Of a DNA stretch of 64,000 bases, positions 1 through 64,000 are shown in pieces (position 1 is the first letter of the stretch; every line of letters begins with the position of its first letter). The DNA lies in NCBI RefSeq assembly GCF_000718085.1, contig NZ_JOEC01000001.1, positions 186,001-250,000 on the forward strand. The letters are read 5' to 3'. This DNA is from Mycetocola saprophilus. GTDB lineage: Bacteria; Actinomycetota; Actinomycetes; Actinomycetales; Microbacteriaceae. The position numbers and the translations under genes are program-made. The notes under the pieces were generated by a model. The model worked only from the letters and a program-made list of their open reading frames with translations, did no database searches and was not told the DNA's origin.

Positions 1-1457
1 TCGCGGTAGCGGTCGGGATCATCGGCAAAGTGGGTGATCCCCGACTCATAGACGATCCCGAGAGCCAGCTCGTGGCCGTCGCTGGTTTCGCGCTCGGGGG
101 CGCTGAAGGTGACCGGGGTGTAGTCCATCGCGCCAACCACGTTGCGGGTGAAGGGCTGGATCACATTGTGTGCGGCCGAGAGTGGATTGCCGTAGAACAC
201 GTAGTATTCGGCCCCGCGAATGCCCTCATAGGAGACCACGTGCGGGTAGGTCTTGGCCCAGCCGCGGGGGATCACCGAGCCGTGGAAGTTGACCATCAGG
301 CCCACCCGCGCGCTCTCGCGCAGGATCGCGTCGTACCAGCGGTAGCGGCGGTTGCCCTCGGACTCCATGAAGTCCACCTTGATTCCGGCCACACCCCAGT
401 TGCGCCAGCGCTCAAGCTTGCTCAGCGCCTCGGCACCGTCGAGGTCGGACCAGGAGCTCCACAGGTGCACCTGAATGCCGCGGGCGGCGGCGAAGGCGAC
501 CAGCTCGGGGACCCAGGTTTCGTCCCAGCCGCAGTCCACCAGTACGTGCTCCCAGCCCTGCTCGGCGGCGTACTCGGTGAAGCGCTTCTGGTCGGAGAGG
601 TAGGCACCGGAGTACTGGCTTGACCACCAGGACCAGGCCGCACGTCCCGGCCGCGGCGCGGTGATCGGGCCGCTGGGTGCGGGGGCGAGGTCATCCACCA
701 GGGTCGAGGCGACAACCTGGGCCAGGGATCCGATGATCGCGACCCGCCACGGGGTGCGGTGTCCGGCCAGGATCGAGAGTGTGGGATCCGCCGGGGTGAC
801 CAGCAGAGCGGGTCCGCCCTCGCGGGTGAACACCGGGTGGGCGCCCGAGTTGGTGGCGTCGATGTCGGATTCGCTCCAGAGGACGTGTGCGCCCCCGGGG
901 CGCGAGACCAGCAGCGGGAACCCATAGTCTCCCGGGGCGAGGTCGGCGAGATCCACGCCCACGCGCGGGGTTTCGTACCAGGTCTGGTAGTCGAGTACCC
1001 AGGTGCGCTCGGCACCCTCGAGCGAGATCCGGGTCAGCTCGGTACCCAGGGTCAGGGTGTCGGCGGGAACCGCGCCGGCGGTGCCGATCTGGTAGCGGAA
1101 GGCCAGACCGTCGTGACCCAGGCGCAGGATGAGGGTCCACTCGGTGCCGCGCGGGGAACGCAGTTCGATGTGTCGCTCGGCGTGGTCCACGGTGCGGGTT
1201 CCGGTGGCCTTGCCGGTATAGGCGGTGTAGGTCTCGGCGATCCGCTCCTGGTGGATGCCGGTGATCTCGCCGGTGCCGGTGAGGGCCTCGCCGTTGACGG
1301 TGATGCCCAGTTCGATCGGGTCGATCGCCGGGGCGCCGTTGTGGGTTGCGCTCAGCAGCAGGCGTTCCCCGTCGTGGGTCAGGGTCGCGGTGAGGTCACC
1401 CTCGACCAGCTCGGTGACGGCGACGGGGGTGGGGAGAGGGGAGGTGCTTGTGATCAT
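1..1457 (-). CDS. GH97 family glycoside hydrolase (3' end outside window)
   Basis: Start ATG is at 1457, reading leftward, and the frame stays open to base 1, so about 485 residues are visible and the C-terminus is missing. The N-terminal half is a beta-rich GH97_N-like domain. The catalytic barrel follows, with WSWWSSQYSG, the strand GIKVDFME (Asp near residue 362) and VNFHGSVIPRGW. GH97 enzymes hydrolyse alpha-glucosidic or alpha-galactosidic bonds; from recall, the Asp of KVDF matches the nucleophile position of retaining alpha-galactosidase members. No signal peptide is seen, so it is probably cytoplasmic, unlike the secreted GH97 at 3885. It is divergent from the GH36 gene, which fits intracellular breakdown of imported alpha-galactosides. 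The exact substrate is inferred. Confidence 0.88.
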   Translation of the reverse strand, partial: MITSTSPLPTPVAVTELVEGDLTATLTHDGERLLLSATHNGAPAIDPIELGITVNGEALTGTGEITGIHQERIAETYTAYTGKATGTRTVDHAERHIELRSPRGTEWTLILRLGHDGLAFRYQIGTAGAVPADTLTLGTELTRISLEGAERTWVLDYQTWYETPRVGVDLADLAPGDYGFPLLVSRPGGAHVLWSESDIDATNSGAHPVFTREGGPALLVTPADPTLSILAGHRTPWRVAIIGSLAQVVASTLVDDLAPAPSGPITAPRPGRAAWSWWSSQYSGAYLSDQKRFTEYAAEQGWEHVLVDCGWDETWVPELVAFAAARGIQVHLWSSWSDLDGAEALSKLERWRNWGVAGIKVDFMESEGNRRYRWYDAILRESARVGLMVNFHGSVIPRGWAKTYPHVVSYEGIRGAEYYVFYGNPLSAAHNVIQPFTRNVVGAMDYTPVTFSAPERETSDGHELALGIVYESGITHFADDPDRYR

Positions 1458-1515
1458 CGTTGATCGGGGTCCTTTTCGCGGGGAATCCGGATTACACGGT
1501 TGCGTTGTTGGTTGA

Positions 1516-1544
1516 GTGTAGACATTATTAATTCACGATGTCAA
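1516..1544 (-). promoter_or_regulatory. Promoter of the leftward GH97 gene with shared operator-like element
   Basis: On the minus strand TTGACA (1544-1539) is followed after 18 bp by TACACT, a plausible -35/-10 pair. The block TTGACATCGTGAATTAA is almost the same as TTGACGATGTGAATTAA in front of the other GH97 gene (3813-3829). Shared promoter and operator sequence suggests common control by one regulator; no regulator gene is visible next to it. Confidence 0.6.
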
Positions 1545-1580
1545 GTATGCACGAACGATGTGCCAGATGAGGAAGTCTGC

Positions 1581-3794
1581 ATGAACAACACACCTGCTTC
1601 GCCCATTCACCTGTCCGCGGCCGGGGTCAGCGTGGTCCTCGACGTGGTGGGGGATGAGCTCCCCGCGGTGATCCACTGGGGGGAGGCCATTCCCGCCGGG
1701 GATGCCCACGCCCTGGAGGACCTGCGCGCGACCGCGCTCCCCGCGGTGGTCAACAGTTCCTTCGATCAGCCACGGCGGCTCGGGATCCTGCCCGCCCAGT
1801 CCGACGGCTGGTCCGGGGTCCCGGGGATCGAGGCGGCCCGCGGCGGGCGCAGCGCGACCCGGTTTGAACTGCTGCGGGTGGAGAGCGATACCCGGTTGGC
1901 CCGATTCTGGCTGCGCGAGGCGGCAACCGGCCTGGAGGTGGTGGCGAACTATGAGCTGAGCCCGGCAGGGGTGCTGGCCGTGCGGTTTGAGCTGGTCGCT
2001 GCGGAGTCGCCGCTGGGCGCCGATGGATCGGCGGACGGGGTGAGCTTGCTCGCCGAGGACCCGGCGGACTCGATCCTCGCGCTCGGTGCCGTGCGCGCCC
2101 TGCTGCCGGTACCCGAGCGTGCCCGCGAAATCCTCGACTTCACCGGCCGTTGGAGCGGGGAGCGCCGCCCGCAGCGCACGCCGCTGAGCGACGGCGGTCA
2201 CGTGCGCGCCACGCATCGTGGACGCCCCGGACACGACGCCGCCTACCTCACCCTGCTCGGCACCCCGGGCTTCGAGAACCGCAGCGGAGAGATCTGGGCC
2301 ACCCACGTGGCGTGGTCGGGATCCCTCGAACAGCGCGTGGATCGCCTGCCCGAGGGGGCCGGCGCGCTCACCTCGCTAATCGGCGGCGGTGAGCTGCTGG
2401 AACCCGGCGAAATCCGGCTGCGGGCGGGGGAGCGCTACGTCTCGCCCGAGGTGCTCTTTACCTGGTCAGACGCGGGAATCGACGGCATCAGCGCCCGCTT
2501 CCACGCCTATTCGCGCGCCCTGGCCGCGCACCCGGAGAAGCCGCGTCCGCTGGTGCTCAACACCTGGGAAGCGGTGTACTTCGACCAGAATTTCGAGACC
2601 CTGGCGCGCCTGGCCGATACCGCGGCCGAGATCGGGGTTGAGCGATTTGTGCTGGATGATGGCTGGTTCCGCGGGCGACGCGACGACACCGCAGGCCTCG
2701 GCGACTGGTTTGTGGACGAGGGAATCTGGCCCGGCGGGCTGGGCAAGCTCGCCGCGCATGTGCACGGTCTGGGCCTGGAGTTTGGGCTGTGGTTTGAGCC
2801 CGAGATGATCAACCTGGACTCGGATCTGGCGCGCGCGCATCCCGAGTGGATCCTCGCCGACGAGCGCCAGCTCGGCCGGAGTTGGCGTCACCAGCACGTC
2901 CTGAACATCGCGCATCCCGAGGCCTATCGCTTCATCTATGACCGGATCTCGGCCCTGGTGCGGGAGTGCGGCATCGACTTCATCAAGTGGGATCACAACC
3001 GCGAGCTGCACGCGGCGATCGACCGCACCACCGGCACCGTCCGGGTCCACGAGCAGACCCGGGCGCTGTACCGGATGTTTGCCGAGCTGCGGGCCGAGTT
3101 CCCCGAGCTGGAGCTGGAATCATGCGCGAGCGGCGGGGCTCGGGTGGACCTGGGGGTCATGGGCCGCGCGCAGCGGGTGTGGGCCTCGGATACCAATGAT
3201 CCGATCGAGCGACGATGGATCCACCGCTGGACCGCGGCGCTGCTGCCACCCGAGGTGATCGGGGTGCACGTGGGGCCCGAGGAGGCGCACACCACGCACC
3301 GCTCGATCGCGCTGCCGTACCGGCTGATCACCGCGCTGTTTGGTCACGCCGGAATCGAATGGGACATCACCTCGTGCACCCCCGAGGAGCGCACGATGCT
3401 GACCGCCTGGACCGCGCTGTATCGCGAGCTGCGTCCGGTCCTGCACGCGGGCACCTCGGTGCACGCCGACGGGCTGGATGCGGGGGCCGCGCTGCACGGA
3501 GTTGTCGCATCGGATGGGGCGCGGGCGATCTATGCATGGGAGCGTTTTGCGACCAGCGCGATGGCCCACACCCCGCGTGTTCGCTTCCCGGGCCTGGATC
3601 CCGAGGCGCGTTATCGGGTGGCGATTCGGCGCGAGGTGGGACCCGCGCAGGCGCATCAGGTGGCGGATCCCGAGTGGTTGCCCACGGGGGAGTCGGTGCC
3701 GATCCTCTCGGGGTTTGTGCTTGGTGTGACGGGGGTCCCGTTGCCCCTGCTCAACCCGGGAAACGCGCTGCTGTTCGACCTGGTTCGCGCCTAA
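1581..3794 (+). CDS. GH36 alpha-galactosidase
   Basis: Encodes 737 residues, the usual length for bacterial GH36 alpha-galactosidases (melibiose, raffinose and other alpha-1,6-galactosides). ATG 1581 is chosen because GAGGAAG (1569-1575) lies just upstream. An N-terminal beta-sandwich precedes a barrel with LVLNTWEAVYFD and VLDDGWF; the nucleophile is Asp471 in FIKWDHN and the acid/base Asp537 in WASDTNDP, with the family's ESCASGGARVDLG motif between them. There is no signal peptide, so the enzyme is probably cytoplasmic. It lies between two GH97 genes, forming a compact alpha-galactoside cluster; no sugar transporter is visible inside the window, but the left side is cut. Confidence 0.95.
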   Translation: MNNTPASPIHLSAAGVSVVLDVVGDELPAVIHWGEAIPAGDAHALEDLRATALPAVVNSSFDQPRRLGILPAQSDGWSGVPGIEAARGGRSATRFELLRVESDTRLARFWLREAATGLEVVANYELSPAGVLAVRFELVAAESPLGADGSADGVSLLAEDPADSILALGAVRALLPVPERAREILDFTGRWSGERRPQRTPLSDGGHVRATHRGRPGHDAAYLTLLGTPGFENRSGEIWATHVAWSGSLEQRVDRLPEGAGALTSLIGGGELLEPGEIRLRAGERYVSPEVLFTWSDAGIDGISARFHAYSRALAAHPEKPRPLVLNTWEAVYFDQNFETLARLADTAAEIGVERFVLDDGWFRGRRDDTAGLGDWFVDEGIWPGGLGKLAAHVHGLGLEFGLWFEPEMINLDSDLARAHPEWILADERQLGRSWRHQHVLNIAHPEAYRFIYDRISALVRECGIDFIKWDHNRELHAAIDRTTGTVRVHEQTRALYRMFAELRAEFPELELESCASGGARVDLGVMGRAQRVWASDTNDPIERRWIHRWTAALLPPEVIGVHVGPEEAHTTHRSIALPYRLITALFGHAGIEWDITSCTPEERTMLTAWTALYRELRPVLHAGTSVHADGLDAGAALHGVVASDGARAIYAWERFATSAMAHTPRVRFPGLDPEARYRVAIRREVGPAQAHQVADPEWLPTGESVPILSGFVLGVTGVPLPLLNPGNALLFDLVRA

Positions 3795-3812
3795 CCGAGA
3801 TCAAACTGTTAC

Positions 3813-3841
3813 TTGACGATGTGAATTAAATTCGGTTTACT
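3813..3841 (+). promoter_or_regulatory. Promoter of the secreted GH97 gene with operator-like element
   Basis: TTGACG (3813-3818) and TTTACT (3836-3841) are spaced by 17 bp. Between them lies the inverted repeat GAATT-A-AATTC (3823-3833). The left part matches the promoter of the opposite-facing GH97 gene (1528-1544), supporting a common regulator acting at this spot. Confidence 0.6.
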
Positions 3842-3884
3842 CCTGAGTGTCGACGCGATGGCGCGTCGACCGACAGGAGGAAGC

Positions 3885-6506
3885 ATGAAACAACATCGTC
3901 TTGTTGCCCTCGCGAGCGGCGCACTGCTGCTTGCGGGGGCCGCGATCCCGCTCGGATCGCTTCCCGCAGCCGCCGTCGGAGGGGCCTATACGGTCACCTC
4001 CCCGGACGGCAACACCTCGCTCGTGGTGACCGAGGCCACCGGCGGCGCGCTGAACTACAGCGTCGCCCAGAACGGCCAGAGCGTGATCGATTCCTCGGCC
4101 CTGGGGCTGGTGACCGCGGCTGCGGACCTCAGCACCGGACTGAATTTTGACTCGGTGACCACCCGCGCCGTGCACCAGGAGTACTCGCTGGTGGCCCGGA
4201 CCAACGGCCCGATCACCTCGGACGCCAACGAGATGACCCTGACCTATCGCAAGGGCGCGGCCACCCTGGAAATCACCGCCCGCGCCCAGAACGACGGGGT
4301 AGCCTTCCGCTACCGGGTCGCCGGCGTGGGCCAGACCACGCTGACCCGCGAGGCCACCAAGTTTGCGCTCCCCGCGGGGACCGGGCTCTGGGCCAGCCCC
4401 TATCGCGAGGCCAAGGACTACGAGGACAGCTACCCGTATGTCTCCTCGACCCAGATGGGCACCAAGAAGTTCTCGATGCCGGTGCTGGCCAGCCTGCGCG
4501 ATAACGCCTCCTGGGCGCTGATCACCGAGGCCGCCGTCTACAACAACGACTTCTATCCGGCGATCCGACTCGATGCGAACGGCAACAACAACCGCACCCT
4601 GAACGCCCAGCTGCCCGGACCCGACAACAACGTGTTCAACACCGCGGCCTCGGCCGTGGCGGTGCCCGTGAACGGTGCGGTGCAGACCCCGTGGCGCGTG
4701 GTGATTGCCAGCTCGCAGCTGGAAAAGGTCACCGTGAGCTCGATGGTCACCGACCTCAACCCCGATCCGGCGGCCGGGACCGACAGCTCCTGGGTCGAAC
4801 CGGGGGCCGCACTCTGGTCCTGGTGGTCAAATGAGGAAAAGGCGGGCGAGGGCGACAACATGCGCCTGTCCCAGCAGTCCTATATCGACTCCGCCGAGGA
4901 GCTCGGGGTGCGCTACGTGACCGTGGACTGCTGTTACAACAACACCAACGGCGACGTGGAATACCTGGCCGCCTACGGCAAGGAGCGCGGCGTGGGCATC
5001 TTCATCTGGATGCACAAGGGCGACTTCACCAACGCCGACGGTAGCTACTTCACCCAGGCCCAGGTCAACCAGGTCATGCAGAACGTGAAGAACCGCGGGG
5101 TTTCCGGGGTCAAGATCGACTTCATGCAGTCGGACCGAGCCGAAACCATCGCGCTCTACGATCGCATTTCGAAGGCCGCCGGAACCTCCCACGTGTTGGT
5201 GAACTTCCACGGTTCCACCAAGCCGGCGGGGGAGAACCGCACCTATCCGCAGATCATCACCAGCGAGGCCGTGCTCGGTAACGAGCAGTATAAGTATGGC
5301 CGCCCGCCCACGGCCAAGGACTCGGCCACCTACCCGTTCACCCGCAACGTGATCGGCGGCATGGACATGACCCCGATCACCTTCTCGATCGGATCCCTGC
5401 TCACGACCCACGCCCACCAGCTGGCACTCGGCGTGGTGACCGCCTCGGCGATGGCACACTATGCGGACTCCAACGCCGCGTATGAAACCTGGGTTGGCCG
5501 TCACCTGCTACGCGCGATCCCCAGCGTGTGGGATCAGACCAAGCTGATCGAGGGCTTCCCCGGCGACTACGCGACCCTGGCTCGACGCAGCGGGGACGAC
5601 TGGTTCATCGGATCGGTCACCGATAAGGCCCGTACCGCCACGATCCCGCTGAGCTTCCTGGGCTCGGGATCCTACACCGCGACCATCTTCGCCGACGGCG
5701 CGGATGATCGCAGCATCGCGCTGAGCACCCAGACGGTGACTGCGGGCACCACGCTGAGTATTCCGCTGCGCCTGCACGGCGGCGTCTCGGTGCATGTGTC
5801 CAAGACCCCGCTGGCGATGTTCGGGACCGCCGACCGCGTGATCGAGGCCGAGGGATCCGCCGCTGTGCGTGCGGGCGGCGCCCAGATCGCCGCCTGCCCG
5901 GGCTGCTCGGGTGGCAACAAGGTGGGCAGCATGGGGGGATCGGCGACGCTGAGCTTCCCGAACCTTCAGGTCGCCTTGGCCGGAACCTACACGCTGCGGG
6001 TCGGCTATCTCTCCGAGGACCCGCGCTCCTTCACCGTGAAGGTCAACGCGGGCTCGGCGCAGACGGTCTCCCCGCCGCGCTCGGGTAAGGGCAACGACGG
6101 CAAGCCGAGCGGATGGGAGATCGTCCGCACGGTCGATGTGCCGGTTCAGCTGAACGCGGGCAATAACACCGTGGTGATCGGGGCCGTCGGTGGCTATGCG
6201 CCGGACTTCGATCGGGTGACCGTGGTGTCCGGTTACGCGCTGTCCTCGGGTAGCGCGAGTGTGAACGCAGTAAATGCCGGATCCACAACCGCGCAGATCC
6301 GCTACTCGGCGGCCACCGCGATCTCGGCCAAGGTGGTGGTGAACGGGACCGTGGTGCCGATCACCCTGCCCGCGACCGGTGGGGCCGGGCACGTGGGGAC
6401 GCAGACCGTGTACCTGCCGCTCGGCGTCGGGGCCAACGCGGTGAGCGTGCAGCGCGCCGACGGCGGCGCGATTGCCGGGCTCGAACGCCTGGACGTGCGC
6501 CAGTAG
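3885..6506 (+). CDS. Secreted GH97 glycoside hydrolase with C-terminal carbohydrate-binding domain
   Basis: Encodes 873 residues from ATG 3885, preceded by the strong site AGGAGGAAG (3875-3883). Residues 1 to about 33 form a Sec signal peptide (basic start, hydrophobic core, AAAVGG). Then come a GH97 N-terminal beta domain (about 35-290), the catalytic barrel with WSWWSNEEKAGEG, VDCCYNN, GVKIDFMQ (Asp412) and LVNFHGSTKP, and a GH97 C-terminal domain. From about residue 650, starting VIEAEGSAAV, there is a CBM35/CBM6-like module, and the last 70 residues look like one more small beta domain. It probably releases sugars from alpha-galactosides or glycans outside the cell, feeding the cytoplasmic GH36 and GH97 enzymes. 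Substrate specificity is not certain. Confidence 0.92.
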   Translation: MKQHRLVALASGALLLAGAAIPLGSLPAAAVGGAYTVTSPDGNTSLVVTEATGGALNYSVAQNGQSVIDSSALGLVTAAADLSTGLNFDSVTTRAVHQEYSLVARTNGPITSDANEMTLTYRKGAATLEITARAQNDGVAFRYRVAGVGQTTLTREATKFALPAGTGLWASPYREAKDYEDSYPYVSSTQMGTKKFSMPVLASLRDNASWALITEAAVYNNDFYPAIRLDANGNNNRTLNAQLPGPDNNVFNTAASAVAVPVNGAVQTPWRVVIASSQLEKVTVSSMVTDLNPDPAAGTDSSWVEPGAALWSWWSNEEKAGEGDNMRLSQQSYIDSAEELGVRYVTVDCCYNNTNGDVEYLAAYGKERGVGIFIWMHKGDFTNADGSYFTQAQVNQVMQNVKNRGVSGVKIDFMQSDRAETIALYDRISKAAGTSHVLVNFHGSTKPAGENRTYPQIITSEAVLGNEQYKYGRPPTAKDSATYPFTRNVIGGMDMTPITFSIGSLLTTHAHQLALGVVTASAMAHYADSNAAYETWVGRHLLRAIPSVWDQTKLIEGFPGDYATLARRSGDDWFIGSVTDKARTATIPLSFLGSGSYTATIFADGADDRSIALSTQTVTAGTTLSIPLRLHGGVSVHVSKTPLAMFGTADRVIEAEGSAAVRAGGAQIAACPGCSGGNKVGSMGGSATLSFPNLQVALAGTYTLRVGYLSEDPRSFTVKVNAGSAQTVSPPRSGKGNDGKPSGWEIVRTVDVPVQLNAGNNTVVIGAVGGYAPDFDRVTVVSGYALSSGSASVNAVNAGSTTAQIRYSAATAISAKVVVNGTVVPITLPATGGAGHVGTQTVYLPLGVGANAVSVQRADGGAIAGLERLDVRQ

Positions 6507-6532
6507 CACGATCCGGTTCGCCGCTGAAAACG

Positions 6533-6565
6533 GGAACCCCCGCCGAGTAGCTCGGCGGGGGTTCC
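6533..6565. terminator. Bidirectional intrinsic terminator
   Basis: Perfect 15-bp stem (6533-6547 with 6551-6565) and TAG loop between the convergent GH97 and permease genes. Confidence 0.85.
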
Positions 6566-6584
6566 TGTGTGTGGCGGGATGGTG

Positions 6585-7937
6585 CTACGCGGCTGTGCCC
6601 GCGTCCTTGCCCGAGGCGGCCGGGGCCTCGGTGCCACCGATCAGCGGCGAGGCATCCTCACCGTCGGTGCCGCGCCAGCGACCCAGCACGTTCATCACGT
6701 GGTAGATCACGATGGCGGCGATCGCGCCCAGGGCGATCGAGTTGAACGAGATGCCGTCGAAGGTGAAGACAAACTGTCCCACGGCCACGATCAGCGCGGT
6801 GGCCGCGGTGAACTGGTTCTTGGGCAGCGAGAAGTCGACCTTATTGTCCAGCCAGATCTTCACGCCGACGATACCGATCAGACCGTACAGTGCGGTGGTC
6901 ACGCCACCGAGGACACCGGCGGGGATCGTGGTGATGATCGCGCCGATCTTGGGGGAGAGGCTCAGCAGGATCGCCACGATACCGGCCACCCAGTAGGCGG
7001 CGGTCGAGTAGATCCGGGTTGCGGCCATCACACCGATGTTCTCGCCGTAGGTTGTGGTGGCCGAACCGCCGCCGGAACCGGCAACGATGGTGGCCAGGCC
7101 GTCGGCGAAGAGGGCGCGGCCGGTGAGCTTATTGAGCTTGGGCTGGTCCACCATCTCGGCGACGCCGCGGATGTGGCCCACGTTCTCGGCGATCAGCACA
7201 AGCACCACGGGGATGAAGGCCGGCAGCACGGTCCACAGCCCGGAGTCCAGGAACGGGTTGCCGGGCAGGTGCAGGTCGGGCAGTCCGATCCAGGCGGCCT
7301 CGCCCACGGCCTTGAAGTCGATCTCGCCACGGAACACGGCGAAGACGTAGCCGACGATCACGCCGATGAAGATCGAGAGGCGACCGAGGATGCCCTTGAA
7401 CAGCACGGTCGAGAGGACCACCGCGAACAGGGTGACCAGCGCGGTGATCGGGGCCTTTTCGGCGTTCATCCAGGCCGCCGGGCCCAGGGCAAAACCGATC
7501 AGCGCGACGATGGTTCCGGCAACAACCGGGGGCATGAGCTTATTGATCCAGCCCACACCGGTCCAGTTGACCAGCAGACCGATCAGCGCCAGGGTCAGAC
7601 CCACCACCACGATGCCAAACAGTGCGCTCTCCTGGCCGTGGCTGGCCACCGCCGCCTGAACCGGGGCGATAAACGCGAACGAGGAGCCGAGGTAGCTGGG
7701 AAGCTTGTTCTTGGTGATGAGCAGGAACAGGATGGTTCCGATACCCGAGAAGAGGATGGTGGTGCTCGGCGGGAACCCGGTCAACACGGGGACGAGGAAC
7801 GTCGCACCAAACATTGCAATAACGTGCTGGGCGCCGATTCCGATGGTGCGGGGCCAGCTCAGGCGTTCGCCGGGGGCAACAATTTCGCGGGGCTGAACGG
7901 TTTTTCCGTCGCCATGCAGGGTCCAAGGGAGGGCCAT
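6585..7937 (-). CDS. Uracil/xanthine permease, NCS2 family (UraA-like)
   Basis: Encodes 450 residues with about 12 to 14 membrane segments. The start (LSWPRTIGIGAQHVIAMFGA) and the loop with SGGGSATTTYGENIGVM are typical of the nucleobase:cation symporter-2 (UraA/UapA) family, which takes up uracil or xanthine with protons. Uracil is the more likely substrate from the PxxTTYGENIG-type signature, but xanthine cannot be excluded. It diverges from a purine permease of the AzgA type at 8039, and apt lies a few kilobases away, so the area serves nucleobase salvage. The C-terminal tail after the last helix is polar (GTDGEDASPLIGGTEAP). Confidence 0.9.
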   Translation of the reverse strand: MALPWTLHGDGKTVQPREIVAPGERLSWPRTIGIGAQHVIAMFGATFLVPVLTGFPPSTTILFSGIGTILFLLITKNKLPSYLGSSFAFIAPVQAAVASHGQESALFGIVVVGLTLALIGLLVNWTGVGWINKLMPPVVAGTIVALIGFALGPAAWMNAEKAPITALVTLFAVVLSTVLFKGILGRLSIFIGVIVGYVFAVFRGEIDFKAVGEAAWIGLPDLHLPGNPFLDSGLWTVLPAFIPVVLVLIAENVGHIRGVAEMVDQPKLNKLTGRALFADGLATIVAGSGGGSATTTYGENIGVMAATRIYSTAAYWVAGIVAILLSLSPKIGAIITTIPAGVLGGVTTALYGLIGIVGVKIWLDNKVDFSLPKNQFTAATALIVAVGQFVFTFDGISFNSIALGAIAAIVIYHVMNVLGRWRGTDGEDASPLIGGTEAPAASGKDAGTAA

Positions 7938-8038
7938 GTATTCACTTTCAGGGAGGGTAGGGTATCGCGTGTCGTCAACAGACCTGGCAACACTCTATGC
8001 TATTTCACAGACAAACTTTTTGAGAGGAGCGCCCGCCA

Positions 8039-9481
8039 GTGGCCTCAGAGAACGCATCCAGCGTCAAGAGCAAGATCGACAGGTTTTTTGAGGTAACCAA
8101 GCGAGGTTCCTCCTTCGGCGCGGAAATCCGCGGCGGTCTGGTGACCTTTGTCACCATGGCCTACATCGTGGTTCTGAACCCGATTATTCTCTCCGGTCAC
8201 CCCGATATCGCCGGTAAGGCCCTGGACTTCGCCCAGGTCAGCGCGGTCACCGCCCTGACCGCCGGTGTGATGACCATCCTCTTTGGTGTGGTGGCTCGTC
8301 TGCCCTTCGGTTTCGCCGCGGGCCTCGGGATCAACTCGTTCCTGGCCGTGAGTGTCGTGGGCCAGGTCACCTGGTCCGAGGCCATGGGTCTCGTGGTCAT
8401 CAACGGTGTGATCATCGTGCTGTTGGCCGTGACCGGCCTGCGCCGGATGATCTTCGACGCCGTTCCGGTGCAGCTCAAGGTGGCCATCTCGGTGGGTATC
8501 GGCCTCTTTATCGCGTTCATCGGTTTTGTGAACGCGGGCTTTGTGACCTCGACCGGCCTGGGTTCGCCCCCGGTGGGCCTCGGCAAAGACGGATCGATCA
8601 CGACCGTTCCGACCATCATGTTTGTCATCGCCCTGCTGCTGACCGGAATCCTGGTCGCCCGCAAGGTGCGCGGCGCGCTGCTGATCGGCCTGGTTGTCAG
8701 CACCGTGCTGGCGATCATCGCCGAGGCGATCTTCAAGCTCGGCCCGGCCTTCGTGGACGGCAAGCCGAACCCCGGCGGCTGGGGCCTCACCGTGCCCGAG
8801 GTCACCGGCAGCCTGGTCTCGCTGCCCGACTTTAGCCTGATCGGCGCCTTCAGCTTCGGCGGTTTCGAGCGCCTGGGCATCCTGGCCGGCATCATGGTGG
8901 TCTTCACCCTGGTCTTCTCGAACTTCTTCGACGCGATGGGCACCATGACCGGTCTGTCCAAGGAGGCCGGACTGGCCGATGAGAAGGGCAACTTCCCGCG
9001 TCTGAAGTCGGCCCTGGTGGTTGAGGGCGTCGGAGCGATCGCCGGTGGTGTGACCTCGGGTTCCTCCAACACCGTGTTTGTGGAGTCCGGTGCCGGAATC
9101 GGCGAGGGTGCGCGCACGGGTCTGGCCAACGTGGTCACCGGTCTGCTCTTCCTGCTGGCCGTGTTCTTCACCCCGCTGACCCAGCTGGTGCCCTCCGAGG
9201 TGGCCTCGGCCATGCTGGTGATCGTGGGTGCCATGATGATCAGCCAGATCAAGGAGATCGACTGGACCGAGTACACGGTCGCGCTGCCGGTCTTCCTGAC
9301 CATCACCGTGATGCCGATGACCTACTCGATCGCCAACGGTATCGGCGTGGGCTTTGTCTCCTGGGTTGTGCTGCACGCCCTGGCCGGCAAGATCCGCACC
9401 ATCAGCCCGCTGCTGTGGATCGTCGCGGCCGGCTTTGTGGTGTTCTTCGCCCGCGGACCGATCGAGGCTCTGATCGGCTAA
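8039..9481 (+). CDS. Purine (adenine/guanine/hypoxanthine) permease, AzgA-like
   Basis: Encodes 480 residues from GTG 8039, chosen because GAGAGGAG (8022-8029) lies at good distance. It has 12 or more hydrophobic helices. GGLVTFVTMAYIVVLNP, GFAAGLGINSFLAV, FSNFFDAMGTMTG and SGSSNTVFVESGAGIGEGAR are hallmark stretches of the AzgA branch of NCS2 transporters (proton-coupled uptake of hypoxanthine, guanine or adenine). It diverges from the uracil-type permease; the 100 bp between them must hold both promoters. Imported adenine could be used by the Apt enzyme encoded at 11574. Confidence 0.92.
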   Translation: MASENASSVKSKIDRFFEVTKRGSSFGAEIRGGLVTFVTMAYIVVLNPIILSGHPDIAGKALDFAQVSAVTALTAGVMTILFGVVARLPFGFAAGLGINSFLAVSVVGQVTWSEAMGLVVINGVIIVLLAVTGLRRMIFDAVPVQLKVAISVGIGLFIAFIGFVNAGFVTSTGLGSPPVGLGKDGSITTVPTIMFVIALLLTGILVARKVRGALLIGLVVSTVLAIIAEAIFKLGPAFVDGKPNPGGWGLTVPEVTGSLVSLPDFSLIGAFSFGGFERLGILAGIMVVFTLVFSNFFDAMGTMTGLSKEAGLADEKGNFPRLKSALVVEGVGAIAGGVTSGSSNTVFVESGAGIGEGARTGLANVVTGLLFLLAVFFTPLTQLVPSEVASAMLVIVGAMMISQIKEIDWTEYTVALPVFLTITVMPMTYSIANGIGVGFVSWVVLHALAGKIRTISPLLWIVAAGFVVFFARGPIEALIG

Positions 9482-9489
9482 ATCCGAAC

Positions 9490-9533
9490 AACACACACGG
9501 CGAGGACACCTTTGTTTCCTCGCCGTGTGTGTT
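9490..9533 (+). terminator. Intrinsic terminator after the purine permease
   Basis: Perfect 17-bp stem (9490-9506 with 9517-9533) with a 10-nt loop, 9 bp after the stop codon. The 160 bp that follow up to aspA contain no other gene; TAGGCT at 9603-9608 may be the aspA -10. Confidence 0.85.
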
Positions 9534-9695
9534 TAACGGAATATTGTCTGGGGGTTCAGGAGCTTTCCGCGTCGGGTCGGGCGAGCCGGTGTTTTCGCGG
9601 GCTAGGCTTGAGCCATCACCCTCTCCCACACCGGAGGGCAACGACGCCACAGTGACTATCGCGCGGTATCCCGCAGATATGGAGCAAGGAATAAC

Positions 9696-11138
9696 ATGAC
9701 CACCACCAACGCCACCCGCACCGAAACCGATTCCCTCGGTTCGGTCGAGATCCCGGTCGACGCCTACTGGGGCGTTCACACCGCCCGGGCCCTGGAAAAC
9801 TTCGCGATCACCAAGCGACCCATCTCGGTGTATCCGGACCTGGTCAACGGTCTCGCGGCGGTTAAGCAGGCGGCGGCCCGGGCCAACATGGAGCTGGGCA
9901 CGCTCTCGGCCGAGAAGGGTGACCTGATCGTTCGTGCGTGCCAGAAGGTACTCGATGGCGAGTACCACGACCAGTTCTGCGTGGGCGTGATCCAGGGCGG
10001 TGCCGGCACCTCCACCAATATGAACGCGAACGAGGTCATCACCAACATCGCGCTCGAACTGGCCGGTCGGGAGAAGGGCGACTACGCCTACCTCTCGCCG
10101 ATCGATCACACCAACCGCAGCCAGTCCACCAACGACGTCTACCCGACCTCGATCAAGATCGCGCTGGCCTTCTCGCTGCAGACCCTGCTGACCGAGCTCA
10201 AGGCGCTGCGTGCATCCTTCACCGCCAAGGGGAGCGAGTTCAACCACGTGCTCAAGGTGGGACGTACCCAGCTGCAGGACGCCGTGCCGATGACCCTGGG
10301 CCAGGAATTCCATGGGTTCGCCACGACCCTCGGCGAGGACTACGACCGCCTGCGCGAAACCCTGCCGCTGCTGGCCGAGATCAACCTCGGGGCTACCGCC
10401 ATTGGCACCGGCATCACCGCGGATCCGCGCTATGCCGGCGTGGTGGTGCGTCACCTCAACGAGATCACCGACCTGGGGCTCTCCACCGCCCCGGACCTGG
10501 TCGAGTCCACCTCGGATGTGGGCGGATTCATGTCCTTCTCGGGCACGCTCAAGCGTTCGGCCGTGAAGCTCTCCAAGATCTGCAACGATCTGCGTCTGCT
10601 CTCCTCGGGTCCGCAGGCGGGTCTCGGCGAGATCAACCTGCCCGCGCGTCAGGCGGGATCCTCGATCATGCCGGGCAAGGTCAACCCCGTCATCCCCGAG
10701 GTCGTCAACCAGGTCGCGTTCTCGGTGGTCGGCGCGGATATGACCGTCACCATGGCGGTTGAGGGTGGCCAGCTGCAGCTCAACGCGTTTGAGCCGGTGA
10801 TCGCGCACTCGCTGCTGCAGTCGATCACCTGGATGGCGCAGGCCTGCAACACCCTGCGGATCAACTGCATCGACGGCATCACCGCCAACGAGGAGCGCCT
10901 GGAAACCATGGTGGGGACCTCGGTGGGTGTGGTCACCGCACTGACCCCGTTCATCGGTTATGCCGCCGCCGCGGCGCTGGCCAAGACCGCCCTGCTGACC
11001 GGTCGCAACGTCGCCGACCTGGTGGTCGAGGCGGGGCTGATGACTCGTGAAGAGGTGACCAAGCAGATCGCTCCGGCTCGTCTGTCGGGTATGGAGGCCA
11101 TCACCAGCGCGATCCCGATCATTTCGCCGACCGCTTAA
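9696..11138 (+). CDS. aspA: Aspartate ammonia-lyase
   Basis: Encodes 480 residues of the fumarase/aspartase superfamily, which convert L-aspartate to fumarate and ammonia. The three family regions are all present: GAGTSTNMNANEVITN, SQSTNDVYPTS, and the catalytic loop GSSIMPGKVNPVIPEVVNQ. The AspA start VDAYWGVHTARALENF separates it from fumarase C. Upstream, AGGAAT lies shortly before the ATG. The gene stands alone between two terminators. Class II fumarase is the alternative; the NMNANEV and YWGVHT signatures favour aspartase. Confidence 0.9.
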   Translation: MTTTNATRTETDSLGSVEIPVDAYWGVHTARALENFAITKRPISVYPDLVNGLAAVKQAAARANMELGTLSAEKGDLIVRACQKVLDGEYHDQFCVGVIQGGAGTSTNMNANEVITNIALELAGREKGDYAYLSPIDHTNRSQSTNDVYPTSIKIALAFSLQTLLTELKALRASFTAKGSEFNHVLKVGRTQLQDAVPMTLGQEFHGFATTLGEDYDRLRETLPLLAEINLGATAIGTGITADPRYAGVVVRHLNEITDLGLSTAPDLVESTSDVGGFMSFSGTLKRSAVKLSKICNDLRLLSSGPQAGLGEINLPARQAGSSIMPGKVNPVIPEVVNQVAFSVVGADMTVTMAVEGGQLQLNAFEPVIAHSLLQSITWMAQACNTLRINCIDGITANEERLETMVGTSVGVVTALTPFIGYAAAAALAKTALLTGRNVADLVVEAGLMTREEVTKQIAPARLSGMEAITSAIPIISPTA

Positions 11139-11147
11139 GTTCATGTG

Positions 11148-11187
11148 CCGCGTCCGGTTCGGGTTTTGAAATCCGGGCCGGACGCGG
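11148..11187 (+). terminator. Intrinsic terminator after aspA
   Basis: CCGCGTCCGG (11148-11157) pairs with CCGGACGCGG (11178-11187), with a few further inner pairs, followed by a short T run. It occupies most of the 61-bp gap before the FKBP gene. Confidence 0.75.
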
Positions 11188-11199
11188 TTTGATTAACCC

Positions 11200-11568
11200 A
11201 TGACCAACAACACCAAGCCTGAAATCGACGCTCCCGTCGGTCCCGCGCCCACCGAACTGCAGATCGTTGACCTCGAGGTCGGCACCGGCGATGAGGCTCA
11301 GGCCTCCTCGACCGTTGACGTTCACTACCTCGGCGTCTCGTTCGACTCCGGCGAGGAGTTCGACTCCTCCTGGAGCCGTGGACAGTCCATCAACTTCCCC
11401 CTGCGCAACCTCATCTCGGGTTGGCAGGAAGGTATCCCCGGCATGAAGGTTGGCGGCCGCCGCCAGCTGACCGTGCCGCCGCACCTGGCCTACGGCCCCG
11501 CCGGTTCGGGTCACCAGCTCTCGGGCCAGACCCTGATCTTCGTGATCGACCTGCTGGGTGTGAAGTAA
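11200..11568 (+). CDS. FKBP-type peptidyl-prolyl cis-trans isomerase
   Basis: Encodes 122 residues, a single FKBP domain with no signal peptide, so a cytoplasmic folding helper that isomerises Xaa-Pro bonds. Visible family motifs are VDVHYLGV, GEEFDSSW (the usual G..FDSS), GWQEGIPGMKVGGRRQL and PPHLAYGPAGSG, with an aliphatic end LIFVIDLLGVK. Its stop is only 5 bp before the apt start, so the two genes are probably co-transcribed. Confidence 0.95.
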   Translation: MTNNTKPEIDAPVGPAPTELQIVDLEVGTGDEAQASSTVDVHYLGVSFDSGEEFDSSWSRGQSINFPLRNLISGWQEGIPGMKVGGRRQLTVPPHLAYGPAGSGHQLSGQTLIFVIDLLGVK

Positions 11569-11573
11569 GCACC

Positions 11574-12095
11574 TTGACCGCCGCCGATCTGGTGCTCGCG
11601 CACAGCGTCACCATTCCCGACTTTCCCAAGCCGGGTATCCTGTTTCGTGACCTCACCCCGGTCTTCAGCCACGCGGACGCGTTCCGCGCGGTCATCGACG
11701 AGTTTGCCGAGCGCTTTGCCGGCCAGTTCGATGCTGTAGCCGGTGTGGAAGCACGCGGATTCCTGCTGTCCTCGGCGCTTGCCTACGCCACCAACACCCC
11801 GCTGATCGCGGTGCGTAAGGCCGGCAAGCTGCCCGGTGAGGTGATCCGTGAGGATTACCAGCTGGAGTACGGCACCGCGTCGCTTGAACTGCGTCCCGGG
11901 CAGCTGCCCGAGGGCAGCCGGGTACTCATCCTCGATGATGTGCTCGCAACCGGTGGCTCCTGCCACGCGTCCGGTCGCCTGATTGAGCGCGCCGGCTACG
12001 TGGTTGCCGGGTTTGGTCTGGTGCTGGAACTGGCCGATATGACCGGTCGGGAGCGTCTGGCGGGTTACCCGCTGCACGCGATCATGAGCGAATAG
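11574..12095 (+). CDS. apt: Adenine phosphoribosyltransferase
   Basis: Encodes 173 residues from TTG 11574, just downstream of the FKBP stop; no clear ribosome site is seen, so translation may be coupled. Apt converts adenine and PRPP to AMP. Family features are IPDFPKPGILFRDLTPV near the N-terminus, the GVEARGFLL strand, IAVRKAGKLPG and the PRPP-binding loop VLILDDVLATGGS (about residues 116-128). The open frame continues upstream inside the FKBP gene, but that part has no similarity to Apt. It fits the purine permease at 8039. Confidence 0.92.
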   Translation: MTAADLVLAHSVTIPDFPKPGILFRDLTPVFSHADAFRAVIDEFAERFAGQFDAVAGVEARGFLLSSALAYATNTPLIAVRKAGKLPGEVIREDYQLEYGTASLELRPGQLPEGSRVLILDDVLATGGSCHASGRLIERAGYVVAGFGLVLELADMTGRERLAGYPLHAIMSE

Positions 12096-12108
12096 GGTTT
12101 TCACCTTC

Positions 12109-12142
12109 AAAACGAGCCTCGCCTTCGGGCGGGGCTCGTTTT
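12109..12142 (+). terminator. Intrinsic terminator after apt
   Basis: A 15-bp stem (12109-12123 with 12128-12142, one G-T pair) with a TTCG tetraloop and T-rich tail. Confidence 0.88.
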
Positions 12143-12261
12143 GTGTGTCCACGGCCCCGCTACGCACGGATCGACGTGCCTGAACATCAAGCAGATGCCC
12201 AGGGTTATCTGGGTTCCCCGATGCCATACCGGTCCCTACTCTGATTCCAGGGAGGGTGGTG

Positions 12262-12738
12262 ATGAGTATGGCACAGCGCATCTATATCGACGCCGCGGGG
12301 ATCAAAAACCTGGGCACCAGAATCGGCGATGCCGCTGCGGTCTCGGACGGCGAATTCGCGATCCCTGCGCGCGGCGGAGACCCCGACCTCTCCCGCGCCG
12401 GTGCACGTTTTGCCCGGGCTTTTACCGAAGATTTGGCCCGGCTGCGAGCCGATGCCGAGGAGTTCCGCGGGCGCATCCTGCTGACGGCCGAGCACTTCGA
12501 CACCCATGAACAGGCCGTGGACACATCGGTGCGGGCGATCCTTCAGGGACTGATGCTTTCGCGCGCACCGGGAGCGCCGGCGGGGGTACCGGCAGAGCAG
12601 GGCGGGCGCTCACCATTCACGCCGGGCATCGCGGTGCCCGATGCCGCTGCGCCCGGTGGTACCGGCCTCGGTGCTGCCGACCCTGGGACCACGGTCCCCG
12701 GTACCGCGGGCGAAGACTCCTCGGGGCGGCGCGGCTAG
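12262..12738 (+). CDS. Small ESX/WXG100-like protein, likely partner of the downstream toxin
   Basis: Encodes 158 residues. ATG 12262 is chosen for GGAGGG just upstream (12251-12256); GTG 12256 and ATG 12268 are alternatives. The first 100 residues look helical (DLSRAGARFARAFTEDLARL and following, with heptad-like spacing) as in type VII secretion (ESX) helper proteins; no WxG motif is visible. The last 60 residues are Gly/Pro/Ala-rich and low in complexity. Its TAG overlaps the GTG of the toxin gene (TAGTG), so the two are translationally coupled. A role as secretion partner or chaperone is inferred from position and helix pattern only. Confidence 0.6.
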   Translation: MSMAQRIYIDAAGIKNLGTRIGDAAAVSDGEFAIPARGGDPDLSRAGARFARAFTEDLARLRADAEEFRGRILLTAEHFDTHEQAVDTSVRAILQGLMLSRAPGAPAGVPAEQGGRSPFTPGIAVPDAAAPGGTGLGAADPGTTVPGTAGEDSSGRRG

Positions 12739-13922
12739 TGTCCGAGCAGCCGGATGTGACACTCGCCGAATCTCGGGATCCCGAGGTCCTGATCCCCGGG
12801 GATCCGGCGGGACTGCGCCGGGTCATCGAGGACTGGCGTGCCCATGCGACTTCGGCCGGAGAAACGGCCGTCCTCCTGGAGCGGATCAGCACCGAGGCCG
12901 TATGGGAGGGCGAGTCGGCGGATGCCTTCACCGCCAAGTTTGCGCCGTATCCCCGGCGCTGGCGTGCCGCCGAAACACAGACCTTGGCCGGGGCGAACGC
13001 GCTCGAACAATACACCGACACCCTGGAATGGGCACGCGCGCGGGTGGCCGCCGCCCCGGAAGCTGCGGCGCAGGTGGCCGAGCCCGCGCCCGATGACGAG
13101 GCGCAGGCACTGCTGGAGGACATCCAGGCGCGTGTCGCCGAGGACGCCAACATCTGCGCCCAAACCCTGACCGGCCTTGCCGACCGGGTGGCCTCCACCG
13201 ACACATTTTGGCCCGCGCTCACGGCAGCCGGGGGCCTGATCGGCGAGATGATGCTGAGTGGACTCCGGGACGGCGTCAACGCGGTGGGCTCGGTCGGAAA
13301 CGCGGCCATGGAGGATCCGGCGGCGCTCACCGAGGCGGGGATCGGACTCGGTTTACTCGTGGTGGGGATCGCCGGGGAGGTCGGCGGCGGTGCCCTGGAT
13401 GTCACCGGCATCGGGGCGGTGGGCGGAATCCCGCTGAACATCGCATCCGCCGGGGCGATCGGGGCCGGGGCGGGCCTGATCGGAGCCGGCATCGGCAGCC
13501 TGGTGACCGACGCTACCGGCAGCGCCGGCGTCGTGATCTGGGAAAGCTCGGGCATCGACCGCGGCGATAAACGCGACGAGGCCGGGCACTACACCGGCAA
13601 CAACGGCGGGGCAAATGGCCCAGCAAGCGATAAGGAGCGTCAGGGGCTTGCCGAGGTCGGAACGGACCAGGGTGCGGATGTGATCGATCGGAAGATCCGC
13701 TCGACGGTGCCCGGGGGTAACCCCAACGGTCGCTATTACGACGGGCTGATTCGCAATGCCGACGGCACCTATACGGCAATAGAGGTCAAGAGCGGCGGTG
13801 CCCGGTTGACCTCCAGCCAGCGGATTTTCGACGGAATCGTCAGCCCGGGCTCCCCGGCAACCGCGACCCTGAACGGGGTCTCCATCAAAATCATCGGCGT
13901 CATCTTGAAACGGGTTCCGTAA
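12738..13922 (+). CDS. Polymorphic toxin with WXG-type N-terminus and nuclease-like C-terminus
   Basis: Encodes 394 residues, GTG start. Residues 20-170 are helical with the W-x-G turn AVWEGESADAF (W56-E-G58), like ESX-secreted toxins. A Gly/Ala/Ile-rich hydrophobic stretch covers about 195-265, as in many contact-dependent toxins. A Gly/Asn-rich linker (GHYTGNNGGANG) leads to the C-terminal domain, where Asp335 and IEVKSGG (E349-x-K351) form a PD-(D/E)xK-like signature, suggesting a DNase. It sits between an ESX-like partner and candidate immunity genes, the standard order for such loci. Nuclease activity and type VII export are inferred; no secretion genes are in the window. Confidence 0.7.
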   Translation: MSEQPDVTLAESRDPEVLIPGDPAGLRRVIEDWRAHATSAGETAVLLERISTEAVWEGESADAFTAKFAPYPRRWRAAETQTLAGANALEQYTDTLEWARARVAAAPEAAAQVAEPAPDDEAQALLEDIQARVAEDANICAQTLTGLADRVASTDTFWPALTAAGGLIGEMMLSGLRDGVNAVGSVGNAAMEDPAALTEAGIGLGLLVVGIAGEVGGGALDVTGIGAVGGIPLNIASAGAIGAGAGLIGAGIGSLVTDATGSAGVVIWESSGIDRGDKRDEAGHYTGNNGGANGPASDKERQGLAEVGTDQGADVIDRKIRSTVPGGNPNGRYYDGLIRNADGTYTAIEVKSGGARLTSSQRIFDGIVSPGSPATATLNGVSIKIIGVILKRVP

Positions 13923-13924
13923 CC

Positions 13925-14428
13925 ATGAACGATACACATCTGGTCACCACAAACGGCGCCTCCGTCGGCCCGCTCACCAGCGTCAGCAGGCCGTACGCCG
14001 CGCAGATTCGACGATTCCTTGATCTGCTGGACGGCGACTCCCGCTGGGCGTTCTCGCTCTGGCGTGGGCCCGAGGGGGTGCACCTGATGGACATCGATCT
14101 CGATCGGGTTCCGCAGTCGTACATGCAGAGCGCGGGAAGCGCCCAGGCGATGGTCATCGAGGTGAGATTCATCGAGGATGACGGGATCGCCCGGCGCTAT
14201 GCGGTGGGACGCCCGCACGGCGACTATACGGGGGAACCCGCCGTCTCGATCCCGTACCGTTCGGATGAGGCGGCGGTGTGGGTCTATCCCAGCGAGGTGT
14301 TTGATGCGGCGGAGGCTGCGGGCATCTACGACCACTATTTCCACACCGATCGGGTTCCAGCCGACTACGTTTTACGGCCGCTGGATACCCATGGGCCCGG
14401 CCAACACACTTCAGGGAGCACATCATGA
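13925..14428 (+). CDS. Candidate immunity protein (single domain)
   Basis: Encodes 167 residues, starting 2 bp after the toxin stop. It has no signal peptide or membrane segment, so is probably cytoplasmic, acidic and suited to bind the toxin tail. Its body (LLDGDSRWAFSLWRGPEGVH, YMQSAGSAQ, EVRFIEDDGIARRYAVG, VYPSEVFDAAEAAGIYDHYF, RVPADYVLR) is repeated twice in the next gene. The position directly behind a polymorphic toxin argues for immunity. The fold recalls Imm1-type immunity proteins, but I cannot confirm the family. Its TGA overlaps the next ATG. Confidence 0.6.
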   Translation: MNDTHLVTTNGASVGPLTSVSRPYAAQIRRFLDLLDGDSRWAFSLWRGPEGVHLMDIDLDRVPQSYMQSAGSAQAMVIEVRFIEDDGIARRYAVGRPHGDYTGEPAVSIPYRSDEAAVWVYPSEVFDAAEAAGIYDHYFHTDRVPADYVLRPLDTHGPGQHTSGSTS

Positions 14429-15480
14429 GCCACATCACCCACCTCGTGAAAGCCAATGCGCAGGACACCGCGGCCCTCAGCGACCGAGATCAGCCCCTCG
14501 GCGACGAGATCCGGCGGCTGCTGCGCCGCCTCGACGGCGACGACCAATCGACGATCCTGCTGTTTCGTCGCCCTCCCGGAGTCCACTATCTGGACCTGAT
14601 CTGGGGCACTGAGACCGCCGCGTACCTGCAGAGCGCCGGTGCACGTGGGCGGCTGACGATAGACATTCGGTTTGTGGACGATGAGGGTCGGGCGCGGCAG
14701 TACCTGCTGGGACACCGCGGTGGACGCTATCGCGGGGACCCCGACACGGAGCTTTCCTTCTTCGGTGGGCGTGGGGGCACCAGCGTGTATGCCCACGAGG
14801 TGTTTGAGGCCGAGGAGGCCGCGGTGGTGTACTCCCACTACATCGCCACCGGGTGGATCCCCGATGGGTTTCTGCTCCGGGAGGTGCGGTGGCCACGCGT
14901 GGAGGGAGCTCCGGAAGTTGTCGAGTCACGCGCCATCCGACCCGATCCTCAGCGCCAGTTTGAGCTGGCGCGCGGGCGGGAACCCGAACCCTCGGCCACC
15001 GCATACTGGGTGCAAACCAACGCGGAACCCGAGGAACCCATCGATGGCCCGGGCCTGGAACCCGAGGACAAGGTCGGGTTCGGACTGGAAAAGCTTGATG
15101 GCGACTGGCGCTGGGGATTCCGGCTGCGACGCAACGAGCCCGAGGCACCGTTGCGCCCGATCGACCCCGATTTTCACGGACCGCGCTACCTCGCGGCGCT
15201 CGGTTCAGCGAGCGCCCTGACCCTCTTTGCGCGCCTGGTGGATGCCGACGGCGCGACGCATCTGGTGGCGATCGGTCGCACCGATCCCCGCTTCTTCGGG
15301 GACTATTTTGAGGGTGCGCCCCCGCTGAGCCTGACCTTCAACGGGGGACCAGGACGGATTGAGGTTTTCCCCGGTGAGCTGTTCACCTCCGCCGAGGCCT
15401 TCGAGATCTTTCGGCACTATGCCCGCACCACCCGTCTCCCCGATGGCTTCCACCTGCGCAGGCTTCCCACCGGCGACTAG
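14425..15480 (+). CDS. Candidate immunity protein with two tandem copies of the domain
   Basis: Encodes 351 residues, coupled by ATGA to the preceding gene. Two copies of the same domain are visible: residues about 20-155 (RRLDGDDQSTILL, YLQSAGARGR, VYAHEVFEAEEAAVVYSHY, GFLLREV) and about 208-348 (KLDGDWRWGFRL, YLAALGSASAL, VFPGELFTSAEAFEIFRHY, GFHLRRL), joined by a charged linker. With the preceding gene the operon has three copies. They are clearly divergent from each other, so the duplication is not recent. Probable role: neutralising this toxin or related ones. Confidence 0.58.
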   Translation: MSHITHLVKANAQDTAALSDRDQPLGDEIRRLLRRLDGDDQSTILLFRRPPGVHYLDLIWGTETAAYLQSAGARGRLTIDIRFVDDEGRARQYLLGHRGGRYRGDPDTELSFFGGRGGTSVYAHEVFEAEEAAVVYSHYIATGWIPDGFLLREVRWPRVEGAPEVVESRAIRPDPQRQFELARGREPEPSATAYWVQTNAEPEEPIDGPGLEPEDKVGFGLEKLDGDWRWGFRLRRNEPEAPLRPIDPDFHGPRYLAALGSASALTLFARLVDADGATHLVAIGRTDPRFFGDYFEGAPPLSLTFNGGPGRIEVFPGELFTSAEAFEIFRHYARTTRLPDGFHLRRLPTGD

Positions 15481-15484
15481 ACGC

Positions 15485-15518
15485 AAACGGCTCGGGTTCG
15501 AAAGAACCCGAGCCGTTT
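15485..15518. terminator. Bidirectional intrinsic terminator
   Basis: Perfect 15-bp stem (15485-15499 with 15504-15518), GAAA loop and T run, between the immunity gene and the convergent acetyltransferase gene. Confidence 0.9.
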
Positions 15519-15529
15519 TGCCGTCCGAT

Positions 15530-16564
15530 CTAGAACTCGCGCACGAGCGAAACCGATTTTGCCTCGGGGGCGAAGCCGACGGACTGGTAGAGACGCAGTG
15601 CACCGGTGGGGCTCTCCGAGTCCACATCCAGGGCGGCGCGTTCGAGGCCCTCGGCCTTCAGGTTGCGCAGCACCTGAGCCAGTAGTGACTTGGCCAGGCC
15701 CTTGCCTCGCCAGTCGCGTCGGGTCGCCACCAGATCGATGTAGCCATAGGTGTAGCCGGCGGCCTCCCACTGGGCGGGATCCACCGAGACGATGACCAGC
15801 GCGGCCACCTCGTTCTCGGGGGTGACCGCGAGAGCCGACAGGTCCCCGCGCAGGGTCGAGACCGCGCCGTACTTCTCCCAATCTTCCCGGTTGGTCGGCT
15901 GGGATCCCCAGTGATCGCGGAACGAATCGTTGAAGGCCAGGCGGGTGGCCTCGGAGAGATTGTCGGTGAGCGATTCCAATCGAACATCCGCGTGCAGCGG
16001 AAGCTCGGGGATGGGCGCGCTCAGATCCCGGGTGAGCTCCATCCACCAGCGCCGTTCCCCGTACCCGCGAGAGGTGAGGAATCCGCGCGGGCTCGTCGCG
16101 TGTTCGGAGGCCCCGGTGGAGAACCACCCGGGCACGCTCAGCTCGGAGGCCGCCAGGTGCTGAGCGGCGCGAGCCTCCTGCCAATCGAGCAGCGCGGTAC
16201 CAAGTCCTCGGCCGCGGTGATCGGGATGCACGGCCCCCGGGATATGCGCCTTGACCACGCTGCTGGCCTCGGGCTCGGCGTGGGAGGTGCCGTAGGCGAC
16301 AACGGTGCCGTCGGTGGTTTCGGCGAGCAGGGAATCGGTTTCGGGATCAAAACCCGAGGCGGCAAAGTCCACGGTGAGGGCTTCCAACGTGGTGACGTGG
16401 CGCGGATCGTCCACGGCCTCCACGGCGCGATCAAGTTCCAGGATCGCGGGCAGGTCGGCACTGGTGGCCGGACGCCAGGTGACGCCCTCGAAGCCGGTGG
16501 GCAGCGAGAGCTGGGTGGGTGCGGTGATCCGCTGGTTCAACGGGAGCATGCTTTCCGTAGTCAT
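15530..16564 (-). CDS. Tandem GNAT acetyltransferase
   Basis: Encodes 344 residues with two GNAT domains. The first (about 28-165) contains the acetyl-CoA loop VHPDHRGRGLGTAL; the second (about 185-340) contains VATRRDWRGKGLAKSLL and ends with the usual LRLYQSVGFAPE strand. The two-domain plan resembles mycothiol synthase (MshD) and related actinobacterial enzymes, but the overall sequence looks more like the general tandem-GNAT group, so the substrate is open. A possible -10 (AAGAAT) lies about 6 nt before the ATG on the minus strand, and no strong ribosome site is seen. Confidence 0.85.
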   Translation of the reverse strand: MTTESMLPLNQRITAPTQLSLPTGFEGVTWRPATSADLPAILELDRAVEAVDDPRHVTTLEALTVDFAASGFDPETDSLLAETTDGTVVAYGTSHAEPEASSVVKAHIPGAVHPDHRGRGLGTALLDWQEARAAQHLAASELSVPGWFSTGASEHATSPRGFLTSRGYGERRWWMELTRDLSAPIPELPLHADVRLESLTDNLSEATRLAFNDSFRDHWGSQPTNREDWEKYGAVSTLRGDLSALAVTPENEVAALVIVSVDPAQWEAAGYTYGYIDLVATRRDWRGKGLAKSLLAQVLRNLKAEGLERAALDVDSESPTGALRLYQSVGFAPEAKSVSLVREF

Positions 16565-16597
16565 GCCCCAATTCTTTCACCCGTTATATAAAAGACG

Positions 16598-18010
16598 CTA
16601 GGGCACGGGATGGAGTGCGTCATAGTGACGGAAGCTCCGCTGGGTGGCCACCAGCACGTAGACCAGCGCGATGATGACCACGCCGCCCACCAGAGGCGGG
16701 GCCCAGGCCAGCAGGAGCGAGGCCATGATACCCATGTAGAGGTCGCCGAGGCGCGGCCCGCCGGTGACCACCACGGTGAATAGGCCCTGGAGTCGTCCCC
16801 GGACCCCGTCGGGCACCGCCGACTGGAGCAGGGTGCTGCGGAAGATCGCCGAAACATTGTCGGCGGCACCGGAGCCGGCCAGTGCCAGCGCGGCGAGCAC
16901 CAGCCCCGGGATGTAGGCATCCGCGAACAGGTCGCCCACGCGCGCGTTGCCGGTCCAGGTCACCACACCGAGCACCAGCCCGAACAGGCCCATGCAGGCA
17001 CCGTAGGCGGCCACGGCCCAGGCGATCGCGCGCCCCTGATAGCGCACGCGTCCCAGCGGTCCCGAGAACACACTGCTGACCAGCGTGCCCACCGCGGACG
17101 CCGCGGTCAGCACACCCACGGTGATCGGTCCGCCACCCAGCAGAAACGCGCCCACCGCGGGGAAGATCACGCGCGGCTGGCCGAAGGTCATCGCGATGAT
17201 GTCGATCACAAACGAGGCGCGCACGTTGGGGGCCGTGCGCAGGAAGTTCCATCCGTCCACCAGGCTCGACAGCCCCGGCAGCTTGCGGGATGCCCCATCG
17301 GGCACGATCGCCGGAAGCGAGGCGATGCCCCAGAACGCGGCGAGGAACAGCACCAGGTCCAGCGTGTAGGTCCACGGAACCCCGACGGTCGCGACCAGCA
17401 CACCGGCGAGCATCGGCCCCACGGTCACCGCGGCCCCCATCGAGATGCCGCCGAGCGCCGAGGCCGCGGGCAGTAGTCGGGCGGGCAGGATGCGGGGGAG
17501 GATCGCCGCCCGGGAGGTGCCCACCACGGTCGAGGAGACCGCGTTGAGGGTGGTCAGGACGTACAGCGGCCACACGGTGGTCGAGCCGGTCCAGGCAAGA
17601 ATCGCGATGATTGCCGTGGACACCCAGGTCACCGAGGCGGCGGCCAGCGCGAGCTTACGACGGTCCACCGCGTCGGCGAGCATCCCGCCGTAGAGCCCAA
17701 AGATGATCATCGGAACCAGCGCAACCACACCCACCAGGGCGACGGCGAAGGTGTCGTGGGTCAGGTCGAAGATGTGCAGGCCCACGGCGACGATGGTCAG
17801 CTGGCCGCCGATGGCGGTGATCGCCGAGCCCGCCCAGAGTCGGGCGAACGCCGGGCTGAAGCGCAGCGGTTCCAGGTCCAGGAAGAGGCCGCGATGCTTA
17901 TGTGGGGCATCCTCGTGGGGGTCGTTGGGGGAGCCGGGGGTGTGCGGAAGCGGATCCTGACCGGTCTCGGTGGGCAGGGGGATGGGGGAGGTCTGTGGAT
18001 CCGCGGGCAT
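16598..18010 (-). CDS. MFS exporter, EntS-like
   Basis: Encodes 470 residues with 12 predicted membrane helices and a long polar Pro/Asp-rich N-terminus (about 45 residues). The first helices (LWAGSAITAIGGQLTIVAVG), the loop GGMLADAVDRRKLAL and LLQSAVPDGVRGRLQGLF fit the enterobactin-exporter/multidrug branch of the MFS (MFS_3/EntS). The substrate is unknown; no siderophore genes are nearby. It lies 33 bp from the tandem GNAT on the same strand and may be co-transcribed with it. TAGGCT ends 6 nt before the ATG (18017-18022, minus strand), suggesting a leaderless transcript. Confidence 0.85.
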   Translation of the reverse strand: MPADPQTSPIPLPTETGQDPLPHTPGSPNDPHEDAPHKHRGLFLDLEPLRFSPAFARLWAGSAITAIGGQLTIVAVGLHIFDLTHDTFAVALVGVVALVPMIIFGLYGGMLADAVDRRKLALAAASVTWVSTAIIAILAWTGSTTVWPLYVLTTLNAVSSTVVGTSRAAILPRILPARLLPAASALGGISMGAAVTVGPMLAGVLVATVGVPWTYTLDLVLFLAAFWGIASLPAIVPDGASRKLPGLSSLVDGWNFLRTAPNVRASFVIDIIAMTFGQPRVIFPAVGAFLLGGGPITVGVLTAASAVGTLVSSVFSGPLGRVRYQGRAIAWAVAAYGACMGLFGLVLGVVTWTGNARVGDLFADAYIPGLVLAALALAGSGAADNVSAIFRSTLLQSAVPDGVRGRLQGLFTVVVTGGPRLGDLYMGIMASLLLAWAPPLVGGVVIIALVYVLVATQRSFRHYDALHPVP

Positions 18011-18162
18011 GGGGTAAGCCTAGTCCGCGGCCCGGACACTTTGAGGTGGCGTGTCACGGTGGACATCACGACCACTTTGGGCGGCGGGGAATTCCGTGCG
18101 ATGGATGTGGCTTATACCGAGGGTGTGGTTCGCGAGGGTCGCGCACATACGAAGGGACGGCA

Positions 18163-19200
18163 GTGAAACTTTCAATTCTGGATCTGGTGGCGGTACGCAC
18201 GGGACAGACCACCTCTCAGGCGCTTCGAGCGGCGGGATCGGTAGCCCGCTGGGCCGACGCCGCGGGGTTCACCCGCTACTGGCTGGCCGAACACCACAAC
18301 ATGCCCTCGGTGGCATCCACCAACCCGCCGGTGCTGATCGGCCTGATCGCCGCGCAGACCGAGCGCATCCGAGTCGGCTCGGGCGGCGTAATGCTGCCCA
18401 ACCATGCACCGCTCGTGGTGGCCGAGCAGTTTGCGCTGCTGGAGGCCGCCTATCCGAACCGGATCGACCTGGGCATCGGCCGTGCCCCGGGCAGCGACCC
18501 GGTGGTCACCGCCGTGCTCAACCGCTCGGGTGCAACCAGCGATGTGAACACGTTCCCGCGTTCGATCCAGGAGATCCAGGGCCTGCTCGAGCGCGACGGC
18601 ATCGAGGTGTCCCTCTCCAGCGGCCGCGAGTACGGGCTACGTTCGACCCCGGATGCTGCCAGTAGCCCGGACCTGTGGCTGCTCGGATCCTCCGACTACT
18701 CCGCGCGCCTCGCCGCCGCCCAGGGCCTGCCCTACGTGTTTGCCAATCACTTCGGGGGAACCGTCCCGGATCAGGCGATGCAGGTGTACCGCAGCGAGTT
18801 CCGTCCCGGTGCCGAGGAGGCACCGCGCACCTTCATGACCGTGACCGCGGTGGCCGCCGATACCGCCCAGGAGGCGGAGGAGCGCGCGCTGTCGCAGATG
18901 ATCATGATGGCGCGAATGCGCACCAATAAGCCCATGACCAAGGGGCTCACCCGTGACGAGGCGATCGCCGTGGAGCTCGATCCGATCGAGCAGAGCGTGG
19001 TCGAGGGCATGCGTCAGAACTGGATCATCGGCGACGCCGACACCGTGGCGTCCCGCATCCAGGCCCTCGCCGACCGCTTCGGCGTGGACGAGGTCATGAT
19101 CGCCCCGGCCACCGCCGAGGACTCGGCCACCGACCTCGAGAGTGCCCCCGCGCGGATTCGCACGCTCGAACTGCTGGCGGATCGTCTGCTGGATCGCTAG
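18163..19200 (+). CDS. LLM class flavin-dependent oxidoreductase (luciferase-like)
   Basis: Encodes 345 residues from GTG 18163 with GAAGGGA just upstream; the frame is open further upstream, but the protein family starts at KLSILDLVAV. It is a bacterial luciferase-like barrel, recognised by YWLAEHHNMPSVASTNP, RIRVGSGGVMLPNHAPLVVAEQ and RIDLGIGRAPGSDP, which belong to the MsnO8/YhbW-type group. These are FMNH2- or F420-linked oxidoreductases with mostly unknown substrates. It is divergent from the MFS exporter. No flavin reductase gene is adjacent. Confidence 0.9.
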   Translation: MKLSILDLVAVRTGQTTSQALRAAGSVARWADAAGFTRYWLAEHHNMPSVASTNPPVLIGLIAAQTERIRVGSGGVMLPNHAPLVVAEQFALLEAAYPNRIDLGIGRAPGSDPVVTAVLNRSGATSDVNTFPRSIQEIQGLLERDGIEVSLSSGREYGLRSTPDAASSPDLWLLGSSDYSARLAAAQGLPYVFANHFGGTVPDQAMQVYRSEFRPGAEEAPRTFMTVTAVAADTAQEAEERALSQMIMMARMRTNKPMTKGLTRDEAIAVELDPIEQSVVEGMRQNWIIGDADTVASRIQALADRFGVDEVMIAPATAEDSATDLESAPARIRTLELLADRLLDR

Positions 19201-19274
19201 CGCACACCCCGCGCGACACGCCGAGGCGAGCATGGGCGCGAGTTATTGTTGAGATGACTTTAACTGGGTTGAGG

Positions 19275-19367
19275 GTGACACTAAGTCACCACTCGGCCGG
19301 CGTGATCGCCCGCAATTCGCGGGATAAGTCAGGAACGGCCCCGTTGTGGTCCGAGTGACACTAACTC
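19275..19367 (+). repeat. Direct repeat GTGACACTAAsTC, two copies 80 bp apart
   Basis: GTGACACTAAGTC (19275-19287) and GTGACACTAACTC (19355-19367) differ at one base. The first copy lies in the small palindrome GGTGAC-ACTAA-GTCACC (19274-19290). The second lies in the loop of the hairpin at 19334-19381. They may be binding sites for the regulator of the downstream MFS gene. Confidence 0.55.
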
Positions 19368-19381
19368 GGTGCGGGGCCGTT
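19334..19381 (+). terminator. Terminator- or attenuator-like hairpin upstream of the MFS gene
   Basis: Outer stem AACGGCCCCG (19334-19343) with CGGGGCCGTT (19372-19381), inner stem CCGAG/CTCGG (19351-19355 with 19365-19369), then a T run. It is 134 bp beyond the upstream stop and only 45 bp before the next start, so it could be either a distant terminator or an attenuator. Confidence 0.6.
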
Positions 19382-19426
19382 TTTGCGGGCAAAAACCACG
19401 AAATCGCGGGGTCAAATGCGAGCAAA

Positions 19427-20827
19427 ATGGCCTCCATGACTCGATTAGACCGCCTCGACGCGCTCCCCTTCACCCGTGAACACCGCAAGCTCCTGTATGG
19501 ATCGGGCGTGGGCTGGGCGCTGGACGCGATGGATGTGGGACTGTTCTCGTTTGTGATCGTCGCGCTCACCCAGCAGTGGAAGCTCGAATCCGGTGAGCAG
19601 GGGATCATCGCCTCGGTGGGCTTCCTGGGCATGGCGATCGGGGCCAGCGTGGGTGGGTTGCTGGCCGACCGGTTCGGTCGACGCCAGGTCTTCGCGATCA
19701 CCCTGCTGATCTTCGGCCTGGCCACCGGCGCCTCGGCACTGGTGTGGTCGGTGGGCGCGCTGATCGCGTTGCGCTTCCTGGTGGGTCTCGGCCTCGGTGC
19801 CGAGCTGCCGGTGGCCTCGACCCTGGTGAGTGAGTTTGCGCCGCCGCGCATTCGCGGCCGCATCATCGTGCTGTTGGAGGCCTTCTGGGCGGTGGGATGG
19901 ATCGCCGCCGCCGTAATCGGCTACTTCGTGGTCAAGGCCGGGGATGACGGCTGGCGCTGGGCCCTGCTGATCGGTGCGGTCCCGGCGATCTATGCGGCCG
20001 TGATCCGCTTCGGAATGCCCGAATCGGTGCGCTTCCTCCAGTCTCGCGGCAGGAACCTGCAGGCCGAGAACACCGTGCGCCGGTTCGAGCGTTCGGCGGG
20101 GATCGATGCCCCGCACCTCAGCACGCTGCCGGCCGCATCCGATACCGATGCCGCGGCCGAAACCGCGACCGTGGAGCCTCCCGTTCCCGCCCGGGAACGC
20201 CTCGCCGCGCTGTTTGCCCCGGTTCGCCGTGGGCAGACCATCGCCCTCTGGACCGTCTGGTTCTGCGTGAACTTCTCCTACTACGGGGCGTTTGTGTGGA
20301 TTCCCACGCTGCTGGTGAACTCCGGCTTCTCGCTGATTCAGTCCTTCACCTACACGCTGATCATCACCCTCGCCCAGCTGCCCGGGTATGCGGCCTCGGC
20401 CTATCTGGTGGAGAAGTGGGGTCGTAACCGCACCCTGGCGATCTTCCTGATCGGCTCGGCCATTGCCGCGACCCTGTTCGGTCTGGCGACGGTCGAATGG
20501 CAGATCATCGCCGCGGGGATGCTGCTGTCCTTCTTCAACCTCGGTGCCTGGGGCGCGCTGTATGCGATCACCCCGGAGCTCTACCCGACCAAGCTGCGCG
20601 GAACCGGGGCGGGCTGGGCCGCGGGCTTCGGACGGATCGCCTCGATCATCGCCCCGCTGATTGTCCCGACCCTCGCCAAGACCGCGGGCCTGCCCACGGT
20701 GTTTATCGTGCTGGCCACCGCGTTTGTGATCGCGGCCATCGCGGCCTTCCAGCTGCATGATCGTCGCGGCCAGTCGATCGATGACTTCACCGAGGAACTC
20801 GCGAAGGTTCCCGCTCCCGCCGCCTAG
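19427..20827 (+). CDS. MFS transporter, aromatic acid/niacin porter type (NiaP-like)
   Basis: Encodes about 466 residues; ATG 19427 and ATG 19436 are both possible and neither has a good ribosome site. There are 12 helices with the MFS loop GGLLADRFGRRQVF between helices 2 and 3 and the long central loop (about residues 225-270). The start FTREHRKLLYGSGVGWALDAMDVGLFSF and ELYPTKLRGTGAGWAAGFGRI match the metabolite:proton symporter group that includes the niacin transporter NiaP and benzoate/4-hydroxybenzoate carriers. Niacin uptake is the favoured guess but is not proven. The upstream repeat and hairpin suggest tight control. Confidence 0.82.
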   Translation: MASMTRLDRLDALPFTREHRKLLYGSGVGWALDAMDVGLFSFVIVALTQQWKLESGEQGIIASVGFLGMAIGASVGGLLADRFGRRQVFAITLLIFGLATGASALVWSVGALIALRFLVGLGLGAELPVASTLVSEFAPPRIRGRIIVLLEAFWAVGWIAAAVIGYFVVKAGDDGWRWALLIGAVPAIYAAVIRFGMPESVRFLQSRGRNLQAENTVRRFERSAGIDAPHLSTLPAASDTDAAAETATVEPPVPARERLAALFAPVRRGQTIALWTVWFCVNFSYYGAFVWIPTLLVNSGFSLIQSFTYTLIITLAQLPGYAASAYLVEKWGRNRTLAIFLIGSAIAATLFGLATVEWQIIAAGMLLSFFNLGAWGALYAITPELYPTKLRGTGAGWAAGFGRIASIIAPLIVPTLAKTAGLPTVFIVLATAFVIAAIAAFQLHDRRGQSIDDFTEELAKVPAPAA

Positions 20828-20849
20828 CGCCGGTTTTCGTCACAGCACA

Positions 20850-20884
20850 GCAGCCCGTTCCGGGATCCGGAACGGGCTGCTTTT
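20850..20884 (+). terminator. Intrinsic terminator after the MFS gene
   Basis: GCAGCCCGTTCCGG (20850-20863) pairs with CCGGAACGGGCTGC (20867-20880), followed by TTTT. Confidence 0.9.
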
Positions 20885-20894
20885 ATGGGTGGAG

Positions 20895-20933
20895 CTAGGC
20901 CTGATTGATGCGGATGAGATGACGGGCCGGGTC
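20895..20933 (-). pseudogene. Remnant of the 3' end of a second VOC gene
   Basis: This 39-bp stretch matches the last 39 bp of the VOC gene (20966-21004) at 32 positions. Read on the minus strand it still encodes DPARHLIRINQA and a stop, against DPAGNLIRINQA in the intact gene. The similarity ends abruptly beyond it. It is best explained as the tail of a deleted paralogue or duplication. Confidence 0.65.
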
Positions 20934-20965
20934 TGCCCGGGTGGGCGCTGTGCCGGGTCGCGCGG

Positions 20966-21373
20966 TTAGGCCTGGTTGATGCGGATGAGGTTGCCGGCGG
21001 GGTCACGGAACGCCGCATCACGCACCCCATAGGGCTGGTCGGTGGGCTCCTGAATGACGTCGGCTCCGGCGGCGGCCAGGCGTTCGAACAGCGCGTCGAG
21101 ATCATCGCTGGACAGGGTGATCGCGGTATACACACCCTTGGCGATGAGTTCGAGCACCACGCGGCGCTCCTCCTCGGTGACGCCGGGGTCGGCAACGGGC
21201 GGGTGCAGCACGATCGAGGTGCCGGGCTGGTCTACCGGTCCGACGGTGATCCAGCGCAGATCGTTGTAGCCGACGTCCTGACGCACCTCGAAACCGAGGA
21301 GGTCGCGGTAGAAGCCGAGGGCGGCTTCGCCGTCGGTGTGGGGCAGGAATGCGTTCTGAATGGTGAGGGTCAT
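20966..21373 (-). CDS. VOC (glyoxalase-like) family protein
   Basis: Encodes 135 residues with the paired beta-alpha-beta-beta-beta pattern of vicinal oxygen chelate proteins: FYRDLLGFEVRQDVGYNDLRW, then AITLSSDDLDALFERLAAAG and the typical end RDAAFRDPAGNLIRINQA. The reaction is unknown; candidates are glyoxalase-, dioxygenase- or antibiotic-binding-like functions. It is only 13 bp from the upstream AraC gene on the same strand, a pairing often seen in Actinobacteria. TAGCAT ends 6 nt before the ATG (21380-21385, minus strand), so it may also have its own leaderless transcript. Confidence 0.88.
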   Translation of the reverse strand: MTLTIQNAFLPHTDGEAALGFYRDLLGFEVRQDVGYNDLRWITVGPVDQPGTSIVLHPPVADPGVTEEERRVVLELIAKGVYTAITLSSDDLDALFERLAAAGADVIQEPTDQPYGVRDAAFRDPAGNLIRINQA

Positions 21374-21386
21374 AACGCCATGCTAG

Positions 21387-21827
21387 TTAGGCGTTGTCGT
21401 CACGCGCTTCTTGATTCCTGACCGGTCTGGTGATCTGCTTGGCCAGGCAGTGCGGGATGCCCGCGGCCGCCTGCGACTGGTCGCGGCGATACACGCTGGG
21501 AGCCACCCCGACCAGCTCGGTAAAGCGGGTGCTGAAGGTCCCGAGCGACGTAAATCCCACGGCAAAACACACCTCGGTGACGCTGTGGTCCCCGCGGCGC
21601 AGCAGGGTCATGGCCCGCTCGATCCGCCGGGTCATCAGGTACGAATACGGCGATTCCCCGTACACCCGGCGAAACTCCCGGCTGAGGTGTCCGGCGGACA
21701 TGTGTTCGCCGCGGGCAAGCTCCTCGACGTTGAGTGGTTGGGCGTGCTCGCGGTCGATCCGGTCGCGCACCCGACGCATCGTGACGATGTCGCGCAGCCG
21801 CTTCTGCTCCTCGGGTGTGCCGCTCAT
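21387..21827 (-). CDS. AraC family transcriptional regulator (DNA-binding domain only)
   Basis: Encodes 146 residues from ATG 21827, preceded by AAGGAT; the frame is open upstream to 21929, but that part is not conserved-looking. It consists almost only of the two helix-turn-helix motifs of AraC/XylS proteins: LNVEELARGEHMSAGHLSRE and VTEVCFAVGFTSLGTFSTRF followed by GVAPSVYR. No sensor domain is present. It probably regulates the adjacent VOC gene. The last 30 residues are a polar tail. Confidence 0.9.
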   Translation of the reverse strand: MSGTPEEQKRLRDIVTMRRVRDRIDREHAQPLNVEELARGEHMSAGHLSREFRRVYGESPYSYLMTRRIERAMTLLRRGDHSVTEVCFAVGFTSLGTFSTRFTELVGVAPSVYRRDQSQAAAGIPHCLAKQITRPVRNQEARDDNA

Positions 21828-21973
21828 ACCGTCATCCTTACACGCCCACATATCGAACGTCATAAAAACCCGGGCGTTTCGGTTGCGGACGTGGCGCACT
21901 TCCCGCCAAAATTCAGCTATCCCGCGCACGGGCGTGGATGGAAATGGTGGACTGAATCGTGGGGGACCGGAGC

Positions 21974-23206
21974 ATGCAGCAGCAGGCAGCCTCGAATCGG
22001 CGACCCACGGACGAGTATCCGCGCGGTCCTCTGGGGCTCGGCGTTCGCGTTCCCGGAACCGGAAATCCCGCCCGACTGTTTCTTGCCTGTCTATTTGTCC
22101 CGTTGACCGGGGCGAGCGCGCTGCTCTGGTTCTTCGCCGAGGAGCCCGGAAATCCGCTGGCCTTTCTCGGGACCCACGGGATCGGTGTGGTCTGGGTGGC
22201 CATGCTGCTCCTTGTGCTGCGCGCGCTGATCGGCGGTGTCTGGGTTCGTGGCGACGCGGTCCTGGTGCGCTCCTGGTGGCTCACCCGACGCTTCGCTCGG
22301 ATCGATATCACCCGGGTGTCGGTGATCGGCGGGCCCTCCGTGCGGCTGGCCGCGCTGGAATTTGGGTTGGGGACGGCGCAGAACTCGCGGCCGATGGCGG
22401 GGACCGTCCTGTTTGGTCGTCGAATCCCCGAGGCGCTCCTCTTCCTCGCCGAAGCGTGCGACCTACCGCCGCTGATCGCGGGTTTTCCCGATCCGGTGCG
22501 CGAGCGTGCGGTGGCTCAAAACGTGCGCGGGGTTCTGGATGGGCCTCGGGCCGCGGAGAGCAGGCTTGTTCGTCCCCGTCCGGCCGGCCCGGCACGCTGG
22601 CATCGGGTGCGCGGAACCGGCACGCTCTCGGGGCTGCAAACCCTGCCCTGGGCGGGCCTGTTATTCCTGATCGGGTGGGATCTGTGTTCCGGTGCCGTAT
22701 CGCACCAGGCGGTGACCGTCGGATCGACCGCGTTGGGCTGGTTGTGTCTTGCCCCCGCGATCTTCCTGGTGGTGCGCTTTTTCACCACCGGGCTCTTCAT
22801 CCGCGGCGACACCGTGCTGATGTTCCGGCTGGGATTCCCCACGATCATTCGTTTTGGCGAGGCCACCCGCGTGGATGTTGCACCCGTCCTGCTCCCCTGG
22901 GGGCAGACCCTGTCCATCACCCGGTCGGGTCGCGCGATCACCCTGCTGCGGCACGCGCATTTTCCCGCGCACTCGGCACGGATTCGGGACGAGGTGAGCG
23001 CGGCGCTCGGCCTCCCGCTCAGCACCGACCCAGGCGCGGGTACCCGGGCCGACTTCACCGCGACTCCCATCACCGAACCGTCTTCCGGTATCGAACGGTC
23101 TCTCGGCACCGAACGGTCTCTCGGCACCGAACAGCCTTCCGGCCCCAACGTGGCTCCGGGCACCCACGCATCTCCCGGCACTCACCCGGATGGAGTATCC
23201 GCATGA
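21974..23206 (+). CDS. Membrane protein A1 of a duplicated module (two PH-like halves)
   Basis: Function not recognised. Encodes 410 residues from ATG 21974 (GTG 21959 is possible). It has two similar halves, each with two hydrophobic segments (about 33-53 and 66-84; about 225-245 and 255-275) followed by a beta-rich cytoplasmic stretch: GGVWVRGDAVLVRSWWLTRR in the first half, GLFIRGDTVLMFRLGFPTII and GEATRVDVAPVLLPWGQTL in the second. Two helices plus this strand pattern recall bacterial PH-like (bPH) membrane proteins. The C-terminus is disordered and holds an 18-bp DNA repeat. It is paralogous to the gene at 24546 and overlaps the next gene by ATGA. Confidence 0.75.
   Translation: MQQQAASNRRPTDEYPRGPLGLGVRVPGTGNPARLFLACLFVPLTGASALLWFFAEEPGNPLAFLGTHGIGVVWVAMLLLVLRALIGGVWVRGDAVLVRSWWLTRRFARIDITRVSVIGGPSVRLAALEFGLGTAQNSRPMAGTVLFGRRIPEALLFLAEACDLPPLIAGFPDPVRERAVAQNVRGVLDGPRAAESRLVRPRPAGPARWHRVRGTGTLSGLQTLPWAGLLFLIGWDLCSGAVSHQAVTVGSTALGWLCLAPAIFLVVRFFTTGLFIRGDTVLMFRLGFPTIIRFGEATRVDVAPVLLPWGQTLSITRSGRAITLLRHAHFPAHSARIRDEVSAALGLPLSTDPGAGTRADFTATPITEPSSGIERSLGTERSLGTEQPSGPNVAPGTHASPGTHPDGVSA
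23092..23127 (+). repeat. 18-bp tandem repeat in the A1 coding tail
   Basis: Two exact copies of CGAACGGTCTCTCGGCAC (23092-23109, 23110-23127), with degenerate copies on both sides. They encode ERSLGT-like units in the disordered C-terminus. Because 18 is a multiple of 3, copy-number change keeps the frame. Confidence 0.75.
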
Positions 23207-24540
23207 GCCCCGTCGCAGCGCCGCCGCGCGGCCCCGGCTACGTTCCCCATGTTGTGCGAATCCAGGGCACCGGTGCCCTCTATCGCATTCTCCTCACCCT
23301 GGCCCTGCTTGGGCTGATCATCAGCTTCGTGGTTGTCCCGCGGGGAACCTGGTTCCTGCCCGACTGGGTGGCCATTCTCTGCGTGCTCGCGGGAGTGTGG
23401 GTGCTCGCTCGCGGGGTCTGGATCACCCGCTCTCACGTGGTGCTGGTGAACATCTGGGGCGTCTTGGTGTTTAGGCGTTCGCACATTCGCCGGGTGTACG
23501 TGGATACGCGGGTGATCTGGGTGTCTCGATTCGCCCAGGAGCGGACCTTCCTCGGGTTGGAGATCGAGGGACGCCGACGTCCGGTGCGGGTCGAAGCGGC
23601 CTTCGTGGAGGAAGACTCGGTGCTCGACGCCTATCAGGAGCTGGTCTGGCGACTGACCGACAACCTGGGCGACCCGGTATTTGGACGCGATGGTGCCGGA
23701 AAACCGGTACTCCTGAGCCCTGCCTCGTTCGCTGCGCCGCCCGCCCGGGACGGGTGGGAACAGGATTCGCCGGTGCTGCCCGTGGACCTCGACACCGCCC
23801 GCGCCCTCATCCCATTGCAGGTCGAGCTGTCGTCGGACGCCTGGACGGATCCGCAAGCGGGGGTTCAGACGCAGCGGATTGCCCACCTTCCGCGGGTGCG
23901 TCCGCTCATCATCCAGCACCGAGACCTCGCGCTCGCCGTGGTCCGAACGCTGCTGCCCGGGTATTTTGATGCGGCCGGTGTGGCGAGCGCCACGGAGATT
24001 CTCGAATACGAGCCCAGCCTGACCGCGGTGGAGCGGGCACTGGCCAGCCGCGGTCTCGGCCTGAGGGTTGTTCCCTCGGGCTGGGTGCTGTGCCCGGCGG
24101 ACACCCAGGGGTCCGTGCGGATTCCGACCTCCCCGTCGCCGGAGACGCTGATCGCCGAGCTGCACGCGGAGCGGCTGGCTCGTATCGACGGGCTCAGCCC
24201 GATCTGGGACGAGACCGAGGCGAAGGCGATCGAGGCGACCAGCGCGTTGCTGCGCCCGATCCCGCAGGCCGAACAGGGCCTGATTGCCGCCACGTTCCTG
24301 CTGGCCGAGCGTGACGACCTGGACCGCTTTCGCCTGGCGATCGTTGATGCCGATACCGCGATCATCGAACGGGAGCGCGATGAGGACTGGATGCTCAACA
24401 CCCTGATCGACGACGGCTATGCGGCCCCCACCCTCTGGGACTATGTGGCCACACTCGGTGCCGAAGCCGTGCCCGTGGCGATGTCCCGCCCCCATCTTTC
24501 ACCCATCCCGCGCACGGTCGTGGAACCTCAGGAGGACTAG
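23203..24540 (+). CDS. Membrane protein B1 of a duplicated module
   Basis: Function not recognised. Encodes 445 residues from ATG 23203, which overlaps the A1 stop (ATGA). The frame is open far upstream, but this overlap and the similarity to B2 fix the start. Two N-terminal helices (about 27-46, 54-70) are followed by a PH-like beta stretch (RGVWITRSHVVLVNIWGVLV, then FRRSHIRRVYVDTRVIW). The C-terminal 250 residues form a soluble domain shared with B2: LIIQHRDLALAVVRTLLPG, ERALASRGLGLRVVPSGW and a WDYV end. The module order A1-B1-A2-B2 implies that A and B products work together, probably at the membrane. Confidence 0.75.
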   Translation: MSPVAAPPRGPGYVPHVVRIQGTGALYRILLTLALLGLIISFVVVPRGTWFLPDWVAILCVLAGVWVLARGVWITRSHVVLVNIWGVLVFRRSHIRRVYVDTRVIWVSRFAQERTFLGLEIEGRRRPVRVEAAFVEEDSVLDAYQELVWRLTDNLGDPVFGRDGAGKPVLLSPASFAAPPARDGWEQDSPVLPVDLDTARALIPLQVELSSDAWTDPQAGVQTQRIAHLPRVRPLIIQHRDLALAVVRTLLPGYFDAAGVASATEILEYEPSLTAVERALASRGLGLRVVPSGWVLCPADTQGSVRIPTSPSPETLIAELHAERLARIDGLSPIWDETEAKAIEATSALLRPIPQAEQGLIAATFLLAERDDLDRFRLAIVDADTAIIERERDEDWMLNTLIDDGYAAPTLWDYVATLGAEAVPVAMSRPHLSPIPRTVVEPQED

Positions 24541-24545
24541 AACAC

Positions 24546-25655
24546 GTGGTTGACAATCTGTCCGCACCGCCGAGCATCGCGCGCACGCCGCGCGGGGTCG
24601 CCTGGCTGGGGCGTCGAATCCCGGGGACCGGTGCGCCGGCGCGGCTGGGTCTGCTGGTGACGTATCTGTTTTTTGTGGGAATTTTCTGCCTGATGGCCAT
24701 TGACTATGAGGATCCCGAGACGATTCTTGACACGGTTCAGGGTGGGCTGTTCGCCCTCCTCCCGGTGTTTGCGCCGCTCATCCTGCGCGCCCCGTTTGTC
24801 GGGGTGTGGGATGCCGGCGACCTGATCCTGGTGCGCTCATGGTTCTCCACCCAGCGATTCGCCAAGGCGGATATCGTCCGTGTCTCGACCACGGCGCACT
24901 CGGCCTGGCGGGTGCTGGCGTGGGGCTCCCCGCGGGATCGGGTGCGCTCGCTCACCCTGGGGCTGGGCGTCTCGAACGCTCGGCTAATCTTCCCCACGGC
25001 GGCAGTGCGGCGAGGACGCGCCCGCACCGCGCTGAGCGCGCTCGCCGCGGCGCTGGGGCTGCCCTCCCGGGTGATGGAGTTTCCTGGAGCCCTCGATGAT
25101 CTGGTTATCGGCACGGACGTACGAGAAGCCACCCACGCCATCGACACCGCACCGGCCACCCACCTGATGAGCCCGCCGCCGGTGGGCTCACACTGGCGGC
25201 GGGTGAGCGGGACCGGGCTCATGTCACTGTTCTTCGCCCTGCCGCTGTCCGCGCTGGCGGGCGTCCTGGCTTGGAGCGCGATCGTGGGGGATCCCAACGT
25301 GCTTGATGATGATGGCGACGTTCTTGTCTCGTACCCCCTGGGTATTTTCTTCCTGTTCTGCATGGTCGCCTGTGCCCTCTCCGTCCTGGGCAGCGGGATC
25401 TTTGTGCGCGGGGGCACCGTGCTACTTCTGCGTTTTGGTTTCCCCACGATCATCAACCACGGGGAAGCCACCCGGGTGGACCGGGTGGGCAGCATGCTGC
25501 CCTGGGGCGATTCGATCCGAATCACCACCCGCACCGGCCCGATCCGGATGTGGATGCTCACGAGCTTTAGCGGCGATACCCGGCGCATCCGCACCGAGAT
25601 TAGTCGGGCCCTGGGCCTGCTGACCACCGATTCCACGCGAAAGGACCGAGTATGA
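24546..25655 (+). CDS. Membrane protein A2 of a duplicated module
   Basis: Function not recognised. Encodes 369 residues from GTG 24546, with AGGAGG at 24530-24535 inside the end of B1. It is a paralogue of A1: same start pattern (GRRIPGTGAPARLGL against GVRVPGTGNPARLFL), GVWDAGDLILVRSWFSTQRF, and in the second half GIFVRGGTVLLLRFGFPTII and GEATRVDRVGSMLPWGDSI. It lacks the long disordered tail of A1. Four hydrophobic segments are predicted. Its TGA overlaps the B2 start (ATGA). Confidence 0.75.
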   Translation: MVDNLSAPPSIARTPRGVAWLGRRIPGTGAPARLGLLVTYLFFVGIFCLMAIDYEDPETILDTVQGGLFALLPVFAPLILRAPFVGVWDAGDLILVRSWFSTQRFAKADIVRVSTTAHSAWRVLAWGSPRDRVRSLTLGLGVSNARLIFPTAAVRRGRARTALSALAAALGLPSRVMEFPGALDDLVIGTDVREATHAIDTAPATHLMSPPPVGSHWRRVSGTGLMSLFFALPLSALAGVLAWSAIVGDPNVLDDDGDVLVSYPLGIFFLFCMVACALSVLGSGIFVRGGTVLLLRFGFPTIINHGEATRVDRVGSMLPWGDSIRITTRTGPIRMWMLTSFSGDTRRIRTEISRALGLLTTDSTRKDRV

Positions 25656-26983
25656 GTGAGGGCACAACCGGCACGCACCGCGGTCCCACCTTTGAGCAGC
25701 GGTTTGTGCGCATTCGCCGCTCGGGATCCTTTTTCCGGCCCTTCGTGATCGCGATTCCCGTATCCGTGGCGATCGGCATTCAGAACTCCGAGGGTGTGCC
25801 CGGCTGGTGGAGCGTTGTCGCGGTATTGGTCGCGCTGATCCTGCTCCTGCGGGGCGTGTGGGTCACCCGGAGACACGTGATCATCATGAACCTCTGGGGT
25901 CCGCGGATTGTGCGCCGATCACGCGTTCGCGGCGTCGGGATCGAAAAGAGCGAGGTGTGGTTTGCCAATTCACCGGGCTACACGCGTCCGATGCTTGTGC
26001 TCGCACTGGAGGGGCGCACCAGCCCGGTCGGCGGTGAGGGCGGTTTTGTTCCCGCGCGCGACGCGCAGGCGGCCCTCGATGAGCTGCGCTGGCGTCTCGG
26101 GGCACACCTGGTAGACCCGATCGTGGCGGTCCCCGAATCCGGCACCGCACAGCGGCGTGGGCTGCGTGTGCTCCCGGCGGATCTTCCGCTTCCCTCGGGT
26201 CTCACCCCGGTGGAGAACCCCGCGGTGCTCCTGCCATACCGCTATGAAAATCCGGCCGCGCGCGTCTCCACCCAGGGAGTCGTGGCCAACGAGCTGATGT
26301 ACCTCGGCGACTATTACAAGATGCCCGTGGCGCAGACACAGGCGACCGGGGAGGCCTGGGTGAAATCCGATGAGCTCCTGGATTCCTCACGCATCCCGCG
26401 GCTTCCGGCGCTTCTCCCGCTCGTGATCCGGCACCGGGACATGGCGCTCGCCGTGACCCGCACCCTGCTACCCGGGCGGATGGATGGTGCGGGACCGCTC
26501 GGTGCCGAGGACCTTTTTGATCGTGAACCGCGCGGAATCGAAGTGGACCGCGCCCTGGCCGGAACCGGGCTGGCCCTCGCCCTGGTGCCGGAGGGGTGGG
26601 AGCTTGCCTCGCGCGAACACTCGGCTGCCGTGGATCCCGAGAGCCTGCGTGAGCCCGAGCCGATCCTCCTGGAGGTGTTGCATCGCGAGCTCGCCGATGG
26701 GTGGGCACGCAGCCGGGCTGCGGATCTGCGTGCGGTGTTTCGATCGGACCGGGACGAGTTCTCCCAGCTGCCGGTGGAGGCGCGTGGACTGGTGGCCGCG
26801 GCCCACCTGATGCGCAACCAGCCGCGGTACCTCGCGCTGGTGTCGAGTGAGACCGTGCTGCGTCGACAGGACACCGGAGACGCCTGGGTGCTGGAGCGCC
26901 TGGCCGCCTCGGGATTCGCCGCGGACGCACTCTGGGACTACGCGCGAGCCCGGGACCCTCGCCGCGAAAGGGTCGGGGAATAA
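25652..26983 (+). CDS. Membrane protein B2 of a duplicated module
   Basis: Function not recognised. Encodes 443 residues, coupled by ATGA to A2. It follows the B1 plan: two helices near the N-terminus, RGVWVTRRHVIIMNLWGPRI and a beta-rich stretch, then a soluble domain with LVIRHRDMALAVTRTLLPG, DRALAGTGLALALVPEGW and ALWDYARAR at the end. The strongest A/B conservation lies just after the membrane helices and in the LPG motif. No catalytic residues can be named. About 15 bp after the stop, a promoter for the next gene begins, so the operon ends here. Confidence 0.75.
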   Translation: MSEGTTGTHRGPTFEQRFVRIRRSGSFFRPFVIAIPVSVAIGIQNSEGVPGWWSVVAVLVALILLLRGVWVTRRHVIIMNLWGPRIVRRSRVRGVGIEKSEVWFANSPGYTRPMLVLALEGRTSPVGGEGGFVPARDAQAALDELRWRLGAHLVDPIVAVPESGTAQRRGLRVLPADLPLPSGLTPVENPAVLLPYRYENPAARVSTQGVVANELMYLGDYYKMPVAQTQATGEAWVKSDELLDSSRIPRLPALLPLVIRHRDMALAVTRTLLPGRMDGAGPLGAEDLFDREPRGIEVDRALAGTGLALALVPEGWELASREHSAAVDPESLREPEPILLEVLHRELADGWARSRAADLRAVFRSDRDEFSQLPVEARGLVAAAHLMRNQPRYLALVSSETVLRRQDTGDAWVLERLAASGFAADALWDYARARDPRRERVGE

Positions 26984-27000
26984 ACTCGGGAGGGGTGCAG

Positions 27001-27032
27001 TTGACCCATATATCTATTCAAATGGATATACT
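27001..27032 (+). promoter_or_regulatory. Promoter and palindromic operator of the LLM monooxygenase gene
   Basis: TTGACC (27001-27006) is a -35 candidate and TATACT (27027-27032) a -10, but their spacing is 20 bp. The 22-bp near-palindrome TATATCTATTCAAATGGATATA spans 27009-27030, with 9 of 11 pairs matching plus one G-T. Its AT-richness stands out from the surroundings, as expected for a repressor site (for example MarR type). Confidence 0.6.
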
Positions 27033-27061
27033 TAGGGTGATTGAGAGCAGAGGGACACACC

Positions 27062-28252
27062 ATGCAGTTTGGAATCTTCAGCGTCGGTGACGTGACCACC
27101 GACCCCACGACCGGCAAGACCCCCACCGAGCATGAGCGGATCCAGGCGATCCTTGCCATCGCCCGCAAGGCCGAGGAGGTGGGCCTGGACGTCTTCGCGA
27201 CCGGTGAGCACCACAACCCGCCGTTTGTGCCCTCAAGCCCCACCACGATGCTCGGGTTCCTGGCCGCGCAGACCAACCGCATCCTGCTGAGCACCTCGAC
27301 CACGCTGATCACCACCAATGACCCGGTGAAGATCGCCGAGGACTTCGCGATGCTCCAGCACATCAGCGGCGGCCGGGTGGACCTGATGATGGGCCGGGGC
27401 AACACCGGCCCGGTCTACCCCTGGTTCGGCAAGGACATCCGCGACGGCATCTCCCTGGCCATCGAGAACTACGCGCTGCTGCACCGCCTGTGGCGCGAGG
27501 ACTTCGTGGACTGGGAGGGGAAGTTCCGCACCCCGCTGCAGGGCTTCCAGTCGACCCCGCGTCCGCTGGATGGGATCGCCCCCTTCGTCTGGCACGGCTC
27601 GATCCGCAGCCCCCAGATCGCCGAGCAGGCCGCCTACTACGGCGACGGATTCTTCCACAACAACATCTTCTGGCCGCAGCAGCACACGGCTCAGATGATC
27701 AACCTGTACCGCGAGCGCTATGAGCACTACGGTCACGGGCCCGCGGCCCACGCGATCGTGGGTGTGGGTGGTCAGGTGTTTATGCGCAAGAACTCGCAGG
27801 CCGCGAAGGATGAGTTCCGTCCCTACTTCAACAACGCCCCGGTCTACGGTCACGGCCCCTCGATGGAGGAGTTCACCGAACAGACCCCGCTGACCGTGGG
27901 ATCCCCGCAGGAGGTCATCGACCGCTATGCCGCCCAGCAGGAGCTCTACGGCGACTACCAGCGCCAGCTGTTCCTGATGGATCACGCGGGCCTGCCGCTG
28001 AAGACCGTGCTCGAGCAGCTCGACCTGCTGGGCGAGGAGGTTGTGCCGGTGCTGCGCCGCGAGTTCGCCGCCAAGCGTGCGCCGGGTGTGCCCGATGCGC
28101 CGACCCACGCGAGCCTGCTCGCCGCCAGCGGTACTGTCTCCCAGGCGATCGCGCCGCAGAACGACCCGACCTATGACACCGGTTTCGGGGTGACCGGTAT
28201 CGCACCGGGTGCCGCGACCCTGGCCTCGCTGGATGCCGAGTCGGGCCGTTGA
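27062..28252 (+). CDS. LLM class flavin-dependent oxidoreductase, CE1758-like
   Basis: Encodes 396 residues from ATG 27062, with AGAGGGA at good distance. It is a luciferase-like monooxygenase: MQFGIFSVGDVT, LDVFATGEHHNPPFVPSSP, ILLSTSTTLITTNDPVKIAED and GRVDLMMGRGNTGPVYPWFG. This matches the subgroup that in Actinobacteria is paired with an NADPH-dependent FMN reductase, and that gene follows 46 bp downstream. The pair probably forms a two-component monooxygenase in which the reductase supplies FMNH2. The substrate is unknown. The last 60 residues are a low-complexity extension. Confidence 0.92.
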   Translation: MQFGIFSVGDVTTDPTTGKTPTEHERIQAILAIARKAEEVGLDVFATGEHHNPPFVPSSPTTMLGFLAAQTNRILLSTSTTLITTNDPVKIAEDFAMLQHISGGRVDLMMGRGNTGPVYPWFGKDIRDGISLAIENYALLHRLWREDFVDWEGKFRTPLQGFQSTPRPLDGIAPFVWHGSIRSPQIAEQAAYYGDGFFHNNIFWPQQHTAQMINLYRERYEHYGHGPAAHAIVGVGGQVFMRKNSQAAKDEFRPYFNNAPVYGHGPSMEEFTEQTPLTVGSPQEVIDRYAAQQELYGDYQRQLFLMDHAGLPLKTVLEQLDLLGEEVVPVLRREFAAKRAPGVPDAPTHASLLAASGTVSQAIAPQNDPTYDTGFGVTGIAPGAATLASLDAESGR

Positions 28253-28298
28253 GCACGCTCGTCGCACCCGTCGCACCCCGAGAACTGGAGGTTTGATC

Positions 28299-29069
28299 AT
28301 GACCGCGCGTCGCATTGCCGTCATTAGTGCCGGGCTCAGCGAGCCCTCCTCGACCCGTCAGCTGGCCGATGCCCTCGCCCGCGCGAGCGCAATCGAGCTG
28401 GAGCGCGGGGGAGAGGCGGCCGAGATCGAGGTCATCGAGCTGCGCCACATCGCCCCCGACGTGCTGAACGGTCTGCTCACCGGAACCCATGCCGCGCCCC
28501 TCGCGAACGCCCTGCGCGTGGTCGAGGATGCCGACGCGGTGATCGCGGTTACGCCGATTTTCAGCACCAGCTACTCGGGCCTGTTCAAGATGTTTGTGGA
28601 CCTGATCGACCGCGACGCCCTGACCGGCACGCCGGTGATCCTCGGCGCGACCGCGGGCACCCCGCGGCACTCGCTGGCGATCGACTATGCGATCCGTCCG
28701 ATCTTCGCCTACCTGCACGCCGACGTGGTCCCCACCGGGGTCTTCGCGGCAACCGCCGACTGGGGTGGGCAGGGGACCGATGCCGAGGGTCTGCCGGGCC
28801 GCATCGCCCGCGCCGCGCGTGAGCTGGCGGGCAAGCTCGCCGGTAGCGCGCCGCGTTCGTTCCGGGAATTGCCGGCCGCCTCGGAGTCCGCCGCGGGAGA
28901 GATCGTTGCGGGTGGCGCTGCTGTGCCCGGATCGGAAGGGGCCGACTCCGGTACCGCTCGTGCCGGCGGTTCCCCCTCCGCCCCGCGACCCACCGCCTCG
29001 CTGGGTGGCGCGGCCTCCCGGGCTTTCGATGGTGGTTTTGTCCCGATGGGGGATCTGCTGCCGCACTAG
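28299..29069 (+). CDS. NADPH-dependent FMN reductase (partner of the LLM monooxygenase)
   Basis: Encodes 256 residues from ATG 28299, with CTGGAGG upstream. The flavodoxin-like domain covers residues 1 to about 185: IAVISAGLSEPSSTRQLADA, VTPIFSTSYSGLFKMFVDLI and GATAGTPRHSLAIDYAIRPI. It belongs to the reductase family next to CE1758-type LLM proteins and should make reduced FMN for it. After about residue 190 the protein carries a Ser/Ala/Gly-rich disordered tail of 65 residues, longer than usual for the family. Confidence 0.9.
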   Translation: MTARRIAVISAGLSEPSSTRQLADALARASAIELERGGEAAEIEVIELRHIAPDVLNGLLTGTHAAPLANALRVVEDADAVIAVTPIFSTSYSGLFKMFVDLIDRDALTGTPVILGATAGTPRHSLAIDYAIRPIFAYLHADVVPTGVFAATADWGGQGTDAEGLPGRIARAARELAGKLAGSAPRSFRELPAASESAAGEIVAGGAAVPGSEGADSGTARAGGSPSAPRPTASLGGAASRAFDGGFVPMGDLLPH

Positions 29070-29213
29070 ATTTCTCCCTGCCTCACACCTCGCGCCGGGG
29101 TATCCCCTTCGGATACCTCGGCGTTGTGCGTATCCGCGCGCGCCTGCTAGGGTCATCCCACACAGTCGGGATATCGTCCCGATTATCGGTACCGTCGCCG
29201 AAAGGGCCCCGCA

Positions 29214-29981
29214 ATGACCGTTTCCCCCGCTCGCACCCCGCTGTCTCCGATCCTCACGGAGACCCCGATTGTGGCCGTGCTGCGTGCCCGGCACGCGCGC
29301 GAATACGCGCCGGTGATCGAGGCCCTGGTGGCCGGTGGGGTGCGCTCGATCGAGCTGACCCTCAGCACCGACGGCGTGTTTGAGCACCTGCCCGAGCTGA
29401 TCAAGAACTTCGGCGAGCGCGCCGAGATCGGGGTCGGCACCATCACCTCCCGCGATCAGGCCAGGCGTGCCCTGGATGGCGGTGCCGCGTATCTGGTCAC
29501 CCCGATCACCGACCTCAACATCATCGCCGCCGCCACCGCGCGCCGCGTGCCCGTGTTCCCCGGCGGGCTCACCCCCACCGAGCTGTTCTCGGCCTGGGAT
29601 GCCGGAGCCGCCGCGGTCAAGCTGTTCCCCGCGAGCACGGTTGGGCCCGGCTATATCGCGCAGCTGCGCGGTCCGTTCCCGGGCATTCGGGTGGTCCCCT
29701 CGGGGGGAATCGGCGTGGATGACGCGGCCGCCTGGATCCGTGCCGGTGCCTCGGCCGTGAGTCTCGGAGGCCCGCTGCTCGGGGACGCCTTCGCCGGCGG
29801 CGACCTGGCCGCGCTGACCGATCGCGCCCGCCGCCTGGTCGACAACGTGGCCGACGCCCGCGGGGAAGCTCGTCCCGCCGTCTCCGCTGGCGCGGAGCAT
29901 GCATCCGAAAACGTCTCGACTGCCGAGGCTGCCGCCGCGCGGGTGGCGGAAAACCCGTCGAGCGTCGAGGCCGCCCGATGA
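29214..29981 (+). CDS. eda: 2-dehydro-3-deoxy-phosphogluconate (KDPG) aldolase
   Basis: Encodes 255 residues. The barrel (residues 10-210) has the class I aldolase features: PIVAVLRARHAREY, the strand SIELTLST, GVGTITSRDQARRALDGGA, FPGGLTPTELFSAWDAGA and the Schiff-base lysine in AAVKLFPAS. It splits KDPG (or 4-hydroxy-2-oxoglutarate) to pyruvate and glyceraldehyde 3-phosphate (or glyoxylate). The C-terminal 45 residues are an Ala/Glu-rich extension. It overlaps by ATGA the sugar kinase gene, which would make its substrate, so the pair forms the lower part of a hexuronate or gluconate pathway. Confidence 0.93.
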   Translation: MTVSPARTPLSPILTETPIVAVLRARHAREYAPVIEALVAGGVRSIELTLSTDGVFEHLPELIKNFGERAEIGVGTITSRDQARRALDGGAAYLVTPITDLNIIAAATARRVPVFPGGLTPTELFSAWDAGAAAVKLFPASTVGPGYIAQLRGPFPGIRVVPSGGIGVDDAAAWIRAGASAVSLGGPLLGDAFAGGDLAALTDRARRLVDNVADARGEARPAVSAGAEHASENVSTAEAAAARVAENPSSVEAAR

Positions 29982-30946
29982 CCCGCAACGATCTGGGCGT
30001 GAGCGCAACCGAGGTGCTGACCTTCGGCGAGACGATGGCGCTGATGCGCACCGATTCGCCGGGCCCCCTAGCCACCGCCCATCAGCTTGCCCTGGGCATC
30101 GGTGGGGCCGAAACCAACGTGGCCATCGCGCTGCGCCGGCTCGGGACCGACGTGACCTGGATCGGTCGGGTGGGCGACGACGGTCTCGGCGAAAAGGTGC
30201 TGCGCGAGGTCGCCGCCGAGGGGGTGCGGGTGGTACCGATCCTCGATCCGCACGCCCCCACCGGGCTGATGATCAAGGAGCGTCGCACCGGTGACCACAC
30301 CCGGGTCACCTACTACCGTGCGGGCAGCGCGGCCTCCCGGCTCACACCCGAGGACGTGCCTGCCGAGCGGATCGCCGCCGCCCGACTGCTCCACGTCACC
30401 GGCATCACCCCCGCGCTCTCGGCGAGCGCCCGCGAGACGGTGTTTGCCGCCGTGGATATCGCCCGCGAGCGCGGCGTGACGGTGGCCCTGGATCTCAACT
30501 ATCGTGCGGCGCTGTGGTCGGCGGAGGAAGCCGGGGAGGTTCTGCGCGAGCTGGTCACCCGGGCGGACATCGTGTTTGCCGGGGATGATGAGGCCGCGCT
30601 GGTTGTGGGCACCGGCGAGTGCGCCGATCTGGCGCGCGGACTCGCCGCTCTGGGGCCCGCTCAGGTCGTCATCAAGCGCGGGGACAAGGGTGCCCATGCG
30701 CTGATCGAGGGCGAGGTGCTCGATGTGGAGGCCGTGCCCATCCGCCCGGTCGACACCGTGGGGGCCGGGGATGCGTTTGTGGCCGGATACCTGGCCGAGT
30801 ATCTGGCCGGTGAGTCGCCCGCCCGTCGCCTACACACGGCCGTGCGCACCGGCGCATTTGCCTGCCTGGTCGCGGGGGACTGGGAGGGCATGCCGACCCG
30901 CCGCGAGCTCTCCCTACTCGACTCGACCGATCCGGTCCAGCGCTAG
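29978..30946 (+). CDS. PfkB-family sugar kinase, probable 2-keto-3-deoxygluconate kinase
   Basis: Encodes 322 residues, coupled to eda by ATGA. The ribokinase fold is recognised by VLTFGETMALMRTDSPG, the glycine motif GIGGAETNVAIALRRLG (PfkB signature 1) and DTVGAGDAFVAGYLAEYLAG (signature 2, with the catalytic Asp in GAGDAF). The combination with eda points to phosphorylation of 2-keto-3-deoxygluconate (KdgK). Fructokinase is the alternative from sequence alone. The IclR regulator encoded convergently just downstream is the likely controller. Confidence 0.88.
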   Translation: MTRNDLGVSATEVLTFGETMALMRTDSPGPLATAHQLALGIGGAETNVAIALRRLGTDVTWIGRVGDDGLGEKVLREVAAEGVRVVPILDPHAPTGLMIKERRTGDHTRVTYYRAGSAASRLTPEDVPAERIAAARLLHVTGITPALSASARETVFAAVDIARERGVTVALDLNYRAALWSAEEAGEVLRELVTRADIVFAGDDEAALVVGTGECADLARGLAALGPAQVVIKRGDKGAHALIEGEVLDVEAVPIRPVDTVGAGDAFVAGYLAEYLAGESPARRLHTAVRTGAFACLVAGDWEGMPTRRELSLLDSTDPVQR

Positions 30947-31017
30947 CCCGACGCCGGTCGGGGCTCCAACCGTGAAGACTCGGGTGACGACCGGCGAGGT
31001 AGGTGTGCGCGACCCGT

Positions 31018-31042
31018 GCCCGGTTTCGAGTGGGAACCGGGC
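31018..31042. terminator. Hairpin between convergent kinase and IclR genes
   Basis: GCCCGGTT (31018-31025) pairs with AACCGGGC (31035-31042), ending one base before the IclR stop codon. The T run is poor, so termination may be weak. Confidence 0.55.
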
Positions 31043-31813
31043 CTAGACCCAGTGCTCGGCGAAGTCCGGGGTGAGGTGCGCGCCGATCTCCGGGGCGGCG
31101 GCGCTCAGGACCGCGGCCACCTCGGCGATCCGCTCGGGTGTCATAAACACGCTCGGTGCCGACACCGACACCGCCGCGCGATACTCCCCGGTCACGTCCG
31201 CGACGGCCACCGCGACACACGTGATGCCCAGCTCGTTCTCCTGATCATCCAGCGCAAACCCGCGGGTGGCAACCGCGCCGAGTGCCGCACTAAACGCGCC
31301 GACATCGGCGAGGGAGCGCTCGGTGCGGCGCTCGGCCGGATCGAAGTAGGTCGCGGCCACCGCGGGATCGGCATGGGCGAGCAGGGCCTTTCCCATCGCC
31401 GTGTGCTGGGCGCGAAAGCGCGCGCCGGGACGCGAGGCCATGTCGATGCCGCGGCGTCCGCGGGCCTTGGCTAGGTAGAGGATGTCGGTCCCGTCCAGGA
31501 TGCCCAGGTGGGTCGCATCGCCCAGTTCGGCGGCGATCCCGGCCAGGAGCTGCTGGACGCGGCTGGGGAGATCCATCTCGCGCTCGGCCAGGCTGCCGAG
31601 CTCCAGCAGCGCTACGCCCAGGCGGTAGCGTCCATCCGAACTCAGGGTGAGAAAACGGGTGTTCACCAGCGAGGTCAGCATGCGGTGCGCGGCCGACCGG
31701 CTCAGGCCGCTCGCGGCGGCCAGCTCATCCAGGCGAACCGTGCCGTGCGCGACCAGGCGCAGCAGGCCCAGCCCGCGCTCGAGGGTCAGGGCACCGGATG
31801 TGGGCGTAGTCAT
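31043..31813 (-). CDS. IclR family transcriptional regulator
   Basis: Encodes 256 residues: an N-terminal winged helix (residues 8-65, [22 protein letters not shown]) and a C-terminal effector domain (75-250) with [20 protein letters not shown] and [17 protein letters not shown]. The IclR family often controls sugar acid catabolism (KdgR and others), so it probably controls the eda-kinase pair beside it, with KDG or a related acid as effector; this is an inference from position. The rpsO promoter is divergent from it. Confidence 0.9.
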
Positions 31814-31875
31814 GCCCCCAGTATCGCAGCCGGAGGGTTCGCCACGCCTGGTTCGGAGGGGACGCGCGAAGCTGT

Positions 31876-31881
31876 TATAGT
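31876..31881 (+). promoter_or_regulatory. Probable -10 of the rpsO promoter
   Basis: TATAGT matches the -10 consensus at five of six positions and lies 92 bp before the rpsO ATG. A weak -35 (TTCGGA) lies 18 bp upstream. Confidence 0.45.
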
Positions 31882-31972
31882 TGAGAGGTTGCCGTTAGAT
31901 CGGCCGCGGATTAAGAGAGCCCACGCATCCCGTGTGCGGCACCGCGCAGCGAACAGAAAGGGGATCACCACT

Positions 31973-32242
31973 ATGGCTATTACTGACGAAGTCAAGAAGG
32001 CGATCATCGAAGAATACGCGACTCAGCCCGGTGACACCGGATCCCCTGAGGTCCAGGTTGCTCTGCTGAGCGCCCGGATCAAGGATCTGACCGAGCACCT
32101 CAAGGAGCACAAGCACGACCACCACTCGCGTCGTGGCCTGCTGCTCATGGTGGGTAAGCGTCGTCGTCTGCTGGGTTACCTGCAGGATGTGGACATCAAC
32201 CGCTACCGTTCGCTCATCGAGCGCCTCGGCCTGCGCCGCTAG
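31973..32242 (+). CDS. rpsO: 30S ribosomal protein S15
   Basis: Encodes 89 residues, exactly the usual length. The sequence is clear: [54 protein letters not shown] and [22 protein letters not shown]15 binds 16S rRNA early in 30S assembly. ATG 31973 is preceded by AAAGGGGA. As in many bacteria pnp follows on the same strand, here separated by three small genes. Confidence 0.99.
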
Positions 32243-32280
32243 TTCGCGACACAGTTCTTCGCGTTTTCAACGCTCTCGTC

Positions 32281-32317
32281 GGGCCGTCGATCTTCCTCTG
32301 GGAATGATCGGCGGCCC
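32281..32317 (+). terminator. Intrinsic terminator after rpsO
   Basis: A 12-bp stem with one G-T pair (32281-32292 with 32306-32317), then a T-rich tail. Confidence 0.75.
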
Positions 32318-32356
32318 CTCGTCTTTTCCCCGCAGAATTTAGAGGATGATCCCGGT

Positions 32357-32992
32357 ATGACCACCCCGACCACGCCCCGTCCGCGCCGCGCCCTGACCCA
32401 GTGGGTCGGATATCCGGTGCTGGTTCTGCTTGTGTACTTTGTGGCGGGATCGGTGCTGCTTCCGCTGGTCGACGGCGTCGCGCATATCGTCGCCGTGGCG
32501 GTCCTGGTCGCGATCGGGCTCTACCTGCTGGTGTGGCTCTGGCGCTGGGGGAGTGGTCCCAAGGCCGCCCGCAAGCCGCTCACCTCGCTGCGGGACGTGA
32601 GCCTGCGCGCCCTGGGTCGCGATGCGGATACCGTGGGTGAGGTCACCACCCTCGCCTCGCGCACCCCGGTGCCCGAGAGCCGTTTCTTCCGCAGCCCCCT
32701 GACCACCGTGCAGGCGTGGCGCGGGGATTTCCCGGCCGCGATCCTGGTGCCCGGCATCACCAGCGGCGTCTCCCGCAACCTGCGCGTGGGTGTGCAGATG
32801 GAGGGCGGCGGCAAGGTCTATCTGGTGGGATTCATCGCCCCCGAGCAGGACCGTGACCTGCTCGAGCGCCTCGAACCCCTTGCCGCGCGCGGCGAGTATG
32901 TCAGCGTGCCCGCGCAGATTCTCAAGAGCACCCTGGGTCACAACCTCACCGTCGACCTGGATCTCTCGGTCCTCCCGGCCGAGCTCGCCTAG
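32357..32992 (+). CDS. Small membrane protein of unknown function
   Basis: Not recognised. Encodes 211 residues with a basic start (MTTPTTPRPRRALTQW) and two membrane helices (about 17-38 and 43-63), followed by a soluble domain of about 140 residues containing FRSPLTTVQAWRGDFPAAI and VGVQMEGGGKVYLVGFIAPE. The topology suggests a short periplasmic loop and a cytoplasmic C-terminal domain. It is flanked by hairpins on both sides, so it is probably a single-gene unit. Confidence 0.7.
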   Translation: MTTPTTPRPRRALTQWVGYPVLVLLVYFVAGSVLLPLVDGVAHIVAVAVLVAIGLYLLVWLWRWGSGPKAARKPLTSLRDVSLRALGRDADTVGEVTTLASRTPVPESRFFRSPLTTVQAWRGDFPAAILVPGITSGVSRNLRVGVQMEGGGKVYLVGFIAPEQDRDLLERLEPLAARGEYVSVPAQILKSTLGHNLTVDLDLSVLPAELA

Positions 32993-33126
32993 TCTTCGCC
33001 ACCGCGCGTCTCGGAGAGTCGGCGCGCGCGTTTTCCGCCCGCGCGTACCGCGGGGCGAATGGTCGCGCTGTACTCTGGAACGTACTACGGGTATGTCACC
33101 CGCACCATATAACGGGGAGAGAATGC

Positions 33127-34194
33127 ATGGCCGAGCGCGGAATCGCCTCCAGTCTGGTGCGATTTGCCCCGGGCGGCCCCCGCTGGCCGGCCGCCGTCCA
33201 GGCGGGCATCGCGATGTTCCTCCCGATCACCATCGGTACCGCCCTCGGTGCACCCCAGCTGGGACTGCTCGCCGGAACCGGCGCCTTCGCGGCGATGTAC
33301 GGGGGCGGAATCTCGCGCCTGGACCGTGTCCGGGCGCTGCCGTTTGTGGTGGTCGCACTGATCCTCTCGGCGGGGCTCGGGGTGCTCGGCTCGGGATCGC
33401 ATGCGACCGCGCTGATCGTGGTGTTGATTTCGGGAGTCCTCTCCTCCATTCTCTCCGCGGGATATAACGTCGGTGCCCCCGGTGCGTTCATGTTCACCCT
33501 GGTGACCGGAATCGGCGTGCAGCTGGCCGCCCCGCGCACGAGCGGGGGTGCGGGCCTGCCCGGATGGGAGGTCATTGCGCTGGTTGCCGCCGGGGCGATC
33601 CTGGCCTACCTGGTGGTGATCGCCCCGCTGATTGTGCCGAGGATTCGGCGCGCCCAGCCCGTGCGTACCCCGGTCGCGGGAATCTTTGGCCGCTTCGGAT
33701 TTGATGACAACAGCTACCTGGCCACCGTGCGCATGGTGGTGGCGGTGGTGCTGGGAACCCTGGTGGGGATTGGAATCGACGGACACCGGGGCTACTGGAT
33801 CGTGTGCACGGCCATGGCGATCCTCAGCGTGGGACACAGCCGACGGCTGACCCTGGAACGCGGAACCCACCGGGTCCTGGGAACCCTGCTGGGCGCCGGG
33901 GTTTTCCTGCTGCTCGCGCTGATGCAGCCGCACGGGTTTGTGCTGGCGATCATCCTGGGGATCTTCCAGGGTGTCACCCAGCTGGTCATCTCGCGCCACT
34001 ACGGGCTCGCCCTGACCCTGATCACCCCGCTCGCGCTGCTGATCGCCGGAAACTCGCACGTCAACGCCGAGGCCGTGGCCTTCGAGCGGGTGCTGGACAC
34101 GGTGATCGGTGCGATCATCGCCGCCGGCGTGCTGCTGGTGACCGTGCCCCGTCCTCGGCGCCGTTCGTCAGAGGCTCCGGTCGAGCCGGCCTAG
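33127..34194 (+). CDS. FUSC family membrane protein (aromatic acid exporter-like)
   Basis: Encodes 355 residues with about ten hydrophobic segments in two groups. The second half is typical of the FUSC/YccS group: ATVRMVVAVVLGTLVGIGID, GYWIVCTAMAILSVGHSRRLTLERGTHR (part) and RVLDTVIGAIIAAGVLLV. Members export aromatic carboxylic acids or act in envelope homeostasis; the substrate here is unknown. GGGGAGA lies 5-10 bp before ATG 33127. The 3' end, including the stop codon, is duplicated directly downstream (34222-34259). Confidence 0.85.
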   Translation: MAERGIASSLVRFAPGGPRWPAAVQAGIAMFLPITIGTALGAPQLGLLAGTGAFAAMYGGGISRLDRVRALPFVVVALILSAGLGVLGSGSHATALIVVLISGVLSSILSAGYNVGAPGAFMFTLVTGIGVQLAAPRTSGGAGLPGWEVIALVAAGAILAYLVVIAPLIVPRIRRAQPVRTPVAGIFGRFGFDDNSYLATVRMVVAVVLGTLVGIGIDGHRGYWIVCTAMAILSVGHSRRLTLERGTHRVLGTLLGAGVFLLLALMQPHGFVLAIILGIFQGVTQLVISRHYGLALTLITPLALLIAGNSHVNAEAVAFERVLDTVIGAIIAAGVLLVTVPRPRRRSSEAPVEPA

Positions 34195-34259
34195 CGCGAA
34201 CCCCGTCGCCGCTCGACGGAAGCTCCGGTCGAGCCGGCCTAGCGCGAACCCCCGTCGCC
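34174..34259 (+). repeat. Tandem duplication of the FUSC gene end
   Basis: The 37-bp segment 34174-34210, which contains the FUSC stop codon, is repeated at 34222-34259 with one extra C; the period is 48 bp. The second copy is outside the gene and looks like replication slippage. Confidence 0.85.
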
Positions 34260-34332
34260 ACGCCAGGATGGGTGATTCCAGCGAAATGGGTTAGTGTGTA
34301 CCGTTGTTGTTTTCGCCGGAAAGGGAACCTGG

Positions 34333-34602
34333 ATGGGTCTGTGGAAGCGTCGTGAACGTTCCAGCAGCATGGAGGAGCTCACCGCCGCGTATGAGCGGGC
34401 GGAAGCCGAAGCCAACACCCCGGCCATGGTCGAGGCACTGATCGATATCGCCTGCGCCTGCGAGGCCCGTTCGGCCGGTCGCGGGGTGCGCCACGCGATC
34501 GATACCGCCGCCGCGCTGGCCGCCGAGGCCGAGGATCCCGCGCTGATCGAGCGGGTACGCAGCATGGATGCGGCCCTGGACTGCGCCGCACACCGCGCCT
34601 AG
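34333..34602 (+). CDS. Small conserved-looking soluble protein
   Basis: Not recognised. Encodes 89 residues from ATG 34333, with AAAGGGA 6 bp upstream. It starts MGLWKRRERSSS and is otherwise an Ala/Glu-rich helical protein (MEELTAAYERAEAEA, MVEALIDIACACEARS, TAAALAAEAEDPALIERV), with two to three helical hairpins like a minimal TPR-type protein. It lies just upstream of the pnp leader. Codon usage is like that of neighbouring genes, which supports a real gene. Confidence 0.65.
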   Translation: MGLWKRRERSSSMEELTAAYERAEAEANTPAMVEALIDIACACEARSAGRGVRHAIDTAAALAAEAEDPALIERVRSMDAALDCAAHRA

Positions 34603-34898
34603 CCCACCCCCGCGTGTGGTCGATTCGATCACGCCACACCCTCCCTCTGTGCGACCCCCTCTGGTAGTGTTGAGGTGGCCTCCCGCTTCGGGAAGCCACT
34701 AACTCCGCGTGGGATAGGCCGGCAGGAAGCTGGTCCTCGGTGGTAGGTTCCTCTCGAATAATACGGTTCGCAGGGTGACTTTCTACTGGAGATCAGCCAG
34801 ACCCAGGTCGTGGTCTGAGCAAGTACCGTCGCCCCAACCTTCGCGGGCCAACGAGCGCGCGCCCGGCGCGCGCTCAGACGCGAATGGAGATGTGACCT
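34603..34898 (+). promoter_or_regulatory. Structured leader region upstream of pnp
   Basis: This 296-bp gap holds no gene. It contains a stem-loop at 34675-34699 (GTGGC/GCCAC plus TCCCG/CGGGA around a short loop) and a 10-bp GC stem at 34853-34875. GTGTGG/CCACAC (34614-34639) may end the upstream transcript. In other bacteria a hairpin in the pnp leader is cut by RNase III and then used by PNPase to repress its own translation; a similar role is likely but inferred. Confidence 0.55.
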
Positions 34899-37160
34899 AT
34901 GGAGGGTCCCGAAATCAAGTTTGCCGAGGCCGTTCTCGACAACGGTAAGTTCGGTAAGCGCACCGTCCGGTTCGAAACCGGACGTCTGGCACAGCAGGCA
35001 CAGGGTGCCGTTGCCGCCTACCTCGACGAGGAAACCATGCTGCTGTCGGCTACCAGCGCCAGCAAGCACCCGAAGGATAACTTCGACTTCTTCCCGCTGA
35101 CCGTTGACGTTGAAGAGCGCAGCTATGCAGCCGGCAAGATCCCCGGCTCGTTCTTCCGCCGCGAGGGTCGCCCCTCGACCGAGGCCATCCTGGTCTGCCG
35201 TCTGATCGACCGTCCGCTGCGCCCGTCGTTTGTGACCGGTCTGCGCAACGAGGTTCAGATCGTGATCACCGTGCTGTCGATCGCACCGGGTGAGTTCTAC
35301 GACGCCCTGGCCATCAACGCCGCTTCGGCCTCGACCCAGATCTCGGGTCTGCCCTTCTCGGGTCCGATTGCCGGTGTGCGCCTGGCCCTGATCCCGGGTG
35401 CCAACAGCGCGGATGACCAGTGGATCGTCTTCCCGACCGCCGCTCAGGTAGAAGACGCCGTCTTCGACCTGACCGTTGCCGGTCGCGTTGTGACCGACGC
35501 CAACGGCAAGCAGGACGTCGCCATCATGATGGTGGAGGCCGAGGCTACCGAGAACAGCTGGAACCTGATCAAGGGTGGTGCTACCAAGCCGAACGAGGCC
35601 GTCGTGGCCGCCGGTCTTGAGGCTTCCAAGCCGTTCATCAAGCAGCTCGTTGAGGCTCAGGCTTCGCTGGCCGCCCAGGCTGCCAAGGAAATCGCCGACT
35701 ACCCGGTCTTCCTGCCCTACACCGAGGCCGGCAAGGCCCTGGTTTCCGAGCTGGCTCTCGAGGAGCTGACCTCGGTCTACCAGATCGCCGACAAGACCGA
35801 GCGTCAGAACGCCGACGACGAGCTCAAGGACCGCACCAAGGCAGCCGTGGCCGCCAAGGTTGAGGCCGAAGAGGTCGAGCAGATCGTTCTGGACCAGTTC
35901 TCCGCCGCCTACAAGGCCGTGACCAAGGACGTTGTCCGCGGTCGCATCCTGCGTGACGGTGTCCGTATCGACGGCCGTGGCGCAGCGGACATCCGCGCGC
36001 TCGACGCCGAGGTTCAGGTCATCCCGCGCGTGCACGGTTCGGCCATCTTCCAGCGCGGCGAGACCCAGATCCTGGGTGTCACCACGCTGAACATGCTCAA
36101 GATGGAGCAGCAGATCGACTCGCTGAGCCCGAACAAGAGCAAGCGTTACCTGCACCACTACAACTTCCCGCCCTACTCCACCGGTGAGACCGGTCGCGTG
36201 GGTAGCCCGAAGCGTCGCGAGATCGGGCACGGCTTCCTGGCCGAGCGCGCCCTTGTGCCGGTGCTGCCGAGCCGCGAGGAGTTCCCCTACGCGATCCGTC
36301 AGGTATCCGAGGCGCTGGGCTCCAATGGTTCGACCTCGATGGGTTCGGTTTGTGCCTCGACCCTGTCGCTGCTGAACGCCGGTGTGCCGCTGCGCGCACC
36401 CGTGGCCGGTATCGCCATGGGCCTCGTGTCGGATGAGGTGGACGGCCAGACCCGTTACGCCGCACTGACCGACATTCTGGGTGCCGAGGACGCACTGGGC
36501 GACATGGACTTCAAGGTCGCCGGTACCTCCGAGTTCATCACCGCCATCCAGCTGGACACCAAGCTGGACGGTCTGCCCGCATCGGTGCTGACCGCAGCCC
36601 TGGCCCAGGCCAAGGATGCCCGCACCAAGATCCTCGACGTGATCAACGCCGCGATCGACACCCCCGACGAGATGGCTCCGACCGCGCCCCGCGTGATCAG
36701 CGTCAACATCCCGGTGGACAAGATCGGTGAGCTGATCGGCCCCAAGGGCAAGACGATCAACGCGATCCAGGACGAGACCGGCGCGGACATCTCGATCGAA
36801 GAGGACGGCACCGTGTACATCGGCGCCGTGGACGGTCCGTCGGCCGAGGCTGCGCGTGCGCAGGTCAACGCCATCGCGAACCCGACCAACCCGGAGATCG
36901 GCGAGCAGTTCCTCGGAACCGTCGTGAAGCTGGCCGCCTTCGGTGCGTTTGTGTCGCTGCTGCCCGGTAAGGACGGCCTGCTGCACATCTCCGAGGTACG
37001 CAAGCTTGCCGGTGGCAAGCGCGTGGAGAACGTCGAAGACGTGCTCGGCGTGGGCCAGAAGATCCTGGTGGAGATCACCAAGATCGACGACCGCGGCAAG
37101 CTGTCGCTGTCGCCGGTGGTCGCCGATGAGGCTGCCGCCGAGGCTCCGGCCGAGGACTAA
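34899..37160 (+). CDS. pnp: Polyribonucleotide nucleotidyltransferase (PNPase)
   Basis: Encodes 753 residues, full length. Domains in order: RNase PH 1 (about 10-235, with [20 protein letters not shown]), the helical linker, RNase PH 2 (about 330-560, with [40 protein letters not shown] and [16 protein letters not shown]), KH (about 600-650, [17 protein letters not shown]) and S1 (about 665-735, [20 protein letters not shown]). It is a phosphorolytic 3'-5' exoribonuclease, central to mRNA decay. GGAG at 34885-34888 precedes the ATG. The leader is structured, suggesting autoregulation. Confidence 0.99.
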
Positions 37161-37177
37161 TCCTCAGGTTTCACACC

Positions 37178-37217
37178 ACACCGCCGCCCGTCCCGTTCTC
37201 GGGGCGGGCGGCGGTGT
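37178..37217. terminator. Intrinsic terminator between pnp and the lipoprotein gene
   Basis: A 13-bp outer stem (37178-37190 with 37205-37217) extended by an inner TCCCG/CGGGG stem, followed by TTT. It serves convergent genes on both sides. Confidence 0.88.
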
Positions 37218-37225
37218 TTTGTGGA

Positions 37226-37837
37226 TTAGGGTCCCTCGGCCAGCAGCTCGGCTTCGGTCTTGGTAATGGTGGGGAGCGCGGCCCGATCATTAAGGTCGAG
37301 TTTCTTGGGAAGGTCGGGGCTCTGCGTATCGACCCGTTGAAACCGTGTCTGGGTGTCCCTTTGGGCATTCGCGAAGAGGCCGGCGGGTCCGCCGACCACG
37401 ACATACCCACCGATCGGATCGTTGGTGTTGTACATCGCCGGCGCGAGGAAAACCAGATAGGGCCCACCGGTACTCAACGCCGAGGCACCGGTGTTGTCAT
37501 CGGTGCCCGGAGTCGCGATCTCGATGGTGTCGCCGCCGAGGGTGCCCGACACCACGCTCGTCACGCGCACCACGTCAAACACTGTCGGTGCGGAGTCCGG
37601 CTGCCCGTATCCCGGAGGCAGAGGCACCTCGCGGGAGCTCCCTGTGGGCTCAATCACGGCGATGGCACTCGCACGCTGGGCAAGATCGTCGAGGCTCGAA
37701 TACGTGCGGGCACGAGATCCCTGATCTCGAATCTCGGGAATCGGGATCGACTCGGAGGTCGCCGAGCATCCGGTGAGCATGAGTGCGCTTGCAAGTCCAA
37801 GCGAAACGAAATTACCTGGTTTCTTAGTAGATAGCAT
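37226..37837 (-). CDS. Putative lipoprotein of unknown function
   Basis: Encodes 203 residues from ATG 37837, with AGGAA just upstream. The signal peptide ends in a lipobox (MLTGC), so the mature protein should be anchored outside the membrane by Cys25. The rest (SLDDLAQRASAIAVIEPTGS, FDVVRVTSVVSGTLGGDTI, GGPYLVFLAPAM) is a compact beta-rich domain without recognised family. Its start overlaps the end of the metzincin gene by 14 bp, so the two are co-expressed. The area is less GC-rich than its surroundings, hinting at acquisition. Confidence 0.7.
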   Translation of the reverse strand: MLSTKKPGNFVSLGLASALMLTGCSATSESIPIPEIRDQGSRARTYSSLDDLAQRASAIAVIEPTGSSREVPLPPGYGQPDSAPTVFDVVRVTSVVSGTLGGDTIEIATPGTDDNTGASALSTGGPYLVFLAPAMYNTNDPIGGYVVVGGPAGLFANAQRDTQTRFQRVDTQSPDLPKKLDLNDRAALPTITKTEAELLAEGP

Positions 37838-38378
37838 TGATTCCTGCCCTGTCATCATTGGCCGGCACACTGGTCGTGCGGCTGTCATCCGGATACATCA
37901 GGATTGCCCGTGAGGACGGATTGTGTGCAAGTCCTAGGGCATGGCCGAGTTCGTGAGCGGCTACTCCCTGGCGTTGAGCCGCGGAATAGGACCCGACATA
38001 GGACCAGTTGAGAACGACCTCCATCTGTCCGTTCACCCAGTTACCTCCGTTACAGGGAGGAAAGGAGGCCGCTGTGCCTTTGCCTCGAGTAACACCGCTC
38101 CATGTAACGGTGTTTCCCCACAATTCGTAAGTGCCGTAGACATCTGGTGAGCCCGAAGACGAGACCGTCACACTCGCATTTAGCCACGACCACGTGCTTG
38201 CGGCGGTGCCCCAGGCTGGTGCAGAAAGCAGCGGTGCGGGTGCGTTGAGCTGGACCGCCGGATTCACCCAACGGCAGCCGAGAGATCCGTAGGCCTGCGC
38301 GGGACTTATCGCGGTAATACCTCCTCCAATAACTAACCCAACGGTCAGTAGTGATGTCATGAGTGATCTGTGACGCAT
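37824..38378 (-). CDS. Secreted metzincin-type metalloprotease
   Basis: Encodes 184 residues from ATG 38378. A Sec signal peptide (about residues 1-29, ending SPAQA) is followed by one small protease domain. HELGHALGLAHN gives the zinc-binding HExxHxxGxxH motif with catalytic Glu, and ILMYP supplies the Met-turn, which together identify a matrixin/M10-like metzincin. It is shorter than classical matrixins and has no propeptide or binding domain. Two Cys residues (in LGCRWV and PPCNGG) could form a disulfide. It is co-expressed with a lipoprotein. The target is unknown. Confidence 0.85.
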   Translation of the reverse strand: MRHRSLMTSLLTVGLVIGGGITAISPAQAYGSLGCRWVNPAVQLNAPAPLLSAPAWGTAASTWSWLNASVTVSSSGSPDVYGTYELWGNTVTWSGVTRGKGTAASFPPCNGGNWVNGQMEVVLNWSYVGSYSAAQRQGVAAHELGHALGLAHNPSSRAILMYPDDSRTTSVPANDDRAGINAIY

Positions 38379-38384
38379 ATTTAC

Positions 38385-38393
38385 CCCCCCCCT
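38385..38393 (-). repeat. Nine-base G tract at the ribosome site of the metzincin gene
   Basis: A run of nine C on the plus strand lies 6 bp before the metzincin start and forms its ribosome site (AGGGGG on the minus strand). Such a homopolymer is prone to slippage and could vary the spacing to the start codon. Confidence 0.6.
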
Positions 38394-38478
38394 GATAGGT
38401 GAATCATCTTTCCACTGCAAATGCCGGTGTGCGAGCAACTAGCGCAAGTTGGAAAAGGCGGACAGATACGGTTCGAGC

Positions 38479-38509
38479 TTGACCTGGAGTGCACTCCAGG
38501 GTCTATCGT
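38479..38509 (+). promoter_or_regulatory. MerR-type promoter with 18-bp palindrome
   Basis: TTGACC (38479-38484) and TATCGT (38504-38509) are separated by 19 bp, the over-long spacer typical of MerR-controlled promoters. The spacer holds the perfect palindrome CCTGGAGTGCACTCCAGG (38483-38500). The promoter lies directly before the MerR gene and indicates autoregulation of the merR-aldo/keto reductase operon. Confidence 0.85.
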
Positions 38510-38516
38510 GACGGAT

Positions 38517-38896
38517 ATGAGCACCACTACCACCGACCTCTCGATCTCCGCCCTGGCGGAACTCTCCGGGGTCACCATTGATACGCTGCGCTACTACGAG
38601 CGCGCCGACCTGTTTGTGCGTCCGGTTCGCCGGGACGAGGCGGGCCGGCGGCGCTACGGGGAGCGTGACGTGATCTGGGTCCAGTTTGTGACCCGGCTGC
38701 GTGCCACCGGAATGGGGATTACCACCATCGCCGAGTACACCCGGCTGGCCCGGCTCGGCGAGGTCACGAACCCCGAGCGGCTTGCGCTGCTCGAGGAGCA
38801 CAGGGAGCACGTGGTGGAAAAGCTCAGGGAGACTCAGGCGAGCCTCGACGCGATCTCCTACAAGATCGCCGAATACGAACGAAAGGTAGCCGACCT

Positions 38897-38900
<4 letters not shown>
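38517..38900 (+). CDS. MerR family transcriptional regulator
   Basis: Encodes 127 residues from ATG 38517, with no ribosome site and the -10 only 7 bp upstream, so it is probably translated from a nearly leaderless transcript. The N-terminal winged helix is clear ([26 protein letters not shown], shortened here to its core [19 protein letters not shown]) with the second part [24 protein letters not shown], followed by a dimerisation coiled coil ([20 protein letters not shown]). There are no conserved Cys residues for metal binding, so the inducer is probably an organic or oxidative signal. It overlaps the reductase gene by ATGA. Confidence 0.93.
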
Positions 38901-39886
<986 letters not shown>

Positions 39887-39894
39887 GCCCCAAA

Positions 39895-39930
39895 CACGCA
39901 TCGCCCGTCCTGTTCGACGGGCGATGCGTG
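39895..39930. terminator. Bidirectional intrinsic terminator
   Basis: Perfect 15-bp stem (39895-39909 with 39916-39930), 6-nt loop, between the convergent reductase and flavohemoprotein genes. Confidence 0.9.
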
Positions 39931-39932
39931 CG

Positions 39933-41099
39933 TTAACCCCGCTCGGGATACCAGAGGTCGGGGCCGAACATCTCGTAGTGGATGTGGCGGGCGGGGACGC
40001 CCTTGTCGATGAGCTGGCCGCGGGCCAACCGCATGAAGGGGAGCGGGCCGCAGAGCACCACGTCGGCGTCGTCGGGAATCGCCATCAGGGTGAGGTTCAT
40101 GTCGCCGGTAAAACTCGCGGCGTCGCCGCCCTCCTGATACCAGGTTTCCAGGGTTGCGCTCGGCAGCGCCCGCACGTCGGCGATGATCCGCTCGCGTAGC
40201 GCCCAGTGGGCGGGGGAGCGGTCGGCGTGGAACACCTGAACGCGACGGTCGCTGCCAGCCTCGACCAGCGCCCGCAGCATCCCCGCCGCCGGGGTTGCCC
40301 CGATGCCGGCGGTGATCAGGACCAGCGGGGCCTCGCTCGGGGTGAGCACCACGTTGCCGTAGGGATTGGAGAGTTCCAGCATGTCGCCCACGGCCAGCGA
40401 ATCGTTAAGGACCGGAGACACCATGCCGCCCTCGCTGCGCCGGACGGCGATCTGTCGGGCGGCGCCGCCGCCGCTAATCAGCGTGTACTGACGAGCCTGC
40501 TTGCGTCCCGACGGGGTCGTGACCCGAGCACTCACATACTGGCCGGGAACCGCCGGAGACACCGGCGTATCGGTCACCGGTTCGAAGGTCAAAAACACCG
40601 TATCGCCGTGCTCCTCGCGGGCGGTGACCCACCAGAAGGTCCAGCGTGCAAAGCTCGCCTGGGCATCATAGAGGTCACACTCGACGCGAAGCAGGACGTT
40701 GCTCAGCAGCCAGTACACGTCGTTCCAGGCGCGGCGAACCTCGGGGGTGAAGGCGTCGGCCAGCACCACCTCCATCGCCTCAAACAGGTGATCGTGCACG
40801 ATGTCGTACTGGCTTGCGCTCACGCCGAGGGCCGTGTGGCGGTGGGCGATCCGGGTGAGCATCGCATCCACCGCATCGTTCTCCTCCTCCGCCATGCGGG
40901 CTGCCATCGAGATAAATCCCAGGGCGAACGCCGAATGCTGGATGCCGCTCTTGTGGTTGGCTTCGTTGAAGAGACCATCCAGAAACTCGGGGTGCGCGGC
41001 AAACATGCGCTCATAGAAGATCGGCGTAATCTGCTCGATCTTGGCACGGACCAGCGGAAGACTGGCGAGAACGGCGGAGCGGGAAGATGCTGAGAGCAT
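39933..41099 (-). CDS. hmp: Flavohemoprotein (nitric oxide dioxygenase)
   Basis: Encodes 388 residues: a globin domain (1-140), an FAD domain (about 150-255) and an NAD(P)H domain (about 260-388). It oxidises NO to nitrate with O2 and NAD(P)H. Key heme residues are present: Tyr B10 in IFYERMF, Phe CD1 in GLFNEA, proximal His F8 in IAHRHTALGV. FAD binding is shown by RQYTLIS and NAD binding by AGIGATPAAGML and LCGPLPFM; it ends YEMFGP. Odd: the distal E7 residue, Gln in E. coli Hmp (NQRNGDQ), is His here (NHKSGIQ). A 20-bp palindrome lies 25 bp upstream. Confidence 0.95.
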   Translation of the reverse strand: MLSASSRSAVLASLPLVRAKIEQITPIFYERMFAAHPEFLDGLFNEANHKSGIQHSAFALGFISMAARMAEEENDAVDAMLTRIAHRHTALGVSASQYDIVHDHLFEAMEVVLADAFTPEVRRAWNDVYWLLSNVLLRVECDLYDAQASFARWTFWWVTAREEHGDTVFLTFEPVTDTPVSPAVPGQYVSARVTTPSGRKQARQYTLISGGGAARQIAVRRSEGGMVSPVLNDSLAVGDMLELSNPYGNVVLTPSEAPLVLITAGIGATPAAGMLRALVEAGSDRRVQVFHADRSPAHWALRERIIADVRALPSATLETWYQEGGDAASFTGDMNLTLMAIPDDADVVLCGPLPFMRLARGQLIDKGVPARHIHYEMFGPDLWYPERG

Positions 41100-41123
41100 G
41101 CGTGGGTCCAGACGGGAGCGGGC

Positions 41124-41143
41124 GTGGCACGGGCCCGTGCCAC
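41124..41143. promoter_or_regulatory. 20-bp perfect palindrome upstream of hmp
   Basis: GTGGCACGGGCCCGTGCCAC ends 25 bp before the hmp start. It may be an operator for a repressor of hmp or a hairpin in its leader. It does not resemble the NsrR site known from other bacteria. Confidence 0.5.
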
Positions 41144-41228
41144 TGGTTAGGCTCTCACCTGCCCGGCGCCTGTGCGGCGGCCGCTGCGGATTTTAGAACA
41201 TCCACTGTCGGACGCCCCGGCACACACA

Positions 41229-41262
41229 ACGCCCGCCGGTGCAAGGTGGCATCGACGGGCGT
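41229..41262 (-). terminator. Hairpin after the DoxX gene
   Basis: ACGCCCG (41229-41235) pairs with CGGGCGT (41256-41262), with partly paired inner sequence. It lies 13 bp beyond the stop of the leftward DoxX gene. Confidence 0.5.
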
Positions 41263-41274
41263 GTGGGGGAGAGG

Positions 41275-41643
41275 CTAGGCCGCGACGTAGACGAAGCCCA
41301 GCACCGCGCCGGCCAGGCTCAGCAGGGTCAGGACCACCACGGGAATGACCGGCTCCGAGTGGCGCACGTGAATCACGATCGCTCCGATCATGATGATGGC
41401 CAGACCCACGGCGGCGATCGGGGTGAGGATCGGGGCCACCCCGGTCACCACCGGCAGGATCAGGCCGATGCCACCGAGCACCTCGACGATGCCGATGAAG
41501 CGGGTGAAGGCGGTGGGGTAGCGGTCCACGAAGGTCATGCCGCGCTCGCTCAGCCGCGGGATCGGGGACACCACCTTCATGCCACCGGAACCGACGAAGA
41601 CCAGGGCCAGCAGGGCGTTGAGGATGATCAGGGCAATAAACAC
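41275..41643 (-). CDS. DoxX family membrane protein
   Basis: Encodes 122 residues from GTG 41643, with AAGGAGA 6 bp upstream; the frame is open further upstream, but that part is not membrane-like and lies under the divergent gene. Four helices, with ALVFVGSGGMKVV at the first and FTRFIGIVEVLGGIGLILP in the second, fit the DoxX/DoxD-like group. Related proteins act in quinone or thiosulfate redox reactions and oxidative stress; the exact role is unknown. It diverges from a MarR regulator that probably controls it. Confidence 0.88.
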   Translation of the reverse strand: MFIALIILNALLALVFVGSGGMKVVSPIPRLSERGMTFVDRYPTAFTRFIGIVEVLGGIGLILPVVTGVAPILTPIAAVGLAIIMIGAIVIHVRHSEPVIPVVVLTLLSLAGAVLGFVYVAA

Positions 41644-41721
41644 GGGGGTCTCCTTGGGGAAGTGGGGCCCTGAAAACGGGCAGAACCTCACCGTAGCGAT
41701 AAATAGTTGAACTCGCAAGTA

Positions 41722-41749
41722 TTGAAGCTTCACGGAATTTCGATAGGGT
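41722..41749 (+). promoter_or_regulatory. marR promoter with palindrome over the -35
   Basis: TTGAAG (41722-41727) and TAGGGT (41744-41749) lie 16 bp apart, and the -10 ends 6 nt before the ATG. The palindrome TGAAGCTTCA (41723-41732) covers the -35, consistent with autorepression and control of the divergent DoxX gene. Confidence 0.5.
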
Positions 41750-41755
41750 GGACTC

Positions 41756-42247
41756 ATGGATACCCCGCGCTGGCTCAATGACGAAGAAATCGCCCTGTGG
41801 AAGCGACTCCAGGCGATCAGCGAGATCCTCCCGGCCACCGTGGATGCCCAGCTGCGCGCGGATGTGGAACTCACCCGCTACGAGTACTACGTCCTCGCCA
41901 TGCTCTCCGAGGCCCCCGAGCGCAGGCTCCCGATGAGTACCCTGGCGCTGGTGACCAATGGGTCGCTCTCGCGGCTGTCACACGCGGCCCGGCGGCTCGA
42001 ACAGGAGGGGTGGATTGTGCGCGAGCGGGTCCCCACCGACCGCCGGGCAATGATCGCCACCCTCACCGAGGCGGGCTTTGCGAAGATCGTGGACGCCGCC
42101 CCCGGACACGTCGAGCGGGTGCGCGAAGTGCTGTTTGACCATCTCGACCCCGATCAGGTTGCCGCGCTCAATGCCGCGCTGGCCCCGGTCCTCGCCGCGC
42201 TGCTGCCCGAGCTGGGCGACCCCGCCGAGTGCCCCGGCAGCTGCTAG
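41756..42247 (+). CDS. MarR family transcriptional regulator
   Basis: Encodes 163 residues with the MarR winged helix: TRYEYYVLAMLSEAPERRLP, the recognition helix LALVTNGSLSRLSHAARRLE and the wing VRERVPTDRRAMIATLTEAG. The N-terminal helix (LNDEEIALWKRLQAISEIL) and C-terminal helix make the dimer. One Cys lies near the end (CPGSC). It diverges from the DoxX gene with a palindrome between them, the usual arrangement for a self-repressing MarR that senses a phenolic, quinone or oxidant. Confidence 0.92.
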   Translation: MDTPRWLNDEEIALWKRLQAISEILPATVDAQLRADVELTRYEYYVLAMLSEAPERRLPMSTLALVTNGSLSRLSHAARRLEQEGWIVRERVPTDRRAMIATLTEAGFAKIVDAAPGHVERVREVLFDHLDPDQVAALNAALAPVLAALLPELGDPAECPGSC

Positions 42248-42483
42248 CCCCTGAAAACCTGAGAGATTCGGTGCCGGGCCGCGGGATTTTCGGAGGTGGG
42301 CGCGGCCCCGTCATAGCGGATCTCACGGATATCGCATCACATGTCGTATCCAAATTGTTATCGGTTCGTCGAAAAACGTTCGCGTCGGGGTGAGGTGGAG
42401 GGTGAAACCCGACATAGACTACGTCTCAGGTGGCGAAAAGTCGGCAAAATTCGCCATCGCGTCGGATGACGAGGGGAGTGCCG

Positions 42484-43494
42484 GTGCTGAAGCAGATGAC
42501 GGTTGGATCGGAGTCGATCCCGCTCACCCTGCCCGGACTCGTCCCCGTGGGTACGCCTGAAAACTCCAGCACCGCCGAGCGACGTGACCTGGCCCAGACT
42601 GGCCTGCGGGTGCACCCGATTGCGCTGGGTACCTCGGTGTTTGGGTGGACCGCCCAGACAGCCGACTGCGAACTCATCCTGGATCGCTACGCCGAGCTCG
42701 GCGGAAACTTCCTGGACACTGCGGACAGCTACTCGGCCGGTCGCAGCGAGCACATCATCGGCTCCTGGATGTCGCGCCGAGGGGTCCGCGATCAGAGTGT
42801 CATCGCGACCAAGATCGGCCGCCACCCGGACAACCCGGGCCTGGGATCGGTCAGCATCGTGCGCGCGGTCGAGGCGAGCCTGGAGCGCCTGCAGACCGAC
42901 TACATCGACGTCCTCTACTTCCACGATGATGACCCCACCGTTCCACTCGAGGACGCCCTCGGGACCGTCGAATGGCTGATCGAGAGCGGCAAGGTGCGTC
43001 ACCTCGCGGTATCCGCCTACCGTCCCGAACGCCTGGTTCAGGCGCGCATCCTGGCGGCCTCGGGCTACCCGCGGATCGCCGCGGTGGGCACCCACTACTC
43101 GCTGCTGCACCGCAGCAGCTACGAGGGAACCCTGGAACTGGTGTCGCGGGGCCAAAACCTCGCGGTGGTTCCCTACCTGACCCTGGAAAACGGCTTCCTC
43201 AGCGGCAAGTACCGTTCGCGGGCGCAGCTGGACACCACCGCACGCGGAACCCGGGTGAGCAGCCTGGTCAACCGTCAGGGTCTGCGCGCGCTGCAGGTGC
43301 TGGACCGGGTGGCCGAGGAGCAGGGGGTCACCCCCACCACGATCGCGCTGGCCTGGGTGCTCTCGCGCCCCGGCATCACCGCCCCGGTGGTGAGCGCGAA
43401 TGACCCCGAGCAGGTGGACGCGCTGATGGCCGCACCGGCCATTTCGCTGACCCGTGCGCAGAGCGCCGAACTGGAAAAAGTGTGGCACTCCTAG
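42484..43494 (+). CDS. Aldo/keto reductase
   Basis: Encodes 336 residues. GTG 42484 is chosen because GAGGGGA (42471-42477) lies 6 bp upstream; ATG 42496 and the further upstream GTG 42430 are alternatives. The barrel shows LGTSVFGWTAQTAD, the catalytic FLDTADSYSAGRSEHIIG (Asp, Tyr), VIATKIG (Lys) and VLYFHDDDP (His), and the cofactor end APVVSANDPEQVDALM. It is only distantly related to the reductase at 38897. The 236-bp upstream gap has no other gene and no clear promoter. Confidence 0.92.
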   Translation: MLKQMTVGSESIPLTLPGLVPVGTPENSSTAERRDLAQTGLRVHPIALGTSVFGWTAQTADCELILDRYAELGGNFLDTADSYSAGRSEHIIGSWMSRRGVRDQSVIATKIGRHPDNPGLGSVSIVRAVEASLERLQTDYIDVLYFHDDDPTVPLEDALGTVEWLIESGKVRHLAVSAYRPERLVQARILAASGYPRIAAVGTHYSLLHRSSYEGTLELVSRGQNLAVVPYLTLENGFLSGKYRSRAQLDTTARGTRVSSLVNRQGLRALQVLDRVAEEQGVTPTTIALAWVLSRPGITAPVVSANDPEQVDALMAAPAISLTRAQSAELEKVWHS

Positions 43495-43584
43495 TCGCGA
43501 TGGTCCGCTGCGTCGGGGTGCTAATTTGGCCCCGCGCCGGACAAACCCATCGGAATGTGAGCGTCCTGGCTTAGGGTGGAGCCG

Positions 43585-44967
43585 ATGATTCCCCCGAGAG
43601 CGTTCCCCCTCACCGAGCCCAATATCGACTTTGAAACCGCGGCCGGCTCGCGGATTCGGCGCACCGTTTTGCCCACCGGCCTGCGGATTCTCAGCGAGGA
43701 GATGCCCGCCGCCCAGAGCGCCACGATCGGCTTCTGGGTGGGTGTGGGTTCCCGCGATGAGCTGGCCACCGAGTCCGCCGTGGGTGCCTCGGGGTTTGGA
43801 TCCACCCACTTCCTCGAGCACCTGCTGTTCAAGGGCACCCCGACCCGCAGCGCGCTGGATATCGCGATCGCCTTTGACGCCGTCGGCGGCGAGCACAACG
43901 CGCTGACCGCCAAGGAATACACCTGCTACTACGCCAAGGTTCGCGACCAGGACCTCGGCATGGCCACCTCGGTCCTCGCCGATATGATCGCCTCCTCGCT
44001 GATCGACCCCGAGGAGTTTGAGCGCGAGCGTCAGGTCATCATCGAGGAACTGGCGATGCGGGAGGACGATCCCGGGACCGCGGTCTGGGAGCTCCTGTTT
44101 GAGGCCGTGCTCGGCGAGCACCCGCTGGCCCGCCCGATCGGTGGTACCCCCGAGACCATCGAGGCGTGCACCCGCGAGGCCGTACTGGAGCACTATGCCC
44201 GCAACTACCGCGCCGCCGATGTGGTGATCTCGGTGGCCGGGGCCGTGCGTCATGATGAGCTGGTCGCCGATGTGGTGTCCGCGTTGACCGAGGCCGGCTG
44301 GGATCCGACTATTCAGGCCGATCCGGTGCCGCGTCGTCCGCTGGTGCCGGTGAATACCCGGCCCGCTCGCTCGCTTGTGGTGGAGCATCGCCCGATCGAG
44401 CAGGTGCATCTGCTCCTGGGCTGCACCGGAATCGCAATGCGGGACGAGCGCTGGCCGGTCATGAGCATCCTCAACTCGATCCTCGGCGGTGGCATGTCCT
44501 CACGCCTGTTCCAGGAGATCCGCGAGAAGCGAGGGCTCGCCTACTCGGTGTACTCGTTCTCCAGCGCGTTCTCCGATACCGGAGTGTTTGGGCTCGGCGC
44601 TGCGTGTACCCCGGCCCGCGCCCGCGAGGTTGCCGACCTGATGTATGCGGAACTGATCACGATGGCCACGGACGGGGTCACCGAGGAGGAGATGGCGCGC
44701 GCCCTCGGGCAGCTCTCCGGTGCCTCGGCGCTCGCCCTCGAGGATTCCGACTCGCGGATGTCGCGGCTTGGCCGCGCCGACCTGATTCTCGGCGAGTTCC
44801 AGGAATTAGACACCATCCTGGAGATGCTTGCCGCCGTCACCGCCGAGGACGTGCGAGCACTCGCTCGCGAACTCGCGGATCGGCAGTTTACGGTTGCCGC
44901 GGTGGGGGCAATCGACGAGAGTGTATTTGACGGCTTCGGTGAGTCCTTAGAAGGGAAACGATCATGA
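43585..44967 (+). CDS. M16 family zinc metallopeptidase
   Basis: Encodes 460 residues from ATG 43585, with GGGTGGA upstream. The inverted zinc motif HxxEH is HFLEHLLFKGT, with the downstream Glu in the RERQVIIEEL region. The protein shows two M16 halves, the second (about 240-450) with the HRPIEQVHLLLG and GGGMSSRLFQEIREKRGLAY signatures. It belongs to the single-chain processing peptidases typical of Actinobacteria, usually encoded just after pnp; here accessory genes have separated them. Substrate unknown. It overlaps the next gene by ATGA. Confidence 0.95.
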   Translation: MIPPRAFPLTEPNIDFETAAGSRIRRTVLPTGLRILSEEMPAAQSATIGFWVGVGSRDELATESAVGASGFGSTHFLEHLLFKGTPTRSALDIAIAFDAVGGEHNALTAKEYTCYYAKVRDQDLGMATSVLADMIASSLIDPEEFERERQVIIEELAMREDDPGTAVWELLFEAVLGEHPLARPIGGTPETIEACTREAVLEHYARNYRAADVVISVAGAVRHDELVADVVSALTEAGWDPTIQADPVPRRPLVPVNTRPARSLVVEHRPIEQVHLLLGCTGIAMRDERWPVMSILNSILGGGMSSRLFQEIREKRGLAYSVYSFSSAFSDTGVFGLGAACTPARAREVADLMYAELITMATDGVTEEEMARALGQLSGASALALEDSDSRMSRLGRADLILGEFQELDTILEMLAAVTAEDVRALARELADRQFTVAAVGAIDESVFDGFGESLEGKRS

Positions 44968-45566
44968 GCCAGTATCTGTACCTCGTGCGTCATGGCGAAC
45001 AGCAGGACGCCGAACACGGAATGCCCGACGGACCCCTCTCCCCGCGTGGTCGTCGCCAGGCCCGGCTGATCGCCGAACGCCTGAGCGGGCTTCCGCTCAC
45101 CGCCGCCTACCACTCCCCGCTGCAGCGGGCCGCCGAAACGGCCGAGCTGATCGCCGAGCGTCTGCCCTCGATCTCGCTGGAATCCTCGGCCCTGCTGTTT
45201 GACTGCGTGCCAACCGGCAAGACCCCGGATACCCCGAGCGCGTTTGACTCGTTCTTCGGCGGCATCACCGACGCCGAAACCGAGGCCGGCACGGCGCAGA
45301 TGAACGATGCGGTGGCCGAGTTCCTGGCCCCCAAGAGTGGCGAGCGACACGACCTAATCATCAGCCACAACTTCGTGATCGCCTGGTTTGTTCGGGAGGT
45401 GCTCGGCGCACCCGACTGGCGCTGGATGACCCTGGACCAGGCCAACTGTGGGCTCACGGTGATCCACCGCAAGCCCGGTCGGCCCTGGACCCTGCTGACC
45501 CACAACGATCTGGCCCACCTGCCGATGGAGCTGCGGACCGGACTGCCTGATCCGCTGCCGGTTTAA
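44964..45566 (+). CDS. Histidine phosphatase family protein
   Basis: Encodes 200 residues, coupled to the M16 gene by ATGA. The phosphoglycerate-mutase-like fold is recognised by the phosphohistidine motif YLVRHGEQQDA near the N-terminus, YHSPLQRAAETAELIAERL and DLIISHNFVIAWFVREVL with the second catalytic His. It hydrolyses an unknown phosphoester. Coupling to M16 is the only contextual hint. Confidence 0.93.
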   Translation: MSQYLYLVRHGEQQDAEHGMPDGPLSPRGRRQARLIAERLSGLPLTAAYHSPLQRAAETAELIAERLPSISLESSALLFDCVPTGKTPDTPSAFDSFFGGITDAETEAGTAQMNDAVAEFLAPKSGERHDLIISHNFVIAWFVREVLGAPDWRWMTLDQANCGLTVIHRKPGRPWTLLTHNDLAHLPMELRTGLPDPLPV

Positions 45567-45662
45567 CGTCCGCCGAGCCGGCCGCCGCTGAGCTGCCCGC
45601 CACTGGGCTGGGCTCTGCTGGGCGGCCGTCGTTGGTGTCACCACCGGTGGCCCCCATACAAA

Positions 45663-45690
45663 AAGTCACCCCGCACGCGGGGTGACTTTC
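45663..45690. terminator. Bidirectional intrinsic terminator
   Basis: A 12-bp stem AAAGTCACCCCG/CGGGGTGACTTT (45663-45674 with 45679-45690), CACG loop, between convergent genes. Confidence 0.9.
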
Positions 45691-45702
45691 TGGTTTCGCC
45701 GG

Positions 45703-46161
45703 CTAGTCGGTGAGGGTCTTGCCGTACCAGTGGTTGGCGTTGGGGTTTGAGTTATAGGGCTCGATTTCCACATAGCCCGAGCTGCGGTACAGTCCGCCGG
45801 CGGCGGCCAGGGTCGCGTTGGTATCCAGGACCAGCTCGGTTGCTCCGAGCGCGCGAGCCTCCTCCTCGAGTCGGTTTAGCAGGGTGCGGCCCAGGCCGCG
45901 TCCACGCGTGGCCGGGCGCAGGTAGACATGCTTGATCTCGAACCGGGTGGGGGAGAGCGCGCGTACGCCGCCGCATCCGAGCAGGGTGTCATCCTCGGCG
46001 AGCACGATGAACGAGCCGGCCGGGGGAATGAAGCGTGCCGGGTCGGGCAGGGTGACCACGTAGTCTCCGTCTTCAAACCCGACCGCGCGTTCGCCAAAGT
46101 ACTCCATCAGGAGCGTGTGCGAATCGGGAGTATCGGTGCCGAGGCGGTGAAAGGTGAGCAT
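45703..46161 (-). CDS. GNAT family N-acetyltransferase
   Basis: Encodes 152 residues, a single GNAT domain: FIVLAEDDTLLGCGGVRAL, the acetyl-CoA loop VYLRPATRGRGLGRTLLNRL, LVLDTNATLAAAGGLYRSSGY and YNSNPNANHWYGKTL at the end. It is close to the small GNATs that often have no known substrate. TAGCAT on the minus strand (46168-46173) ends 6 nt before the ATG, consistent with leaderless expression. Confidence 0.92.
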   Translation of the reverse strand: MLTFHRLGTDTPDSHTLLMEYFGERAVGFEDGDYVVTLPDPARFIPPAGSFIVLAEDDTLLGCGGVRALSPTRFEIKHVYLRPATRGRGLGRTLLNRLEEEARALGATELVLDTNATLAAAGGLYRSSGYVEIEPYNSNPNANHWYGKTLTD

Positions 46162-46272
46162 GCAATAATGCTACGCCGCGGTCGCGCACTTTAATCACGA
46201 GTGTGATCGAGACAGGGTCGCGTTCACTTTCCGACATTCTGAACCGCGAGGCAAATCGGGTCTCAAATATTA

Positions 46273-46292
46273 CATATCGTAAGCTCGATATG
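46273..46292. promoter_or_regulatory. Inverted repeat overlapping the surface protein start
   Basis: CATATCG (46273-46279) and CGATATG (46286-46292) flank 6 nt, and the right arm contains the ATG. As RNA it would hide the start codon; as DNA it could be an operator. A further 16-bp perfect palindrome GGTGGGGCGCCCCACC lies at 46312-46327 inside the first codons. Confidence 0.55.
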
Positions 46293-48953
46293 TTTAAAAA
46301 TACTGAATTGAGGTGGGGCGCCCCACCGAATAGTGCGCACACTCGCCCACGACGCGGCCTGGCCGCGCTGCTGCTTTCGGCCCTGCTCACCGCATCCGCC
46401 CTGGTCTTGGCACCCGCCGCCGCACAGGCGGCCCCCGAAGGTGTGGAACGCGGCTGCGTGATTGATGCCGTGACCGTCTCCAACGAGGCCGGCCAGAGCG
46501 TGGAGGGCACCACCGTCAGTCGCTATTCGCGGCTGATGATCGGGTTCAACTGGAGCAAAACGGCCGACTGCGTGATCAACGAGGGCGACACCGCCACGAT
46601 CACCTTCCCCGCCGAACTGCAGATCTCCGGTGCCGCGGTGACCAGCAACATGTTTGACGACGCCGGCAACCTACTGGGAACCATGACGCTCAGCCCGCAG
46701 AAGGCGGGCACGCCGGCCACCGTGAAGCTGGTGTTCTCCAAGTTTGTGGGGGACAACCAGCTCGCCTCCGGCACTGTGCGCGTGCTCAGCACGATTAGCT
46801 CGACCGTGATACCCGGGGAGGACCCGGTACCGCTGGAGTTTGTGACCGATACCGGCACCACCACGGTGTCGATCATCATCACCAACCCGGCCATTCCCGC
46901 CCCCGACCCCGAGGTGACACATAAGTACTGCTACTGGCGCGAGGGAGGCACCTCGCTCTACTGCGATATCTGGCTGCCTCGGACCCAGCTCACCGCCGCC
47001 GGCGAGCCGATTCCGTGGACCGATGTGACCATCGAGGATCGCCTGAACAGCCCCGGTCAGCGCATCGTCCCCGATTCCTATGTGCTGCTGGCCTCCGAGG
47101 CCACCGACGTGAACGCCAACGGATGGCCGCGCTGGGGGACCGCCTTCAAGCCCGCGACCCGGGCCGTGGACCTCGGATTCTCGGTCGTGGAACAGTCGGA
47201 GGGTGGCTTCACCGCGCATCTGGACACGACCGGTCCCCGGTTCGGCTATCTGATGCTGCGCTATGACGTGGAAATCACCGATGCCACGCTGCCCCAGTAT
47301 TTGAACACCGCGATCACCCGAATCAATGGTCGGGCCGCCGAATCGATCCTCTGGACCACCATCAATAACGGCGTCAGCGGTGGCGGATCCGCGAGCGGCC
47401 TGGGGATCGTCAAGGGCGAGATTGGTGCGATCCCCGGACGGGTCGCGGACACCGCGCCCACGATGGCGGATGCCCGGATCTACGACCTCGAAAAGGGCCG
47501 GGAAGTGGTCATCGAAATGGTAAACCGTGGCGGCACTCCGCTGACCAACGTGACCGTCTCCGACCGCCTGATCAACGGGTCCGAAGCCCTGGAAAACGTG
47601 ATGTGCGCCTTCCCGGGCGATGCCAGGCAAACCGTGGGAGTGCAGGCACCGGACGGCACCTGGAACATCACCTGGGAGGCTTCCGTTTCCGGCGGCGCCA
47701 CCTGGGCCCCCGGTGACGCGGGCATGTTTCAGTGCACCGGGTGGCTGGGCCTGTACGGCGTGGGCGGTGCCCACACCGATGAGGCACGCATCGTGGCCAC
47801 CGATCCGGTCCGCAACGCCGTGCTCACCAACACCGCGCGCTACAACGCGGTGACCGGTGGGGTCCGCGTGGTGCGCTACGACGCCCGCGACAACTTCAGC
47901 GCCCCGCTGACCGCGGGCATCGTGACCAAGCCGCTCGGCTTCGGCGATGCCGACTACTATCGCGATGCGAACACCGCCGAAACCGCGATCGAATATCCCT
48001 ATGCGAACGGTGCCGATATTGTTGAGCCCGTGCGCTGGACCGTCAGTAACATCGGGGGCAGCACGCTGGCGGATATCGTCCTGTCCGAGCAGACCCTGGA
48101 GGGATCTCCGCTGGCCAACGCGCGGTGTGAGTTCCCCGACGGCAGCGCGGGGATGACCTGGCCGGGCCCGTGGGCACCGAGCACCAGCTTTGAGTGCGCG
48201 GGCGAGCTGACCCTGCCGGCCCAGACCGATGGTGTAGCGGACGAGTCGCCGCAGACCCATGCCAGCGAGGCCGTCGTTCGTGCCTCGGTGATTCTGCCCG
48301 ATGTGGATCAGAACTACCGGGTGACCGGTGAGCCGATGACCGATCTCGATGGAAACCTCGTGCACGCCGGCCTGGAGGTGACCGATTCGGATCCGTACTA
48401 CGCGATTCGCGCCGGAAAGCCGGCACCGGAGCCCACGCCGGAGCCGAGCACCGAACCGACACCCGAGCCGAGTATCGACCCGAGTCCGGAACCCAGCGTG
48501 GATCCGACCCCGGAACCCAGCGTGGATCCGACCCCGGAACCCAGCGTGGATCCGAGTCCGGAACCCAGCGTGGATCCCACGCCCGAGCCGAGTATCGACC
48601 CGAGTCCGGGCCCGAGCCCGGACCCGAGTGTGGATCCCACTCCCGAGCCGAGTACCGGGCCGACTCCGAAGCCGAGCATCACGCCGAGCGGTACGCCGAC
48701 CCCGAGTGTCGAGCCCAGTGCCGATCCCTCGCCCGAGGCGACCGCAAGCACGGATCCGAGCACGGATCCGAGCACGGACCCGAGTACGGATCCGGCCGCG
48801 CTCCCCGGCGGCGGAGCGGGCACTGACTCGACCGCCCTGGCCCCCACCGGGACCGCGCCGATCGCCTTCCTGGGTGGTGCGCTGATCCTGCTGGCCCTGG
48901 GGCTGGCCTTCCGTCCGCGTCGACGTGTGGCAAACGCACACTCGCGGCGCTAG
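46290..48953 (+). CDS. Cell-wall-anchored surface protein with sortase motif
   Basis: Encodes 887 residues from ATG 46290; the ribosome site is poor. The N-terminus has about 25 polar residues and then a hydrophobic signal (LAALLLSALLTASALVLAPA ending AQAAPEG). Residues 55-700 form a series of beta-rich domains with DUF11-like segments (ITFPAELQISG, NTARYNAVTGGVRVV). From about 711 to 835 there is a proline-rich wall-spanning stretch of PEPSVDPT-type repeats. The sortase signal LAPTG (850-854) is followed by a hydrophobic helix and RPRRR. The protein probably spans the peptidoglycan and serves in adhesion or wall structure. No sortase gene is in the window. Confidence 0.9.
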   Translation: MFKNTELRWGAPPNSAHTRPRRGLAALLLSALLTASALVLAPAAAQAAPEGVERGCVIDAVTVSNEAGQSVEGTTVSRYSRLMIGFNWSKTADCVINEGDTATITFPAELQISGAAVTSNMFDDAGNLLGTMTLSPQKAGTPATVKLVFSKFVGDNQLASGTVRVLSTISSTVIPGEDPVPLEFVTDTGTTTVSIIITNPAIPAPDPEVTHKYCYWREGGTSLYCDIWLPRTQLTAAGEPIPWTDVTIEDRLNSPGQRIVPDSYVLLASEATDVNANGWPRWGTAFKPATRAVDLGFSVVEQSEGGFTAHLDTTGPRFGYLMLRYDVEITDATLPQYLNTAITRINGRAAESILWTTINNGVSGGGSASGLGIVKGEIGAIPGRVADTAPTMADARIYDLEKGREVVIEMVNRGGTPLTNVTVSDRLINGSEALENVMCAFPGDARQTVGVQAPDGTWNITWEASVSGGATWAPGDAGMFQCTGWLGLYGVGGAHTDEARIVATDPVRNAVLTNTARYNAVTGGVRVVRYDARDNFSAPLTAGIVTKPLGFGDADYYRDANTAETAIEYPYANGADIVEPVRWTVSNIGGSTLADIVLSEQTLEGSPLANARCEFPDGSAGMTWPGPWAPSTSFECAGELTLPAQTDGVADESPQTHASEAVVRASVILPDVDQNYRVTGEPMTDLDGNLVHAGLEVTDSDPYYAIRAGKPAPEPTPEPSTEPTPEPSIDPSPEPSVDPTPEPSVDPTPEPSVDPSPEPSVDPTPEPSIDPSPGPSPDPSVDPTPEPSTGPTPKPSITPSGTPTPSVEPSADPSPEATASTDPSTDPSTDPSTDPAALPGGGAGTDSTALAPTGTAPIAFLGGALILLALGLAFRPRRRVANAHSRR
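48425..48790 (+). repeat. Repeats encoding the PEPSxDP(T/S) wall-spanning stretch
   Basis: Degenerate 24-bp units encoding PEPSVDPT, PEPSVDPS and similar recur from about 48425, the best preserved around 48481-48600. They end with three near-exact 12-bp copies encoding STDP at 48750-48795. All units are multiples of 3. Confidence 0.8.
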
Positions 48954-48962
48954 CCGTCGCCC

Positions 48963-49002
48963 CACCCCACCCCACCGGGCTCGCGTTCGGTGGGGTGGGG
49001 TG
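48963..49002 (+). terminator. Intrinsic terminator after the surface protein gene
   Basis: Perfect 15-bp stem (48963-48977 with 48988-49002) made of CACCCC/GGGGTG repeats. Confidence 0.85.
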
Positions 49003-49029
49003 TGTCGTCACTCCGGACCACGAAGTTGC

Positions 49030-49035
49030 TAGATT
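49030..49035 (+). promoter_or_regulatory. -10 element of dapB (leaderless start)
   Basis: TAGATT ends 6 nt before the dapB ATG, and no ribosome site is visible, so the transcript probably begins at the start codon. Confidence 0.55.
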
Positions 49036-49041
49036 AGGGGT

Positions 49042-49782
49042 ATGACTACACGGGTTGCGATCGTTGGTGCCAGCGGAAAAATGGGACGACTGTTTAGCCG
49101 ACTGCTGGAGGCCAGCCCCGACTATGAGGTGCACGCGGCCCTGACCTCACGCAGCGACCTGTCCGAGATGGACGGCGCCGACCTGGTGGTCGACGTGAGC
49201 ACCCCGGCGATCAGCCCCGCGGTGGTCGCCCATGCGCTGGCCGCCGGTGCCAACGTGCTGGTGGGAACCTCGGGGTGGTCCCGGGAGAAGCTGGACGCGC
49301 TGGAGCGCACCATCCCGACCGGCCGCGGCGTGCTGATCATCCCCAACTTCTCGGTGGGATCGGCGCTGGGCACCGCGCTGTCGATCCTCGCCTCGCGATT
49401 CTATGAGTCGATCGAGATCATCGAGTCCCACGCCTCCACCAAGATCGATTCCCCGAGCGGCACCGCCGTGCGCACGGCCGAGCTGATCGACCGTGCCCGC
49501 GCCGATCTCGGCCCGGTGGAGGCCCCGCACGTGGACCAGCGCGCCCGCGGCGAACTGATCGCCGGGATTCCGGTGCACAGCCTGCGCCAGCGCGGGATCG
49601 TCGCCCAGCAGCGGGTGATCCTGGGTGGGCCGGGGGAGACCCTGACCATCGCCCACGACACCATCGACCAGAGCGCCTATGAGCACGGCATCACGCTGGC
49701 CCTCGCCCGGGCGCAGCACGTGAGCGGCCTCGTGGTGGGGCTGGAAAACGTGATCGACCTGGGCCTGGGCGGCCAGGCTTGA
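49042..49782 (+). CDS. dapB: 4-hydroxy-tetrahydrodipicolinate reductase
   Basis: Encodes 246 residues, the usual length. DapB reduces the dihydrodipicolinate precursor in lysine and diaminopimelate synthesis. It has the nucleotide loop VAIVGASGKMGR, VDVSTP, the NFSVGSALG strand and the catalytic block IIESHASTKIDSPSGTA (His and Lys present; the second His of the usual HH pair is Ala here). It is followed 34 bp downstream by a small TPR-like gene, a common order in Actinobacteria. Confidence 0.97.
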   Translation: MTTRVAIVGASGKMGRLFSRLLEASPDYEVHAALTSRSDLSEMDGADLVVDVSTPAISPAVVAHALAAGANVLVGTSGWSREKLDALERTIPTGRGVLIIPNFSVGSALGTALSILASRFYESIEIIESHASTKIDSPSGTAVRTAELIDRARADLGPVEAPHVDQRARGELIAGIPVHSLRQRGIVAQQRVILGGPGETLTIAHDTIDQSAYEHGITLALARAQHVSGLVVGLENVIDLGLGGQA

Positions 49783-49816
49783 TGCGCGCCCGCACCGACG
49801 AGGCGGGGGCACGCTA

Positions 49817-50260
49817 GTGCGCGCCCGACTGCCCGCCATCCTGGTCTCCGCCTTCCTGGTGATCTGCCTGATCCTGGTGGGTCAGAAGGCGCTGGTGGCG
49901 ATCGGCACAGGGCAGCCCATCGCGATCGTGATCGGCATCGCCCTGGTGGTGCTGCTGCTCGCCGGGGTCTGGGCCCTGTGGCGGGAGCTGCGGTTCGGGT
50001 CGGCATCCAGCCGTCTGGGCCGCCTGCTGGAGGAGCGTGGCCTGGTGCCCGAGGACGAGGTTCCGGTACGCCCCAGCGGACGCCCCGAACGCGCCGCCGT
50101 GGACGAGCTGTTCCCCGCCTATCGCGCGGCCGTCGAGGCCGAACCCGAGAGCTGGACCGCCTGGTTCCGGCTGGGCATCGTCTATGACGGGGCCGGGGAT
50201 CGCATCCGCGCGCGTCAGGCGATCCGAGAGGCGATCCGGCTGGAGCGCGCTGCCCGCTAG
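49817..50260 (+). CDS. Membrane-anchored TPR-like protein
   Basis: Encodes 147 residues from GTG 49817. Two N-terminal helices (about 8-24 and 34-54) anchor a small cytoplasmic domain with one TPR-like repeat (AVEAEPESWTAWFRLGIVYD, GDRIRARQAIREAIRLE). This protein type is often found directly behind dapB in Actinobacteria; its function is not known to me. Confidence 0.8.
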   Translation: MRARLPAILVSAFLVICLILVGQKALVAIGTGQPIAIVIGIALVVLLLAGVWALWRELRFGSASSRLGRLLEERGLVPEDEVPVRPSGRPERAAVDELFPAYRAAVEAEPESWTAWFRLGIVYDGAGDRIRARQAIREAIRLERAAR

Positions 50261-50345
50261 CCGCGGGGAACACTTCGGTCGTTGGCAAGTCGCCGCTAGC
50301 CGCCCGTCGGCGAGCCTCTCCTGAGCACCCGTCGACCTCCCCTCC

Positions 50346-50363
50346 GTCAACCGATCGGTTGAC
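50346..50363. promoter_or_regulatory. 18-bp perfect palindrome upstream of the ABC exporter operon
   Basis: GTCAACCGATCGGTTGAC lies 58 bp before the ABC ATPase start. Its form is like a TetR-type operator, and its right end overlaps TTGACC, a possible -35. No TetR gene is in the neighbourhood. Confidence 0.6.
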
Positions 50364-50420
50364 CCCGGGGTCCCTCGATCGTGCCTCCCCGCGGATGCGC
50401 GCGGCCGCCAGCATGGAGGT

Positions 50421-51347
50421 ATGACGGTTGCACTCCATATTCACGACCTCCGGAAACAGTATTCCGGGACCACAGCGGTAGCCGGCCTGAGCTTTGACGT
50501 GGAGGCCGGAAGCCTCTGCGCGCTGCTCGGTGCCAACGGGGCCGGGAAGTCCACCACGATCGCCTGCATCTCGACCCTGCTGGGTTTTGACGCGGGGGTG
50601 ATCGACGTCCTGGGCGACCGGGTGGGTTCGGGACCCGCGGCCACCGCGCGCATCCGCGGCCGAATCGGGGTGGTGTTTCAAACCTCGGTGCTGGATCCGC
50701 TGCTCAGCGTGCGCGAAAACCTCACCGTGCGCGCCCGGCTCTACCGGCTCGACGCGGCGAGCACCGACGCCCGCATCAACGAGCTGGCCGAGATGACCGA
50801 CCTCACCGGGTTTCTGGATCGCCGCTACGGCACCCTCTCCGGCGGGCAGAAGCGGCGCGCGGATATCGCCCGGGCGCTGATCCACTCGCCCGACATCCTG
50901 ATCCTCGACGAACCCACGGCGGGCCTCGACCCCGCCAGCCGGGAACGCATCTGGGATGCGATCCACACCCTGCGCCGGGCCACCGGCATGACCGTGCTGC
51001 TGACCACCCATTACCTGGCCGAAACCGAGCTCGCCGACGACGTGATCATCATCTCCGGGGGTGCCCTGGTCGAGCGCGGATCCGCCGCCGAGCTGCGGGC
51101 CCGGCTCGGAGCCAGCCGACTGAGCATCACGCCGCGCCCCGACGCCGCCGCGCTGATCGCCGCCTGCGCGGCGCTGCCCGGCACCTGTGAGGGCGACCGC
51201 TTCGAGCTGCGCCTGCCCGGAAGCGCCGTGGCCCTGGATCTGCTGGCCGCCCACCACACCGACATCCTCGACTTCGAATTCCGGCACGGCACGATGGACG
51301 ACGTGTTCCTCAGCGTGACCGGCGATACCCCCAAGGACCCCGCATGA
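50421..51347 (+). CDS. ABC transporter ATP-binding protein, drug exporter type (DrrA-like)
   Basis: Encodes 308 residues. The ATPase domain (1-225) has Walker A LLGANGAGKSTT, the signature LSGGQKRRADIARAL, Walker B ILILDEPTAGLDP and the H-loop LLTTHYLAETE. The C-terminal 80 residues form the extra domain seen in DrrA-type drug or lipid exporters. It pairs with the membrane subunit that follows with ATGA overlap; together they form an ABC-2 exporter. The same coupled operon includes a sensor kinase and response regulator, so export is likely induced by an envelope or drug signal. Confidence 0.95.
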   Translation: MTVALHIHDLRKQYSGTTAVAGLSFDVEAGSLCALLGANGAGKSTTIACISTLLGFDAGVIDVLGDRVGSGPAATARIRGRIGVVFQTSVLDPLLSVRENLTVRARLYRLDAASTDARINELAEMTDLTGFLDRRYGTLSGGQKRRADIARALIHSPDILILDEPTAGLDPASRERIWDAIHTLRRATGMTVLLTTHYLAETELADDVIIISGGALVERGSAAELRARLGASRLSITPRPDAAALIAACAALPGTCEGDRFELRLPGSAVALDLLAAHHTDILDFEFRHGTMDDVFLSVTGDTPKDPA

Positions 51348-52225
51348 CCACCATCTGGACCCTGACCCTGCGTAACCTCCGCCTGTTTTTCCGCGACCGA
51401 ATGCGGGTGTTTTTCTCGCTGCTGTCGGCGCTGATCCTGGTTGCCCTCTACGTGTTCTTCCTGGGCAATCAGATCACTTCCTCGGTCACCGCCCAGCTTC
51501 CCGGAGCCCCCGCGGAAGATGTGGACCGCTTCATTCGGGCCTGGGTGTTTGCCGGGGTCATCATGATCACCTCGCTGACCGCGAGCCTGGGCGCGATGGC
51601 CGTCTTTGTGGATGACCGGGTGGCCCGCCGTTTTGATGACTTCCTGGTTGCCCCGCCCCGGCGCGGACACCTGACCCTCGGCTACCTGTTGGCGGCCTTC
51701 CTGGTGGCCGCGGTGATCTCGCTGCTGCTACTGGCCGCCGCGCAGATCACGCTGGCGATCTCCGGCGGCGGGATGACCCTGGGCGAGCTCGCCACGGCCG
51801 CGGGCATCACCCTGCTGTGCTGCCTGGTGTTTGCGGCGCTGTCGGCCCTGGCTGCCTCGTTTATCGCCTCGACCGGGGCGTTTGCGGCGCTGTCGACCAT
51901 CGTGGGAACCGGGGTCGGGTTCCTTGCCGGGGCCTATGTGCCGCTGGGTACCCTGCCCGCGGGCGTCGCCAAGGTCCTCACCCTGCTGCCCTTCGCCCAG
52001 GCCGCGAGCCTGGTGCGTGGACCCCTCACCGCGGGTCCGCTGGATGCGCTGGATTCCGCTCAGCCGGGTGCCGGCGAGAGCCTGGCCACGTACTTCGGCG
52101 TGCACGCGATGGTGGGGGATACCGAGCTGGGGGCACCGCTGCTGATCGCGATCCTCGCCGCACTCGGAATCGTATTCCTGCTGCTGGCCATCGGCCGGTT
52201 CGGGCGGCGCCTGCGCACGGTATGA
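51344..52225 (+). CDS. ABC-2 type transporter permease
   Basis: Encodes 293 residues with six or more helices and the ABC-2 layout: RNLRLFFRDRMRVFFSLLSA at the start, a large external loop after the first helix, FDDFLVAPPRRGHLTLGYLL as the cytoplasmic loop, and AYVPLGTLPAGVAKVLTLLPF near the C-terminus. It is the membrane partner of the DrrA-like ATPase. It overlaps both neighbours by ATGA. The substrate may be a drug, peptide or lipid. Confidence 0.92.
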   Translation: MTTIWTLTLRNLRLFFRDRMRVFFSLLSALILVALYVFFLGNQITSSVTAQLPGAPAEDVDRFIRAWVFAGVIMITSLTASLGAMAVFVDDRVARRFDDFLVAPPRRGHLTLGYLLAAFLVAAVISLLLLAAAQITLAISGGGMTLGELATAAGITLLCCLVFAALSALAASFIASTGAFAALSTIVGTGVGFLAGAYVPLGTLPAGVAKVLTLLPFAQAASLVRGPLTAGPLDALDSAQPGAGESLATYFGVHAMVGDTELGAPLLIAILAALGIVFLLLAIGRFGRRLRTV

Positions 52226-53553
52226 GCCGCTGTGTCAGAATGAGGGACATGAAACTCAGACGGGGGTGGGACCTTGCGGTTTCCGCCTGCATGGTGCTGC
52301 TGATCCTGCTGGCCTTCGTCTCGGTCACCCACGAGGGTGCCTCGCGGCTGGATGTGGGAACCCGCGCGGTTCTGATCGCCGTGGGCCTGGGGGCCCTGGC
52401 GGCCTACTATCTGCTGTGGGCGCGCCCCCGCAACGAGTCCAACGCGGTGGGATGGGGTGCCGCCTGGGTGATCCCGATTGGTGCGCTACTCACCTTCGCC
52501 AGCCCCTCGATGTTCACCGCCCAGGTAATCCTGTATCCGATGATCTGGGAGGGCAATGCCCGGCCGCGCCGGCCGCTGATCCTCTCGGGGATCGCCGCCA
52601 TCGCGATGACCACGACCTCGATCCTCGGCACCGAGGGGCCGGACTGGCCGGGGAATGCCCTGGTCATCGGCGCCGTGTCCTATGCGTTCAACCTGGCGAT
52701 GGGACTGTGGATCTCGGGCATCTCCCGGGTGAGCGCCGAGAACGCGCGCCTCTACGACCAGCTGCGCCTGCGGCAGGAGGAGATCGCCGCGCTCAACCGC
52801 GACGCCGGTGCCATGCACGAGCGGGGGCGTCTCTCCCGAGACCTGCACGATACCGTCGCTCAGACCCTGACCGGCGTGGTGATGCTCTCGCGCAGCGCAC
52901 TGCGTCAGGCCGAGGCGGGTTCACCCAAGCTTGTGGACACTGTGCGGCTGATCGAGTCCAGCGCCGCCGAGGCGCTCGCCGAAACCCGGGCGATGGTCGC
53001 GACCGCCTCCTCGCTCGAGGAATCGACCTTCGCCGAAACCCTGGAGCGCTTCTGCACCCGGTTTGCCCGGGAAACCGGGATCGCCGTGGACCTGGAATTC
53101 TCGCTGGATCCTGGGCTTGTACTGTCCCGCGCCGAGGAGGTCATCCTGCTGCGCTGCGTCCAGGAGGGGCTGGCCAACGTGCGCAAACACTCGGGGGCCA
53201 ATACCGCGTGGGTGCGCGTGGCCTCGGGCCGGGCGAGCGTGCGACTCGGGATCGCGGATAACGGTCGCGGCCCGATCACCGCGGCCCCCGAGCCACACGC
53301 ACCGGGGGAGGAGGCCGCCACCGCTCAGCCGACCGGTGGGCAGTTTGGGCTCGCCGGTCTGGCCGAACGCCTGGGAGGGGTGGGCGGCACGGTCGCCCTG
53401 ACTGCACAGCCCGAGGGCGGGGCTCTGCTGAGCGTCGAGCTTCCGCTGAGTGCCGATCCGGGCACCGCTCCGAGCTCCGATCCCCACACTGATCCGAGCA
53501 TCCGTCCACATATTCGTCCGAGCGCCGTTCCGAGCACCGAGGAGCAATCATGA
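52222..53553 (+). CDS. Sensor histidine kinase (NarL/LuxR partner type)
   Basis: Encodes 443 residues from ATG 52222, which overlaps the permease stop; ATG 52240 and ATG 52249 are later options. About six helices (residues 15-165) form the sensor part with no large external domain, so it may sense the membrane or the ABC exporter itself. The HisKA_3 motif ERGRLSRDLHDTVAQTL contains the phospho-acceptor His209, and the ATPase has NVRKHSGAN and DNGRG. Odd: the C-terminal 35 residues are a Pro/Ser/Asp-rich tail (DPGTAPSSDPHTDPSIRP). It overlaps its response regulator by ATGA. Confidence 0.93.
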   Translation: MSRCVRMRDMKLRRGWDLAVSACMVLLILLAFVSVTHEGASRLDVGTRAVLIAVGLGALAAYYLLWARPRNESNAVGWGAAWVIPIGALLTFASPSMFTAQVILYPMIWEGNARPRRPLILSGIAAIAMTTTSILGTEGPDWPGNALVIGAVSYAFNLAMGLWISGISRVSAENARLYDQLRLRQEEIAALNRDAGAMHERGRLSRDLHDTVAQTLTGVVMLSRSALRQAEAGSPKLVDTVRLIESSAAEALAETRAMVATASSLEESTFAETLERFCTRFARETGIAVDLEFSLDPGLVLSRAEEVILLRCVQEGLANVRKHSGANTAWVRVASGRASVRLGIADNGRGPITAAPEPHAPGEEAATAQPTGGQFGLAGLAERLGGVGGTVALTAQPEGGALLSVELPLSADPGTAPSSDPHTDPSIRPHIRPSAVPSTEEQS

Positions 53554-54191
53554 CCGCCGAGCTACGGGTTTTTGTGGTGGACGATCACCCGATCGTGCGC
53601 GCCGGAATCTCGGCGACCCTGGAGGACGCCGCGGGGATCACCGTGGTGGGCACCGCCGCGAGTGGACCCGAGGCGGTCGCGCGGGTGCGCGCGATTCCCA
53701 CCGACGTGGTGCTGATGGACCTGCGCATGCCCGGCGGAGACGGGGTCGCGGCAACCGCGCAGATCCTCGCCCACTGCCCGGACACCCGCGTGCTGATCCT
53801 CACCACGTATGAGAGTGATGATGCGATCCTCGACGCGATCGAGGCGGGGGCCGCCGGCTACCTGCTCAAGGCCGCGCCCGAGGAGGAGATCATCGCCGGC
53901 GTGCGCGCGGTCGCCGCGGGCAAAACGGTGCTGGCGCCGGAGATCGCCGCGGCCCTGGTGTCGCGGATGCGTCAGCCCGCCGCGCCCACCGGCCCCACCC
54001 TCACCCCGCGCGAGCGCGAGGTACTGGCTCTCGTTGCCCAGGGGCGCACCAACGGGCAGATCGCCCTGGGGCTGCACGTCTCCGAGGCCACAGTCAAAAC
54101 ACACCTGGTGCGCATCTTCGACAAGCTCGGCGTGGGCGATCGCACCCGTGCGGTGACCCTGGCCCTGGAACTCGGCCTCCTCCGCGACTAG
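53550..54191 (+). CDS. LuxR-type response regulator
   Basis: Encodes 213 residues. The receiver domain (5-120) has the acidic pair VVDDHP, the phosphorylation site Asp57 in VVLMDLRMPGGDG and the Lys in GYLLKAAP. The DNA-binding domain (about 148-205) is a LuxR/FixJ helix-turn-helix: LTPREREVLALVAQGRTNGQ and VSEATVKTHLVRIFDKLG. It is the partner of the upstream kinase and probably regulates the exporter operon in which it is the last gene. Confidence 0.96.
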   Translation: MTAELRVFVVDDHPIVRAGISATLEDAAGITVVGTAASGPEAVARVRAIPTDVVLMDLRMPGGDGVAATAQILAHCPDTRVLILTTYESDDAILDAIEAGAAGYLLKAAPEEEIIAGVRAVAAGKTVLAPEIAAALVSRMRQPAAPTGPTLTPREREVLALVAQGRTNGQIALGLHVSEATVKTHLVRIFDKLGVGDRTRAVTLALELGLLRD

Positions 54192-54264
54192 CGCTCCGGG
54201 CATGATCAGCTCACCGATCCTGAGCGTTTGGGGATAGTCTCCGGGGTTTGCACGGATGTTTTCC

Positions 54265-54270
54265 TATATT
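54265..54270 (+). promoter_or_regulatory. -10 element of the glutaminase gene (leaderless start)
   Basis: TATATT ends 6 nt before ATG 54277. This supports that ATG as start rather than the in-frame ATG at 54256 and suggests a leaderless mRNA. Confidence 0.5.
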
Positions 54271-54276
54271 GGAATC

Positions 54277-55560
54277 ATGCACACGCCTATCCCGGACTAT
54301 CTGCACGAAGTACTCGAGAACACGCGGGACGACGGGGAGGTTGCGGCCTATATCCCCGAGCTCGCGCGGGCGAATCCCGATCTGCTGGCCAGCGCGCTGT
54401 GTATGTCCGACGGCAAGATCTATGCGGCCGGAGACATCCACGAGCGCTTCACCATCCAGTCGATCTCCAAGCCGTTTGTCTATGCCCTCGCCCTTCAGGA
54501 GCGCGGGTTTGAGACGGTCTTGGACAGGATCGGGGTCGAGCCCAGCGGGGAGAGTTTCAACTCCGCCTCCCTGGATCCCCGCACCCAGCGTCCCGAAAAT
54601 CCGATGGTCAACATCGGCGCGATCGCGACCCACGCGCTGGTGCGACCCGAGGCCAGCCGGGACGAGCGGTTCGAGGCGGTCCGGGCCGGTCTTTCGGCGT
54701 TTGCCGGCCGCGAGCTCGACGTGGATGAGGCGGTCTACGCCTCGGAGATGGGTACCGCGTTTCGCAACATGTCCCTCGCCTATCTGGTGCGTTCTGTCGA
54801 CGGATTCACCCAGGACCCCGCGGACATCGTCGAGGGGTACACCCGTCAGTGTTCGATCCTGGTGGATGTGCGGGACCTGGCGGTCATGGCCATGACCCTG
54901 GCCAACGCGGGGATTAACCCGATCACCCGGGAACGGGTGGTGAACGAGCACGTGGCTCAGCAGGTCCTCTCGGTGATGACCACCTGCGGCATGTACGACG
55001 CCGCCGGGGACTGGATGACCCAGGTGGGCATCCCCGCCAAATCCGGGGTGGCCGGCGGCATCATCGGGGCACTGCCCGGGCAGGTGGGGGCGGCGGTATT
55101 CTCCCCGCGGCTGGACCCGGTGGGCAACTCCGTGCGCGGGGTGCAGGCATTCGAACGCTTCTCCGGCGACATGGGGATGCACCTGCTGAAGTCCCCGCCG
55201 CTCTCCCGGGACGTGATCCGGCACGCTAATCGGCGGGTGTCCGGGCAGGGGGAGTTCCACGTGATCGAGTTGCAGGGTCCGCTGCGCTTCTCGAGCGCCG
55301 AACGGGTGATGCGCGAGCTGGAGCAGATCCCCAACGACCGCCAGGCCATCGCGCTGGATCTGGCCCGCGTCTCCTCGGTGGATGATGTGAGCCGGCGGAT
55401 GCTGATGGAGGGTCTGCGACGACTGATCCTCGAGGGTCACGCGGTGTACCTGGTGGATCCGCGCTCCTCGATTCCCAACCGGGACCTCGGCGACGGAACC
55501 TTCCCCGCCGATGCGGCCTCCCTGGAGACGCTGGGTCTCGCGCTTACCGAGGGCAGCTAG
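54277..55560 (+). CDS. glsA: Glutaminase with C-terminal STAS domain
   Basis: Encodes 427 residues. The beta-lactamase-fold glutaminase domain (1-305) is clear: SALCMSDGKIYAAGD, the catalytic SxxK in IQSISKPF (Ser62, Lys65), NPMVNIGAIA, GTAFRNMSLAY, VMTTCGMYDAAGDW and KSGVAGGIIG. It converts glutamine to glutamate and ammonia. Residues about 320-425 (FHVIELQGPLRFSSAERVMR, AIALDLARVSSVDDVSRRML) form a STAS domain like those of SulP carriers and anti-sigma antagonists. This fusion is known in some bacterial glutaminases and probably adds regulation. A terminator-like stem (55587-55613) follows. Confidence 0.93.
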   Translation: MHTPIPDYLHEVLENTRDDGEVAAYIPELARANPDLLASALCMSDGKIYAAGDIHERFTIQSISKPFVYALALQERGFETVLDRIGVEPSGESFNSASLDPRTQRPENPMVNIGAIATHALVRPEASRDERFEAVRAGLSAFAGRELDVDEAVYASEMGTAFRNMSLAYLVRSVDGFTQDPADIVEGYTRQCSILVDVRDLAVMAMTLANAGINPITRERVVNEHVAQQVLSVMTTCGMYDAAGDWMTQVGIPAKSGVAGGIIGALPGQVGAAVFSPRLDPVGNSVRGVQAFERFSGDMGMHLLKSPPLSRDVIRHANRRVSGQGEFHVIELQGPLRFSSAERVMRELEQIPNDRQAIALDLARVSSVDDVSRRMLMEGLRRLILEGHAVYLVDPRSSIPNRDLGDGTFPADAASLETLGLALTEGS

Positions 55561-55586
55561 CCGCCCGGGCCCACTCGTCCGGGCCA

Positions 55587-55613
55587 CCCGTGCGCGCCGA
55601 GTGTACGCACGGG
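55587..55613. terminator. Hairpin between glutaminase and SDR genes
   Basis: CCCGTGCG (55587-55594) pairs with CGCACGGG (55606-55613) between two convergent genes. It has no T run. Confidence 0.5.
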
Positions 55614-55629
55614 CGCGGAAGCCGACACC

Positions 55630-56520
55630 CTAGTCGGCGGCGAGCGCCACCTTCAGCGCCGAGGCGGCATCGGGATGGCTGAACTCGAAGCCCTCACCCT
55701 GCAGCACGGCCGGGTGAATGTGCTGGTCTACCAGCAGCAGATCCTCGGCCGCATTCTGCAACAGCAGGCGCAGCGCAAACGCGGGGGCGGGCAGCCAGTA
55801 GGGACGTCCCAGGTTTTCGGCGAGCGCCCGACCGATCTCGCCCGAGGTGGCCGCCACCGGGCCGGTGATGTTGACCGGGCCGGACAGGGTTGAGGTGAGC
55901 AGGAACTCCAGTGCGCGCACCTCGTCCTCCAGGGACACCCAGGGCCAGACGTTTTTGCCCGAGCCGAGCGGGCCGCCGAGGCCCAGCTTGGCGAGGGTCA
56001 GCATGGGGCCGATGGCACCGGCCGGATCCAGCACGATGCCGGTGCGGGCAAGTACCACGGTGCAGCGATCCGAAGCCTCCAGCGCGGCGGCCTCCCAGCG
56101 CTGGGTCAGCTCGGCGAGGAATCCGGTGCCGCCGGTGCTCGACTCGTCCAGGTCGATGCCGGGGCGGGATCCGTAGAATCCCGAGGCCGATGCGTTGATC
56201 AGGATCCGCGGGGGAGTGGCGGCGGTACGAATGGCGCGCACGATGGTCTGGGTCCCGTTGAGTCGGGAGGAGAGCAGGGTGCGCTTATAGCTCGCGGTCC
56301 AGGGGAGCTTGCCGATGCTGGCCCCACCGAGATTGATCACGGCTTCGATGCCGTCCAGGGCGTCGGCTGGAAGGAAGTGCGCGTCGGGATCCCAGCGCAC
56401 CTCGTTCTCGGCGGCGGGCTCGCGCCGCACGAGCACCCGGAGGGAGTGCCCGGCGGCGCGCAGCCTTGCCTGCAGGGCGGAACCGATCAGACCGGAGGCA
56501 CCGGCCAACAGAATGTTCAT
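55630..56520 (-). CDS. TIGR01777-type NAD-dependent epimerase/SDR protein
   Basis: Encodes 296 residues from ATG 56520, with GGGGTGTG upstream. The extended SDR fold starts with ILLAGASGLIGSALQARLRA (NAD(P) loop) and contains AVINLGGASIGKLPW, the active-site region INASASGFYGSRP, LARTGIVLDPAGAIGPML and the C-terminal LQNAAEDLLLVDQHIHPAVL typical of the YfcH/TIGR01777 family. The substrate is unknown. It lies 20 bp after the OsmC gene on the same strand and is probably co-transcribed. Confidence 0.93.
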   Translation of the reverse strand: MNILLAGASGLIGSALQARLRAAGHSLRVLVRREPAAENEVRWDPDAHFLPADALDGIEAVINLGGASIGKLPWTASYKRTLLSSRLNGTQTIVRAIRTAATPPRILINASASGFYGSRPGIDLDESSTGGTGFLAELTQRWEAAALEASDRCTVVLARTGIVLDPAGAIGPMLTLAKLGLGGPLGSGKNVWPWVSLEDEVRALEFLLTSTLSGPVNITGPVAATSGEIGRALAENLGRPYWLPAPAFALRLLLQNAAEDLLLVDQHIHPAVLQGEGFEFSHPDAASALKVALAAD

Positions 56521-56540
56521 GTTCACACCCCGCTTTCTGG

Positions 56541-56966
56541 CTAGGCCAGGCTTGCTTCGAGGGTGATCTCGATGCCGGCCAGGGCGGCCGATACCGGGCA
56601 ACCGGCCTTGGCCTCGGCGGCGATGCGGTCGAAGTCCTCGGCCGAGATGCCCGGCACGGTCGCGTTGACCAGCAGGTGGCTGCCGGTGATGCCGGTGCCC
56701 GGAACGAAGGTGACGGCGGCGGTCACGTGCAGGCGCTCGGGGGTGAAACCGGCCTCGGTGAGCATGTTCGAGAAGGCCATCGAGTAGCAGGACGAGTGTG
56801 CCGCGCCGATGAGTTCCTCGGGGGTGGTGACCTTATCCGAACCCTCGGATCGGGCCTTCCAGTTCACCGGAAGGTTCGCCGCGGAGGACGAATCCAGGTT
56901 CACGGTGCCCGAACCCTCAAACAGGGACCCGGTCCAGACGGTGGTTGCTTCGCTGGTAATTGCCAT
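56541..56966 (-). CDS. OsmC family peroxiredoxin
   Basis: Encodes 141 residues from ATG 56966, with GGAGGA 5 bp upstream. OsmC/Ohr proteins reduce organic hydroperoxides with two cysteines, visible here in HSSCYSMAFSNML and AKAGCPVSAAL; other motifs are VTTPEELIGAAHSSC and the N-terminal TVWTGSLFEGSGTVNL. It is closer to OsmC than to Ohr from the SDKVTTPEELI block. It diverges from thyX; the 281 bp between them hold no other gene. Confidence 0.94.
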   Translation of the reverse strand: MAITSEATTVWTGSLFEGSGTVNLDSSSAANLPVNWKARSEGSDKVTTPEELIGAAHSSCYSMAFSNMLTEAGFTPERLHVTAAVTFVPGTGITGSHLLVNATVPGISAEDFDRIAAEAKAGCPVSAALAGIEITLEASLA

Positions 56967-57235
56967 GGTGTCCTCCACAGGTAGCTGATGGTGGCCGTCG
57001 AGCCGAACGCCCGACAGGCCTCGTGTATGCCGAGCCTAACGCTTTCACGGCGGGCACGCACCTTCCTTTCTGGCGTTTTTCAGGGACCGCTGTGGGCAAC
57101 CGGTCGCGCCCCCGCACGCCGCGCCCGAGACAAAAAATCTGGGGGCCGGGCGGATGCCGGTCAAACTTCCCGAAGGAGGGGACAATTCGAGGGTGAAGTC
57201 CCGCCCACTTCGATCCCAAAGCGCATCGCACGCGA

Positions 57236-57241
57236 TAGGCT
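57236..57241 (+). promoter_or_regulatory. -10 element of thyX (leaderless start)
   Basis: TAGGCT ends 6 nt before the GTG start codon. GGAG lies only 2 nt from the GTG, too close for a normal ribosome site, so a leaderless transcript is likely. Confidence 0.55.
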
Positions 57242-57247
57242 GGAGCC

Positions 57248-57973
57248 GTGTCAGAGATCGAATTCCGCAGCGAAATGACGGTGGAACTGGTTCGTTCAAA
57301 CGCCAGTGACGCCGATGTCCTGTTTGCAGCCCGGGTGTCCACCCAGGGTGAGCAGACCCTCGAATCCGCCCAGAGCGGTGACGAGGCCACGAGCCGCGAC
57401 CGCGGTCTCATCAACTACCTCATGCGAGACCGTCACGGTTCCCCGTTTGAGCACAACTCGATGACCTTCTACGTGCAGGCACCGATCTTCGTGTTCCGCG
57501 AGTTCATGCGTCACCGCATGGCCTCCTATAACGAAGAGTCGGGCCGCTACCGTCAGCTGAACCCCACCTTCTACGTGCCCAACGAGCAGCGCAACCTGGT
57601 CCAGGAGGGTAAGCCCGGCGCGTACAACTTCCTGCCCGGTACCCCCGAGCAGACCGCGCTGGTGCAGGCCGAGGCCGAGGCCCAGTCGATCGCCGCCTAT
57701 GAGTCCTACCAGCGCATGCTGGAGGCCGGCGTGGCCCGCGAGGTTGCCCGCATCGTCCTGCCGCTGAACCTGTACTCCTCGATGTATGTGACCGTGAACG
57801 CACGCTCGCTGATGAACTTCCTCAGCCTGCGCACCAAGCGTGAGGGCACCCACTTCCCCTCGTTCCCGCAGCGCGAGATCGAGATGTGTGCCGAGCAGAT
57901 GGAGAACTTCTTCGCCGAGCTCATGCCGCTCACCTATGAGGCGTTCAACAAGAACGGCCGCGTCGCCCCGTAG
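57248..57973 (+). CDS. thyX: FAD-dependent thymidylate synthase
   Basis: Encodes 241 residues from GTG 57248. ThyX makes dTMP from dUMP using FAD, NADPH and methylene-tetrahydrofolate. The ThyX motif RHRxxSxNExSxRY is present as RHRMASYNEESGRY (residues 88-101), with RDRHGSPFEHNSMTFYVQAP before it and LYSSMYVTVNARSLMNFLSL toward the end. In related genomes dapA usually follows; here an ABC importer operon follows. Confidence 0.97.
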   Translation: MSEIEFRSEMTVELVRSNASDADVLFAARVSTQGEQTLESAQSGDEATSRDRGLINYLMRDRHGSPFEHNSMTFYVQAPIFVFREFMRHRMASYNEESGRYRQLNPTFYVPNEQRNLVQEGKPGAYNFLPGTPEQTALVQAEAEAQSIAAYESYQRMLEAGVAREVARIVLPLNLYSSMYVTVNARSLMNFLSLRTKREGTHFPSFPQREIEMCAEQMENFFAELMPLTYEAFNKNGRVAP

Positions 57974-57988
57974 GGACACACGGATCCA

Positions 57989-58019
57989 AACGACCCCCGG
58001 ACATCGTCCGGGGGTCGTT
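57989..58019 (+). terminator. Intrinsic terminator after thyX
   Basis: Perfect 14-bp stem AACGACCCCCGGAC/GTCCGGGGGTCGTT (57989-58002 with 58006-58019), ATC loop, then a T-rich stretch. Confidence 0.92.
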
Positions 58020-58563
58020 CTGTATTTTGGGGTGCGGACCCGGGCAGCCGGTGCATGATCGGGGGTCCGCCGGGATGTGTCCGAGCCCGCACGGAGGCAG
58101 GCTCGCGGCCGCCGCGTAATAATCACGGCACCCGAACAAAATCGCGAAAATCCGCGTGTTTTCGGCGTTTAGCCAAGAAATCTCCACGCCCTCCGGGGCA
58201 GATAACGTCATCTATTGCAACCGGGCGTAATACTCCGTCACGCCAAAATGACCCCCGCCCGAGGGGCTGGTACCGTGGCGCTATGACCCCGCAGAACATG
58301 ATGCCAGCACGAGCGCTTTCGCGTCTCTGTTGCCGGGCACTCATGCCGTAGCGGGATCGCCCCGCTCCCTCGCCGCGCCCTCCCCGCCCGGCAGACCGTC
58401 TCTGCGGTTTCGGCCGCCGTCGCAGCATCGCCCGCTCCGGGCACCCTGCGCTGCACCATCCTCGCTCACTCGCGTGACCACACCGCGAACGTGCTCATTG
58501 GTGCACCCTGCCGCGCCCCCTTCGCGACGCCCTGGACTCCATCCCTCCCCAGAAAGTATCCCG
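58020..58563 (+). promoter_or_regulatory. Long leader region of the ABC importer operon
   Basis: Between the thyX terminator and the substrate-binding protein lie 544 bp whose only coding candidate is the leader ORF at 58283-58351. The first 225 bp contain nothing I recognise. A promoter is proposed with ATGACC (58248-58253) and TACCGT (58271-58276) at 17-bp spacing. Beyond the leader ORF, 58352-58460 is rich in C and poor in G on the coding strand, a composition that fits Rho-dependent termination. Confidence 0.5.
58283..58351 (+). CDS. Short Cys-Cys leader peptide (putative attenuator)
   Basis: A 22-codon ORF starting MTPQNMMPARAL and ending RLCCRALMP, with two consecutive Cys codons (TGT TGC) at positions 16-17. 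TACCGT ends 6 nt before its ATG, and no ribosome site is present, so it is probably leaderless. Short leaderless ORFs with Cys runs in mycobacteria and leader peptides in Streptomyces sit before sulfur-uptake operons and sense cysteine by ribosome stalling. Here the downstream operon encodes an ABC importer and a flavin monooxygenase, which fits. Actual translation is not shown. Confidence 0.55.
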   Translation: MTPQNMMPARALSRLCCRALMP

Positions 58564-60195
58564 ATGTCTCGACGTACCACCCTCCTTGCCCTCCCCGCGC
58601 TGATCGCGGTGTCGGCGCTGGCCCTGACCGGCTGCTCGGCCCCGAGCGATGCCGCCCCGGTTGATGGCGGCTCGATCACCTACGCCACCGGTAAGGACAT
58701 CACCTGCCTCGACCCGCACGTGGGAGGCGACATGCCTCAGGCCACGATCGCCGCCCAGTACCTCGACTCCCTGGTGGCTCAGGACGATAAGGGCGCGATC
58801 CACCCGTGGCTCGCCAAAAGCTGGGAGACCAGCGCCGACGGTCTCACCTGGACCTTCCACCTGCGCGACGACGTGAAGTTCACCGACGGCACCCCGTTTG
58901 ACGCGGCGGCGGTCAAGGCCAACCTCGACCACATGGTCAACCCGGCCACCCAGTCCGGCACCGCCGGAGGTTACCTGCGTCAGTACGTGAAGACCGACGT
59001 GGAAAACCCGACCACCGCCGTGGTGACCCTGAACAAGCCGTACCAGGCGTTCCTCGAGGTGCTCGCCCAGCCCTTCCTCGGCATCGAGTCGCCCACCGCC
59101 CTGGCCCGTCCGCAGGCCGAGAACTGCGCCTCGCCGGTGGGATCCGGACCCTTCAAGATCGTGGGCTACACCCCGCAGCAGGAGGTCAAGCTGGTGCGCA
59201 ACGACGGGTACAACAGCCCGCCGCCGTTTGCCAAGAACAAGGGCCCGGCAAAGATCGCGAACATCACCTGGAAGATCATTCCCGAAAACGCCACCCGCTA
59301 CGGCGCGCTGCGCACCGGGGAGGCCGACATCATCGACTTCCTACCGCCGGAGAACTTCGCCGAGGCTAAGGCCGACAGCACGATCGCGCTGAGCCTGACC
59401 GACCGTCCCGGTAACCCGACCGCGCTCCAGCTCAACACCACCCGGGCACCGTTCAACGACGAGGCCGTGCGCCGCGCCTTCCTCACCGCCTCGAACACCG
59501 AGGCCAGCGTGAAGAGCGCATTCCTGGGGACCGCCTCCTACGCCGGTGGTCCGCTGAGTTCGGTCACCCGGTTCTATGACAAGGACTATGAAAAGACCTA
59601 CGCGTTCGACCTGAAGAAGGCCAATGATGCGCTGGATCAGGCGGGCTGGACCGAGCGCGACTCGGCCGGGTACCGCACTAAGAACGGCACCCGCCTGACC
59701 GCCGTGCTCCCGCTGACCCCCACCAGCTGGCCCGCCGCCACGGTCGAGCTGCTGACCCAGATCCAGGCTAACGAGAAGAAGGCGGGCATCGAGGTCAAGA
59801 TCGAAAACGTGGATGACGCGACCGCCAATAAGCGGGGCAACACCTTCGACTACGACCTGCGGGTGGGTTACTGGAACACCAACACCGCCGACGTGCTGCG
59901 GATCGTTTTCTCCAGCGCCGCCCGCGAATCCGCCGGATTTGTGCCCAACGGGGCCGGCTATGCCAACCCGGATCTGGACAGCATCCTCGATCAGGCCCTG
60001 GCCACCACCGATGACACCACCCGCGGCGAACTGTACAACAAGGCGCAGAAGATCATCGACGATGCGGCGATCAGCCTCTCGCTCTACAACCAGAGCACCC
60101 AGCTGGCCAGCCGCAAGGATAAGGTAACCAACGTGGTGGTGGAGCCCTCACTCAAGCTGCCCTACCTGTACGACGCTCAGGCGGTGGCGAAGTAG
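58564..60195 (+). CDS. ABC transporter substrate-binding lipoprotein (family 5)
   Basis: Encodes 543 residues from ATG 58564. The signal peptide ends in lipobox LTGC (Cys24), so it is a membrane-anchored solute receptor. The mature protein has SBP_bac_5 features: DPHVGGDMPQ, the GLTWTFHLRDDVKFTDGTPFD block (only partly quoted), VGSGPFKIVGYTPQQEVKLVRN and LQLNTTRAPFNDEAVRRAFL. The family binds peptides, nickel, glutathione or other small molecules. The genes that follow suggest a sulfur compound. Its TAG overlaps the permease GTG. Confidence 0.93.
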   Translation: MSRRTTLLALPALIAVSALALTGCSAPSDAAPVDGGSITYATGKDITCLDPHVGGDMPQATIAAQYLDSLVAQDDKGAIHPWLAKSWETSADGLTWTFHLRDDVKFTDGTPFDAAAVKANLDHMVNPATQSGTAGGYLRQYVKTDVENPTTAVVTLNKPYQAFLEVLAQPFLGIESPTALARPQAENCASPVGSGPFKIVGYTPQQEVKLVRNDGYNSPPPFAKNKGPAKIANITWKIIPENATRYGALRTGEADIIDFLPPENFAEAKADSTIALSLTDRPGNPTALQLNTTRAPFNDEAVRRAFLTASNTEASVKSAFLGTASYAGGPLSSVTRFYDKDYEKTYAFDLKKANDALDQAGWTERDSAGYRTKNGTRLTAVLPLTPTSWPAATVELLTQIQANEKKAGIEVKIENVDDATANKRGNTFDYDLRVGYWNTNTADVLRIVFSSAARESAGFVPNGAGYANPDLDSILDQALATTDDTTRGELYNKAQKIIDDAAISLSLYNQSTQLASRKDKVTNVVVEPSLKLPYLYDAQAVAK

Positions 60196-61271
60196 TGTCC
60201 GGCACCGTTTCGCCGGGCTCGGTCCCGGAGATCGCCGATCCCGGCGTGGACGCCCAGTCGGTGCAGGTTCCGGCCGCCGCCTCGGCCGCGGGGTTTTCCG
60301 CGCCCGCCGCGGGCCGCGGCTCGCGTCCGAACCCGGTCTGGCGAATCGGTGCCCGCCTCCTCGGGGCCCTCGCGGTCCTCTTCGCCGTGGTCACCCTCAC
60401 CTACTTCGCCCTGAAGCTGGTGCCGGGTGACCCGGTGCTGGCGATCCTCGGCGGGGGAGGGGCCGCCCCGAGCGACGCCACCGTCGCCGCGGTGCGCGCC
60501 CAGTACGGCCTGGATCTGCCGGTGTATCAGCAGTACCTCAACTACCTGGCGGGTGTGTTCCGCGGGGATCTGGGTACCTCCTATATCTTCAAGCGCCCGG
60601 TGCTGGAGTACCTGGGCCCGCAGATCTGGCCCACCCTCCAGCTGACCCTCGCCTCGGTGGCGCTGGCCTGGCTGATCTCGCTCGCGCTGACCCTGCTCAC
60701 GGTGCGCCGCGGGCGCGTGGCCGACGCAATCGGCAACGCGGTCGAGGTGCTGTTTGCGGCGATCCCACCGTTCTGGATCGGCATCATCCTGCTGGTGGTG
60801 TTCTCCTTCACGCTGGGCTGGTTCCCGGTCGCCGGGAACGCCGACCTGCGCGCGCTGGTGCTCCCGGCCCTCGCCCTGGCGATTCCACTAGCCGGGTTCC
60901 TTGCCCAGGTCACCCGGTCCTCGTTTGCCGAGGCGCTGGATCAGCCCTTCGTGCTCTCGGCCCGCGCCCGCGGTGCCAGCACCACCGGGGTGCGGATCCG
61001 GCACGCGCTGCGTCACGCGCTGCTGCCGGGCCTCGAACTCTCGGGCTGGGCCGTCGGGTCGCTGATCAGCGGCGCGGTTGTGGCCGAGGTCATCTTCTCC
61101 CGGCAGGGCCTCGGCCGGGCCCTGGTGGATGCGATCGTCGCCCGCGATACCCCGGTGGTCCTGGCCGTGGTGGTGTTCATCGCGCTGGTCTACGTGGTGG
61201 TCAACATCCTGGTGGAACTGCTGGTGCGCGTGGTGGATCCGCGCCTGATTCGAAAGCGAGCCGCAGCATGA
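60195..61271 (+). CDS. ABC transporter permease, DppB-like
   Basis: Encodes 358 residues from GTG 60195 (TAGTG overlap with the receptor gene). A 45-residue Ala/Pro-rich N-terminal extension precedes six helices. The DppB hallmarks are TYFALKLVPGDPVLAILGGG, AQYGLDLPVYQQYLNYLAGV and FRGDLGTSYIFKRPV; the coupling loop contains LSARARGASTTGVRIRHALR. It forms the channel with the next protein. It overlaps it by ATGA. Confidence 0.94.
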   Translation: MSGTVSPGSVPEIADPGVDAQSVQVPAAASAAGFSAPAAGRGSRPNPVWRIGARLLGALAVLFAVVTLTYFALKLVPGDPVLAILGGGGAAPSDATVAAVRAQYGLDLPVYQQYLNYLAGVFRGDLGTSYIFKRPVLEYLGPQIWPTLQLTLASVALAWLISLALTLLTVRRGRVADAIGNAVEVLFAAIPPFWIGIILLVVFSFTLGWFPVAGNADLRALVLPALALAIPLAGFLAQVTRSSFAEALDQPFVLSARARGASTTGVRIRHALRHALLPGLELSGWAVGSLISGAVVAEVIFSRQGLGRALVDAIVARDTPVVLAVVVFIALVYVVVNILVELLVRVVDPRLIRKRAAA

Positions 61272-62134
61272 GTGTCCTGAGCGCCCCGGTGACCGCACGT
61301 TCGCGGAACCGATTCCTCGCCGAGCTGGCCCGCACCCCGATTACCGTGATCATTGCGGCGGTGATCCTGGCGGTCATCCTGCTCGCGGCGATCTGGCCGA
61401 GCCTGTTGCAGAGCCACGATCCCTTCGGCGTGGATCCGCAGGCCAACCTGCTGCCGCCGAGCCCGCAGCACCTGTTTGGGACCGACCAGTCCGGCCGCGA
61501 CATCTTCTCCCGCATCATCGAGGGCACCCGCCAGTCGCTCGTGGTGGGGGTGGGCGCGACCCTGGTGGGCCTGATCATCGGCGGACTGCTGGGCATCACC
61601 GCGGCCCTGTCCGGTCCGCGCACCGACGCGGTGATCAGTCGGATCATCGAGGTCCTCTACGCCTTCCCGAGCCTGCTGCTCGCGCTGCTGTTTATCGCGA
61701 TTGCCGGCACCGGGGTGACCACCCTGGTGTTTGCGGTGGGGATCGGGACCGCACCGGGATATGCACGGATCCTGCGGGTCCAGACGGTCAAGGTGGCCGG
61801 ATCCGGTTATCTGGAGGCCAGCCTGGCCCTGGGCTGGGGACCCCGGCACCGGCTGTGGCACACGATTGTGCCCAACGTGGTGCGCCCGCTGCTGATTCTC
61901 GCGACCCTCGGCGTGGGTCAGGCGATCGTCTGGGCTTCGGCGCTGAGCTTCCTCGGGCTGGGGGCTGCGCCGCCCGCCGCCGAGTGGGGCACGATGCTGG
62001 CCGACGGCCGCAACTTCATTCAGCTGGCCTGGTGGATCGCCGTGTTCCCGGGCCTCGCCATCACCGTGACCGCCCTGGTCACCACCGTACTGGGACGCTA
62101 CATTCAGCGCCGGACCGACGGAGTAACCCGATGA
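61268..62134 (+). CDS. ABC transporter permease, DppC-like
   Basis: Encodes 288 residues with six helices. It shows the DppC layout: N-terminal helix (VIIAAVILAVILLAAIW), then LFGTDQSGRDIFSRIIEGTR, IIGGLLGITAAL, and the EAA-type loop YLEASLALGWGPRHRLWHTI followed by SALSFLGLGAAPPAAEWGTM. It pairs with the upstream permease and is coupled to the ATPase gene by ATGA. Confidence 0.94.
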   Translation: MSVLSAPVTARSRNRFLAELARTPITVIIAAVILAVILLAAIWPSLLQSHDPFGVDPQANLLPPSPQHLFGTDQSGRDIFSRIIEGTRQSLVVGVGATLVGLIIGGLLGITAALSGPRTDAVISRIIEVLYAFPSLLLALLFIAIAGTGVTTLVFAVGIGTAPGYARILRVQTVKVAGSGYLEASLALGWGPRHRLWHTIVPNVVRPLLILATLGVGQAIVWASALSFLGLGAAPPAAEWGTMLADGRNFIQLAWWIAVFPGLAITVTALVTTVLGRYIQRRTDGVTR

Positions 62135-63819
62135 CCCAGATCCTGACCCCGACCGACATCCCGGCCGAGACCCCCGTGGCCTCCCCGCTGCTGCGGGTCG
62201 AGAACCTCAACATCTCCTTCGCGGTGGGCCGCGGACGCGTGGACGTGGTCCACGATGTCTCGCTGAGCCTCGACCGCGGACGCAGCCTCGCGTTGGTGGG
62301 CGAATCCGGCTCGGGCAAGACCGTGACCGCGCGCAGCCTGCTGGGCCTCAGCGGCGACGGTGCCCGGGTGCTCGCCGACCGACGCGAGATCCTCGGCCGC
62401 GACGTGCGCAAGCTGAATGATAAGCAGTGGCGCGGAATCCGCGGCAAGCACGTGGGCTTTGTGCTGCAGGATGCGCTGGTGTCCCTCGATCCGCTTCGCA
62501 CGGTCGGGGGCGAAATCGAGGAGCTGCTGAAGCTGCACCGTTTCGGCGACAAGGCCGAGCGGCACGCCCGGGTGATCGAGGCGCTGACCCGCGCCGGGGT
62601 TCCCGAGCCCGAACTGCGCGCCCGGCAGCGTTCGGGGGAGCTCTCCGGCGGCCTGCGCCAGCGCGCGCTGATCGCCCAGGCTACCGCGCTGAATCCCGAG
62701 CTGATCATCGCCGACGAACCCACCACCGCGCTGGATGCGACCGTGCAGGCACAGATCCTGGACCTGCTCGCCTCGCTCAAGGCCGACGGTGCCGGGGTCC
62801 TGCTGATCTCCCACGACCTCGCCGTGGTCTCGGCCGTGGCCGATGAGGTGGCGGTCATGAAGGAGGGGCGGATTGTCGAATCCGGACCCGTGGAACAGGT
62901 GTTCGGAGATCCGCAGCACGCGTACACCAAGGCGCTGCTGGCCGCGGTCCCGCGAGCCCATGCCAAGGGCACCCGGCTCTCCGCCGCCGCCCCGGTCACC
63001 GCGATCGCGCGGACCGAACGGGCCGCGAAACTCGACCCGAGTGCCCCGGCCATCGAGGCCGTGGGCCTGCGCAAGGACTACACCGGGCCCGACGGGATCA
63101 CCCGCACCGTGGTGAACAACGTGTCCTTCACCCTGGAAACCGGCACCACGCTGGGCATCGTGGGGGAGTCGGGATCGGGCAAGTCCACCACCGCGCGGAT
63201 CGCGCTGGGCCTGACCGAACCCACGGCCGGGACTGTTTCGATCGGCGGCCATGCCTGGACCGGGCTGAGCGAGCGCGAACGGGCACCGTTCCGCCGCGAG
63301 ATCCAGGTGGTGCATCAGGATCCGCTGAGCTCGTTCGATCCGCGCTTCACCGTGCAGAAGATCCTGCGCGATGCGCTGCGGGCCGCCGGAACCGACCGGG
63401 CCGGTCATCCGGCGCGCATCGCCGAGCTGGCCGAGCAGGTGGGCCTGGCCGCGGCCGTGCTCGACCGGCATCCGCTTACGCTCTCCGGCGGGCAGCGCCA
63501 GCGCGTCGCGATTGCTCGCGCGCTCGCCCTGGAACCGCGTATCCTGGTGCTCGATGAGCCGGTCTCGGCGCTCGACGTCTCGATCCAGGCGCAGGTCCTC
63601 GACCTGCTCGCCGACCTGCAGACTGCCTTCGGGCTGAGCTACCTGTTCATCAGTCACGATCTGGGTGTGATCCACCACGTGAGTGATCGGGTTCTGGTTC
63701 TGAGTGACGGCGAAGTGGTCGAAACCGGCAGCGCCCACGAGGTCTTCACCAACCCCCGGCAGACCTACACGCAGACCCTGCTCGCCTCCGTCCCGAGCTT
63801 GCCCCCGCACACCCGCTAG
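62131..63819 (+). CDS. ABC transporter ATPase with two fused ATP-binding domains
   Basis: Encodes 562 residues; DppD-like and DppF-like ATPases are fused. Domain 1 (about 18-270) has Walker A GESGSGKT near residue 56, signature LSGGLRQRA and Walker B LIIADEPTTALDA. Domain 2 (about 305-555) has Walker A GESGSGKST near 345, signature LSGGQRQRV and ILVLDEPVSALDV. Both carry an oligopeptide-type C-terminal part (DPQHAYTKALLAAVPRAH and NPRQTYTQTLLASVPSL). The first signature has L in place of the usual Q. One such protein can power the whole importer. Confidence 0.95.
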   Translation: MTQILTPTDIPAETPVASPLLRVENLNISFAVGRGRVDVVHDVSLSLDRGRSLALVGESGSGKTVTARSLLGLSGDGARVLADRREILGRDVRKLNDKQWRGIRGKHVGFVLQDALVSLDPLRTVGGEIEELLKLHRFGDKAERHARVIEALTRAGVPEPELRARQRSGELSGGLRQRALIAQATALNPELIIADEPTTALDATVQAQILDLLASLKADGAGVLLISHDLAVVSAVADEVAVMKEGRIVESGPVEQVFGDPQHAYTKALLAAVPRAHAKGTRLSAAAPVTAIARTERAAKLDPSAPAIEAVGLRKDYTGPDGITRTVVNNVSFTLETGTTLGIVGESGSGKSTTARIALGLTEPTAGTVSIGGHAWTGLSERERAPFRREIQVVHQDPLSSFDPRFTVQKILRDALRAAGTDRAGHPARIAELAEQVGLAAAVLDRHPLTLSGGQRQRVAIARALALEPRILVLDEPVSALDVSIQAQVLDLLADLQTAFGLSYLFISHDLGVIHHVSDRVLVLSDGEVVETGSAHEVFTNPRQTYTQTLLASVPSLPPHTR

Positions 63820-63848
63820 ATCCCCGATCCCCGCAAGGAAGCTTTTCT

Positions 63849-64000
63849 ATGTCCAAGCAGCTGCACTTCAACGCCTTCGAGATGAACACCGTGAGCCACA
63901 TCAATCACGGTCTCTGGGTGCACCCCGACAACCGCCGTCACGAGTACACCGACATCGAGTACTGGGTTGAGACCGCCCAGCTGCTGGAGCGCGGCCTGTT
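63849..64000 (+). CDS. NtaA/DmoA-like FMN-dependent monooxygenase (cut by window end)
   Basis: Only the first 50 residues are visible, from ATG 63849 with AAGGAAG upstream. The start (FNAFEMNTVSHINHGLW, HPDNRRHEYTDIEYWVETAQ) is typical of the NtaA/SnaA/DszA/DmoA group of luciferase-like monooxygenases, which desulfurise or oxidise small molecules such as dimethyl sulfide, nitrilotriacetate and thiophenes. It lies 29 bp after the ATPase and is probably the last visible part of the importer operon. With the Cys leader ORF this suggests use of an organosulfur compound. Confidence 0.82.
   Translation, partial: MSKQLHFNAFEMNTVSHINHGLWVHPDNRRHEYTDIEYWVETAQLLERGL

Follow-up and report, generated by a model that had tools for sequence, protein, structure and literature searches.

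What kind of locus is formed by four membrane-protein genes that follow one another in a 64,000-nucleotide stretch of Mycetocola saprophilus DNA (hereafter, the window), and what could their products do for the cell? The genes, A1, B1, A2 and B2, are intact open reading frames oriented in one direction and alternating two protein types (Table 1). Within each pair the A and B frames overlap by ATGA (23203-23206 for A1/B1 and 25652-25655 for A2/B2), and 5 bp separate the stop of B1 from the GTG start of A2. A promoter scan returned no sites, and the six terminator-like sites, against 3.3 +/- 1.9 in shuffled sequences, carry no weight in our conclusions.

Table 1. Features of the A-B locus, with coordinates counted from the first nucleotide of the window.
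Feature	Coordinates	Strand	Description
Segment missing at the same site in relative G098	21844..26976	.	flanked by the AraC-type and luciferase-like genes
B-tail-like remnant 5' of A1	21890..21938	+	resembles the B1 3' end (24474-24524); putative older B copy; also repeat D2
A1	21974..23206	+	410 aa; two successive 2-TM/PH-like units, then a low-complexity tail
A1 N-terminal unit	22019..22483	+	residues about 16-170, limits approximate; A N-halves match small actinobacterial 2-TM proteins at profile level
A1 C-terminal unit	22586..23023	+	residues about 205-350, borders approximate; weakly supported (26.8% against the single-unit set)
B1	23203..24540	+	445 aa; single 2-TM/PH-like unit, then a soluble C-terminal domain
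A2	24546..25655	+	369 aa; GTG start; A1 paralogue
B2	25652..26983	+	443 aa; B1 paralogue
B2 N-terminal 2-TM/PH-like unit	25700..26119	+	residues about 17-156; two helices, six strands and one helix in a low-confidence model
B2 soluble C-terminal domain	26420..26851	+	residues about 257-400; region matched in other B-like proteins (hhalign 89.6%, B3/B4/B6 set)

The two A proteins share 132 of 360 aligned residues (37%, E 4e-47) and the two B proteins 133 of 435 (31%, E 4e-54), and the short sequence preceding A1 aligns with the 3' end of B1 at a score of 42, which none of 2000 dinucleotide shuffles reached. Since both genes have a paralogue and a vestige of a B tail lies 5' of A1, the alignments support the view that a two-gene A-B cassette is present here in tandem duplicate. 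The preliminary description of this DNA, which had proposed an A-B-A'-B' arrangement with tight coupling, paralogy within each type and duplication of the entire A-B unit, is thus upheld on these points. Relative to M. lacteus, dN/dS amounts to 0.43 for A1, 0.29 for B1, 0.15 for A2 and 0.29 for B2; to judge from these ratios, the four frames are evolving under purifying selection. A pseudogene or decaying copy was ruled out, the frames being open in both the window and M. lacteus and dN/dS staying below 0.5.

As regards protein anatomy, B1 and B2 each have a pair of N-terminal hydrophobic stretches according to hydropathy profiles. A2 shows two per half; the first half of A1 likewise has two, the second one above threshold (merged windows 246-277). 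A has about four such segments, in two units. In both A and B, a conserved R-x-x-G-T-G stretch precedes the first helix. The preliminary description recognised neither family, and indeed all four proteins fall below the Pfam and NCBIfam cut-offs, and find no match of weight in PHROGs or PADLOC; the best, at 13.3 bits, is PADLOC BrxB (E 0.016 over 42 residues), judged to be due to chance, as PADLOC rows come without a cut-off. The 22-bit cut-off of bPH_6 (PF10756) was missed by all four, A2 coming to 15.5 bits (residues 91-125) and A1, B1 and B2 giving no match at E 5 or better. bPH_2 (PF03703), the family of the YdbS/YdbT pair of Firmicutes and Actinobacteria, matched none of them.

Profile comparisons reach further. 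Outside the own genome, eight places were retrieved at E 0.00122 or better, seven of which encode small actinobacterial membrane proteins with two transmembrane helices, which make up our single-unit set; the eighth (L021) was left out as an unrelated enzyme, and its presence indicates that chance matches reach this E level. Against this set, hhalign gave 98.4% (E 9.8e-15) for the A N-terminal half, a figure partly selected because the A profile itself picked the set, 89.0% (E 2.3e-6) for the B N-terminus, which was not so selected, and 26.8% for the A C-terminal half. The single-unit set in turn matches a bPH_6 set of 29 sequences at 87.3% (E 3.8e-6). Reversed profiles, run as controls, give 1.8, 1.3, 0.5 and 0.9%. 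Among six single-unit relatives scanned for bPH_6 one passes (L024, 24.6 bits), four lie below the cut-off and one has no match. Compared directly with the bPH_6 set, the A N-half reaches 45.4%, the B N-terminus 1.3% and the A C-half 0.4%. Against 13 bPH_2 sequences the A N-half, A C-half and B N-terminus stay at 1.9, 1.1 and 0.9%, respectively. These results support a kinship of the A N-half and the B N-terminus with small membrane proteins of Actinobacteria that shade into bPH_6, and point only weakly to a complete bPH unit in the A C-half. The earlier proposal that both proteins carry bPH-like stretches therefore stands for the A N-half and B, and much less for the A C-half; that A consists of two similar halves receives slight backing from their mutual alignment (local probability 12.2%, E 0.0024), although the halves behave very differently against the same outside family. 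On balance, we consider it very probable that A comprises two units of two helices plus a bPH domain, and B one such unit followed by a soluble C-terminal domain.

This last domain recurs in other B-like genes, and Mycetocola is the sole genus where it was seen. On contig C2, another cluster combines B-like proteins with small membrane proteins in repeated copies; both there and in the relative G098, B-like genes occur without an adjoining A. Bearing no name in Pfam, NCBIfam, PHROGs or PADLOC, the B C-domain would represent a newly defined domain, spread over at least two clusters in one genus. AlphaFold models of A2 and B2, for which the alignments had 6 and 7 rows, were poor (mean pLDDT 39.7 and 44.1). 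The top Foldseek match of the B model was a chain of 8kei (probability 0.99, E 0.019), the entry of NADPH oxidase 2 with p22phox and EROS, the matched chain D presumably being EROS; the bacterial PH domains 3dcx and 3hsa came next, none of these matches reaching E 0.001. Searching the PDB with the A model, which had no useful match, and the viral set with the B model yielded nothing that reached E 0.001, and a sequence search of the PDB with the A and B alignments gave no matches at E 10.

Among the four Mycetocola genomes compared (the own, M. lacteus, G098 and G017), full-length A-B relatives were found in the first two, and they were found in this genus alone. M. lacteus has the cassette in the same gene order and at the same place as the window. 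In G098 the site is empty, the AraC-type and luciferase-like neighbours following each other in the same order. Of 297 genomes searched across the order, the A profile gave matches in 35 at E 10, mostly short and at chance level, and the B profile in 20, with E no better than 0.02 anywhere but in the own genome. The conserved A-B pairing put forward in the preliminary description accordingly holds in one sense, as B adjoins A wherever A is found, but the pairs were found in Mycetocola alone and B-like genes also exist without A. No link to lactococcin 972-type bacteriocins was seen: such matches occur in all four Mycetocola genomes (4 in the own, 2 in M. lacteus, 1 each in G098 and G017), and A-B in two. 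Among the matches listed in literature searches, there was no paper on these genes.

What such proteins might do is suggested by analogy. According to one study, ydbS (2 TM, 1 PHb2) adjoins ydbT (6 TM, 3 PHb2), and their counterparts DdE and DdF are required for the export of enterocin DD14, a peptide that poisons DdE/DdF mutants from inside (PMC8657885). A table elsewhere lists YdbST as protective against amylocyclicin (PMC8144471); antibiotic resistance by YdbT has no experimental backing according to the former source (PMC8657885), contrary to the latter (PMC8144471). By extension, A, as a transmembrane hairpin plus bPH beta domain repeated in succession (its C unit being presumed a full bPH), and B, as one such unit bearing an extra domain, would make contact by way of hairpins and bPH domains and so form a hetero-oligomeric scaffold within the cytoplasmic membrane, the bPH domains as well as the C-domain of B facing the cytosol. 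Such a scaffold would shield the envelope from membrane-active peptides or lipids, or pass them on, as has been suggested for paired YdbS/YdbT-type proteins. This envelope-protecting or peptide-handling function is advanced tentatively, as are the A-B complex and the part in envelope homeostasis put forward in the preliminary description; anatomy and function, taken jointly as the best explanation, amount to a serious possibility, still short of a probable one. In a bolder version, which seems to us rather improbable, the C-domain of B would act as a novel sensor or effector in the cytosol, and A-B would be a device of the genus's own making, for self-protection from, or export of, membrane-active peptides or lipopeptides that Mycetocola encounters around mushrooms and algae; it would have been acquired and duplicated as a mobile unit.

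Other explanations deserve to be weighed. Instead of giving protection, A and B could serve one specific membrane enzyme or transporter as assembly chaperones or regulatory subunits, in the way that EROS serves NADPH oxidase. The top fold match of B lies in the EROS-containing entry, EROS has two membrane helices inserted in its PH domain and PIGH is laid out similarly (PMC9767466), and the R-x-x-G-T-G stretch may correspond to the first strand of this kind of domain, split off from the rest. However, the quality of the B model is low, the cassette encodes no client, and the nearby MFS carrier and luciferase-like enzymes occur in G098 and G017, both of which lack it; we regard this reading as unlikely. 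That these neighbours, the AraC-type regulator and the cassette form one metabolic locus appears very improbable: their shared location in the window and M. lacteus would agree with it, but G098 keeps the order of the neighbours without A-B.

Could the cassette and the contig C2 cluster be immunity-type arrays against the toxins of rivals, with A-B as a duplicated immunity pair? Its restriction to the genus, its duplication and its presence in half of the four genomes would fit, as would the combination of B-like and repeated small membrane proteins in the second cluster, and at dN/dS 0.15-0.43 the cassette evolves faster than the majority of the genes flanking it (0.007-0.312). Nevertheless, the KDPG aldolase-like flank (0.312) is about as fast as B1 and B2, no toxin gene lies beside the cassette on reading the ORFs of the window, and PADLOC and PHROGs offered nothing of weight, which leaves us doubtful of this idea. 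We hold it to be just as doubtful that A and B are membrane proteins peculiar to this lineage with an everyday housekeeping task, such as lipid or envelope-stress sensing, in which neither peptide nor toxin takes part. bPH_2 proteins, which 37 of 39 genomes of the order possess and which the own genome has as a separate canonical YdbS/YdbT-type pair, are near universal and would do general work; A-B, on the other hand, is missing from two of the four Mycetocola genomes and so is not needed by the whole genus.

With the YdbS/YdbT pair, among known systems, the cassette shares adjacent, co-directional genes for one single-unit and one multi-unit membrane protein, with the reservation that the C unit of A is weakly supported (PMC8657885). 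The differences are that the four proteins have no bPH_2 match (profile probability below 2%), that YdbT has three units and A two, so that the pattern of 2 TM/1 PHb2 plus 6 TM/3 PHb2 is not reproduced, that B carries its additional soluble domain, and that the A-B pair is duplicated in a genome that keeps a canonical pair separately. The likeness to bPH_6 resides in a two-helix hairpin followed by a PH-like stretch, and in the way profile comparison connects the A N-half and B through such relatives; yet bPH_6 proteins are single units, whereas A has two and B an added domain, and all four remain under the cut-off. EROS and PIGH may resemble the predicted B fold in joining a membrane hairpin to a PH domain, as judged from a low-confidence model, but they are eukaryotic, and no PDB sequence matched A or B; to our knowledge, EROS/PIGH-type proteins have no counterpart of the B C-domain. 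In the best reading, A-B would be a variant, restricted to one genus, of the paired PH membrane proteins of bacteria, with a layout like that of YdbS/YdbT. If this is true, the cassette offers a compact, duplicated and naturally present or absent pair with which to probe the role of such proteins, YdbS and YdbT among them.

The A-B-A-B cassette is a real, ordinary-looking and unnamed module, and constitutes a genus-restricted, duplicated variant of the paired bacterial PH membrane proteins. Type A carries a unit of two transmembrane helices and a PH-like stretch (2-TM/PH-like; N-half), probably followed by a second such unit (C-half), and type B a single unit followed by a soluble C-domain. 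An ATGA overlap joins A to B in both pairs and 5 bp separate B1 from A2. A1 and A2 are 37% identical across 360 aligned positions, B1 and B2 31% across 435, and the starts lie 2572 bp (A1-A2) and 2449 bp (B1-B2) apart.

Cassette genes (window positions) and B-related features of contig C2 of the same genome (positions in locus L142, G000:C2:990000-1006000)
Feature	Position	Strand	Remarks
A1	21974-23206	+	410 aa
B1	23203-24540	+	445 aa
A2	24546-25655	+	369 aa, GTG start
B2	25652-26983	+	443 aa
Second cluster	about 3275-15951		two B-like genes within
B-like genes	3275-4600, ~4660-6072
Single units	7359-7859, 8655-9278		second cluster
Third 2-TM/PH-like protein	10596-12062		second cluster; different C-terminus

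A probable trace of the duplication event lies 5′ of A1, where 21890-21938 is similar to the B1 3′ end (24474-24524). The alignment score of 42 was matched in none of 2000 dinucleotide shuffles (maximum 32), and the next best separate place in a scan of the window scored 26; the M. lacteus equivalents score 34, a value without shuffle control. We take this stretch for the leftover end of an earlier B gene, and thus the A-B unit would have been duplicated in tandem.

The distribution of these genes is narrow. B1 is present in 2 of 249 family genomes and A2 in two of the four genus genomes, own genome counted in both cases, and M. lacteus holds the four genes in identical order. Length-limited protein searches of ~5.8 billion sequences, with the candidates capped at about 8000, gave, among the matches listed, at least four B relatives and at least two A relatives, the latter taken from ~203 aa upward, which leaves out single-unit relatives; the names attached to them are M. 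lacteus and the Mycetocola sp. strains JXN-3 and BIGb0189, and one is the window's own. In another Mycetocola genome, G098, the cassette is absent and the AraC-type gene directly adjoins the luciferase-like gene, homology with the window ending at 21843 and restarting at 26977. Since it stops there, the AraC-type gene (longest ORF 21387-21929, GTG) probably starts further inside, near 21840. The Mycetocola genome G017 is likewise without the cassette, and the 10 kb retrieved from it contain neither the VOC nor the AraC-type gene. G098 has an extra stretch between MFS and the first luciferase-like gene (L079:5848-9273), with two MacB-like permease ORFs, an ABC ATPase and a small secreted-looking ORF without Pfam match at E 0.01, a layout that we take to resemble bacteriocin loci.

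Compared with their M. lacteus counterparts, the window's genes have dN/dS values of 0.43 for A1, 0.29 for B1, 0.15 for A2 and 0.29 for B2, and 0.007 to 0.312 for seven neighbour genes; the A/B genes are maintained, yet evolve faster than most neighbours.

None of the four proteins reaches a Pfam or NCBIfam cut-off, A2 matching bPH_6 (PF10756) weakly (15.5 bits, cut-off 22). When the A profile was run across the order, eight places outside the own genome scored E 0.00122 or better, seven of them in membrane proteins with an A-like stretch (L018, L019, L020, L022, L023, L024, L025); the eighth, L021, was taken for an unrelated enzyme and excluded. Among six single-unit relatives scanned, L024 exceeds the bPH_6 cut-off, four match below it and L020 has no match. 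In hhalign comparisons, this single-unit set of small actinobacterial proteins matches the A N-half at 98.4%, a figure inflated because the set was picked by A, the B N-terminus, which did not pick it, at 89.0%, and the A C-half at 26.8%. Its own match to bPH_6 (29 sequences) is 87.3% and to bPH_2 (PF03703, 13 sequences) 27.1%, with reversed-profile controls at or below 1.8%. Directly, bPH_6 is matched at 45.4% by the A N-half, 1.3% by B and 0.4% by the A C-half, and bPH_2 below 2% by all three.

AlphaFold models were poor (mean pLDDT 39.7 for A2, 44.1 for B2). The poor B2 model shows a pair of helices followed by six strands and one more helix, ahead of a C-domain of helices and a hairpin; with it, Foldseek placed a chain of 8kei on top (probability 0.99, E 0.019), followed by the bacterial PH domains 3dcx (0.89) and 3hsa (0.93). 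The A model gave no useful Foldseek match.

The B C-terminal domain is without a name in the libraries used. Two more B-like genes lie on contig C2, in the vicinity of genes for LemA and M48 (HtpX-like) peptidase, and a protein search that used them alongside B1 and B2 returned at least five proteins among the matches listed, all Mycetocola where named. Of 398 family genomes, 22 have any match to this B profile at E 0.1; it is full-length in two, the own genome and M. lacteus, and partial in the others. In G098, L171:7733-9088 matches the N-part (24.0 bits) and the C-part (9.8 bits) of the profile. Against a five-row set of other B-like proteins the B1/B2 C-domain reaches 89.6% in hhalign (E 1.9e-6; reversed control 0.1%). 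One by one, the scores come to 34.9% (B3 set), 10.1% (B4) and 4.5% (B6), so that kinship rests on the pooled profile and the equal architecture. The second cluster, mostly common to M. lacteus, also encodes small proteins of which at least five (X1-X5) are related, at 88.6-99.7% by hhalign in five pairwise comparisons; the protein of L142:9294-10469 within it matches a leucine-rich repeat weakly, at 15.5 bits against a cut-off of 27.

The own genome also holds a canonical bPH_2 pair of YdbS/YdbT type (G000:C2:418422-420196) and four lactococcin 972-type matches on contigs C1, C2 and C3, all above cut-off. M. lacteus inactivates the Pseudomonas lipopeptide orfamide A (PMC11009677), and membrane-active lipopeptides would hence be a sensible candidate ligand class for A-B. 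YdbS and YdbT are encoded by adjoining genes and carry one and three 2-TM/PH units, and their counterparts DdE and DdF are required for enterocin DD14 export (PMC8657885). A table of PMC8144471 ascribes protection against amylocyclicin to YdbST; PMC8657885 states, on the contrary, that YdbT resistance lacks experimental backing. By analogy with YdbS/YdbT and DdE/DdF, the best picture of A-B would be a scaffold in the membrane whose PH-like domains lie in the cytosol; its role in envelope protection or peptide handling is a tentative suggestion, clearly short of an even chance.
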